A program made the translations under genes and the position numbers. A stretch of DNA of 39,052 nt from Streptosporangium minutum. GTDB lineage: Bacteria > Actinomycetota > Actinomycetes > Streptosporangiales > Streptosporangiaceae. Each line of letters begins with the position of its first letter. The first letter of the stretch is position 1. The DNA is taken from assembly GCF_002149035.1 (NCBI RefSeq), contig NZ_NGFP01000001.1, positions 68,832 to 107,883 on the forward strand, written 5' to 3'. The notes beneath the pieces are model-generated. The model had not been told where the DNA came from and did no database searches. It worked only from the letters and a program-made list of their open reading frames with translations. Positions 1-39,052 of the stretch are shown here, in pieces.

Positions 1-348
1 GCCAATTTCCGCATCCTCTTCCGTGAACTCGGGCGTCGGCAGCGGCAAGCGCTACGAGAGATCACCACCGAGAAAATCAGCGCCAGGATCAAAAGGCTGA
101 AGCGGTCGTTCCTATTGGATCACCCCGTCGGGGCGACGCGGGAACAGGCGACCCTCCACCTTGAGGACATCGAGGCCGGACTCGACAACTCGTTGGCGGC
201 CGAGGATGTCAAGAGCCAGATCCGGACGATAAGGCGCGAGTTCAAACTCGACGACGAGCCGAACGAGCCGATCTCGGATTTCAAGGCCTTCCGAGATGCG
301 CTGGACATGCTCGTATATCACCAGGTCAACCAGGTCCAGGAGAATTAG
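1..348 (+). CDS. C-terminal part of an unrecognised protein, cut by the window edge
   Basis: The frame is open from base 1 (ANFRILFRELGRRQRQALRE...) to a TAG at 346-348, giving 115 residues with no start visible, so the gene enters from the left. The visible part is charged and probably helical: a basic stretch (QRQALREITTEKISARIKRL) followed by an acidic, Glu/Asp-rich tail. I see no signal peptide, membrane segment or known motif. TTG at 115 could be taken as a start, but the frame continues upstream without a stop and with similar composition, so an internal start is not needed. It lies in the mobile-element-like part of the window. Function unknown. Confidence 0.6.
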   Translation, partial: ANFRILFRELGRRQRQALREITTEKISARIKRLKRSFLLDHPVGATREQATLHLEDIEAGLDNSLAAEDVKSQIRTIRREFKLDDEPNEPISDFKAFRDALDMLVYHQVNQVQEN

Positions 349-683
349 TCAGCCCATCGCCCCCGCCGGGCCCCTGACCGGCCAGCGGGCGCGAAACCTC
401 AGGAGACAGGCCAGGACGACCGTGAAGGCGATCCAGGCCAATTAGATGCCGGAGAGACCCAAGCCGACGGTCAAGCCGAGAAGCCAGGCCAGCGGGATGA
501 GCACCAGGAGTCCCCGGCGACGTTCGCGACCATCACCGAGCGGGTGTCGCCGTGGGCCCGCAGATAACTGCCGTCGGCCATGGCGGGCACCATCGGCACC
601 AGGCTCAGCAGGGCCGGCAGCACCACCTGCCAGGCCAGCGCGACGACCTCCGCTCGGTGAACAGCGTGACAGGTGCGCCGTGA
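349..683 (-). pseudogene. Relic of a MATE-family efflux pump C-terminus
   Basis: Read on the minus strand with two frame changes, this stretch gives LFTE, then EVVALAWQVVLPALLSL, then YLRAHGDTRSVMVANVAGD, then PLAWLLGLTVGLGLSG, WLAWIAFTVVLACLLRFR and a final TGA at 349-351. The G-DTR motif and the PLAWLL...GLGLxGxWLA ending match the C-terminal half of MATE (multidrug and toxin extrusion) transporters. One frame change lies near 650-660 and another near 510-530, and an in-frame TAA lies at 442-444, so no protein can be made. At its 5' side it runs directly into the transposase relic, which suggests that an IS event broke it. The family call rests on remembered motif order only. Confidence 0.6.
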
Positions 684-1221
684 CGATCGCGGCGGCGCCG
701 GGAACCTGGCGGGCCACCCGGCGGATCGCGGCGACCAACTGGGTGATGGTGTCCTGGGTGGCGACCGCGTCGGTGAGCACGGCCGAATCCAGCGCCCGGC
801 GGGTCCGGCCCGCCAGCACCCCGGTCTGCTCGATCACCTCCCGGACGATCTGGAAGATCCGGTCCGGACGCGGAGAACGGGCCAGGCGGCGTCGGAAATA
901 GGCCAGCAGCGACGGATCGAACCCTCGCTCGTATAACCCCAGCCCGCAGGCGGCCTTCCAGCACAGGTCGAACCGCAGCGCCGCAACGGCCTCCTCATCC
1001 AACAGCCCATGCAGCGCTTGCAGTACCACCACGGTCGCCAGCAGGTCCGGCGGTATCGACGGGCGCCCGTTGACCGGCGCGTACATGTCGGAGAAGGATT
1101 CCGGCGGGAACAGCACCCGCCGATGTTCGGCCAGGAACGCGAACACACTCCCGACGGGGATCAACTCCAGGCACACGACCCACACCTCAGGCCCGGCCGG
1201 AGCGGTCCGACGGCCCATCAT
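684..1221 (-). pseudogene. Truncated IS1182-type transposase (N-terminal part only)
   Basis: The minus-strand frame from the ATG at 1219-1221 reads PVNGRPSIPPDLLATVVVLQ, then LLDEEAVAALRFDLCWKAAC, then RRALDSAVLTDAVATQDTIT. This is the usual N-terminal domain of IS1182 (IS5-like) transposases, including the first Asp of the expected DDE set (LDSAVLTDAV). Full proteins of this group run to about 450-550 aa, but here similarity stops after about 180 residues near base 684. From there the frame enters the MATE relic and ends at 442. The second Asp and the Glu are missing, so it cannot transpose. Family level is fairly sure; exact IS unknown. Confidence 0.75.
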
Positions 1222-1285
1222 GACCCGAGTCCGAACCCCCGGCCCGACTCTGAAAAGACCACCAAGATCTTCAGGACACTCCTAG

Positions 1286-1396
1286 GCCGACGAACAGGCC
1301 ACCGCGTTCTCCTTTTATGAGCAGCTGATTAAGGAGATGCTGCTGACCGCTGACCAAGGCTTCTACAGCTTCCACGCCTGGGGGCGGCCGAGCTGA
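1286..1396 (+). pseudogene. Short scrap of an IS4-type transposase
   Basis: Thirty-six codons before a TGA read ADEQATAFSFYEQL, then EMLLTADQGFYSFHAWGRP. The core resembles the xMLLLADRGFYSFxxW motif around the second Asp of IS4-family DDE transposases. Nothing recognisable precedes it or continues the frame after 1396. The scrap sits between the IS1182-type relic and the first large gene, so several insertion elements have decayed here. The match is short. Confidence 0.5.
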
Positions 1397-1530
1397 GGGC
1401 ATGGCAACTGCTTCTACTCACAACCCCGCAGCACACCGGCCGCCTCCGGGCTCCGCGCCAATTTCTAGTACCGGAGCAGGTGCTAACTGCCACGCTGTCC
1501 GTGGAGCACATCTCGAGGAGCGACGACCTG

Positions 1531-4500
1531 ATGACCGCCCTATCCGCGCAGTCCCCCTCAGCCGAGCGGCTGGGGATACTGGATTTAGCACTGGCCCGGT
1601 TCTCCAGCGACTCGCTGCTGACGCTGCTGCGCGCCGCCCTCGACTCGCCCGGTTGTGCGCGTTTCCACGACCACCTGCTGCTGGCGTGGACGCGAGTCCT
1701 GCGCCGGCCGCGCCAGCCGGGGCGGACCGCTGCGGCCCGTGACCTGCCCGCGTTGCTGACGGCCGCGCTGCGCGCGGCACCTGGCCGTGGAGTGACAACC
1801 GAGCGGGAGCCGAATGATGCGCGCGCCCAAGTCCACGTCGACCTCGACGGACAACGGTGGCTGCTGCATCCCGGCGAGCTCGACCATCCGCTCATCTTCC
1901 TGCGCGCTGTGCAGGCCACGGCACGCGCCTTCGTCGCCGACGACGAAGGGGTGGGTTTCGCTTTCACTGACTTGCTGGAGCTCGTGCTGCGCCACACCCA
2001 CCACACCGTCGCCGCCCTCGCGCCCGCATGGCCCACACCTGCCGGGCAGCCGGAGGAGGAGTTCACCTGTACAGTGACCGAGGCGGAGGTCGCCGCGGCT
2101 GACGCGCTCGGTCTGGACCACCTCGCACCAACCGGCCCGTACCGCGAACGCGCCGCCAAAGCCCTGGCGTATCTGACAGCCGACATCCGCACCCTGCCGC
2201 TGCGCTACACGCCCGACACGCCGTTGCTCGGGGCCGTCCTAGTCGTGGCCGCGCATGGCCGACATGTGCCGGTACCCGCCTCGGTGGCGCTGGACAGTCT
2301 CGCGGCCGCCACTGGCGATCTCCTGGCGACCATGAAGGACCCGAATGCCGAGATGCGCCTTCACCAACAGACCATCGAGCGCGTCGCGCAGCTACTCGAC
2401 CTGCGAGAGGTACCGGTTCAGCTCGAGACGATGTGTCGGATCCGACTGACCTCACACCGCCTGGAACTCGCCGTCGTGACCGCGCTGGCCGACGGCATCC
2501 TGCCCGCTCTCATCGAGAGGGCCCGCACCGACCTGGCCGAGACCGCAGCACCCGGCACCGGACGGTTGGTCATCTACGGGGGCCCGCGGGTGCTGGGACA
2601 AGAGGTGATCACCGACACCCTGTACGTGCATGTTGAGGAGCTCGCCGAGATCCTCGCCGACGCCAGCGGCGAGCTGGCCACGTTGGCCTGGTGGGTCCTG
2701 GAGATGACGGAACATCCCGGAGCCGAGGCGATCGCCTACTACGACGTCTTGGACGCCTGGGTGGCCTGGCACCGCGAGGGGATGCTGTTGCCGCCCTGCC
2801 CACCTACCGAGGGCGTCGCCCTGGTTTCACCCTACGGCCGGGACCTGTCCTGGGACCGGGCCGCCGCCTGGGCCCGCACCAACGACGTGCTCGCCGCCGC
2901 CAGCCTTCCACCGGCTCTGACCTGGCGCACCGCCTGGCTGGTCGCCGCCGAAACCGGCGAAGGGCAGTGGGCCGATCTGTTTCGCCCCAACGACGATGCC
3001 GGACCGCTGCTCGCCAGCGTGAGCACCAGCCCTCCGGTCGCGATTCTCGCCACTGCCTTGTCCGACGAGCGTGCGCTGCTGGACACCACGGCGCTCGCCG
3101 CTCTCGCCGCTGGTATCCGCGCCACCCTGGCCGGGCACCCGGCGCTCACCGCGCACTTCACCCTCCCCGATGGCACGACCTGGCTCCTGCACCCGACCGA
3201 GACGCTCGAGATTCTCGACCCCGGCCAGCCCCCGCCGGACGCCGACCGCCACGCATCTAACCAGATGCTGGCGCTGAGCGTCGGTATGGACGCCGACCGC
3301 GCCGTGATCAGCATCGAGCTGGATCCGGCGTTCCTGGCCCGCTTCACCCACGATGGGCATCAGGTCCTCGGCCAGCTGCTGCACCACTGCGCTGGCCGCA
3401 TCCGCCGCGCCCGCAACGCCGGAGAAGCGACCACCATTGAGGCGTTCACTGCGGCGTGGGACGCGTCCGCCCCGGTGCTGACCTTGCACGTCGCCGACAG
3501 CTCCCAGCCCGCCCCCGCTCCCCCGTATGCCGTCCCTCGCTCCCGCCATGTCCACGCCCGGGCGCTGCGCACCGCAGCCGCCGCCGTCCGCAGCGCCCAG
3601 GTCTCGGCCGGTGCCTTCACCGGCGCCGACGCCGTGCGCCCGGGCGGGGCCGCCGAGCAGTTGTTGACCGCGCTGGAGCAGGAGTTCGCCAAGCAGATCC
3701 GCGCGCACCATCCCGACCTGACCACGGTGCTGGCGCACCAGCTGAACGCCGCGCTGTGCACGCGAACCCGCGGCCGCCAGGAAGCCGTCGTGAATCTCGC
3801 GACGGGAGGCAGTGAGGTGTGGGCCCAGGAGGCCCGGCGACGTGAAGCCGATGGAGCTGCAACTACAACCGCCCTGCAACTGCTACTGCAGCAGGCGATC
3901 GCCACCCCACCTGTCGGCGAGCAGCCCGCCGACGTCCTGGCCGTCGCCGAACTCCTCGCCTTCGCAGAACTCCTGCTGCACGTCGGCGTGACCGCGGTCA
4001 CCGGCAGCCGGCGCCTGCACGACCTACATCTCGAAGTCCATGACTCCGGCCTGTTCACCCTGACCGGCGCACCCGCCCCCGCCGTTCCCGTCTCCGACAG
4101 GACGGGTGGGGAAAAGCGCCTGGGCTTCGACCTCGACGCCTACCGCCAAGCCCGGGAGCAGCGCTGGATCAGCCGGGCCCGCGCCACAGTCCCGGCCCCA
4201 GTCGCCCCGGAGGCCCTCTTCGCGCTCCAGCGACGCATCCCGGTGCCGTTCACACCCCTTTGCCCGCCACCCGGCAGCCACCTAGCCCAAGCCGACCAGG
4301 TCCTGCATCAGCAGTGGGGCTGCGGCCTGGACGCACTGGCCGCCGTCCTCGCCACCGCCGTCGACTGGCCCACCGGCCCGGACGGCACCGCCACCACCAC
4401 CGAGACCACGATCGCCCAAGAAGCCGCCACCTGGTCACACCTGCCCGAAGCCGACCTGCGCACCGCCATCGGCCGCCTCCTCTTGGACGCGGGCAACGCC

Positions 4501-5202
4501 GCCGACGACCGCACCCACCATTACACCGAGGTGGAACGCCGCACCCGCCTGACCACCCACCCGCTGATCGCCCACGACGGCCAGATCCTTCTGCTGCCCT
4601 GGCTCATCCATACCGCGCAACACCTGTACGCCGCCTACCTCTCCGACGCGCGCCTACCCCGCCCGGACGTGCCGGCCAAAGCCACCCAGCATCTCGACCG
4701 GCACCGCCGGCAGCACAACGACCAACTCGAACTCGACCTCAAGACCATCGCCGAGCGAGCTGGACTACCACACCGCGCCCACCTGGACGTCGGGCCCGCC
4801 GCCCGGCTCGGCATCCCCGGCCTGCCCGGCGAGATCGACCTCCTGATCGCCGACGAGCAACATCAGCGGCTGTGGGTGATCGAGGCCAAGAACCCGCACG
4901 GCGCCATCGCCCCACACAACCTCACCCAGCACCTCGACCGGTTCGACACCTACCGCACCAAACTCCTGGCCAAAACCAAAGTGATCGCCGCCCACTCCAA
5001 CCCGGCTGCTGGCGCCTGCGGCGTCCACAACGCCCGCACCTGGCGCGTGATACCCCTGCTCGTCACCCGCGACCTCACCCCAGCCGCCTTCACCACCGAC
5101 CCGGCGGTCCCTTTCACCACCGCCGACCAGCTCGCGCAGATCCTGAGCGGCAGATCCGACCCACACCCGGGATGGAACGCGATCGCCGATTCAGGACCAT
5201 GA
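1531..5202 (+). CDS. Very large protein with C-terminal PD-(D/E)XK nuclease-like motif
   Basis: The product is 1223 aa. The frame also allows GTG at 1480, but ATG at 1531 has GAGGAG at 1515-1520 ten bases upstream, so I chose it. Near the C-terminus GEIDLLI (D1103), then LWVIEAKN (E1118-x-K1120), gives the D...ExK core of the restriction-endonuclease fold, followed by helices and VIPLLVTRDL. The remaining ~1050 residues match no family I know and have no Walker A. A motif occurs twice: DGQRWLLHP (W at 110) and DGTTWLLHP (W at 551), which suggests an internal duplication. There is no signal peptide, so it is probably cytoplasmic. It stands first in a run of giant nuclease-type proteins, suggesting phage or plasmid defence. 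The nuclease call is moderate and the biological role is inferred. Confidence 0.8.
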   Translation: MTALSAQSPSAERLGILDLALARFSSDSLLTLLRAALDSPGCARFHDHLLLAWTRVLRRPRQPGRTAAARDLPALLTAALRAAPGRGVTTEREPNDARAQVHVDLDGQRWLLHPGELDHPLIFLRAVQATARAFVADDEGVGFAFTDLLELVLRHTHHTVAALAPAWPTPAGQPEEEFTCTVTEAEVAAADALGLDHLAPTGPYRERAAKALAYLTADIRTLPLRYTPDTPLLGAVLVVAAHGRHVPVPASVALDSLAAATGDLLATMKDPNAEMRLHQQTIERVAQLLDLREVPVQLETMCRIRLTSHRLELAVVTALADGILPALIERARTDLAETAAPGTGRLVIYGGPRVLGQEVITDTLYVHVEELAEILADASGELATLAWWVLEMTEHPGAEAIAYYDVLDAWVAWHREGMLLPPCPPTEGVALVSPYGRDLSWDRAAAWARTNDVLAAASLPPALTWRTAWLVAAETGEGQWADLFRPNDDAGPLLASVSTSPPVAILATALSDERALLDTTALAALAAGIRATLAGHPALTAHFTLPDGTTWLLHPTETLEILDPGQPPPDADRHASNQMLALSVGMDADRAVISIELDPAFLARFTHDGHQVLGQLLHHCAGRIRRARNAGEATTIEAFTAAWDASAPVLTLHVADSSQPAPAPPYAVPRSRHVHARALRTAAAAVRSAQVSAGAFTGADAVRPGGAAEQLLTALEQEFAKQIRAHHPDLTTVLAHQLNAALCTRTRGRQEAVVNLATGGSEVWAQEARRREADGAATTTALQLLLQQAIATPPVGEQPADVLAVAELLAFAELLLHVGVTAVTGSRRLHDLHLEVHDSGLFTLTGAPAPAVPVSDRTGGEKRLGFDLDAYRQAREQRWISRARATVPAPVAPEALFALQRRIPVPFTPLCPPPGSHLAQADQVLHQQWGCGLDALAAVLATAVDWPTGPDGTATTTETTIAQEAATWSHLPEADLRTAIGRLLLDAGNAADDRTHHYTEVERRTRLTTHPLIAHDGQILLLPWLIHTAQHLYAAYLSDARLPRPDVPAKATQHLDRHRRQHNDQLELDLKTIAERAGLPHRAHLDVGPAARLGIPGLPGEIDLLIADEQHQRLWVIEAKNPHGAIAPHNLTQHLDRFDTYRTKLLAKTKVIAAHSNPAAGACGVHNARTWRVIPLLVTRDLTPAAFTTDPAVPFTTADQLAQILSGRSDPHPGWNAIADSGP

Positions 5203-5412
5203 ACCGAAGTACGCGCTGAAATCGCTCAGGCCGGTGACGTAACGACCGCACCTGTCGCAACGTTGCAGGCTGTCGGCCAGCAGTCCCACCCGGGCTCCGC
5301 GCATCGAGACGACCTGCCGTCTCTCTCGCACGCAGATGAAGCCGCGGATGCGGTTCAGGCTCTGGCTCTGCGGCCTGCGCGTGGGAGGCGCTGTACGACC
5401 AGTGGTTGTCGG
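5191..5412 (-). other. Possible remnant of a small zinc-ribbon-like reading frame
   Basis: On the minus strand about 70 codons are open after a TGA in the same frame. They read SLNRIRGFICVRERRQVVSM, then LQRCDRCGRYVTGLSDFSAY, and end with a TGA at 5191-5193. CDRCGRY resembles half of a zinc-binding knuckle. The only ATG leaves about 37 codons and has no clear ribosome binding site. The frame overlaps the end of the 1531-5202 gene by 12 bases, tail to tail. It may be a decayed gene or chance; the rest of this 262-base gap shows only the GAGGAGGT site of the next gene. Confidence 0.2.
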
Positions 5413-5464
5413 TGGTCACCGGTAGATTTCGTATGCATTTCGACTGCGAGGAGGTCCGGGTCTC

Positions 5465-8400
5465 TTGGGCGAGCGCGCGTCAGTGAGATCAGATGTGGGT
5501 GGCAGCGCAGGGGCCGGGGGCTTCCGCTACCAAGACCGGGTTGCCGCATGGTTCGCTGTGGCCGCCCTTGCAGGTCAGGGTGCCGCTCCGGTGAACGGCT
5601 TGTGGTCAGGCCAAGTACGGCGGATCGCGTGTGAGACCGGCGACCCCGTCGATGACTGCCGGGTCGAGACTGTCAACGGCACCGCACTGGCGATTCAGGC
5701 CAAGCGTTCCATCAGCCTGTCCTCAAAGGAATCGAGCGAGCTGGCCAAGACAATCAGGCAATTCGTACAGCAGCACCTCACCGCTGGCCACAAAGAAGAC
5801 CGGCTTGTCCTGGTGACGACATCCGAGGCGTCGGGTGCGGTCAGGAACGACCTAAGAAAAGCTCTGGCCCTCCTTCAGGGCACGGCAGCGGGTACTCATG
5901 TGGACCTCCTCGGACTCAGCCAAGACCTACGGAACGCCCACGACAAATTCGTCACTCATGCAAAGAGGGCGTGGAAGCAGCAGCGCGGCGTTCACCCCAC
6001 CGCTGCAGAGCTTGAAGGCCTTCTGCGGGTGTGCCATGTCTGGGTCTTGGACGTGGAGAGGGGCATGCCGGGCGAGCGCGAGGCGCTGGATCGGCTCCGC
6101 ACCATGGTGATCACCGACCCCGACCATGCCAGCGCTGCGTGGGAGGTGCTGTTGGGCGAATGCGCCGAACTGGCCATCGCTCACACGGATACCGACCAAG
6201 AGCGGCTGCAGAAGTCGCTGGCCGCCTCCGGCATCGCCCTGACCACCATGCGGGACTTCACTGCGGACGTGGAGCGGCTGTCGCGCTGGACCCAGGAGGG
6301 GCTCGATCGGCTCGAGGATGGACTCACCACCATCCCGGCACCGCAGGGCCAGATAGCGATCCAGCGTGGCACGGCGACGGAACTCATTTCGCGCTCCGCA
6401 GAGGAGTCCTTCCTGGTAGAAGGTGACCCAGGTGGGGGTAAGACCGTAATTCTGCACCAACTTGCCCGAGCCGGCATCGATGCGCAGCGTCCGGTTCTTT
6501 TCATCGCGGTAGGTGGGCTCGCAGCCACCAGCAGCGGCTCGTTGCAGGTTGAGTTGGATCTCCAGCATCCGTTGCTGGACGTGCTGGCACAGTGGTCGCC
6601 CGGTAGCAGCGGCCTGCTGATCATCGACGCCTTGGATGCGGCGCGCGCCGATTCAGCAGCCGAGCTGTGGTACTCGGTGATTGCGGAGATGCGCCGACGG
6701 CTTCCACATTGGCAGGTGATCGCCTCAATTCGCACCTGGGACCTGCAGCATTCCCGGCAGTGGCGAGCGCTGTTTCCGACCGCACCTGCGCATGTGGGAG
6801 ATCTGAGCGATCAGGAGCTGGACCAAGCCGGAAACGCCTTCCCCCAGCTGGCAGGCCTCCTGGCCGACTCCACCACCCCGCAGCGGCAACTCCTCCGCAA
6901 CCCCTTCAATCTCCGACTGGCGGCCGAACTCCTCCTGGAGGGAACCACCGCAAGCGAACTCGTGGGTCTCGGCAGCCGACTGGACTTGCTGGAGCGCTAC
7001 TGGCACATGCGAGTCATCAGCGGGAACGGGGGTCTCGCCCGGGCGGCAGTCCTTGGGCGACTGTGCGCCGAGGCGGTGTCCGAACGCCGACTGACCGTTC
7101 CCGCCCTGCGCCTGCTGGAGGGAGACAGCGCAGCGGAGCCTGCCCTGCAGAGCCTGCTGTCCAGCTCGGTGCTGGTTCCTGTGCCCGGCGTCGCAGCGGG
7201 AGCAGGGCTTGGCCCGGTGCAGTTCGCCCACCATGTACTGTTCGACTACGCCGTGGCCGTGACCCATTTCGTCTCGTTCAGCGACCGAACTTCCGGCCAG
7301 GGACTGGTTGGCTGCCTGAGCGCCGATCCCGACCTGGTGCTGTTCGCCCGCCCCAGTGTCGGCATCTTCCTGCAACTGGCATGGGAACAGGGACCGGAGA
7401 CGTTCTGCACCCTGGCGGAACAGTTGGCCACGCCTCAGCTGCCGCCGATGGCAAGAACCGCAGTCGCGGACGTCGTGGCCCGTAGCACCAGCAGGCCGGA
7501 CGACCTGGAACCCCTCCTTGCGCGCGTGGCCGAGGGCTCCGATGAGGCTCGACGGACCGCCGTTGCGACGGCGATCGCAGTCTCGTTGGCGATCAAAGAT
7601 GGTGTGCCGGTCGACCGGGCGGTGTGGGCCAGCATCGCCGAACGGCTATCCCGGGACGCAAACAGCGCTGGCCCTGCCCTGGGCATCCTGGTGACTGACT
7701 TGGCCGCCGATGCCGATGGCCTGCCTCCCGAGGCTCTGGCGCCGTGCGGCCTGGCGGCGCGCCGGCTGCTGGAGCACGTGTGGACCCAGCCATCGACTGG
7801 AACGACCCGCCTGGCAATCACAACAGTGATCGCCACCGCTTCAAGCGACCAGGAAGCCGCCTACGTCCTTCTGCGCCGGGCGCTTGAACCGGCGCAACTG
7901 CAAGAACGCGGCCACAACGACCTGCTCGCTCTGGCCGACGTACCGAAGCTGATTATGCGGCTGCCGAGGCTGGTGTCGGAGTTGTACGTCGCAGCAATGA
8001 GCTACCAGGAGGAGTCGACTGCCCCCACCCGCATGGGACCCGGTGTCGTCATGTCGATGCAGTCCACTCGCCGCCAGGACTTCGACGCCTCCAAATACCA
8101 ACTCGTGAGAGCCTTTCCGGAAGTCCTACGCTGGGACATGAATCAGGCAGTAGCGATTCTGACCGCGCTCAGCTGCCGAGGGCGCACGAACCTGCCTGTG
8201 CATCAGATAGTCCTAGCTGGCACAGCAGCGGAGATCGTCCTGGACGACTCGCGCCTGTGGGACTACAGCATCAGGTACATTAGTAAAGATCTGGCCGGGC
8301 TGCTCGACTCCATCCAAAGCCACGCCTCTGCCGCGGACCTGGAGGTTGCCCAGGCCCTGATTCACGTCGTCACATCAGCCCCGCAGTCGGCGAGTGTGTG

Positions 8401-10204
8401 GCGCCGCCTCCTTCAGGCCGCCTATAGCAACTCCACACTGCGGCAGGCGCTGTTTCCGCAGCCGGAAACCATCGTCACCCAACTGCTGGCCCCGGACCTT
8501 ATGGGTCCCGCCTCCGCCCTCGTCCATGGCGTGCATCCCACCCTCGAACCCCCGGACCGGACTGCGCTGGAGGGAGCAATCCTGGCCCTCAAGCCTGCGA
8601 ACACGGAGGATGACGGCACAGACGATCAGACGGCCGGGGCCCTCACGCGCTACCGCATGTTCCTAAAGGCTCTTTCTCCTGATCACATCATAACCCCGAC
8701 GCTGCGCGCCGATCAGACACCCCATCCTTACCTACGGACGGACAATGAAGGGGAAGTGGCCGCACGCGAAGAGGCCATACGAGGCAGCGAAGGCACCCAG
8801 GACAGCAACGCAAACACAGAAGTGCGAGCCCTCACCGCCCAGCTGAAGGAATTCACCGCCACCTACTTCAACGAGACACCCGACACGGCAGCCATCAGCG
8901 CGTGCGAAGGCACCGTGGCCGCCCTCCAAAACACCCTGGAGGAGGCCGACGCCCAGGCGCGTGCCGAGGCCGAGGACGTACTCGCACACGCAGCGGAAAT
9001 CTGGACCCGCAACACAGAGGCACGTGTGGAGGCCCTGACCTGCGCACGCGACATCCTGCTCGCCCTGGCAACTAGCCCCCGGCCCCGGCCGACCGCCGAC
9101 AATGCCCACTTTGACGTGGGCATCCCGGAAGGGCCCCGAGGGGAGGCGGCACGCGGCCTGCTCCAAGTGAGCCGCATACCCGAGCTCTACACCCCACCCG
9201 TCGCAGACGCTCTCAAGACGCTGGCCGAAGACCCCGTCGGATGGGTCAGGTACAGCATCGCCCGCGCCCCCTGGATGCTCAGCCGCACGGACCCCACCAC
9301 CGCCTGGCAACTCCTGGACGGCTTCGCCACCCGCGACAGCGACGACGCAGTTCTCACCGCCACCGTGCAGTCGGCCTGCTACAAAATGGGCGACGCACAG
9401 CGCGGAATCGGCCTAATCAAGCGTGTGATCGAACGTGTCACGCCGGGTAAGGGTCGCCACTCCGCCGCGGAGACCTGCGCAACAGCTGCCGCTTTGCTGT
9501 GGGTTTATCGGGCCACGCCAGGAGCAGACACCGCGCTCAACCATATGACCAGCACCTGGACCGACAACAGCACCTGGTCGTCCTGTCTCCACGAACTTCG
9601 GGACGCCGGAGCCCTCACCCACTCTGATCGCCCCGTGCGTCAGCGCGCATTGGACTTGTTCACGAGCCTGGCCGATCTCGCACTGTCCAACGTCCGGCAT
9701 GCTCTGAGTTTGGAGTCGCCCCTGGCCGAAGCCGAGACTGAGTGTCTCCAGGGTGAGCTGTTCTTGCTCGACGTCATCGCTTTCCAGCTGTACGCCGCCA
9801 GCGGCGCCAGCGATAACACCGAACAACCTCCCACGCTCGAACAGGTCCGGCTCGTCAACGAAGCCACCCCCCTCCTCCGAGCACTCACGGCCGTCCCCGT
9901 GGCCAGCGTCGTACACCACCTCATCGAGATCTACGAGCACGTCCTAGACTGCTGCCCCCAGCAGGCCCTACTCGCCGTGCGGGACGTCCTCTCCCAGGCG
10001 GGCACACAAAGCGGCTACACCGGCGACTCCCTCGGCATCGCCATATGCGTGCGCTTCGTCGAAAGGATCCTCGCCGACCACCGCAGCACCCTGCACACAC
10101 CCGAGAACCTGACTGCGCTACGCGAGGTCTGCGACACCTTCATCGAAGCCGGCTGGCCTCAAGCCCACCGCCTCGTCTACGGCATCGAACAGATCTTCCG
10201 CTGA
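5465..10204 (+). CDS. Cap4-like nuclease - P-loop NTPase - helical repeat protein (Avs-like)
   Basis: The product is 1579 aa. The TTG start at 5465 follows GAGGAGGT (5448-5455) at good spacing; GTG at 5483 is the alternative. Residues ~15-110 contain GGFRYQDRVAAWF, then DPVDD (D63/D64), then IQAKRS (Q78-x-K80): the pattern of the Cap4/DUF4297-type dsDNA endonuclease domain. A P-loop follows, GDPGGGKT at 320-327, with Walker B LLIIDALD at about 384-391, as in NACHT/STAND-type ATPases. The ~1000-residue remainder is Leu/Ala-rich and looks like a helical solenoid, the usual place of a sensor domain. In Avs proteins this order couples recognition of a phage protein to nuclease activation. That function is inferred from architecture; the sensed ligand is unknown. 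No membrane segment is seen. Confidence 0.85.
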   Translation: MGERASVRSDVGGSAGAGGFRYQDRVAAWFAVAALAGQGAAPVNGLWSGQVRRIACETGDPVDDCRVETVNGTALAIQAKRSISLSSKESSELAKTIRQFVQQHLTAGHKEDRLVLVTTSEASGAVRNDLRKALALLQGTAAGTHVDLLGLSQDLRNAHDKFVTHAKRAWKQQRGVHPTAAELEGLLRVCHVWVLDVERGMPGEREALDRLRTMVITDPDHASAAWEVLLGECAELAIAHTDTDQERLQKSLAASGIALTTMRDFTADVERLSRWTQEGLDRLEDGLTTIPAPQGQIAIQRGTATELISRSAEESFLVEGDPGGGKTVILHQLARAGIDAQRPVLFIAVGGLAATSSGSLQVELDLQHPLLDVLAQWSPGSSGLLIIDALDAARADSAAELWYSVIAEMRRRLPHWQVIASIRTWDLQHSRQWRALFPTAPAHVGDLSDQELDQAGNAFPQLAGLLADSTTPQRQLLRNPFNLRLAAELLLEGTTASELVGLGSRLDLLERYWHMRVISGNGGLARAAVLGRLCAEAVSERRLTVPALRLLEGDSAAEPALQSLLSSSVLVPVPGVAAGAGLGPVQFAHHVLFDYAVAVTHFVSFSDRTSGQGLVGCLSADPDLVLFARPSVGIFLQLAWEQGPETFCTLAEQLATPQLPPMARTAVADVVARSTSRPDDLEPLLARVAEGSDEARRTAVATAIAVSLAIKDGVPVDRAVWASIAERLSRDANSAGPALGILVTDLAADADGLPPEALAPCGLAARRLLEHVWTQPSTGTTRLAITTVIATASSDQEAAYVLLRRALEPAQLQERGHNDLLALADVPKLIMRLPRLVSELYVAAMSYQEESTAPTRMGPGVVMSMQSTRRQDFDASKYQLVRAFPEVLRWDMNQAVAILTALSCRGRTNLPVHQIVLAGTAAEIVLDDSRLWDYSIRYISKDLAGLLDSIQSHASAADLEVAQALIHVVTSAPQSASVWRRLLQAAYSNSTLRQALFPQPETIVTQLLAPDLMGPASALVHGVHPTLEPPDRTALEGAILALKPANTEDDGTDDQTAGALTRYRMFLKALSPDHIITPTLRADQTPHPYLRTDNEGEVAAREEAIRGSEGTQDSNANTEVRALTAQLKEFTATYFNETPDTAAISACEGTVAALQNTLEEADAQARAEAEDVLAHAAEIWTRNTEARVEALTCARDILLALATSPRPRPTADNAHFDVGIPEGPRGEAARGLLQVSRIPELYTPPVADALKTLAEDPVGWVRYSIARAPWMLSRTDPTTAWQLLDGFATRDSDDAVLTATVQSACYKMGDAQRGIGLIKRVIERVTPGKGRHSAAETCATAAALLWVYRATPGADTALNHMTSTWTDNSTWSSCLHELRDAGALTHSDRPVRQRALDLFTSLADLALSNVRHALSLESPLAEAETECLQGELFLLDVIAFQLYAASGASDNTEQPPTLEQVRLVNEATPLLRALTAVPVASVVHHLIEIYEHVLDCCPQQALLAVRDVLSQAGTQSGYTGDSLGIAICVRFVERILADHRSTLHTPENLTALREVCDTFIEAGWPQAHRLVYGIEQIFR

Positions 10205-10794
10205 CCAAGCCCCATCATCGGCGAGTGGCTGGCGCGTAGCTGGACTTAACGCCGTCGAACTCCTCGCCTGCGTCGATTACGGCGCGCCGCCATCGACGCG
10301 GTCGCACCACTTGTGCACATCGACTGGTCCGAGGTCGGACCTGGACCTTTCGGGATTTGTTCCCGGCGCCCCCGATGTGGAGCATGTGCTATTCGAGGAG
10401 ATGGCGGCCAGGCATGCCACTCTAACTTGTCGATGACGTGTCCACACGAATGATTGCCGTTGCTTTGGCCGTACGAGTCTTGGTCGCCTCTGCCCGATTC
10501 ACCTACCCGGCGCTTGAGGAGGACCACGGGCACGTCGTCATGATCGACCGAACTTGCCTTGTCAAATGGATGAGAGGCAGGTTGCTATCACTTTGACATT
10601 GTCCTTTTCGCAAGCTGAAGGGACGCTGGCGGACTCCAGGGTGGGCTGTTCGACTTCATCTGTGGCGGTCGACCAGGGCGGGGGCCGGTCGGCCACCGTT
10701 CGACAGCGTCCTGCGCTACGCCAACGGGACTAGGCTGGGTTCAGCTAAGTGATCGTCCTTGGCCGCCCGACAGGACAGCAGGAGAAGTAGGGTT
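10205..10794 (+). other. Intergenic gap of 590 bases without a convincing gene
   Basis: Short frames here have no ribosome binding site and unusual composition, and I take them as chance. GTCCGA-GG-TCGGAC near 10327-10340 is a small perfect hairpin. A TAGGCT hexamer at 10731-10736, about 60 bases before the next start, resembles an actinomycete -10 box, but no good -35 stands at the right distance. AGGAGA at 10780-10785 is the likely ribosome binding site of the next gene. Confidence 0.4.
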
Positions 10795-12429
10795 TTGGGA
10801 GCGCCAGAGTCGAACGCGGGGGACGATTTCCACTTCTGGTGGTCCGGGACTCGCGTGCTGGAACTGATAGAGCCCGGCACGGACAAGACAGTCGTCGTCA
10901 TCGAAGGTCTGAGCCATGTCGATGATCCGGACGAGAGCTACGAGGCGGTGGATGTCGCCGAGTACTTCGGCGGAGACACTCTCGAGGCTGCCTCTGCTGT
11001 GAATCTGTCCCAGCTCAAGTACAGCACCAAGCATCCAGGGACGGCATGGACCGTCAGCCGCTTGTGCGAGAAACGGACTAGACGCCCGGCTAATGGCGGC
11101 TCGTCATCGACAAGGTCCGTCATCGCGGACCTCGCGGGCGTCTATCTGCAGCTGCTCAAAAAGCTCGACCGAAGTGAAATCCAACGCAAGGTATACATCC
11201 ATCTCGTCAGCAACCAGCCTGGCAACCCGCTGGTGCAGGAGGCCGTCGCCTCAGCTGCCCACTGGGCGCGCTCACGACGTCCCGGAGAGGGTCGCCCCGC
11301 ACTGCTCAAGGCCCTAACAGACCCGCAGCACGCCGACGTGGTCAAAAGGCTGTCCGATGCTGTCGGCCAGGTGCTCACCAGTGAGCAGTTCTGTGACTTT
11401 CTGGCGGTTCTCGACCTGTCAAGGACGGGCTCGCTCGGCCGGGCCGCGCTGGCGCGCGGCGTCCGTGCCCGAGCGGCGAGCCTCACACCGGGACGAGACG
11501 ACGAATCAGCCCTACGATTGTTTGAACTGGTCCGTAGGGAGGCTCTGCCTGAGTCTACGCGGCGAGGCATCCGTGCCGAGGATGTCCTGGCCGCGCTTGG
11601 CCTTGCCGATCCGCTGGATCTGTATCCGGCGTCCGCCCGGTTGACCCCGTTGGATAACCCGCTGCCGGCACCGGGCGCACGCGTCATCGCGGAGACGCTG
11701 CTCGCGCATCCGGGCGCGATCGTCGTGGCGCACGGTCCGGCGGGAGCGGGGAAGACGACCGCAATCCGGCAACTCGGTGACCACCTGCCATCGGGGTCGG
11801 TGGTTACCCTGTTCGATTGTTACGGCGGCGGTGAGTACCTCAGTTCCGGCGAGGAGCGCCACACACCACAACGGTTCATCACCCAGACGATCAACGACTT
11901 GGCCCGGCAGTGCGGAAGCCCCTTCCTCATCCGCCCGCCGGCGGCCGACGAGGAACTGTGGCGTCGGCTAGGCCGCGCGCTGGAAGACGCTGTCAAAGCA
12001 CTCGACCCGGGCGCTGTCCTCGTCCTGGCGGTGGACGCGGCGGACAACGCGGCTTTCGCAGCCCACAAGAGAGGCGACCGCGGATTCCTGGCCGGGCTCA
12101 CAGGGCTGCCGCTGCCGTCGCGCGCCACGGTTGTGCTCACCACACGAAGCCACCGGGTGAAGTCATTGGATGCGTCCGGCGCACCTCAGGTGGAACTGGC
12201 GCCATTCGACCAGACGACATCGACTGCGCACATGCGGCGTTATCGGTCAGACGCCTCACCTGCGGACGCGACCGCGTTTCATCACCGAACGGACGGAAAC
12301 CCCCGCGCCCAGTACTACGCGCTGACACAGGCCGAGACGAACAAGTGGGAGATGACAGCCCTCCTAGAGTCCTGCGCCCGCACCCCGAGCCCTTGTTCCA
12401 GATGCTGCTTGAGTCGGCACTGCAGGTGA
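10795..12429 (+). CDS. N-terminal fragment of a frameshifted nuclease-STAND NTPase
   Basis: The TTG at 10795 follows AGGAG (10780-10784) at ten bases; the more upstream TTG at 10759 has no such site. From this start the protein has GDDFHFWWSGTRVLEL near the N-terminus, VVVIEG (E37), VDVAEYF (D53) and QLKYS (Q73-x-K75). That is a PD-(D/E)XK-type nuclease pattern with Gln in place of the last acidic residue. HGPAGAGKTT (Walker A, lysine about 320) and LVLAVDAADN (Walker B, Asp about 414) mark the NTPase. Sensible sequence runs to about base 12365; the last ~20 residues (RTPSPCSRCCLSRHCR) are out-of-frame translation to a TGA. The true continuation lies one base back in phase, starting near 12370-12400. 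As written the fragment keeps nuclease and NTPase but loses the sensor-like part. Confidence 0.8.
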   Translation: MGAPESNAGDDFHFWWSGTRVLELIEPGTDKTVVVIEGLSHVDDPDESYEAVDVAEYFGGDTLEAASAVNLSQLKYSTKHPGTAWTVSRLCEKRTRRPANGGSSSTRSVIADLAGVYLQLLKKLDRSEIQRKVYIHLVSNQPGNPLVQEAVASAAHWARSRRPGEGRPALLKALTDPQHADVVKRLSDAVGQVLTSEQFCDFLAVLDLSRTGSLGRAALARGVRARAASLTPGRDDESALRLFELVRREALPESTRRGIRAEDVLAALGLADPLDLYPASARLTPLDNPLPAPGARVIAETLLAHPGAIVVAHGPAGAGKTTAIRQLGDHLPSGSVVTLFDCYGGGEYLSSGEERHTPQRFITQTINDLARQCGSPFLIRPPAADEELWRRLGRALEDAVKALDPGAVLVLAVDAADNAAFAAHKRGDRGFLAGLTGLPLPSRATVVLTTRSHRVKSLDASGAPQVELAPFDQTTSTAHMRRYRSDASPADATAFHHRTDGNPRAQYYALTQAETNKWEMTALLESCARTPSPCSRCCLSRHCR

Positions 12430-15400
12430 GCGGCGCCGACGCGGGCGGGCAGCGATGGCTCGGGACCATGCTCGCGCTCTCCCGCCCGATCGGCATCACC
12501 ACTCTGGCTGCCGCGCTCAGCGTGGATCCAACGGCTGTCGTCGCGTTCGCACGTGGGCTTGCTCCCGGTGTCACCTTGGTGGATGGGGCAATCCAGTTTC
12601 GCGACGAGGACTTCGAGACGTACGTGCGGGACCGCGTCGATTCGGCGGATGTGATCGCGGCACATGATCGGCTCGCGGAGATGTTCCTGACCACACGGAG
12701 CAGCGACGCGGATGCGGCAGCGCATGTCGCTGACCACCTCGTCGAGGCGGGTCGGCTAGACGACGTGCTGACACTTGTGCTGAGTGAGGACTGGCCGGAG
12801 GCGATCCCCGATGGGTTCCGGCGCGCCCAGGTGCAGGGCCGACGGCTCGACCTGGCTGCACGCGCCGCCGCAACGATCGGCGGTGCCGCGGCCGCGGTTC
12901 GTGTGGCAGTCCGCGGGTGCAACACCGCGTCCCGGCTCGACACACTGTCGTCCCTGGTGAAATCCCACTTCGACCTGGTCATACGGCATACCGACATTGA
13001 TGACCTGCGCCGGCATGCACGGCGTCAGACCTCCGACGATGGGTGGCACGCGCCCACGCAGATGCGGGTGGCTGCTGTGTTGGCCCGTGACCCAGCCCGG
13101 CATGCCGATGCGCGTGCCGAACTGGATCGCGCCGATGCGTGGCTCCGCCGACGGAAGGCCGAGGGGGCGGAGAAAGCCCACGGCTGGAGCCTGCATACGC
13201 ACGACGTGGCGTCCGCTGCCGAGGCCCGATACAGGCTTGACGGGATGGAAGCGGCCGTTCGCGAACTATTGAGGTGGAAGTCCGCGAAGTCTGCGCCCGA
13301 CATGGCGGCGCCACTGGAGCCACCATTGAGGAGGAGAGCCGCGAAGTCCATGCCCGACATAGCGGCGGCACTGGCCGCACAGATCGCCGCCGAGGTCGGG
13401 CCGGGACCGGCCCAGGATGCCCTGCGTGCGCAGAATGTCCCAGCCGCGACACAGGCACCTTTCCTGGCATACGCCACCTCGCCCGCGGTTGCTCCCGACC
13501 GCGACTGGCTCGACGAGGTGATCGCCGCGGTTCTCGCCGAAGATCCAGGGAATGCGAAACTCTGGCACGATCGACTGATCTCCGTCGCCGCGCGACACGG
13601 CGACCGGCAGGCGGCTGCAGCGCTTGCCGAGCACTGGGCCCGCCTGCTGCCTCCTCACCGCTGGGCTTTCAACAACGGCAATGAGGCTGGTGTCACTACC
13701 CTCCGCTGCCATGCGGTCGCCGCCATACTCGGTGGAACCGAGATCACCATCGACGACCTGGTCCCACCGTCGCTGCAGCCGGAAGACAAGGACACCGGGA
13801 AGCAGACGTTTGACGATTCCCGCGCTCATGACCGGCGCGAGTGGGCCGAGATGGTTCAACCCCTGCTGACGGCAGCCCTGCTTGCCACCCGCTGTGCCAT
13901 TGGTGAGGCGGACCGTGATGAGGTCACCGCGTTCGTTGTCGCCGAGCTCGCCGAACGTACCGAGCAGGCCGGGCATCGTTGGTTCACCTTCGACACCTCC
14001 TACCGTGCATGGGCGGCGCTCGCCGCCGAGGCGATCGTCGATGCTGCCGCTGACCTCAGTCTGATCGGCCAGTTGGCCGACGCGGCCCCTGCGCTGCTGG
14101 GGAGCGCCGCGCCCACACTGTGGCTGAACCTGGCGGCTCGTGTCGCCATCCGCGGCGGACACACCGGCCTTGCCGTCGACCTGTGCGGGCGAGCTGCGGA
14201 GCATGTGCAGGCGAGCGCGTACCCGGCGGCGGAGCGACTCGAGTTGCTTGCCGACGCCGCCGACCTCGCCGACAAGTTCGCACCCGAGCTGGGCAGACAG
14301 CTGTTCCACCAGGCGGTCGATGCGGCGACCGGAATCAACGATGATGCCGCTCGCCTGCTATCGGTGTACGCCGACCTTGCCGACCGTGCGGTGATCAATG
14401 CGGCCGATCGGCCGAAGGTCGCTGCCCGGCTCGTCCATGCAGCGGAGACGGTCGCGTTGCACGTCTCCGCTGACGGAGTCGTCCCGTACGAGGTCATCGC
14501 CGGGGCCGCAGGGCGCCTCAGCGCCGGGGTCGCGCTGGGGGCCGTGAGCCGGTGGGACGACGAGGGACGAGTCCGGCTGTCCGAGACGCTGCCCCGGGCC
14601 CTGGTCGGGGCCGTTGAGGGAGGCGGAGTCCCGGGTGCCCAGGCGCTGAGGCTGGCCCACCTTGTCGAGGACGACAACGCCCGCCTGCAGTACCGCTTGG
14701 CCATCATCGACACACTGAGGAAAGACGCGTCAGGTACCGCCGACGCCCGAGTCGAGCTGAAGCGCACCGTTGACTGGATCCGCCGTGACGTGCCCGCCCG
14801 CGCCCAGCCCGCCTTGGCCACACAGCTCCTTGATTGGGCGGCAGGGTGCGGTCTCGGCGGGCCCATCAGGTCCGACCTGGAGCCGGTCGCACAGTTGGGC
14901 CTCAACGACTCTGACACGGACGAACGATGGCCTGGCCTGGACCTATCGGTGAGCGAACAACCCTCGGAGGTCAATCCGTCCGGCGCCAGCATGGCCACAC
15001 TCGCCGAGGATGTCGCGGAGTTCGCCAAAGCGGGCGTGTACGGCGAGCGGATGCGCGAGTACATCACCAGGGTGGCGTTGTCCGTCAGTCCCCAGGACCG
15101 AGTGGCCACGCTCACGGCGGTGGCCGGCCTGTGCCAGGCGGCCAATGTCCAGACCGTTCTCCCGGTTCTGGCTCATTGCCTCACACAATGGCGTAGCTGG
15201 CCCAGAGTCAAGGATTGGGCCGCCGCCGCGCTGCCGACGTTGCTGACCGGGCATCTGCAGGACCTCGCCTGGTCGCAGGACACCGACGCGCTGCTCAAAC
15301 AACTCCGTACGTTCGCCGATGACGACGCCATCCGGCGCGCTGTGCTCACCGCACTCCCTGATGCACGGCCTCACCTGACTCCGTTCGGCTGGCAGAACAT

Positions 15401-17120
15401 CGCCGCGCTCCTTGGCCGACTGTGTGATCGTGGCGGCGCCGCCGAAGCCGTGATCGCCCTGCTCCACGACCGCCTCCCCACCGCCGAAGACGGTGAAGCC
15501 GCCGCGGTAACTCCGCCCGCCGAACCGGTAGTCCTTCTACTGTGGAGCGCCTTCGGTCATCCTCGCCGGGCGATCCGTTGGCGTGCCGCCCACGCCGTGC
15601 GCGACCTCCTGAAGCACTCCACCCCCGCCGATGCCCGCCAGTTCGCCGGCAAGCTCGTCACCTGCCTGGACCGCACCGACGCCGGGCCGTTCCGAGATCC
15701 GACGCTGCTCTTCTACTACATGTCAGCTGCTACCGGACTGTTGGTCGCCCTGCAGCGCGTCGCCGCTGAACGCCCCAGCGTGCTCATCGCCCACCTGTCT
15801 GACTTTATCCAGCATGCGACCAACCGCGAGTTCCCGCACGTCCAAATCCGCGAACTCGCCCGTCAGACCGCCCTGGCGCTCGCCGGACCCACCGGCCCTG
15901 ACACCGACCTACTCCGGGTAGCGAACCAGCCCGCCACCTGCTCCATCCACCGCACAGACGGCAACAGAAGCGAGAACCGCCAGCTGGCCAACGGGCGCCG
16001 CTACCAGTTCGACGACATCGACACCATCCCCTACTGGTACAAGCCGCTCGCTCACGCGTTCAACCGGCCGATCCAGGAGATCGCCGACCGCGCTGAGCGC
16101 TGGATTATCGACAAGTGGGGGATGGCCAAAGACGACTGGTGGCGCGACGACCGCGAGCTACGCGACCGAAATTCCTACCGGCGGATGTCGCATCGCCACG
16201 GATCGATTCCCCCCGAGGAGAACCTGCGCCTGTACCTGGAGTACCACGCCATGATGGTCGTCGCGGGTGAACTCGTCGATGCTGGCCTGCCGATCCACAT
16301 CCCTCCATACGACGACGCGGAAGACCCGTGGTGGGATTGGCTGGCCCCGCACCTCCCCAGCAGCGTCAATGCCTGGGTTTCCGATCTCGGCCACCCGGTG
16401 CCGGCCGAACCCAGCCTGTTCGGTCACTTGCCGCCGCTCGATGATTGGGACACTCCCGCGGACCAGGACTACGATGACGCGCTCGGCCTGGTCGATGGGC
16501 GTGTCCCTGACAGGACCGTCGTCGCCGGCCACACTCATGTAAACCGGTCCGGCGCCTACGGCAAGATATCTATCTGGTCGGCGCTCGTCGCCCCTGAGCG
16601 CGCTGCCGACCTGCAACGGGCGCTCGCCGCGGCGGCCAATCCGACCGACTGGAAGCTCCCGCAAGAAGACGAGGACGAATTCGAGGTCGACCACGGCCCG
16701 TTCGTCCTGCGCGGCTGGCTCGCCGCCCCCCGCAGCGACCGCGACCGGCTGGACGAGCACGACCCGTATGCCTACGACCTGCACGCGCAGTGTCCTCTGC
16801 CCGGTCGCCTATTTCGTCAGATGACCGGCGCAGCCCCGGACGCGAAGGGGATCACCCTTCTCCTCGGCGACGGCGCCGAGATCGCACGCACCATCCAATG
16901 GACCGACCGCAGGACTGACGACGACACCAACGTTGCCACCTCCTCCGGCTACCGCCTCCATGTCGCGACAGAGCCGCTGCTGCGATTCCTCTCCAAGGCC
17001 GGAATGACCCTCATCGTGGAGGTCCAAATTGGACGACGCCGGAATTCCGCTAACAACTACCGGCTCCCCCGAAGCCGCGTCTACCTCATCACCCCTGACG
17101 GCCACATCACTAGCCGATGA
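12402..17120 (+). CDS. C-terminal fragment of the same frameshifted NTPase (helical sensor part)
   Basis: This frame continues the preceding fragment: PHPEPLFQMLLESALQ follows naturally after the NTPase part. ATG 12402 is only the first usable start and has no ribosome binding site, so it is probably not a real start. If one base were restored near 12370-12400 the whole protein would have about 2108 residues. The fragment (1572 aa) is Ala/Leu/Asp-rich with helix-like repeats up to about base 15950. A distinct C-terminal domain follows, with an aromatic, acidic segment (DPWWDWLAPHLP), then LLLGDGAEIARTIQW and MTLIVEVQIGRRR. By position the helical part would be the ligand-sensing region of an Avs-like protein. 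I know no family for the last domain. The gene is either inactivated, carries a sequencing error, or less likely is recoded. Confidence 0.75.
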   Translation: MLLESALQVSGADAGGQRWLGTMLALSRPIGITTLAAALSVDPTAVVAFARGLAPGVTLVDGAIQFRDEDFETYVRDRVDSADVIAAHDRLAEMFLTTRSSDADAAAHVADHLVEAGRLDDVLTLVLSEDWPEAIPDGFRRAQVQGRRLDLAARAAATIGGAAAAVRVAVRGCNTASRLDTLSSLVKSHFDLVIRHTDIDDLRRHARRQTSDDGWHAPTQMRVAAVLARDPARHADARAELDRADAWLRRRKAEGAEKAHGWSLHTHDVASAAEARYRLDGMEAAVRELLRWKSAKSAPDMAAPLEPPLRRRAAKSMPDIAAALAAQIAAEVGPGPAQDALRAQNVPAATQAPFLAYATSPAVAPDRDWLDEVIAAVLAEDPGNAKLWHDRLISVAARHGDRQAAAALAEHWARLLPPHRWAFNNGNEAGVTTLRCHAVAAILGGTEITIDDLVPPSLQPEDKDTGKQTFDDSRAHDRREWAEMVQPLLTAALLATRCAIGEADRDEVTAFVVAELAERTEQAGHRWFTFDTSYRAWAALAAEAIVDAAADLSLIGQLADAAPALLGSAAPTLWLNLAARVAIRGGHTGLAVDLCGRAAEHVQASAYPAAERLELLADAADLADKFAPELGRQLFHQAVDAATGINDDAARLLSVYADLADRAVINAADRPKVAARLVHAAETVALHVSADGVVPYEVIAGAAGRLSAGVALGAVSRWDDEGRVRLSETLPRALVGAVEGGGVPGAQALRLAHLVEDDNARLQYRLAIIDTLRKDASGTADARVELKRTVDWIRRDVPARAQPALATQLLDWAAGCGLGGPIRSDLEPVAQLGLNDSDTDERWPGLDLSVSEQPSEVNPSGASMATLAEDVAEFAKAGVYGERMREYITRVALSVSPQDRVATLTAVAGLCQAANVQTVLPVLAHCLTQWRSWPRVKDWAAAALPTLLTGHLQDLAWSQDTDALLKQLRTFADDDAIRRAVLTALPDARPHLTPFGWQNIAALLGRLCDRGGAAEAVIALLHDRLPTAEDGEAAAVTPPAEPVVLLLWSAFGHPRRAIRWRAAHAVRDLLKHSTPADARQFAGKLVTCLDRTDAGPFRDPTLLFYYMSAATGLLVALQRVAAERPSVLIAHLSDFIQHATNREFPHVQIRELARQTALALAGPTGPDTDLLRVANQPATCSIHRTDGNRSENRQLANGRRYQFDDIDTIPYWYKPLAHAFNRPIQEIADRAERWIIDKWGMAKDDWWRDDRELRDRNSYRRMSHRHGSIPPEENLRLYLEYHAMMVVAGELVDAGLPIHIPPYDDAEDPWWDWLAPHLPSSVNAWVSDLGHPVPAEPSLFGHLPPLDDWDTPADQDYDDALGLVDGRVPDRTVVAGHTHVNRSGAYGKISIWSALVAPERAADLQRALAAAANPTDWKLPQEDEDEFEVDHGPFVLRGWLAAPRSDRDRLDEHDPYAYDLHAQCPLPGRLFRQMTGAAPDAKGITLLLGDGAEIARTIQWTDRRTDDDTNVATSSGYRLHVATEPLLRFLSKAGMTLIVEVQIGRRRNSANNYRLPRSRVYLITPDGHITSR

Positions 17121-17910
17121 GGACCCCGTCGTCCGCTTTGGCGAGCAAATCCTCAAAGACCTCGACGAAGTTCGAACAAACAACACTCTCACCCGATGGC
17201 TCGCCCACCACACCGCTGGACTCATCCACGCCGCCGAACAGGCCAAAGCGGCCGGTGAACCGGACGCATCCGCTCAGGCCGCCGACGCTCGCACGGCGAT
17301 CCTCCAACTCTGGGACTACCGCTCGTCCTGGCCTTCGGGATGGCCCCCACCTCGCGCCGTCAGGCTCGTCGAACTCCTCAACGACGTTCCCGACCTCGAC
17401 GCTCCCCGCTGGCAGCGAGGCACCATCCTCGACCAACTCCAGGATCTTCACCACCGCGTCCTGGCCGCGCTGCTCGACCTCATAGTCGTCGGCGAGGAGA
17501 ACCTTGAGCAGGGCTGGCTCGCCGCATTCGGCGAAAAGCTCACTCCGAACGAGGTCACAATGCTGACCCGCGCCGCAACGGCCGAACAACGCCTCGACCG
17601 TCTTGGCGTCGGGATGGCGCAGCAGACCCGGCAACCCGTTATCACCACCGGAGAGGCGACCGACGCCGGCGAGGCAGATGTGGCCGATGCCGCACCTGCC
17701 CCGCTCCATCCGCTCGCTGTCCTTGCCAATGACTACCGTCAGGCCATTTTGGACCTCTGCTCTCGTGTTAATGGCAGCGACGATCACGCGGAGGTGAGCA
17801 CCGGCAGCGAACCCGGCGGAACTGCGTCCGATGACGCCACCAAGGAGGACGCTGCAGTGCGGGAAAACAACCGATCAGGCGGCCCTGACCTGGTTGCGGC
17901 GGAAAGCTGA
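17029..17910 (+). CDS. Unrecognised 293-aa companion of the nuclease-STAND gene
   Basis: The TTG start at 17029 has GGAGG at 17018-17022, six bases upstream, both inside the end of the preceding gene; the two frames overlap by 92 bases. This suggests translational coupling and a joint role. The protein is soluble-looking, acidic and Ala-rich, with a helical middle (RFGEQILKDLDEV, then LTRWLAHHTAGLIHAAEQA) and a low-complexity tail rich in Gly, Ser, Asp and Glu. DYRSSWPSGWPPPRAVRLVE is a conserved-looking aromatic/proline motif near the middle. No catalytic motif, signal peptide or membrane segment is seen. Because it is tied to a putative defence effector it could be a regulator, adaptor or immunity factor; that is inference from position only. 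Confidence 0.8.
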   Translation: MDDAGIPLTTTGSPEAASTSSPLTATSLADEDPVVRFGEQILKDLDEVRTNNTLTRWLAHHTAGLIHAAEQAKAAGEPDASAQAADARTAILQLWDYRSSWPSGWPPPRAVRLVELLNDVPDLDAPRWQRGTILDQLQDLHHRVLAALLDLIVVGEENLEQGWLAAFGEKLTPNEVTMLTRAATAEQRLDRLGVGMAQQTRQPVITTGEATDAGEADVADAAPAPLHPLAVLANDYRQAILDLCSRVNGSDDHAEVSTGSEPGGTASDDATKEDAAVRENNRSGGPDLVAAES

Positions 17911-18405
17911 CGGCGGTACACAAGATCAACGGAATGAAACGTGATTACCAGCCACGGGCCAGGAGCGGGCCGTAATCTGCCGATGCGTATGAGACGAGGG
18001 GGTGGCAGCTACGGCAGGGCTCCTGAACACGTACGTCGAGCTGTTATCACGCACCCCTCCGCATTCGAAACAGTCGGTCGGCGAGAGGTGGATGCATATG
18101 CTTATACTCCAGGTGCACATTCGGCAACCTGAGGGCTGTCATATTTGACCCGCTACGTCCTTAAACGACTCGGGCTGACTAGGCCGTGCGAGAGTCTGGT
18201 TTCTGCGTAATCGACATCGGCCAGGAGATCTATCGTCCGGGCACTGCTGATCTCATGACGCGGATTTACGTCGAGCAAGATCGGCCCGAAGAAACCCCGG
18301 GTAGTGCGGCAACAGCGACTCCTGGGCTCGATCAGGAAGGGGCTATAGCCAATGGTCAAGCGGATGAGGTTTCATCGTCTTTCCACGGCCTGCCAGGCAT
18401 GGTGA
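17911..18405 (+). other. Intergenic gap of about 495 bases
   Basis: I see no gene with good start signals. A plus frame from GTG 18186 to 18416 (76 codons) contains MTRIYVEQDRPEETPG but lacks a ribosome binding site; it ends inside the start of the next small gene and may be chance. A TATACT hexamer lies at 18103-18108 in slightly AT-richer DNA and could be a -10 box, without a clear -35. The base composition is less GC-rich than in the large genes on the left. Confidence 0.35.
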
Positions 18406-18648
18406 ATGCAGCATGAAAGCGGCGGCATGTCGCCTCAGGACGCTTACTGCGTTGCCATGCACTCCAGCCAGGTCTTCGGGGAGATCCAGATGTTCAACAC
18501 CCCGGATTACGACGATAAAGGGCCTTTCATCGACCTGTGGGGGGTCCGAGACGTAGAGCTCACCGTGGATCAGGCCGAAGATTTCGGCCGCGCAATGCTC
18601 AATTTTGTTGAGACGGCTCGCCGCAGTCGGCGCTCCCGCGCGGCCTAA
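18406..18648 (+). CDS. Small hypothetical protein, 73-80 aa
   Basis: The start is ATG 18406 (80 aa) or ATG 18427 (73 aa, MSPQDAYCVAMH); neither has a strong ribosome binding site. The sequence FIDLWGVRDVELTVDQAEDF followed by GRAMLNFVETARR resembles small actinobacterial hypotheticals that end with a xLTxxQAxxxGxALL-type helix and often accompany regulators. It has no signal peptide or membrane segment. It sits alone between the nuclease cluster and the DUF2637 gene, in mobile-element-like DNA. Reading-frame composition favours a real gene. Function unknown. Confidence 0.5.
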   Translation: MQHESGGMSPQDAYCVAMHSSQVFGEIQMFNTPDYDDKGPFIDLWGVRDVELTVDQAEDFGRAMLNFVETARRSRRSRAA

Positions 18649-18941
18649 CCCCACCGAATTCCGCGATAAATGAGCGGCTCCGTGAGCTGGTCTATCCGAT
18701 CGACAACGTCGTGCCGCCCGCATATCGAGGGATGAGCAGCCCATCGAAGTACTGCAGTTCCACGAGCTGACAGCAGGTCACAGGCGGATTCATCTTTTGT
18801 CGATCTTCCTGGTGGGTTTCCAGGAACGTCCGAGAGTATCGGGCAGTATCCAGGCCGGGCATTACGTTCCGGAGCATGCCACCCTTGACGTCCCCTCCGC
18901 GAACCTGGAACTTCGACACGGACGGATGAGTAGGAATTCAC
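18649..18941 (+). other. Gap without a recognised gene
   Basis: Neither strand gives a frame with a ribosome binding site and protein-like composition. The two overlapping minus frames (to 18956) look like chance. The gap leads into the strong hairpin at 18942-18972. Confidence 0.3.
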
Positions 18942-18972
18942 TTCCCTCTCCACCAAAGCGGTGGAGAGGGAA
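18942..18972 (-). terminator. Strong hairpin, probable terminator of the DUF2637 gene
   Basis: TTCCCTCTCCACC at 18942-18954 and GGTGGAGAGGGAA at 18960-18972 form a perfect 13-bp stem with a 5-base loop (AAAGC). It lies 76 bases past the stop of the minus-strand DUF2637 gene, the right place for its terminator. There is no T-tract on the minus strand after it (GTGAATTCC), but actinomycete terminators often lack one. It could also act on the plus strand for the small gene ending at 18648. Confidence 0.65.
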
Positions 18973-19048
18973 ACGCGGACCTACCGGTCGCGGTGTTCGC
19001 GATCACAGGCGAGAACAACATCCGCACATTGCAGCGGTCAGCTGCATT

Positions 19049-20074
19049 TTACGCCCCGTCCTCATACATGGGGTTCAACGACATCTGGTCCTTCGTATTT
19101 GACGCTTCACTCCTTTCCACATCGGCGGATTGTGTCCTTTCTTTCTCCACCTCAGCAATGATCTCCTCTGCTTCGCGCTGCTCCAATCCCCACCGGCGCA
19201 TCAGTGGGCGCCGACCGATGCGCTGCTTACCCTCGCCAAGGCTGTCGATGTAGCTGAGCCGCGCCGCTTCATGCCGGTCGATAGGCAGCACCGGTACCAC
19301 CCGTTCCACCTCGACCACGGTCTCCATGAGCTGGCACACGTGCTCTTGCGCCTTGACCTCGCCCAATGGTCGCCGGTTGTTGCGAACGATCCACATCAGT
19401 AGCTCGTACGCTCCCGCGAAAGCCAGCGGTGCCAGGGCACTGATCAGCCGCGATCCAAGTCCACCGGACCAGCCGTGCGCCACATTCGCCGCCAGTGTCA
19501 CCGCACCTCCCAGGGCGAGCGCCACCCACGCCAGCACTGGCACGCGAAGCCGACGACGCGAGCAATAAACCATCACCAGCGACGCCATGACGATCACACC
19601 GTCAGACATCGCCGGATACAGAATGGCCATGTCGTGCCGCTCACCCAAAGCGATCGCCAGACCGTAGAAGTGGTGGTACGAGACGTAGGCAGCCGCGCCG
19701 GCAGCCGCCAGCAGGACAACCACCGCAAAGCCCAGGATGACCCGGTCCCCAATCCGATCGCGATGAGTACGCTCGACCCAAGCCCCTTCGACCAGAACCA
19801 CCTCCTCGGCAATTTCTGGTGTCGAGGCGCTGCGCACGGCCTGGCTTCCGGGTTGATCAGATTGCTGGGATGCAGGAAGGAGTTCGGTGCTGCGATCACC
19901 GAGCTCCTGCCCCCTTACCACCGCTGCCCTGAGCGCAGTTGAGATCGTCTGCTGAGGATCCTGAACTGGCGGTTGCTGAGCTTCCCCGGCATGGGCGTGT
20001 GCCGCAAGGTAGGACCCAATCTCGTTGAGGTGGGTGTGGGCACCGCCCCCTCTCTGCGCGCCTATTCCGGACAT
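19049..20074 (-). CDS. DUF2637 (SpdB-like) membrane protein of a conjugative/integrative element
   Basis: The protein has 341 aa from ATG 20072-20074; GTG 20087-20089 would add five residues, and neither has a clear ribosome binding site. After a ~120-residue hydrophilic N-terminus come four membrane segments: VILGFAVVVLLAAAGAAAYV; ILYPAMSDGVIVMASLVMVY; VPVLAWVALALGGAVTLAAN; LISALAPLAFAGAYELLMWI. YHHFYGLAIALGE and PLAFAGAYELLMW are typical of DUF2637, found in SpdB-type plasmid-spread proteins of streptomycetes and relatives. The C-terminal part (SYIDSLGEGKQRIGRRPLMR, then WGLEQREAEEII) resembles a DNA-binding helix-turn-helix found in these proteins. The gene reads away from the attachment-site core just upstream and supports an integrative-element origin. 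Confidence 0.85.
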   Translation of the reverse strand: MSGIGAQRGGGAHTHLNEIGSYLAAHAHAGEAQQPPVQDPQQTISTALRAAVVRGQELGDRSTELLPASQQSDQPGSQAVRSASTPEIAEEVVLVEGAWVERTHRDRIGDRVILGFAVVVLLAAAGAAAYVSYHHFYGLAIALGERHDMAILYPAMSDGVIVMASLVMVYCSRRRLRVPVLAWVALALGGAVTLAANVAHGWSGGLGSRLISALAPLAFAGAYELLMWIVRNNRRPLGEVKAQEHVCQLMETVVEVERVVPVLPIDRHEAARLSYIDSLGEGKQRIGRRPLMRRWGLEQREAEEIIAEVEKERTQSADVERSEASNTKDQMSLNPMYEDGA

Positions 20075-20560
20075 GAGAGGTCCAGCCACGGAGCGTCGGT
20101 GCTGCTCAGGAGATGGGCGAAGGGTTCAAGTCCCCCCTCGGACACACTTGGTTCACCTATGAGGTGCTGGTCGGCTCTTGAGCTGGTCAGCACCTTTCTG
20201 GTTTCAAGGTGGCAGGTGAGCGTGAGGCCCGATCCGCGTAGATCCTCGTCTTGCGGGCGGTCTCCGCTTCGCCCGAGATCCTCACCATGCCGCCCAGCGC
20301 ACGCATCGTCTCGGGCGACCCGTCCCGGTCGAGCCGGCGTGAGCGCAGCGGAGCACGCCGGAGCCGCCGCTCCGCCTCCGCCTTCCCTGCCTGCTCTCCT
20401 CCTGGGTCCAGCCCGCGACCACCGCCGGATCGGCCCCGGCCTCCAGAGCCACCCGGTGCCGGGCCGGACTCTGGCCGGACTCGGCGACCTGCCGCCAGGC
20501 GACGGCAGGCGCCTCGGCCTCCGGAGGATCGACCCGCTGGGCGACGACGAGGGTGTCCAG
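20062..20560 (-). pseudogene. Decayed serine recombinase, C-terminal part
   Basis: Three minus-strand frames in succession give ARHRVALEAGADPAVVAGWT, then GKAEAERRLRR...MRALGGMVRI, then SGLTLTCHLETRKVL and VSEGGLEPFAHLL, ending with TAG at 20062-20064. The order (VAGWTxExQA...A, RALGGMVxxL, GLxLTYHPETRKVL) matches the C-terminal region of actinobacterial serine recombinases with a zinc ribbon. At least two frameshifts and the loss of the N-terminal catalytic domain make it non-functional. Its end VSEGGLEP is encoded antisense across the tRNA-Leu-like core, as is usual for integrases whose attP lies at the gene end. It overlaps the start of the DUF2637 gene. Family is moderately sure. Confidence 0.6.
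20122..20146 (+). other. Attachment-site core: 3' end of a tRNA-Leu gene
   Basis: The 25 bases begin GGGTTCAAGTCCCCCC and end CTCGGACACA. They equal the T-loop, the 3' T-stem strand and the acceptor strand (CTCGGAC plus discriminator A) that I remember for actinomycete tRNA-Leu genes starting GTCCGAG. Upstream the match ends: the 5' T-stem has only three of five pairs (AAGGG), and no anticodon or D arm exists, so this is not a tRNA gene. A lone tRNA 3' end is what integration into a tRNA leaves at the far end of an element. The intact tRNA should lie left of the window on the plus strand. Confidence 0.65.
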
Positions 20561-20793
20561 GAATCATCCCCGCAGGCACGGGACCGACGAGGACGAGGAG
20601 GCCATGGCCCGCCTCAGAGCCGGACCATCCCCACGGGCGCGGGGCCGACAGCGGACAAGCAGCCAAACCGTGATCAACTAACTTTGAGAAGACCGTGGCC
20701 GACTCCCATGTCGACCGGACACCTCACCCGCCGACGCGCCGATCTCCCGGCACCACACCGGCGAACGCGGGTGTCGTGCGACTGCCCGCTCAC

Positions 20794-21210
20794 TCAGCCG
20801 CAGTGCACCCTGTTCAGATGCCGCACCTTGGCCCCGACCTGCCCCCGGACGTCGATGCACTTGCCCCGGGCCGAGACGTACACCGGACCCGCGTAGTGCG
20901 CGAACATTCCGTTGTCGGCGCCGGCCCAGGCTGTCGCTCCGCCGAGGCCGAGCGCGACCGCCTTGCGGGTCACCCGGCCGGCGTAGGAACCGTAGCCGTA
21001 GGCGAGGGCGCAGTTCTTGCCCGAACTGGAGCTGTAGTAGACCTCCAGGGTGCCCGTCCTGGCACCGCTGGCGGGGATGGCGTAGACGCCGACGCGGCTG
21101 TAGCCGCCGCCGCAGGGACCGGCCGCGCTGGCCGGAGCGGCGCCGGCCACCAGCCAGGTGGAGACCAGCGCCGCACTCGCCAGAGTTGCGATCTTGCTCC
21201 GAGTTCTCAT
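20794..21210 (-). CDS. Secreted SapA-like (spore-associated) protein
   Basis: The protein has 138 aa from ATG 21208-21210, with an AGAAGGAA-type ribosome binding site about 10 bases upstream. A classical signal peptide is clear: MRTRSKIATLASAAL, a hydrophobic core, and AGAAPASAA as the likely cleavage region near residue 30. The mature part has four Cys (CGGGYSRVG, GKNCAL, GKCIDV, final HCG) and a typical stretch AHYAGPVYVSARGKCI, much like YYAGPVxLSAPGxCI in SapA of streptomycetes, a small exported protein found with spores. The role of SapA is not well known. Upstream lie a hairpin and a perfect tandem repeat that probably belong to its promoter. The family call is from motif memory. Confidence 0.75.
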   Translation of the reverse strand: MRTRSKIATLASAALVSTWLVAGAAPASAAGPCGGGYSRVGVYAIPASGARTGTLEVYYSSSSGKNCALAYGYGSYAGRVTRKAVALGLGGATAWAGADNGMFAHYAGPVYVSARGKCIDVRGQVGAKVRHLNRVHCG

Positions 21211-21240
21211 GGGGTTCGTTCCTTCTGTCGATCATTGCCG

Positions 21241-21268
21241 CCCCACGAGACCCGTGAGCCTCGTGGGG
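21241..21268 (-). promoter_or_regulatory. Hairpin in the leader of the SapA-like gene
   Basis: CCCCACGAG at 21241-21249 and CTCGTGGGG at 21260-21268 pair perfectly over 9 bp with a 10-base loop. On the minus strand this lies 31-58 bases before the ATG of the SapA-like gene, with the ribosome binding site after it, so it would be in the mRNA leader or be an operator. It is not followed by a T-tract on either strand. Confidence 0.45.
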
Positions 21269-21294
21269 ACGAAGGGCCCCATGATCATATACAG

Positions 21295-21328
21295 GGGGAT
21301 TTATGGCGTATGGGGATTTATGGCGTAT
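21295..21328 (-). repeat. Perfect 17-bp tandem duplication upstream of the SapA-like gene
   Basis: GGGGATTTATGGCGTAT occurs twice without a gap (21295-21311 and 21312-21328). On the minus strand it lies about 85-118 bases before the start of the SapA-like gene, just upstream of TATATGAT (near 21281-21290), which could be the -10 region. The position fits paired activator sites. The repeat is AT-richer than the surroundings. Confidence 0.6.
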
Positions 21329-21678
21329 TAGGTAAGCGCCGAAACGGCCTCGCCGGGTGCTACCTGCTGGGGTATGAGGGACGCCTTCCCGCTTGACGAT
21401 CTCTTTGCAGACCACTGGACCGGTCGGGATATCTGGGCGTGATCAACGACTACGGCGCGCCCCCGCGTGCCGCGATCGATGTCCACTGCCACACCCCGGC
21501 GGGCCTGCGGGGCGACAGCGAGTCCGGCGTGGAGTGCCTGCGGCGGCCGGTCCAGGAGCCGGCTGAGTTCCTCCGCCGCGCCGTGGCCCTCGGCCCCGGC
21601 GCGGCGGAGGCGGTCTCGGTACGGGCGGAGGGGACGCCCCGCCACGACATGACGATCTCCGGCCGCTACCCTCTGGCT

Positions 21679-22662
21679 ATGTTGACCCATGAAGGGGAGA
21701 TCACCGTCCCCGTTGACCTGTGCCTTCCGGACGGGCGGCTCAACCCTGGGGCGGTGGGCTGGACGCGGCGTCCGCTGCACCGGGCGAACCTGCGCGGCTG
21801 GGGGAGGGACAAGCGCTGGGAATACTGGGGGATCGTCACCCCGGGCCACGTGGTCGGGCTCGTGGCGTCGTCGCTGGACTACGCCGGGCTGCACGGCGTT
21901 TACGTGCTGGACCGCGCCACCGGCGTGGAGACCGTCAAGGACGTCGTGGTGCCGCTGGCACGCGGTGCCGTGCTGCCGGAGCGCAGCGGCGCCGGGCGAG
22001 CGTCCGTCCGCGGCGGCGGCGTGACGATCGACATCGACCAGCGTCCCGACGGCACCTCGCTGCGTGCCGTCGCGCCCGGCGTCGAGGTGGATCTCGACGT
22101 GCCGCTGCCGGAGGGGCACGAGTCGCTCGGCGTGGTGGTCCCCTGGGGGCCTCGCCGGTTCCAGTACACGGTCAAGGACGTCGGACGCCCGGTGCGCGGG
22201 CGGATCCGGCTGGAGTCCGGCGAGTACGCGGTGAGCGAGACGGACTCGTTCGCGGTGCTCGACCACGGCCGCGGCAAGTGGCCGTACTCGATCACCTGGA
22301 ACTGGGCCGCGGGCAGCGGCCACGGCAGGGCGATCCAGCTCGGCGGGAAGTGGACCGACGGCACCGGCATGACGGAGAACGCGCTGTTCGTGGACGGACG
22401 GCTGCACAAGATCGGCGAGGAGCTGGCCTGGAGCTACGACCGGACGGACTGGCTGCGTCCGTGGCGGATCACCGGCTCACGGGTCGAGGTGGAGTTCCAC
22501 CCCTTCCACGAGAAGGTGGCGCGCACCAACCTCGGTGTGGTGGGCAGTGAGACGCACCAGTGCTTCGGCCATTTCTCCGGGCGGGCGCGGACCGACGACG
22601 GCACGTGGGTCGACCTCGACGGCCTGGTCGGCTGGGCGGAGGAGGCCCGTAACCGCTGGTAG
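21679..22662 (+). CDS. DUF2804 domain protein
   Basis: The frame is open from 21439, but family similarity begins at MLTHEGEITVPVDLCLPDGR (ATG 21679, 327 aa), where DUF2804 proteins usually start. No ribosome binding site precedes 21679; ATG 21649 has GGAGGGG about 17 bases upstream, so ten more residues are possible. RLNPGAVGWTRRPLHRANL, KRWEYWGIVTP, the central DVPLPEGHESLGVVVPW and the end WNWAAGSGHGRAIQLGGKWT are typical of DUF2804. The family is of unknown function, with a lipocalin/AttH-like beta fold suspected. No signal peptide or membrane segment is seen. It is a single gene, followed by two hairpins. Confidence 0.8.
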   Translation: MLTHEGEITVPVDLCLPDGRLNPGAVGWTRRPLHRANLRGWGRDKRWEYWGIVTPGHVVGLVASSLDYAGLHGVYVLDRATGVETVKDVVVPLARGAVLPERSGAGRASVRGGGVTIDIDQRPDGTSLRAVAPGVEVDLDVPLPEGHESLGVVVPWGPRRFQYTVKDVGRPVRGRIRLESGEYAVSETDSFAVLDHGRGKWPYSITWNWAAGSGHGRAIQLGGKWTDGTGMTENALFVDGRLHKIGEELAWSYDRTDWLRPWRITGSRVEVEFHPFHEKVARTNLGVVGSETHQCFGHFSGRARTDDGTWVDLDGLVGWAEEARNRW

Positions 22663-22690
22663 CCGGACCACGTGAGAACCGCCGCCGGCA

Positions 22691-22737
22691 GCCGGCCAGG
22701 CTCCGGCCGGCGGGCGTGCGAGCCGCCCTCTCGCACG
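22691..22737 (+). terminator. Two consecutive hairpins after the DUF2804 gene
   Basis: GCCGGCC (22691-22697) pairs with GGCCGGC (22705-22711) over 7 bp. Four bases later CGTGCGAG (22715-22722) pairs with CTCGCACG (22730-22737) over 8 bp; both loops have 7 bases. They start 29 bases after the stop of the DUF2804 gene and end just before the sulfotransferase promoter region. There is no T-run. A tandem terminator that insulates the two genes is the best reading. Confidence 0.5.
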
Positions 22738-22738
22738 G

Positions 22739-22766
22739 GTGTTGACTTGAACACACAGTGAACTGT
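22739..22766 (+). promoter_or_regulatory. Two adjacent palindromes before the sulfotransferase gene
   Basis: GTGTT-GACTTG-AACAC (22739-22754) and ACAGT-GA-ACTGT (22755-22766) are perfect palindromes placed back to back. TTGACT (22742-22747) inside the first resembles a -35 box. The next start codon is ATG 22794, which has no ribosome binding site. The set looks like an operator over a promoter. No matching regulator is seen nearby. Confidence 0.4.
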
Positions 22767-22793
22767 CAGGAAAGATGAGTAGCCTCTTCCGGC

Positions 22794-23666
22794 ATGAACT
22801 GGCAGCGTACGGTCAACAACGCCCTGGTCAGATTCACCGGATTCCAGCTTAACCGGGTAGGGAAAGCAGGACCCACGCCCGCCGCGGCCCCCGCCGGTGC
22901 GGAGAAGGCTCTTGTACGGCCGCCGGCCGACCCGGCGGCGGACCGGCTGCTGACCGCGCCGATCTTCATCCTCTCTCCGGTCAGGTCCGGCTCCACGCTG
23001 CTGCGGGCGGTGCTCAACGCCCACTCGATGCTGCACGCCCCGCACGAGCTGCACGTGCGCCGGTTGACCGTGGGCTTCGGCACCTCGCTGTCCGAGAAGG
23101 CGATGGACGCCCTCGGCCACAACCGGGCCGACCTGGAGCACCTGCTGTGGGACCGGGTGCTCCACCGGGAGCTGGTGCGCAGCGGTAAGTCCTTCGTCGT
23201 GGACAAGACCCCGGCCAACGCCTTCGCCTTCGAACGCATCGCCACCTGCTGGCCCGACGCCCGCTTCGTCTTCCTGCTGCGCCACCCCGCCTCCGTCGCG
23301 AGGTCCTGGCACGAGGCCGCCCCGGACCGGCGGAACGCGGAGGAGGCCGCCGCCGACGCCCTGCGCTACATGAAGGCCGTGCAGCGGGCCCGCCGCGCCC
23401 TCACCGGCCTGACGGTCCGCTACGAGGACCTGACCGGTGACCCGGAGACCGAGACCCGGCGCGTCTGCGACTTCCTCGACGTCCCGTGGGAACCCGGGAT
23501 GCTCTCCTACGGCGAGCAGGCGGTGATCCAGAAGGGCCTCGGCGACTGGAAGGACAAGATCCAGTCGGGGGTCGTGCAGCGAGGGCGTGACCTCCCGACG
23601 TCCGAGCAGATCCCCGAGATCCTGCGGCCGATCTCCGTCACCTGGGGTTACCTGGCGGGCTCATGA
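22794..23666 (+). CDS. PAPS-dependent sulfotransferase family protein
   Basis: The product is 290 aa. FILSPVRSGSTLLRAVLNAH (about residues 58-77) is the 5'-phosphosulfate-binding loop, and FVFLLRHPASVARSWHEA (about 160-177) is the 3'-phosphate-binding region of sulfotransferases. VRYEDLTGDPETETRRVCDF is the usual late motif. These enzymes move a sulfuryl group from PAPS to a hydroxyl or amine, here possibly of a sugar or lipid. The first ~40 residues are not membrane-spanning. No ribosome binding site stands before ATG 22794, so the mRNA may be nearly leaderless. Its stop overlaps the start of the glycosyltransferase by 4 bases (ATGA), so both probably act on the same glycan or glycolipid. 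Substrate unknown. Confidence 0.85.
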   Translation: MNWQRTVNNALVRFTGFQLNRVGKAGPTPAAAPAGAEKALVRPPADPAADRLLTAPIFILSPVRSGSTLLRAVLNAHSMLHAPHELHVRRLTVGFGTSLSEKAMDALGHNRADLEHLLWDRVLHRELVRSGKSFVVDKTPANAFAFERIATCWPDARFVFLLRHPASVARSWHEAAPDRRNAEEAAADALRYMKAVQRARRALTGLTVRYEDLTGDPETETRRVCDFLDVPWEPGMLSYGEQAVIQKGLGDWKDKIQSGVVQRGRDLPTSEQIPEILRPISVTWGYLAGS

Positions 23667-24829
23667 GGATCCGCTACATGCTCCTGCACGCCTACGGGAT
23701 GGGCGGCACGATCCGCACCGTGGTCAACCAGGCCAACGCGATGGCCGCCGCCGGGCACGACGTCGAGATCGTCAGCGCGGTACGGCGCCGCGACACCCCC
23801 AGGTTCCGCATCGACCCGCGCGTCGAGGTCACCGCGCTGACGGACCAGCGCGGCGGCGTGCGCGCCGACTCGCTGGGCCGCAGGGTCTGGCGGCGGGTCC
23901 GCGGGAAGATCGTTCCCCATGGCGAGTTCGCGGCGTCCTACTTCACCGAGCGGGTGGAGCGGGCCGTCATCGACTACGTCTCCGCGCTGGAGGACGGCAT
24001 CCTGGTCACCACCCGCCCGGCACTGAACCTCATCTCCGCCCGCCGTACTCCCGCGAGCGTGGTGCGGATCGCGCAGGAGCACATGAACCTGGCCACCCAC
24101 CCCGAAAGCGTCCGCAGGGAGATCGCCCGCCACTACGGCCGCCTGGACGCGGTCGCGGTGCTCACCGGGACCGACCGCAAGGACTACCAGGCGCTGCTGC
24201 CCGGCACCCCGGTCGTGCGGATCCCCAACGCGGTCCACACCCTCGACCAGACGCCGTCGCGACAGGAGAACCGGCTCGTGATCGCCGCCGGGCGCCTCGT
24301 CACCCAGAAGGGGTTCGACCTGCTCATCCCGGCGTTCGAACAGGTCGTGCGCCACCATCCGGACTGGCGGCTGCGCATCTACGGCACCGGCCCGAAGAAG
24401 GCCGAGCTGCGCGCGCTCATCAAGGAGCACCGTCTCGCCGACAACGTCACCCTGATGGGGCGCAGCGACCGGCTGGACGAGGAACTGGCCCAGGCCTCCC
24501 TGTACGTGCTCAGCTCCCGGTTCGAGGGGTTGCCGATGGTGATGATCGAGGCGATGTCCCACGCGCTGCCGGTCGTCGCCTTCGACTGCCCGACCGGTCC
24601 GCGCGACGTCATCACCGAGGAGGTCGACGGGCTGCTCGTGCCGCCCCGGGACGTCGACGCGCTGGCGGCGGCCGTCAACCGCCTCATCGACGATCGGGAA
24701 CTGCGGCGGCGGATGGGCGCCGCGGCCGTGCGGACCGCGCGGGACTACGCCCCCGAGGCCGTCACCCCGCTGTGGGAGAGGTTGTTCACCGAACTCCTGC
24801 GGGCCGAGCCCCCCACCGCGGAGCGCTGA
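23663..24829 (+). CDS. Family 4 glycosyltransferase
   Basis: The product is 388 aa with a GT-B layout. The N-terminal part has GGTIRTVVNQANAMAAAGHD, the glycine-rich acceptor-side loop of GT4 enzymes. The C-terminal part has VIAAGRLVTQKGFDLLIPAF, LRIYGTGPKKAELRALI and SRFEGLPMVMIEAMSHALPV, the E288-x7-E296 motif that binds the nucleotide-sugar donor. It is a retaining transferase on the cytoplasmic face; donor and acceptor unknown. The start overlaps the sulfotransferase stop in an ATGA, giving a two-gene unit. The EGLPMVMIEAMS...DCPTGPRDVI form is frequent in actinobacterial GT4 enzymes of wall or secondary-metabolite glycosylation. A short GC-rich hairpin follows the stop. Confidence 0.9.
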   Translation: MRIRYMLLHAYGMGGTIRTVVNQANAMAAAGHDVEIVSAVRRRDTPRFRIDPRVEVTALTDQRGGVRADSLGRRVWRRVRGKIVPHGEFAASYFTERVERAVIDYVSALEDGILVTTRPALNLISARRTPASVVRIAQEHMNLATHPESVRREIARHYGRLDAVAVLTGTDRKDYQALLPGTPVVRIPNAVHTLDQTPSRQENRLVIAAGRLVTQKGFDLLIPAFEQVVRHHPDWRLRIYGTGPKKAELRALIKEHRLADNVTLMGRSDRLDEELAQASLYVLSSRFEGLPMVMIEAMSHALPVVAFDCPTGPRDVITEEVDGLLVPPRDVDALAAAVNRLIDDRELRRRMGAAAVRTARDYAPEAVTPLWERLFTELLRAEPPTAER

Positions 24830-24833
24830 ACGC

Positions 24834-24850
24834 CCGCCCTCCGGGGGCGG
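24834..24850 (+). terminator. Short GC hairpin after the glycosyltransferase gene
   Basis: CCGCCC (24834-24839) pairs with GGGCGG (24845-24850) across a 5-base loop, four bases after the TGA. No T-run follows. It is a plausible but weak terminator of the sulfotransferase-glycosyltransferase unit. Confidence 0.4.
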
Positions 24851-24878
24851 CGTGGTCATGAGAACTCGAAGTTAACAG

Positions 24879-24915
24879 TTCTGACCAAACTGACCTCATT
24901 CTGACCAAACTGACC
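24879..24915 (+). repeat. Direct repeats with four CTGACC boxes upstream of the MFS gene
   Basis: TTCTGACCAAACTGACC occurs at 24879-24895 and again at 24899-24915, a 20-bp period. Each copy holds CTGACC twice, so four boxes start at 24881, 24890, 24901 and 24910 with steps of 9, 11 and 9. Two helical turns per period puts the copies on one face of the DNA, as expected for a regulator binding direct repeats. The array lies 234 bases before the MFS exporter. Confidence 0.6.
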
Positions 24916-24916
24916 G

Positions 24917-24968
24917 CCGTGCAGATTGCACGGAAGGATGAGGGTGAGGTTCACTTATTAAAGAGTGA
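24917..24968 (+). promoter_or_regulatory. Two palindromes in the MFS upstream region
   Basis: CCGTGC-AGATT-GCACGG (24917-24933) is perfect over 6 bp arms, directly after the CTGACC array. TCACT-TATTAAAG-AGTGA (24951-24968) has 5 bp arms around an AT-rich middle. Together with the array they make the 24830-25148 gap the densest regulatory region in the window. The rest of this gap has no gene. AAGGAG at 25134-25139 is the ribosome binding site of the MFS gene. Confidence 0.4.
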
Positions 24969-25148
24969 TCTGCATGAGCCGGCAGGAAATCGATACGGCC
25001 GAACGGCCTGATTGAATCCGCGCCCGAGTGAGTTTTTCCGGTAAAAGCAGCGTTCGTTCTCTCTTTCTTCGCGCGCCCGGATGCCACCGCCTGTCTCCGT
25101 GATATCCGGGGCCCGTCATTCAGTAACGTACCGAAGGAGTCCGCTGGG

Positions 25149-26366
25149 ATGCCGCTTGCCCTGCTCGCGCTCACGTTGAGTTCTTTTGGGATCGGGACCA
25201 CCGAATTCGTGGTCATGGGACTGCTTCCCAACGTCGCCGGCGATCTGTCGGTCAGCATCACGACAGCCGGCTTCCTCATCTCCGGATACGCGCTGGGCGT
25301 CGTCGTGGGGGGACCGCTGCTGGTCGCGGCCGGCATACGCATGCCCCGCAAGAGCATGCTGCTCATCCTGATGTTGATCTTCATCTTCGGCAACCTGCTG
25401 TCGGCCCTGGCGCCCGGCTACGCGCTGCTGATGCTGGGACGCGTCACGACCGCGATCTGCCACGGCGCCTTCCTCGGAGTCGCCTCCGTCGTGGCCGCCG
25501 ACCTGGTCGACGACAGCAGGAAGGCCCGCGCGATCGCGATGGTCTTCACCGGGGGTGCCGCCGCCAACGTCGTCGGGGCGCCCCTGGGAACCTGGGTCGG
25601 GCAGAACTTCGGGTGGCGTGTCACCTTCTGGATGCTCGTCGGCATCGGGCTGGTCGGCCTCGCCGGCATCGCCCGGCTGATCCCCAGGCAGCCGTCCCGG
25701 GCGGACGCCCGGGTGGGCCGGGAGCTGGCGGTCTTCCGCCGGCCGCAGGTGGGGCTCGCGCTGGCCATGACGGCGCTGAGCCTCGGCGCGCTGTTCGCCT
25801 CCTTCACCTACGTCGCGCCGATGCTGACCGAGGTGACCGGCTACTCGGAGGAGGCGCTCACCCCCCTGCTCGCCCTCTTCGGCATCGGGCTGGTCGTGGG
25901 CAACACGCTCGGCGGCCGTTACGCGGACCGCGCGCTGATCCCCACCCTCGCCACCGCGCTGGCCGCGCTCACGGCCGTGCTGGCCGTGTTCACCTTCACC
26001 GCCGGCTACCAGGTGCCGGCGGCGATCACCTTCGCGCTGCTGGGCGTCGCCGGGTTCGCCACCGTCCCGGGGCTGATGACCCGGGTGATCAGCAAGGCCG
26101 AGGGGGCGCCGACCCTCGCGGCGGTGGTCACGGTCTCCGCCTCCAACGTCGGCATCGCCCTGGGCGCCTACCTCGGAGGCCTGAGCATCGACGCCGACCT
26201 CGGTTACACCTCGCCCAACTGGATCGGCGCGATCATGGCGGCCGCCGCGCTCGCGCTGACCGTCGCGTCCGGCGCGCTGGACAAGCGCGGCGGGCGACGG
26301 GGTGACCTCGTCACGGAAGGCGGCGAGCCGGTCCCGGCGTCCTCCCAGGGCGACGGCTCCCGGTAG
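25149..26366 (+). CDS. MFS efflux transporter, 12-TM DHA1 type
   Basis: The product is 405 aa from ATG 25149, with AAGGAG nine bases upstream. It opens with LLALTLSSFGIGTTEFVVMG, as in AraJ/CmlR/Cmx-like drug and sugar efflux proteins. The loop after TM2 is short (AAGIRMPRKSML). GRVTTAICHGAFLGVASVVA followed by AADLVDDSRKARAIAMVFTG matches the TM4-TM5 motif of drug:H+ antiporters. Twelve hydrophobic segments can be counted. It lies in front of the putative biosynthetic genes and could export their product or give self-resistance; that link is positional only. The stop codon lies within a set of imperfect repeats. Confidence 0.9.
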   Translation: MPLALLALTLSSFGIGTTEFVVMGLLPNVAGDLSVSITTAGFLISGYALGVVVGGPLLVAAGIRMPRKSMLLILMLIFIFGNLLSALAPGYALLMLGRVTTAICHGAFLGVASVVAADLVDDSRKARAIAMVFTGGAAANVVGAPLGTWVGQNFGWRVTFWMLVGIGLVGLAGIARLIPRQPSRADARVGRELAVFRRPQVGLALAMTALSLGALFASFTYVAPMLTEVTGYSEEALTPLLALFGIGLVVGNTLGGRYADRALIPTLATALAALTAVLAVFTFTAGYQVPAAITFALLGVAGFATVPGLMTRVISKAEGAPTLAAVVTVSASNVGIALGAYLGGLSIDADLGYTSPNWIGAIMAAAALALTVASGALDKRGGRRGDLVTEGGEPVPASSQGDGSR

Positions 26367-26460
26367 CCCCCTTCCGACACGACACAGAGGCGACGCCCCC
26401 CGGCGATCCCCTCCCGACACGGGCGACAGCCCCGGTAGCCCTCTTCCGACACATCACGGC
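26349..26460 (+). repeat. Three imperfect ~36-bp repeats over the end of the MFS gene
   Basis: Units start near 26349, 26389 and 26422, each with GGCGAC early, a CCCGG-like middle and (T/C)CCGACAC late. The first unit contains the MFS stop codon (26364-26366), so the repeat reaches into the coding end. The rest of the gap to 26678 has no gene, only AAGGA at 26669-26673 before the next start. Confidence 0.5.
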
Positions 26461-26678
26461 ACGGCGGTCCTCCCGCGCGGCGGGCCCCGTGCCGCGGATC
26501 CGTACGCCCGCATCGTCTCGCAGATCATCGGTCCTCCCGGCCAGGACCCTGTTCCAACGCTGTCCGGTCACATGCGTTCGCCAGCCCCAGCGAGCCCGAC
26601 TCCGACAATGTTCGCCCGATTTCCGCAGCGACGAATTCGACTGCGGCGAAGGCGAAGGACAATCAGCGAAGGATACGC

Positions 26679-27881
26679 ATGCTCACAAAAGTCTCCACCC
26701 GGCCCCACGTCTTCGAAACCATCGAGAACAGGCTCCGGGAGCTGAAAAGCAACGGCCTGTACCGGCATTACCTCCCCACCGCGCACATGGCGGCCAGTCC
26801 GGGCCAGACGCTGCGCATGGGGGAAGAGGTCCAGGTGTGGTGCAGTAACGATTATCTCGGCCTGAGCCAGCACCCGGATCTCATCAGGGCGCAGATCGAG
26901 TCGACCGCGCTGCACGGCACCAGCATGGGCGGCTCGCGCAACATCGGCGGCACGAGCACCACGCACGTCGCGCTGGAGTCCGAGCTGGCCGGCTGGCACG
27001 GCAAGGAGCGCGCGCTCATCTTCTCCAGCGGCTACGTGGCCAACTTCGAGACGCTCAGCGTGCTGCTGTCGGCGGTTCCGGACATGGTGGTCCTCTCCGA
27101 CGAGAACAACCACCGCTCCCTGATCGAGGGGATCCGCCGAGCGAGCTGCGAAAAACGGATATTTCCACATAACGACCTGGTCGAGCTCGAACGCTGCCTG
27201 GCCGAGTACGACGGGTCGCGGCCCAAGATGATCGTGTTCGAGTCGGTGTACTCGATGGACGCCGACGCGTCCCCGATCAGCGCGATATGCGACCTGGCGC
27301 AGAAGTACAACGCCCTGACCTACCTCGACGAGACACACGCCATCGGGGTCAAGGGCCCGACCGGCGCGGGGATCTGCGAGGAGATCGGGGAGACCCGGCC
27401 GACCTTCGTCCAGGGCGTCTTCGGCAAGGCCATCGGGACGGTCGGCGGATACGTCGCGGGGCCCGACGCGGCCCTGGACTACGTGCGCTCCTACGCGCCC
27501 GGCTTCATCTTCACGACCTCCCTTCCGCAGGCGTGCATGGACGCCACGCTGAAGGGCCTCGAACTCGTACGGCACGGCACCGACCTGCGCCGGGCGCTGA
27601 CCGACAACTCGCTCCGGATGAAGGCCGCCCTGCGGTCGGCGGACATCCCGTTCATCGACGGGGAGCACCACATCATCCCGGTGACGGTGCCCGGCGGCGA
27701 CCGGGTCAGGAAGGTGGCCGACCTCCTCCTGGAGGACCACCTCATCTACGTCCAGCCGATCAACTTCCCGTCCGTCCCCCTCGGGACGGAGCGGCTGCGC
27801 GTCACCGTCGCCCCGTACCGGACAGCCGAACAGATCGAGCACTTCGCATACGCCCTGGAATCGTGCCTCGCCCGCGCGTGA
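26679..27881 (+). CDS. Alpha-oxoamine synthase, 5-aminolevulinate-synthase-like
   Basis: The product is 400 aa with AAGGA five bases before ATG 26679. It is a PLP enzyme of fold type I that condenses an amino acid (glycine in ALAS) with an acyl-CoA and releases CO2. WCSNDYLGLSQHPD, GGSRNIGGTSTTHVALE, ENNHRSLIEG (H145), FESVYSMDADASPI, YLDETHAIG (D217, H220) and FGKAIGTVGGYVAG (PLP lysine K250) are all present. The D/H/K spacing fits ALAS better than AONS or KBL. The usual Thr of GGTRN is Ser here, a position near the acyl-CoA, so the acyl donor may differ from succinyl-CoA. In actinomycetes such extra ALAS genes often serve natural-product pathways (for example C5N units), but the acyl-CoA ligase and amide synthetase of that route are not visible here. 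Confidence 0.85.
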   Translation: MLTKVSTRPHVFETIENRLRELKSNGLYRHYLPTAHMAASPGQTLRMGEEVQVWCSNDYLGLSQHPDLIRAQIESTALHGTSMGGSRNIGGTSTTHVALESELAGWHGKERALIFSSGYVANFETLSVLLSAVPDMVVLSDENNHRSLIEGIRRASCEKRIFPHNDLVELERCLAEYDGSRPKMIVFESVYSMDADASPISAICDLAQKYNALTYLDETHAIGVKGPTGAGICEEIGETRPTFVQGVFGKAIGTVGGYVAGPDAALDYVRSYAPGFIFTTSLPQACMDATLKGLELVRHGTDLRRALTDNSLRMKAALRSADIPFIDGEHHIIPVTVPGGDRVRKVADLLLEDHLIYVQPINFPSVPLGTERLRVTVAPYRTAEQIEHFAYALESCLARA

Positions 27882-27896
27882 ATCAAGGAGACGGCA

Positions 27897-28736
27897 GTGG
27901 ACAAGATCGACCTCATCCCCTCCATCGGCACCGAACTGACCGGCGTCACCTATGAGGACCTGCGGAAGGACGACGTTCTCGACGAGTTCGTCGACACTCT
28001 CCACCAGCGCGAACTGGTGATCATCCGCGGGATCGAGCTGACGCCGGAGCAGCACGTGGACCTGGCGGCCCGCATCGGGAAGCCGATCCCCTTCGTGCTG
28101 GAGCAGTACCGGTACCCGGAGCTGCCGGAGATCATGATCTCCTCCAACGAGGTGCGGGACAACAAGTCCATCGGCGTGGCCCGGGTCGGCAACTTCTGGC
28201 ACCAGGACTCGTCCTTCGTGGCGAAGCCCGCCGAGTACACCATGCTGCACGGTGTGAACGTCCCGCAGACCAGCGGCCACACCCTGTTCGCCAGCGCCGT
28301 CGACGTCTACGACCGCCTGCCCGGCGACTGGAAGGAGAAGATCGACGGCCGCAAGGCGTGGCACACCGTGGTCAAGCGCCTGCGCATCCGCAGCGAGCAC
28401 GTGGGGCTGTCGACGGCCGAGTACAAGGCCTGGATCGAGGAGAGGCACCCGAAGGTCGAGCACCCGCTGGTACGGCGGGACCCCTTCAGCAAGAGGAGCT
28501 ACCTGTACGGCGCCCCCGAGTACCTGGACGCGGTGCAGGGCTTCGACGCCAACGAGAACGAGGCCTTCTTCACCCTGCTCGACAGCCTCATCCAGGACCC
28601 GGAGCACGTCTACACCCACCGCTGGACCCCCAAGGACCTCGTGGTGTGGAAGACCGCCACGACCCTGCACGCGGCGACCGACGTCGAACCCGGCGTCTCG
28701 CGGACCGTGCACCGAGTCAGCATCGAAGCCGAGTAG
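27897..28736 (+). CDS. TauD/TfdA-type Fe(II)/2-oxoglutarate dioxygenase
   Basis: The product is 279 aa; GTG 27897 has AAGGAG seven bases upstream. The metal ligands are visible: NFWHQDSSF (H102, D104) and LHAATD (H258), followed by SRTVHRV with R269 or R273 to hold 2-oxoglutarate. LVIIRGIELTPEQHVDLAAR and IGKPIPFVLEQYRYPELPEI are the usual N-terminal TauD motifs. Such enzymes hydroxylate or desaturate small molecules such as amino acids in natural-product pathways. The gene starts 15 bases after the oxoamine synthase and ends 2 bases before the KAS III-like gene, so the three are surely co-transcribed. Substrate unknown, perhaps the aminoketone made by the upstream enzyme. Confidence 0.9.
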   Translation: MDKIDLIPSIGTELTGVTYEDLRKDDVLDEFVDTLHQRELVIIRGIELTPEQHVDLAARIGKPIPFVLEQYRYPELPEIMISSNEVRDNKSIGVARVGNFWHQDSSFVAKPAEYTMLHGVNVPQTSGHTLFASAVDVYDRLPGDWKEKIDGRKAWHTVVKRLRIRSEHVGLSTAEYKAWIEERHPKVEHPLVRRDPFSKRSYLYGAPEYLDAVQGFDANENEAFFTLLDSLIQDPEHVYTHRWTPKDLVVWKTATTLHAATDVEPGVSRTVHRVSIEAE

Positions 28737-28738
28737 CC

Positions 28739-29710
28739 GTGGGCGGAATAGCCGGCCTGGAGGTGGCCTTCCCGGCTTCGCGCGTCAGCGCGCAGCACAT
28801 GTCCGCCCTGTCGGGCGTCCCGGTCCCCGACATCCTGAAGATCACCCATACCGGGGACTTCCCGGTCCTCGGCCCGGGCGAGCAGTCATGGGAGCTGACG
28901 CTCGAGGCGGCCAGAGCGGTCCTGAAGCGCACGCAGGTGGAGCCCGCCGCCATCCGGCAGGTGATATTCGCCGGCTCCGGCGAGTGGGACGTCCCGTTCT
29001 GGTCACCGGCGGCCAGAGTGGCCGCCGAGCTCGGCGTCGAGCGCGCCCACTGCTTCGAGATCGCCAACTTCTGCAACGCCGGGATGACGGCGATCCAGGT
29101 CGGACTGGACCGGATCGCGGCGGGCGGCGCCGGGTACGCGCTGGTGCTCATCGGTGACCGTCTGGGCACGATGGTCGACTACGGCGATCCCGCCTCGAAG
29201 GCGCTGTTCAACCTGGGAGACGCCGCCGCGGCGGTCCTCCTGGCGCGCGACGGCTACGCGTTCGAGGTGCTGCACTCGGCCATGCGGACCGATCCGAGCT
29301 GGTCGGACTACTACGTCGGCGAGCACCGGCCCGACCGGGTCGTGATCCGCCGTGCCGGGCACCGCGGCGGTCTCGCCGCGGCCTATGTGAAGAACTTCGC
29401 CTCGCTCATCGGCGAGACGCTGGGCGCGCTCGGCAGGGAGGTGCCGGACGTGGCCTTCTTCCTGATCAACCAGGGTGACCGTGCCATGCACGAGCGGCTC
29501 CTGCGGGAGACCGGCATCCCGGCGGACCGCAGCGTCTTCAACTACGACCGGCTGGGTCACATGGGCGGGGCGGACACCATGATCGCGCTCCGCGGGCTGA
29601 TGGACGACAACAGGCTGCGCCCCGGCGACCTGGTCCTGCTCGCCACCAGCGCCATGGGCTTCAGCTGGGGCATCACGGCCCTGGAGTACCAGCCGCACAG
29701 TCAGGTGTGA
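28739..29710 (+). CDS. KAS III-like enzyme with altered active site (C112, N244, H274)
   Basis: The product is 323 aa from GTG 28739, two bases after the preceding stop; the ribosome binding site is weak, so translation is probably coupled. It opens with GIAGLEVAFPASRVSAQHM, the thiolase-fold start of FabH-like proteins. IANFCNAGMTA places Cys at residue 112, as in E. coli FabH. Where FabH has HQAN with His244, this protein has NQGD (N244). Where FabH has GN with Asn274, it has LGHMGGADT (H274). So His and Asn of the triad have changed places. Such proteins condense or transfer acyl groups; altered KAS III homologues in natural-product clusters can act as acyltransferases (CerJ is one). Its activity is therefore open: C-C condensation, acyl transfer or other. 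Confidence 0.85.
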   Translation: MGGIAGLEVAFPASRVSAQHMSALSGVPVPDILKITHTGDFPVLGPGEQSWELTLEAARAVLKRTQVEPAAIRQVIFAGSGEWDVPFWSPAARVAAELGVERAHCFEIANFCNAGMTAIQVGLDRIAAGGAGYALVLIGDRLGTMVDYGDPASKALFNLGDAAAAVLLARDGYAFEVLHSAMRTDPSWSDYYVGEHRPDRVVIRRAGHRGGLAAAYVKNFASLIGETLGALGREVPDVAFFLINQGDRAMHERLLRETGIPADRSVFNYDRLGHMGGADTMIALRGLMDDNRLRPGDLVLLATSAMGFSWGITALEYQPHSQV

Positions 29711-29727
29711 TCTTCGCGGGACCGGCT

Positions 29728-29765
29728 CCGGCCTCCCACGGCACGGAGCCCGGCCTCCCACGGCA
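29728..29765 (+). repeat. 16-bp direct repeat before the methyltransferase gene
   Basis: CCGGCCTCCCACGGCA occurs at 29728-29743 and 29750-29765 with a 22-bp period. It fills most of the 69-base gap between the KAS III-like gene and the methyltransferase and ends just before the AAAGG ribosome binding site. Confidence 0.6.
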
Positions 29766-29779
29766 GAGAAAGGTTGGAC

Positions 29780-30571
29780 ATGCGACACGATCCCTATGGT
29801 GAAGGCGTCCTGAGCAAGGACATCCCGACCGAACTGCGACGGCTCCAGCTGCTGGAGAACGCCCTGGACCCGCTGAGCATCGCGGCCATCGAGAAACTCC
29901 CCCTCGGCTCCACCCCGCGATGCCTGGACATGGCGTCGGGGGCGGGTTCCATGTCCTACTGGCTCGCCGACCGCTACCCGGGCGGGAGCGTGGTGTCGGC
30001 GGACATCGACCCGCGCTACCTCGACCGGGAGCGTGCGCCGAACCTGACGGTGCGCACCTTCGACATCCGCGAGGAGGATTTCCCCCAGGGCTCCTTCGAC
30101 CTCATACATGCCCGCTCCGTGCTCAAGCACCTGCCCGAGCGCGAGGAGGTGCTGGCCCGTTTCGCCGACTGGCTGGCGCCGGGCGGATGGCTGGCCATCG
30201 TGGACGGCTACTGGTTCCCCTCCGACGACACGGCCCATCCGGAGTGGGGCGGGGTCCTGCGGGCGATCGTCGAGCAGATGAACTCGCAGGGCGGCGACAT
30301 GCGCTGGACCCGGCGCCTGCCCGGACTCGTCGCCCGCCTGGGGCTCACGGACGTCAGCGTGCGGCTGACGCCCTCGCTCGCGGGGTGGGAGGGGTGGGGT
30401 GAGCAGCTCCACGAGTGGATCCGCCCGACGATCCGGCAGACGGGGCCGACCCTGGTGCGCAAGGGCTATGTCACCGCGGAGGAGGTCGAGCGGTTCCTGG
30501 AGGCCGAGGACGGCCCGCACATGGCCGAGTGGTTCGGCGTGGTGGCGTCGGTCGTGGGCCGCGTGCCGTGA
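29780..30571 (+). CDS. Class I SAM-dependent methyltransferase
   Basis: The product is 263 aa from ATG 29780, with AAAGG six bases upstream (TTG 29774 lies inside the spacing and is less likely). RCLDMASGAGSMSYWLADRY (about residues 47-66) is the SAM-binding motif I, with VVSADIDPRYLD as the acidic loop at the end of strand 2. FDLIHARSVLKHLPEREEVL and WLAPGGWLAIVDGYWF are motifs II/III of small-molecule methyltransferases. It is cytoplasmic and modifies O, N or C of a small substrate that cannot be named. The stop overlaps the GTG of the next gene (GTGA), so both are translated together. It belongs to the oxoamine synthase gene set. Confidence 0.85.
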   Translation: MRHDPYGEGVLSKDIPTELRRLQLLENALDPLSIAAIEKLPLGSTPRCLDMASGAGSMSYWLADRYPGGSVVSADIDPRYLDRERAPNLTVRTFDIREEDFPQGSFDLIHARSVLKHLPEREEVLARFADWLAPGGWLAIVDGYWFPSDDTAHPEWGGVLRAIVEQMNSQGGDMRWTRRLPGLVARLGLTDVSVRLTPSLAGWEGWGEQLHEWIRPTIRQTGPTLVRKGYVTAEEVERFLEAEDGPHMAEWFGVVASVVGRVP

Positions 30572-31407
30572 CGGCCCCGCAGGAGACGGTCCGGCGGCTG
30601 GGCTATGAGGACTTCGCCGCCTGCCTCGCCCTGGCGCAGGACCGCGGCTGGCCCGCCGAGTACCGCGCGTGGGATCTGCTGTTCGCCTTCGGCGAGGTGT
30701 ACGGGATCGACGATCCCGGCGGAGGGCTGGCCGCGGTGATCGCGCTGGTCCGGTACGGCGACCGGCTGGCCAACCTCGGCGGCCTGCTGGTCGCGCACCG
30801 GCACGGCCGGCGGGGTCTCGGCGGGCTGCTGATGAGATACGCGACGGAACGCGCCGGGACCGCGAGCGTCTGGCTGACCGCGACCGAGTACGGCCGGCAG
30901 ATGTACGAGGGCCTCGGCTTCCGGGCGACCGGCACGTGCACCAGGTACGCCGGGCACCTGCGGCCGGGCGATCAGCCGGGGCGGTGGTCGCGGGAGGCGG
31001 AGCCGTCCGACCTTCCGGAGATCATCGCCCTGGACGCCGAGGTCTTCGGTGCCCGCCGTACCGAGGTGGTCGCCTGCCTGTTCTCGGTCGCCGAGCAGAT
31101 CCGGCTGGTCGGAGGGCCGGCGGGCATCCGCGGGTTCGCGGGGGTCTGGCGCGGGGTCGACGGTCCCGTCGTCGGGCCGGTGATCGCCGAGGACTCGGAC
31201 ACCGCGGCGGCCCTGCTGTCCGGCCTGGCCCCGGCGATCGAGGGTCCGGTACGGATCGACCTCTACGGCCACCGGCCGAAGCTGCGGGCCTGGTTGGAGG
31301 AGCACGGCCTCCGGGATGCGGGCGGCACGACGGTCATGGTCTACGGCGACGACCCTCCCGGCGACCGCGCCCGGCTGTTCGCACCGGTGACGAGGGCGAT
31401 CGGCTGA
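30568..31407 (+). CDS. GNAT acetyltransferase with second GNAT-like domain
   Basis: The product is 279 aa from GTG 30568, overlapping the methyltransferase stop by 4 bases (GTGA). In the first half LANLGGLLVAHRHGRRGLGG followed by LLMRYA is the beta4-alpha3 region with the R/H-x-x-R/G-x-G acetyl-CoA loop, and YEGLGFRATGTCTRYAG is the C-terminal GNAT strand pair. The second half (from about residue 140: EIIALDAEVFGARRTEVVAC, later VRIDLYGHRPKLRAWLEEHG) matches the layout of two-domain GNATs of the YitH kind. It could acylate an amine of the pathway product or give self-resistance. Substrate not known. It is the last plus-strand gene of the set. Confidence 0.8.
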   Translation: MTAPQETVRRLGYEDFAACLALAQDRGWPAEYRAWDLLFAFGEVYGIDDPGGGLAAVIALVRYGDRLANLGGLLVAHRHGRRGLGGLLMRYATERAGTASVWLTATEYGRQMYEGLGFRATGTCTRYAGHLRPGDQPGRWSREAEPSDLPEIIALDAEVFGARRTEVVACLFSVAEQIRLVGGPAGIRGFAGVWRGVDGPVVGPVIAEDSDTAAALLSGLAPAIEGPVRIDLYGHRPKLRAWLEEHGLRDAGGTTVMVYGDDPPGDRARLFAPVTRAIG

Positions 31408-31527
31408 TCACCGCGGTCCGGGCGAGAGACGTCCCGGGGTGCGGCCGGGACGGTGTGCGCGCCCGGGGGTCTCCTCGCGACGGCGAGACGAGGAGCCCCC
31501 GGGCGGCGCGCCGCTACGGGAGAGCCG

Positions 31528-31612
31528 GCGCGTCGCAGAGGTCAGCGCGTCACGGGGGGCAGCGCGTCACGGGGGGCAGCGCGTCGCGGAGGTCAGCGCG
31601 TCACGGGGGGCT
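31528..31612 (+). repeat. Five tandem 17-bp repeats (minisatellite)
   Basis: Units start at 31528, 31545, 31562, 31579 and 31596. Two forms occur: GCGCGTCACGGGGGGCA (units 2, 3 and, with a last T, 5) and GCGCGTCGC(A/G)GAGGTCA (units 1 and 4). There is no spacer, so this is not a CRISPR array. The last unit and a few bases before it lie within the coding end of the minus-strand regulator; its last codons (PPVTR, TGA) are made of repeat sequence. The rest of the 31408-31592 gap has no gene. Confidence 0.85.
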
Positions 31613-32879
31613 GGGACAGGAGGCTCTCCATCCGGCCGGCGAGAGCCCGGACGCGAGGGGCCGCGCCCGCGTGCCGCCCGAGCTCGCCGAGTGTCTCCTG
31701 CAGCGCGACGCGGATCATGTTGATGAGCTTTTCGGGCTTCAGGTCGAAGACGGGCCCGACCGCCCCGGCCGCCTCGTCGACCTCTCCATACCGCAGGTGG
31801 GCGCGGAAGGCGTCTATGCGGGTGAGGGCCTCCACGCCGTAGAAGCGCCGGTTCGGCGCGAGCGCCTCGAAGTGGTCGAAGAAGCCGCAGAACCCCTGCA
31901 GCGCCCGGTCCGGCTGGTTCAGCGCGAGGTAGGTGGCGCCGACGAGATAGGACTGCCTGTCCTTCTGCAGCACAAAAAGGCCGCCCTCACGCGCGGGGAC
32001 GTCGCGTCGCACGTCCATCCAGCCGGATATCGCGTGCTGGGCCTCCTTCTCCTGCCCGATGGCGGCCCACGAGCGGGCCCGCAGGAGCTTGAGGAAGGCG
32101 TCGAGGCCGTCGTCCGCCCCGTACGTCAGCCCCTCGGCGGTGCGCTGGGCCGCCTCCATGTAGTCGCCCATCCAGAAGGCCTGCCTGGCCTGCGTGAGGC
32201 GGACCCAGCGCCGCGCCTCATGGTGGTCGGCCAGCTCGGCCAGCTCCCACGCGGCCGAGGCGTGGTTCTGGGCGGCCCTCGGGTCGCCGAGGTCGTCGGC
32301 CATCCACGCGAGCAGCGCGCAGCTCTTCGCCCCGAGTGAGAGCAGTTCCCGCTTCTGGGAGGGCCGCTGGGGCCCCGCCAGGGACGTGGCGATGCGGTCG
32401 CGCAGGAGAACCGCCCGGTGGATGAGCGAGCTCGGCGGCACGTGGAAGTACGAGACGGAGATGGCCGTGAGCTCGCTGTCCACCCGTTCCAGGGCGGCCT
32501 CGTCCATATTGGTCACCGAGACGCGCCTGGCCAGCCTGATCGAATCGCAGGAATCCCTGATCAAAGGCGTGAGATCGGAATGGTCCGGGGAAGCGCCCGG
32601 AGGGTCGCCGGAAGGCCCGATCACCCGGGAGCCGAGGCTTGACATGAATCGGTCAGGCCAGATCATGCTGACGTCGATCGTCTCGCCGAGACGTTCGGAC
32701 AGGACTTTGGCCACCGCGTGAGGTATGTCGCGGCGCGGGAAAGCCCCTCTGAGCCAGTGATAGGGCGCCTTCGGGCTGACGCCCTCGCTGCCGCGAACAT
32801 GGTTGATCTCTCGCGCGAGTTGCTCAGGCGACCAGCCCAATCGGTCCAGGAAGCCTTGGAGCTGCGTGGTAGCGCACAC
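31593..32879 (-). CDS. Transcriptional regulator with N-terminal HTH and TPR-like C-terminus
   Basis: The frame is open from 32966, but GTG 32877-32879 has AGGAGGAGG eight bases upstream and is the better start (428 aa). Residues 1-70 (LQGFLDRLGWSPEQLAREIN, then KAPYHWLRGAFPRRDIPHAV) look like an XRE-type helix-turn-helix. The rest is helical with TPR-like units (AAWELAELADHHEARRWVRL, DYMEAAQRTAEGLTYGADDG, YLALNQPDRALQGFCGFFDH). This build is common for actinobacterial regulators beside biosynthetic genes; the TPR part may bind a ligand or partner. It is convergent with the GNAT gene and divergent from the epoxide-hydrolase-like gene, so it may control either. Its 3' end has been taken over by the 17-bp repeat. 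Confidence 0.85.
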   Translation of the reverse strand: MCATTQLQGFLDRLGWSPEQLAREINHVRGSEGVSPKAPYHWLRGAFPRRDIPHAVAKVLSERLGETIDVSMIWPDRFMSSLGSRVIGPSGDPPGASPDHSDLTPLIRDSCDSIRLARRVSVTNMDEAALERVDSELTAISVSYFHVPPSSLIHRAVLLRDRIATSLAGPQRPSQKRELLSLGAKSCALLAWMADDLGDPRAAQNHASAAWELAELADHHEARRWVRLTQARQAFWMGDYMEAAQRTAEGLTYGADDGLDAFLKLLRARSWAAIGQEKEAQHAISGWMDVRRDVPAREGGLFVLQKDRQSYLVGATYLALNQPDRALQGFCGFFDHFEALAPNRRFYGVEALTRIDAFRAHLRYGEVDEAAGAVGPVFDLKPEKLINMIRVALQETLGELGRHAGAAPRVRALAGRMESLLSQPPVTR

Positions 32880-33315
32880 GAAAGACGCCTCCTCCTGCGC
32901 TGCTGCCGGATTCACCCACCGCTGCCGCACCGTGAGCTTAATCCACATCCAGCATACCGGACACAACCCACCGGTTTAGTATAGATTACTCGATCTTGAT
33001 ACGGATCGACACCCGCTCTCTTTCCCGCCGGGCACGCACGGTTCCGGAAAAGCTCCCGAGGTGCAAGGCGGCGCCACCGGCGGACATCCGGGACCCCGCG
33101 GACGCCGTCCGGCCCCTCGCCGGCCACCGCTCCGGCCAGACGCCTCCGCGCCGGACATCTCTCCGGCCCCGCGACGGCCGGAGGGGCGCCGCCCCGGCCG
33201 CCACCGCCGCCCAGACAGGTCGCGGAACACCGCCCGGACGGGCTCAAAGTTGTGGAATGAAGTATTCCGTTCTGATAGACTGAAGTCAGCACAGACTGCT
33301 TCGAAGGGAACATTT
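32880..33315 (+). promoter_or_regulatory. Divergent promoter region with a 15-bp palindrome
   Basis: The region between the regulator and the epoxide-hydrolase-like gene holds no gene; the Pro/Arg-rich plus frame over 33061-33300 is typical of chance GC-rich frames. GGAAT-GAAGT-ATTCC at 33254-33268 is a perfect palindrome, followed by TGATAGACT (TAGACT at 33276-33281), a fair -10 box for the plus gene. For the minus strand, TATACT near 32983 could be a -10 box. GAAGGGA at 33303-33308 is the ribosome binding site of the plus gene. Confidence 0.4.
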
Positions 33316-34440
33316 ATGAGCACCGAGATCCGCCCCTTCCGCATCGAGATCTCCCAGGCCGATGTCGACGACCTTCGCGAGCGCCTCGCCCGCACCCGCT
33401 GGAGCGGCGAGATCCCCGGCGCCGGCTGGAGCCGGGGCGTGCCGGTGGACTACCTGAAGGGACTCGCCGACTACTGGGCCAACGGCTACGACTGGCGCGG
33501 GGCCGAGGCCCGCCTGAACGAGTTCCCGCAGTTCATCACCGAGATCGACGGGCAGGACATCCACTTCGCGCACGTGCGCTCGGCCAACCCCGACGCCACG
33601 CCGCTGCTGCTCATGCACGACTGGCCGGGCTCGTTCACGCAGTTCGCCGACGTCATCGAGCCGCTGTCGCAGGACTTCCACGTGATCGTCACCTCGACTC
33701 CGGGTGTCGGCTTCTCCGGCCCGCTCAGCGGCCCCGGCTGGAACACCGGCAGGATCGCCGGTGCGTTCGTCGAGCTGATGGCCCGCCTCGGCTACGACCG
33801 CTACGGCGTGCAGGGCGGCGGCGGAGGCGCCTGGATCGGGATCGAGATGGGCCGCCAGGCACCCGGCCACGTCATCGGCGTCCACCTCAACGGCCTGGTC
33901 ACCTTCCCCTCCGAGGACCCGGCCGACTTCGCCGGCCTGACCGGGGCCGAGCAGGAGCGCCTGGCCCGGCTGCAGAACTTCCGTGACGACATGATGGGCT
34001 TCAACGTCCTCCAGTCCACCCGCCCGCAGACCCTCGCCTACGGCCTGCACGACTCGCCGGTGGGGCAGCTCGCCTGGATCACGGAGAAGTTCAAGGAGTG
34101 GACCGACGCGGCCGCCGAGCTGCCCGAGGACGCCGTGGGCCGCGACCACCTGCTGACCAACGTCAGCGTCTACTGGTTCACCGGCACCGCGGGCTCCTCG
34201 GCCAACCTCTACTACGAGATGGCTCACGACCCCAGCGCGTGGGCTCCCAAGGAGCGCGGAACCGTCCCCACCGGAGTGGCCGTCGCGCTCTCCACCGACG
34301 TCGCGATCCGCCGCTTCGCCGAGCGCGACAGCAATATCGTCCATTGGACCGAGTTCGAGCGCGGCGGCAACTTCCTCTCCCTGGAGCAGCCTGAGCTGCT
34401 GGTGAGCGACATCCGCGAGTTCTTCGGCAAGCTCGGCTGA
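33316..34440 (+). CDS. Epoxide-hydrolase-family protein lacking the catalytic Asp and His
   Basis: The product is 374 aa from ATG 33316, with GAAGGGA upstream. It starts with the EHN domain (RPFRIEISQADVDDLRERLA, then RWSGEIPGAGWSRGVPVDYL) and goes on with the alpha/beta-hydrolase core, as in microsomal-type epoxide hydrolases. The usual QGGDWG nucleophile motif is QGGGGGAW (Q166 to W173), so Asp is Gly169. The usual GGHF with the catalytic His is GGNFLSLEQPE (N352). HGWPGS is HDWPGS. The YW-x-T and EQPE motifs remain. With two of three catalytic residues gone, normal epoxide hydrolysis is unlikely; it may bind a ligand, catalyse something else, or be a non-enzymatic paralogue. The coding frame is otherwise intact, so it is not simply a pseudogene. 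Confidence 0.85.
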   Translation: MSTEIRPFRIEISQADVDDLRERLARTRWSGEIPGAGWSRGVPVDYLKGLADYWANGYDWRGAEARLNEFPQFITEIDGQDIHFAHVRSANPDATPLLLMHDWPGSFTQFADVIEPLSQDFHVIVTSTPGVGFSGPLSGPGWNTGRIAGAFVELMARLGYDRYGVQGGGGGAWIGIEMGRQAPGHVIGVHLNGLVTFPSEDPADFAGLTGAEQERLARLQNFRDDMMGFNVLQSTRPQTLAYGLHDSPVGQLAWITEKFKEWTDAAAELPEDAVGRDHLLTNVSVYWFTGTAGSSANLYYEMAHDPSAWAPKERGTVPTGVAVALSTDVAIRRFAERDSNIVHWTEFERGGNFLSLEQPELLVSDIREFFGKLG

Positions 34441-34539
34441 CGCCGGAACACGGCCGCAACCGATCTGTTACGTGTCAGCTCCCTTTCCCAGGGCACTCGT
34501 CCGTCAGCCGACCTACGCCGACCTACAGGGAGTGTGAAC

Positions 34540-34812
34540 ATGACGGTTACCGGCATCATCACCGCCATCGTCATCGGAGTCATCATCGGGGCCCTGGGCC
34601 GTCTGGTGGTCCCGGGCAAGCAGAACATTCCGATCTGGCTGACCATCGTGATCGGCATCGTCGCCGCACTCATCGGCACCGCCATCGCGGGCGCCCTGGG
34701 CGTGGCCTCGACCAGCGGCATCGACTGGATCGAGCTGCTCATCCAGATCGGTCTCGCGGCGGTCGGCGTGATCCTGACCGTGAGCCTGTACGGCAGGCGC
34801 CACGTCCGCTAA
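34540..34812 (+). CDS. GlsB/YeaQ/YmgE-type small membrane protein
   Basis: The product is 90 aa from ATG 34540 (AGGGAG at 34527-34532; GTG 34534 lies inside the spacing). Three membrane segments fill almost the whole protein: IITAIVIGVIIGALGRLVVP, WLTIVIGIVAALIGTAIAGA, and ELLIQIGLAAVGVILTVSLY. The GxxGRLVVPGKQNIP loop is the hallmark of the transglycosylase-associated/GlsB family, small stress-linked inner-membrane proteins whose action is unknown. It stands alone, 99 bases after the epoxide-hydrolase-like gene. Confidence 0.9.
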   Translation: MTVTGIITAIVIGVIIGALGRLVVPGKQNIPIWLTIVIGIVAALIGTAIAGALGVASTSGIDWIELLIQIGLAAVGVILTVSLYGRRHVR

Positions 34813-34900
34813 AGGATCCGCCGCACCACGGGTGACCGTGGGACGGACGACCGATCGGCGGCATCTGGCGGCCCCGGACCGGACGCGATTCGCGCCCGGA

Positions 34901-35062
34901 CCGGGGCCTCCGCCATGCCAGAAGCGATGCACGACCCGGCCGGGGCCTCCGCCGTACCAGGAGCGATTCACGACCGGGCCGCAGCCTCCGCCGTACCGGG
35001 AGCGATTCACGGCCCCTTGGATCCGCACGGACCCGGGGCCTCCGCCGTACCGGGTGCCTCCG
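34901..35062 (+). repeat. Imperfect 39-bp tandem repeats
   Basis: CC(G)GG-GCCTCCGCC starts at 34901, 34940 and 34979 (period 39) and again at 35033 after a 15-base extra segment. Units continue with TACC(A/G)GGAGCGATTCACG. As 39 is a multiple of three, each frame shows a 13-residue repeat, for example PPPYxERFTTGP on the plus strand, but no frame has a good start. I see no other gene in the 34813-35364 gap. CACCATGGACTACC marks the next start. Confidence 0.6.
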
Positions 35063-35364
35063 GGAACGCGGCGGCGGACGCGGCGGCGGGGACCGGGCTG
35101 CGGGATGGCAGGTCAGCGGCGGTGCCGACCCACTTGCTCCCGTATCGGGCGGAGGCGTTAACTGGATTGGAGTGCCGCACGACCCCGGTGTGAGAGGTGG
35201 CCGTGCGCGCCGGTGGACGACCCCGTCGCAGTGGTCCTCGCGGTGGCCCGCCGCCCACGCCGCGGTACGGGCACGGGACCCCGCGATCCCCGGATTCAGT
35301 GACACCGGCCGCCACCGTCGGCCGGCCCTCTCCGACAGCCGCCCCGCGGCCGAGGCAGGACACC

Positions 35365-36171
35365 ATGGACTACCAGGAGTTCATCACGATCGTCGAGCAG
35401 GTCGCCGACATCTCGGGCGAGGAGGCGGAGAGCGTCGCCTGCCTGACCCTCCGCCTGCTCGCACGGCGCGTGACTCCCGGCGAGGCCGAAATTCTCGGTC
35501 AACGCCTTCCGGAGCGGCTGCGCCCGTGCCTCGAACCCGACGGTCCCCCCGAGAGGTTCCACGTCGACGAGTTCGTCCGGCGTGTCGCGGAGCACACCGG
35601 GATCGACGCCGGGACCGCCGCGGAGCAGGCGCGCGGCGTGCTCGCCGCGCTGTGGAGGGCGGTGGGCCCCGACGAGTTCGAGGACCTCCGCTCCGAGCTG
35701 CCCAAGGACTTCTGTCCGCTCATGGACACCGCGATGGCGGCGGCGCCTCCGCCGGCCGAGGACGAGCCGCCGTTCGCGGGCGGCCTCTCCTACGACGAGT
35801 TCCTCGACCGCGTCGCGGAACTCGCCGCGACCGACCGCGACCACGCGCACCGCGCCACAGAGGCGGTGCTGGACATGCTCGGCCTGCGGCTGTCCGCGGG
35901 CCAGGCCGACGACCTGCTGCCGCTGCTGCCCCTGCAGTTCCGTCCCGCCCTGCGACGGGGCGGGGCCCGCAGCCGCGGCGGGGCGGTGCCGCTGTCGCCC
36001 GACGTCTTCCTGCACGATGTCGCCAAGCGCGCCGGGGTCACCCGGGGGAACGCGACCAAGGACGTGCGAGCCGTGTTCGCGGTGCTGCGCGGAGCCGTCG
36101 GGGAGAAGGGGTACCACGACGCGATCGCCCGGCTCCCCGACGAGTACCGGCCGCTGCTGCAACCGGGTTAA
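35365..36171 (+). CDS. DUF2267 protein with four half-domain repeats
   Basis: The product is 268 aa. The frame is open from 35197, but homology begins at MDYQEFITIVEQVADISGEE (ATG 35365, weak AGGCAGGA upstream). The same ~55-residue unit recurs four times: YQEFITIVEQVA...RLPERLRPCL, VDEFVRRVAEHTG...LPKDFCPLM, YDEFLDRVAELAA...LPLQFRPAL, and PDVFLHDVAKRAG...LPDEYRPLL. Each DUF2267 domain has two such halves, so this protein holds two domains. The family is of unknown function, all-alpha and soluble, often near stress genes in actinobacteria. No signal peptide or membrane segment is seen. Confidence 0.85.
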   Translation: MDYQEFITIVEQVADISGEEAESVACLTLRLLARRVTPGEAEILGQRLPERLRPCLEPDGPPERFHVDEFVRRVAEHTGIDAGTAAEQARGVLAALWRAVGPDEFEDLRSELPKDFCPLMDTAMAAAPPPAEDEPPFAGGLSYDEFLDRVAELAATDRDHAHRATEAVLDMLGLRLSAGQADDLLPLLPLQFRPALRRGGARSRGGAVPLSPDVFLHDVAKRAGVTRGNATKDVRAVFAVLRGAVGEKGYHDAIARLPDEYRPLLQPG

Positions 36172-36306
36172 CCTCGTCAGGACCACCCGCGCCGGGCGGC
36201 GGCGTGTCGCGGCCTTCACGCCCGCCGCCCCCGCGCGTCCACCGGACCGGCCGCACCGTCAGCGTTCGGTCAGCGCTCCGTCAACGCGGTGGTCGAAGCT
36301 CCGTGC

Positions 36307-37866
36307 ATGACCGTTCCCTCACCACGCAAGTGGGGCACGCTGGTGATCGCCTGCCTCGCCATGCTGCTGCTCGCCATCGACCTCACGGTGCTGCACCAGG
36401 CCGCGCCCAAACTGGTCGAGGAGATGCGTCCCTCGGCCCCCCAGTTCCTGTGGATCGTCGACGTGTACGGCTTCGCGCTGGCCGGGCTCCTGGTCACCAT
36501 GGGCAATGTCGGCGACCGGATCGGACGGAGGCGGCTGCTGCTCGTCGGTATGACGGCCTTCGGGGCCGCCTCCGCCCTGACGGCCTACGCGCCGACTCCG
36601 GAGTGGCTCATCGCGGCACGGGCGCTGCTCGGCGTCGCCGGGGCCACCATCATGCCGTCGACCCTGTCGATGATCAGAAACGTCTTCACCGACCCGAGGG
36701 AGCGGACCGCCGCGGTCGGCGTCTGGAGCAGCGTCTCCGCGCTGGGCTTCGCCCTCGGTCCCGTGGTCGGCGGGGCGCTCCTCAACTCCTTCTGGTGGGG
36801 CTCCGTCTTCCTCGTCAACGTGCCGGTCGCCGTGCTGATCGTCGTCGTCGGATCCGTCGTGCTGCCCGAGTCGCGCAACCCGCGGCCGGGGCGGCTCGAC
36901 CTGGTGAGCGTGCCGCTCTCCGTCGTCGGCGTCGTCGCCGCCGTCTACGCCCTCAAGTCCGCGGCCCACGACGGCGTCGCCGGGGCAGGCGTCTGGGTGG
37001 CCGCCGCCACCGGCCTCGTCTCGCTCGTCCTGTTCACCCGGCGGCAGACCCGGCTGGCGGAGCCCCTCATCGACGTCCGGCTCTTCGGCCACCGCGCCTT
37101 CTCCGGAGCGGTCGGGGCCAATGTCGTGTGCATCTTCTCGATGCTCGCCGCGTCGCTCGCCTTCGCCCAGTACTTCCAGCTCGTCCTGGGCTGGTCGCCT
37201 CTCATGTCGGGACTCGCCGGCCTGCCCGGCGGGCTGGGCGCGGCGGCGGGCGGGGCCCTGGCGGCCCCGCTGGTCACCGCCATCGGCCGGGCGCGGGTCG
37301 TCGCCCTGGGGCTGGGGCTGAGCGCCGCCGGATTCGTCCTGTACGGCCAGGTGGACATGGCCACGGGCTACGCGTACATGGTGACCGCGATGATCGTCGC
37401 CTCCATGGGCACCGGATTCACCTTCGCCGTCACCAACGACACCATCCTCGCCTCGGTCCCCAGAGAGCGCGCGGGCGCGGCGTCCGCGATCGCGGAGACC
37501 GCCCAGGAGATGGGCGGAGCGCTGGGCATCGCCGTACTCGGGAGCGTGCTGAACGGTGCCTACCGCAACAACCTGCGGCTCCCGGCCGAGGTGCCCGCCG
37601 ATGCGGCGGACCAGATCCGGGAGTCGCTCGGCGGGGCGCTGGAGACCGCCGCCGCCCTGCCCGCGCGGCTGGCGGAGACGGTCGCCGAGACCGCCCGGCA
37701 GACGTTCGTCGACAGCATGCAGATGACCGTGATGACCGGTGCGGTCCTGCTGGCCCTCCTCGCGGTGGCCGCGCCGGCCGCCCTGCGCGGCGTCCCCAAG
37801 GTGATCGCCGAGGTGGACCTGGACGACCAGGGCAGAGCCCAGGACGGGCCCGTCGCGGCCCGGTAG
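36307..37866 (+). CDS. MFS exporter, 14-TM DHA2 (QacA/EmrB) type
   Basis: The product is 519 aa from ATG 36307; GTG 36289 would add six residues. TM1 has LLLAIDLTVLHQAAPKLVEE, the motif D1 of DHA2 drug:H+ antiporters, followed by WIVDVYGFALAGLLVTMGNV and GDRIGRRRLLL (motif A). LGFALGPVVGGALLNSFWWG is motif C (GxxxGPxxGG). Fourteen hydrophobic segments can be counted. It exports lipophilic or cationic drugs, or a natural product, using the proton gradient. No regulator is adjacent. The link with the gene set at 25-34 kb is possible but only by nearness. Confidence 0.92.
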   Translation: MTVPSPRKWGTLVIACLAMLLLAIDLTVLHQAAPKLVEEMRPSAPQFLWIVDVYGFALAGLLVTMGNVGDRIGRRRLLLVGMTAFGAASALTAYAPTPEWLIAARALLGVAGATIMPSTLSMIRNVFTDPRERTAAVGVWSSVSALGFALGPVVGGALLNSFWWGSVFLVNVPVAVLIVVVGSVVLPESRNPRPGRLDLVSVPLSVVGVVAAVYALKSAAHDGVAGAGVWVAAATGLVSLVLFTRRQTRLAEPLIDVRLFGHRAFSGAVGANVVCIFSMLAASLAFAQYFQLVLGWSPLMSGLAGLPGGLGAAAGGALAAPLVTAIGRARVVALGLGLSAAGFVLYGQVDMATGYAYMVTAMIVASMGTGFTFAVTNDTILASVPRERAGAASAIAETAQEMGGALGIAVLGSVLNGAYRNNLRLPAEVPADAADQIRESLGGALETAAALPARLAETVAETARQTFVDSMQMTVMTGAVLLALLAVAAPAALRGVPKVIAEVDLDDQGRAQDGPVAAR

Positions 37867-37903
37867 CCGCCCCCGGGCACCCGCCGGCCGATTCCCGCGG
37901 GGG

Positions 37904-38158
37904 TCAGAAACTCACGCCTCTGCCGGATCTGAAGGGGACGAGCCAGGCGAAGACGACACCGCTGAAGTTCACCAGCATGACGTGCGCCATCTGGTGGCTG
38001 CCCTGCTCGGAGACCTCAAGCCGGACCACCGATCCCTTCTGCATCCATCCCGCCAGATCGTCCTCGGTGGGCGGGTCGCCGTGCAGGCGCAGCATCAGGT
38101 CGTGGGCCTGTCCGGCCATTCGGAGGTGGAGCTCGCACGTGGGCTCACTGTTCACCAT
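37904..38158 (-). CDS. Small hypothetical protein, 84 aa
   Basis: The frame runs from ATG 38156-38158 to TGA at 37904-37906. The protein is soluble-looking: CELHLRMAGQAHDLMLRLHG, DLAGWMQKGSVVRLEVSEQG, HVMLVNFSGVVFAWLVPFRS. Strand-rich composition suggests a small beta-fold. No known motif. It is convergent with the MFS gene (38 bases between stops). The ribosome binding site is weak (GGACGG). Composition and codon use favour a real gene. Confidence 0.6.
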   Translation of the reverse strand: MVNSEPTCELHLRMAGQAHDLMLRLHGDPPTEDDLAGWMQKGSVVRLEVSEQGSHQMAHVMLVNFSGVVFAWLVPFRSGRGVSF

Positions 38159-38354
38159 TGATCTGCCGTCCAGGCGGAGTGGGCGCCGCGCAGTGGCTCG
38201 GCGCCGTCTTCCAGACTACGCCGCGCCCGTCCGGTCCCCGTGCGCCGGATCAGGCGGAAGGATTGTCCGAAACCCGGGTTCGAGCACACATGCCCCCCGG
38301 AAAGACGGCGTCCCTATTACCCACCCCGGGCGCGCTACCGAGGGGGAGGAATAC

Positions 38355-38474
38355 ATGAAGGCCATTCATATCGGACACCGGCAAGCGCCGGCGGCAATCC
38401 GCTCCACGAAAACGATTCCGCCCGCACGATCTGTCCTCTTGACACCTGGCCAGGGAACCGGAAACTCAACATGA
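38355..38474 (+). CDS. Candidate 39-aa peptide with a strong ribosome binding site
   Basis: AGGGGGAGGA at 38341-38350 lies four bases before ATG 38355. The product MKAIHIGHRQAPAAIRSTKT continues to LLTPGQGTGNST. It is basic, without membrane segment or Cys. Its TGA overlaps an ATG (38471-38474) that opens the next short frame, an arrangement typical of coupled translation. It could be a leader peptide, a small regulator or a precursor peptide; no modification enzyme is seen nearby. The longer plus frame that contains it is chance. Confidence 0.4.
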   Translation: MKAIHIGHRQAPAAIRSTKTIPPARSVLLTPGQGTGNST

Positions 38475-38707
38475 GGCGAACACCAACCCCGCCCCAGGGA
38501 AATAACAGATCAACAGGAAAGACGGAAGACCGGTCGAGAGCACGGGATGCATGGAAATCTCTAGAGAAGTCCAGATATGGCCTGTTAGCGCCACAACCAC
38601 AGGTCGGCGCGGGTCTAATTTCGGACAGACCCTATCGTGGCTTATGTATTATTTATAAACCAATAGCCATAAGTGCCAATTACTCAGCCCCTTTACCTTC
38701 CCAATAG
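38471..38707 (+). CDS. Possible 78-aa protein coupled to the preceding peptide
   Basis: ATG 38471 overlaps the previous stop (ATGA). The frame reads MRRTPTPPQGNNRSTGKTED, later ARDAWKSLEKSRYGLLAPQP and ends IYKPIAISANYSAPLPSQ before TAG. Its second half lies in AT-richer DNA (38560-38730) unlike all neighbours, where open frames are less often due to chance GC effects, yet the sequence has no known motif. It could be a real small protein or the leader of the following gene. Confidence 0.25.
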   Translation: MRRTPTPPQGNNRSTGKTEDRSRARDAWKSLEKSRYGLLAPQPQVGAGLISDRPYRGLCIIYKPIAISANYSAPLPSQ

Positions 38708-38720
38708 ATCACGGTCAGTC

Positions 38721-38726
38721 TAATAT
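38721..38726 (+). promoter_or_regulatory. Possible -10 box of the last gene
   Basis: TAATAT lies 8 bases before ATG 38735, so the transcript would start at or next to the start codon (leaderless), which is common in actinomycetes. A good -35 box is not visible at 17-18 bases. The AT-rich setting supports a promoter. Confidence 0.35.
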
Positions 38727-38734
38727 TTGGACCT

Positions 38735-39052
38735 ATGTCATGGCGTGCATCAGATTTCCCAGATAGACAGGCTGGGCCCTCTGGCCGCGGTGGCGCTTCC
38801 CCCGAGCGCGAATCGGACCAGTCGCCGGACTGGCACCCCGAGCGGCTTGCCGCATTCGATTGGCGGAAGCTTATTCTGTCCGGGGCGATTTTATCGATCT
38901 TCGCCGGAGCCGGGCTCTGGCTCGCCACGAGAGACCACTCCGAACCCCAGGCCCTGGTCGCGAATCCCACCCCCCAGCCCTCCGACACCGGCTGGCAGGC
39001 GGTGGTCCCCCCGCCGCCGACGCCTTCCGTCCCGGCCCCCGAGGGCAAGAGC
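38735..39052 (+). CDS. N-terminal part of a single-pass membrane protein (sortase-like?), cut by the window edge
   Basis: From ATG 38735 the frame is open to the last base (106 codons). It has a ~45-residue polar cytoplasmic N-terminus (MSWRASDFPDRQAGPSGRGG, later WHPERLAAFDWR). One membrane segment follows (KLILSGAILSIFAGAGLWLA), then an outside, Pro-rich linker (NPTPQPSDTGWQAVVPPPPT and PSVPAPEGKS). A membrane anchor followed by a Pro-rich linker is the usual start of actinobacterial class E/F sortases, but the catalytic domain lies beyond the window, so this is only a guess. No ribosome binding site is seen, consistent with a leaderless mRNA. Confidence 0.65.
   Translation, partial: MSWRASDFPDRQAGPSGRGGASPERESDQSPDWHPERLAAFDWRKLILSGAILSIFAGAGLWLATRDHSEPQALVANPTPQPSDTGWQAVVPPPPTPSVPAPEGKS

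Follow-up and report, generated by a model that had tools for sequence, protein, structure and literature searches.

A KAS III-like protein of Streptosporangium minutum with a predicted Cys-His-Asp triad of the type described for tailoring acyltransferases

Escherichia coli FabH provides the residue numbering for ketoacyl-ACP synthase III (KAS III) proteins used here, and its Cys-His-Asn triad consists of Cys112, His244 and Asn274. Relatives with other residue sets are described in two papers on which we draw. According to the first, condensing homologues carry Cys(Ser)-His-His, the triad of CerJ is Cys-His-Asp and its first-His position is occupied by Val, and Pau29 (paulomycin) combines Asn at the first-His position with Ser-His-Asp, its role being the authors' prediction (PMC4425429). 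The second assigns to ChlB3 a triad of Cys113, His296 and Asp301 in which His296 directly contacts Cys113. There, ChlB3 is described as shuttling 6-methylsalicylate from carrier protein to carrier protein, acyl transfer is abolished in its C113A variant, and malonyl transfer is lost in C116 and H295 mutants of CerJ (PMC9573744).

The window, by which we mean the whole 39,052-nucleotide stretch of S. minutum DNA analysed, encodes a KAS III-like protein of 323 aa with a GTG start (28739..29710, forward strand), a predicted Cys-His-Asp acyltransferase. Counted from GTG 28739, the translated ORF carries Cys112, the putative nucleophile (codon 29072..29074), Asn244 (29468..29470) and His274 (29558..29560), all on the forward strand and all where the first-pass annotation had placed them. 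In a phmmer comparison with E. coli FabH, N244 fell on H244 and H274 on N274 within an ungapped stretch, and Cys112 aligns with FabH C112 and ChlB3 C113, bearing out the further statement that these residues occupy the C112/H244/N274 columns of FabH with matching length and frame. A FabH-type C112-H244-N274 triad is not present in the window protein, which has Asn244 and His274 instead. The second motif reads GHMGGAD, in which Asp279 (29573..29575, forward strand) sits five residues after His274; the two residues are the equivalents of ChlB3 D301 and H296, respectively. Asp279 had been overlooked, and taking it into account changes the meaning of the observation.

Both the N-terminal and the C-terminal KAS III domains of the protein score above their Pfam cut-offs, and its best sequence matches overall are FabH enzymes. 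Against the NCBIfam model PRK06840 it reaches 166 bits, far under the cut-off of 315. An AlphaFold2 model, for which the 17-row alignment described below was the input, has a mean pLDDT of 90.3 and shows the KAS III (thiolase) fold: the top Foldseek matches are FabH structures with TM-scores of 0.87 to 0.89 (by query length), and PqsD ranks just below them. CerJ and ChlB3 are absent from the best 50 of the 1428 Foldseek matches to this model.

A scan of genome contigs yielded 16 orthologue loci with 57 to 70% identity over near full length, which together with the window make up the close set of 17 rows. Cys112, His274 and Asp279 are invariant in all 17, and Asn244 is found in 16, the exception being a Thr in locus L014; homologues sharing N244 and H274, a search for which had been proposed, were thus found. 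The orthologues begin at the same residue as the window protein, supporting its start. Since these residues are constant across the orthologues, the pattern is a fixed family trait, neither chance nor a sequencing slip. A sequencing error was ruled out by the orthologues, and an artefact of sequencing or alignment has a negligible probability in our estimate: the same residues recur in independent genomes of several genera and on a Burkholderia plasmid, although in one relative, L048, column 244 moves by one residue between alignments. The KAS of L042, which is from the window's genus, is identical in the part compared to its counterpart in Streptosporangium saharense (L004).

Another His at the 244 position had been named as evidence that would speak against the assignment. 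Residues 241-250 of the window protein contain no His, a check that is limited by its orthologues, in which position 245 is His in 11 of the 17 rows (Gln in the window and five others) and His251 is invariant. His208 is likewise invariant. The nearby His245 and His251 are also a point against reading Cys112, His274 and Asp279 as the working residues. KAS III-like subunits can be non-catalytic or altered, PqsB being an example, and the conserved residues would then be structural. We know of no measured activity for any close family member, which leaves room for such a subunit, but all 17 rows keep C112, H274 and D279, and a similar partner does not occur in the window: searched against its own genome, the KAS gave a single further match at E <= 1e-5, which lies on a different contig. 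We consider a PqsB-like role very improbable.

For a wider comparison, 95 homologue rows were aligned. They came from a window-based scan, from searches with the 17-row alignment (A1) and P0001, from an NF005308 search and from three plasmid or window references, with long ORFs trimmed to their last 420 residues. These rows are a non-random sample of KAS III proteins, collected with this or related families; compared over their last 250 residues, 83 of them are distinct, and near-identical rows may persist among these. His274 occurs in 43 of the 83 distinct homologues, every one of which also has Asp279 (43/43). Asn274 occurs in the other 40, none of which has Asp279 (0/40); they carry Ser (38), Thr (1) or Gly (1) instead. 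Column 244 of the 43 His274/Asp279 rows holds Asn in 22, Ile in 9, Thr in 5, Leu in 5, Met in one and His in one, L044 being the sole His row. The Met belongs to L048, which is shifted by one column at 244 in the 95-row alignment and in register in a 52-row MAFFT alignment and a profile comparison. Because column 244 is variable, columns 244 and 274 did not simply exchange residues. As read from these columns, the trait that moved is the His to 274 plus the Asp at 279, and the residue left at 244 varies. The proposed His/Asn swap therefore stands in so far as FabH His244 is lost and a His is found at 274; a true exchange it is not. The idea that Asn244 stands in for FabH N274 was rejected on the same ground, the variability of column 244 among His274/Asp279 homologues.

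Thirteen rows of the alignment (L050-L054, L065 and L086-L092) have Ser where the nucleophile stands, followed by either Ile or Leu in column 244, His245 and a GHMSxxDP motif that holds His274 and Asp279. These KAS III-like ORFs come from the window's phylum and are possibly Ser-His-Asp enzymes, as predicted from their residues. The Ser-bearing rows placed in the tree described below form one clade with Halobaculum L040, a Cys-bearing relative.

The link to ChlB3 came through L048, a 344-aa protein from a genome of the window's genus, whose best solved structure is ChlB3 (7eqi). In that structure-match alignment, ChlB3 shows an Asn in the H244 region and a second motif of GHLGASD. The 52-row MAFFT alignment set C113, the Asn, H296 and D301 of ChlB3 in register with C112, N244, H274 and D279 of the window protein; in DpsC, the N244 column was occupied by the first His. 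When the 17-row alignment was compared with L048 by profile (hhalign), N, H and D were again in register (probability 98.1, 24% identity, 253 columns). The statement that no such swap had been described does not hold, as ChlB3 has the same C/N/H/D set and the Asn plus His-Asp of Pau29 is in print; with ChlB3, CerJ and Pau29 as precedents, we rejected an undescribed catalytic swap.

We built a tree from 49 hand-picked rows of the 95, together with the PDB chains of ChlB3, DpsC and 7vyu (52 rows). A branch supported at 100/99 set the His274/Asp279 rows apart from the rest, and the same grouping was recovered at 100/99 in a second tree in which the columns of residues 110-114, 241-251 and 271-282, and thus the trait itself, were removed and the long-branch L044 was left out. 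In this second tree, ChlB3, DpsC, 7vyu and L048 form the sister group of the window family at 97/91, a grouping in which branches are long and the ChlB3/DpsC side has four rows; the two branches that connect the window family with the ChlB3 group measure 1.3 and 1.95 changes per site. The sister relation is probable, and the long branches might create an artefact. At E <= 1e-100, the family profile matched 9 genomes in a sample of 250 from the host's family; in a sample of 396 from the phylum, the host's own genome was the one match.

The position of DpsC bears on whether the window protein could be a true condensing enzyme, forming C-C bonds by a Claisen reaction, decarboxylative or not, with His274 replacing His244. 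The sister group contains DpsC, which shares the GHxGxxD motif and for which a condensing reaction is described, and the top sequence and fold matches of the window protein are FabH enzymes. One sentence of the ChlB3 paper also connects Claisen-like condensation with the His and Asp residues of KS III enzymes (PMC9573744). However, DpsC-type enzymes retain the first His, and the window protein and its close orthologues do not; among the 43 distinct H274/D279 rows, a His in column 244 is confined to L044. Exchange of FabH His244 for Asn would moreover take away a residue on which decarboxylative C-C bond formation is described to depend, and its absence argues against decarboxylative condensation. 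We rate a condensing role as improbable.

The reading we favour, with a probability of about 0.8, is that the window protein has the KAS III fold and acts as a tailoring acyltransferase, its Cys112-His274-Asp279 triad being of the CerJ/ChlB3/Pau29 type. The residues, their conservation and their co-variation are observed directly, as is the common clade with ChlB3 and DpsC in the tree; to judge by sequence, the functional set is most likely Cys112-His274-Asp279. The 24% identity to the ChlB3-like L048 and the long branches joining the two groups count against an assignment to the ChlB3 type. By homology with ChlB3 and CerJ, Asp279 would orient His274, and His274 would activate Cys112 to attack an acyl-CoA or acyl-ACP. 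His274 would then take a proton from the acceptor, be it an amine, a hydroxyl or a carrier thiol, and the acyl group would pass to this acceptor. The suggestion of the first-pass annotation that a rearranged triad could perform acyl transfer in place of the FabH reaction gains support, as a possibility, from this ChlB3- and CerJ-like Cys-His-Asp arrangement. One special case within the acyltransferase reading is a shuttle that takes an acyl group from CoA or an ACP to an ACP. ChlB3, with the same C/N/H/D set, transfers 6-methylsalicylate between carrier proteins in the published description, but no carrier-protein domain was matched in the 21 window ORFs scanned with Pfam, some of them maybe in wrong frames, out of 160 ORFs of at least 80 aa. 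A shuttle is unlikely, though its chance is appreciable.

The KAS gene lies in a small, little-studied gene set of antibiotic type and is the third of a trio on the forward strand. It begins 2 bases past the stop codon of a gene for a TauD/TfdA-type dioxygenase (27897..28736), of the Fe/2-oxoglutarate type by family, which is preceded by the gene for a 5-aminolevulinate synthase (ALAS) homologue (26679..27881; NCBIfam equivalog, 445 bits versus a cut-off of 338.55). The ALAS-TauD-KAS trio was complete in 18 of the 19 loci compared (the 16 orthologue loci and three more), the exception being L014, which has no ALAS or TauD match within 10 kb. A Burkholderia stagnalis plasmid has the trio too, annotated as hemA, TauD/TfdA and ketoacyl-ACP synthase III family protein. 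Downstream in the window lie genes for a SAM-dependent methyltransferase (29774..30571, forward strand) and a GNAT acetyltransferase-like protein (30415..31407, forward strand, start probably farther downstream), both of which also adjoin the trio in L003, L007 and L023. Upstream is an MFS exporter gene (25149..26366, forward strand), Cmx/CmrA-related and under the family cut-off, which is present in L003 and L007 as well.

Other trio loci have further genes after the KAS. When the downstream genes of seven trio loci were compared (L003, L004, L005, L006, L007, L008 and L039), a protein with weak similarity to ATP-grasp enzymes was found after the KAS in five (L004, L005, L006, L008 and L039), followed in four of these five by a PaaK-like adenylating protein; L003 and L007 have neither. 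The window yielded no match to the ATP-grasp-like or PaaK-like proteins of the other trio loci. Examples of the weakly ATP-grasp-like and PaaK-like proteins that come after the KAS in several loci are encoded at L009 10957-12168 and L039 14951-16123 and by the genes that follow these. The PaaK-like proteins have an N-terminal extension of some 250 residues or more, and the ATP-grasp-like and PaaK-like proteins scanned reach no Pfam or NCBIfam cut-off.

More distant family members (L095-L098) showed no ALAS or TauD match in the 9.3 to 14 kb available for each, L095 ending at a contig end. Neighbours of these distant KAS relatives include an amino-acid adenylation enzyme in L095, FkbH and luciferase-like proteins in L096 and, in L097, an FAD monooxygenase. 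A methyltransferase with 40% identity to that of the window is encoded in both L097 and L098. The short stretch available for L085, a further distant member, showed neither an ALAS nor a TauD gene. A single fixed pathway role was rejected, given the lack of ALAS/TauD matches in L095-L098 and L014; standing beside varied tailoring genes, the family looks like a tailoring enzyme of several kinds of pathway.

Elsewhere in the window, a 457-aa protein without a Pfam match (31593-32966, reverse strand) shares 46% identity with one encoded next to the L007 trio; relative to the KAS, the L007 gene points the other way. Adjacent sulfotransferase and GT4 glycosyltransferase genes lie upstream of the MFS exporter (22794-24829). 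The first half of the window contains a DUF772 transposase domain (442-1221, reverse strand), a NACHT/AAA protein (10759-12429, forward strand) and a DUF2637 protein (19049-20089, reverse strand). Pfam gave no match for three long ORFs at 1480-17120, maybe in wrong frames, nor for four of eight further ORFs.

The trio partners offer some indication of an acceptor. In ALAS, the Thr of the GGTRNI motif is a substrate-site residue. The window ALAS homologue has GGSRNI, with Ser for the Thr of GGTRNI in two solved ALAS enzymes. A motif search of 20 trio loci, including the window, found Ser in 15 and Thr in none; the motif was unmatched in five, among them the window, whose Ser was read by eye. 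The amino acid substrate of the trio ALAS may be other than glycine. The TauD-like protein has 6l86, a taurine catabolism dioxygenase, and ScoE as its nearest solved structures, and scored 138 bits against the NCBIfam ScoE model, whose cut-off is 400. Judging from the operon context, the acceptor is probably an aminoketone that the ALAS homologue makes and the TauD-like enzyme oxidises, and the KAS may acylate it on N or O as part of a specialised-metabolite pathway. A more specific proposal, which we put forward tentatively and with some doubt, assigns acyl transfer in an as yet undescribed pathway to the KAS III-like protein: an altered ALAS would make an alpha-aminoketone, a dioxygenase distant from ScoE would oxidise it and the KAS III-like protein would form an N-amide. 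If true, this would extend the Cys-His-Asp KAS III type to N-acylation, in a gene set that occurs in several actinobacterial genera and a Burkholderia.

The only paper found near the theme of the trio is on limocrocin, where ALAS makes the C5N unit. We found no description of the ALAS-TauD-KAS trio in the literature searched, which covered few of the subscription journals where one may have been published. Alaremycin is another ALA-like product.

What was supposed to be a new catalytic triad is removed by this analysis: the triad itself is already known, and the window protein adds to a described acyltransferase branch. For annotation, position 279 of KAS III-like proteins should be read alongside position 274, with His274 plus Asp279 indicating the acyltransferase/DpsC branch and a missing His244 pointing to acyl transfer. 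The analysis also draws attention to the conserved ALAS-TauD-KAS trio, for whose product no description was found in the literature searched.

Among the known systems, FabH resembles the window protein in fold, length and Cys112 and differs in its C-H-N triad. DpsC shares the GHxGxxD motif and belongs to the nearest tree group, but it retains the first His, has Ser as its nucleophile and is described as a condensing enzyme. Pau29 likewise has Asn for the first His and keeps the His-Asp pair, with a Ser nucleophile where the window protein has Cys. CerJ (3s3l), which forms malonyl esters, has the same Cys-His-Asp triad, its residues being taken from the papers; it carries Val rather than Asn at the first-His position and is absent from our tree. 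ChlB3 (7eqi, chlorothricin) matches the window protein in its Cys, Asn, His and Asp at +5 on a KAS III fold, whereas its gene context is another, it sits on a separate long branch, and its relative L048 is 24% identical to the window protein.
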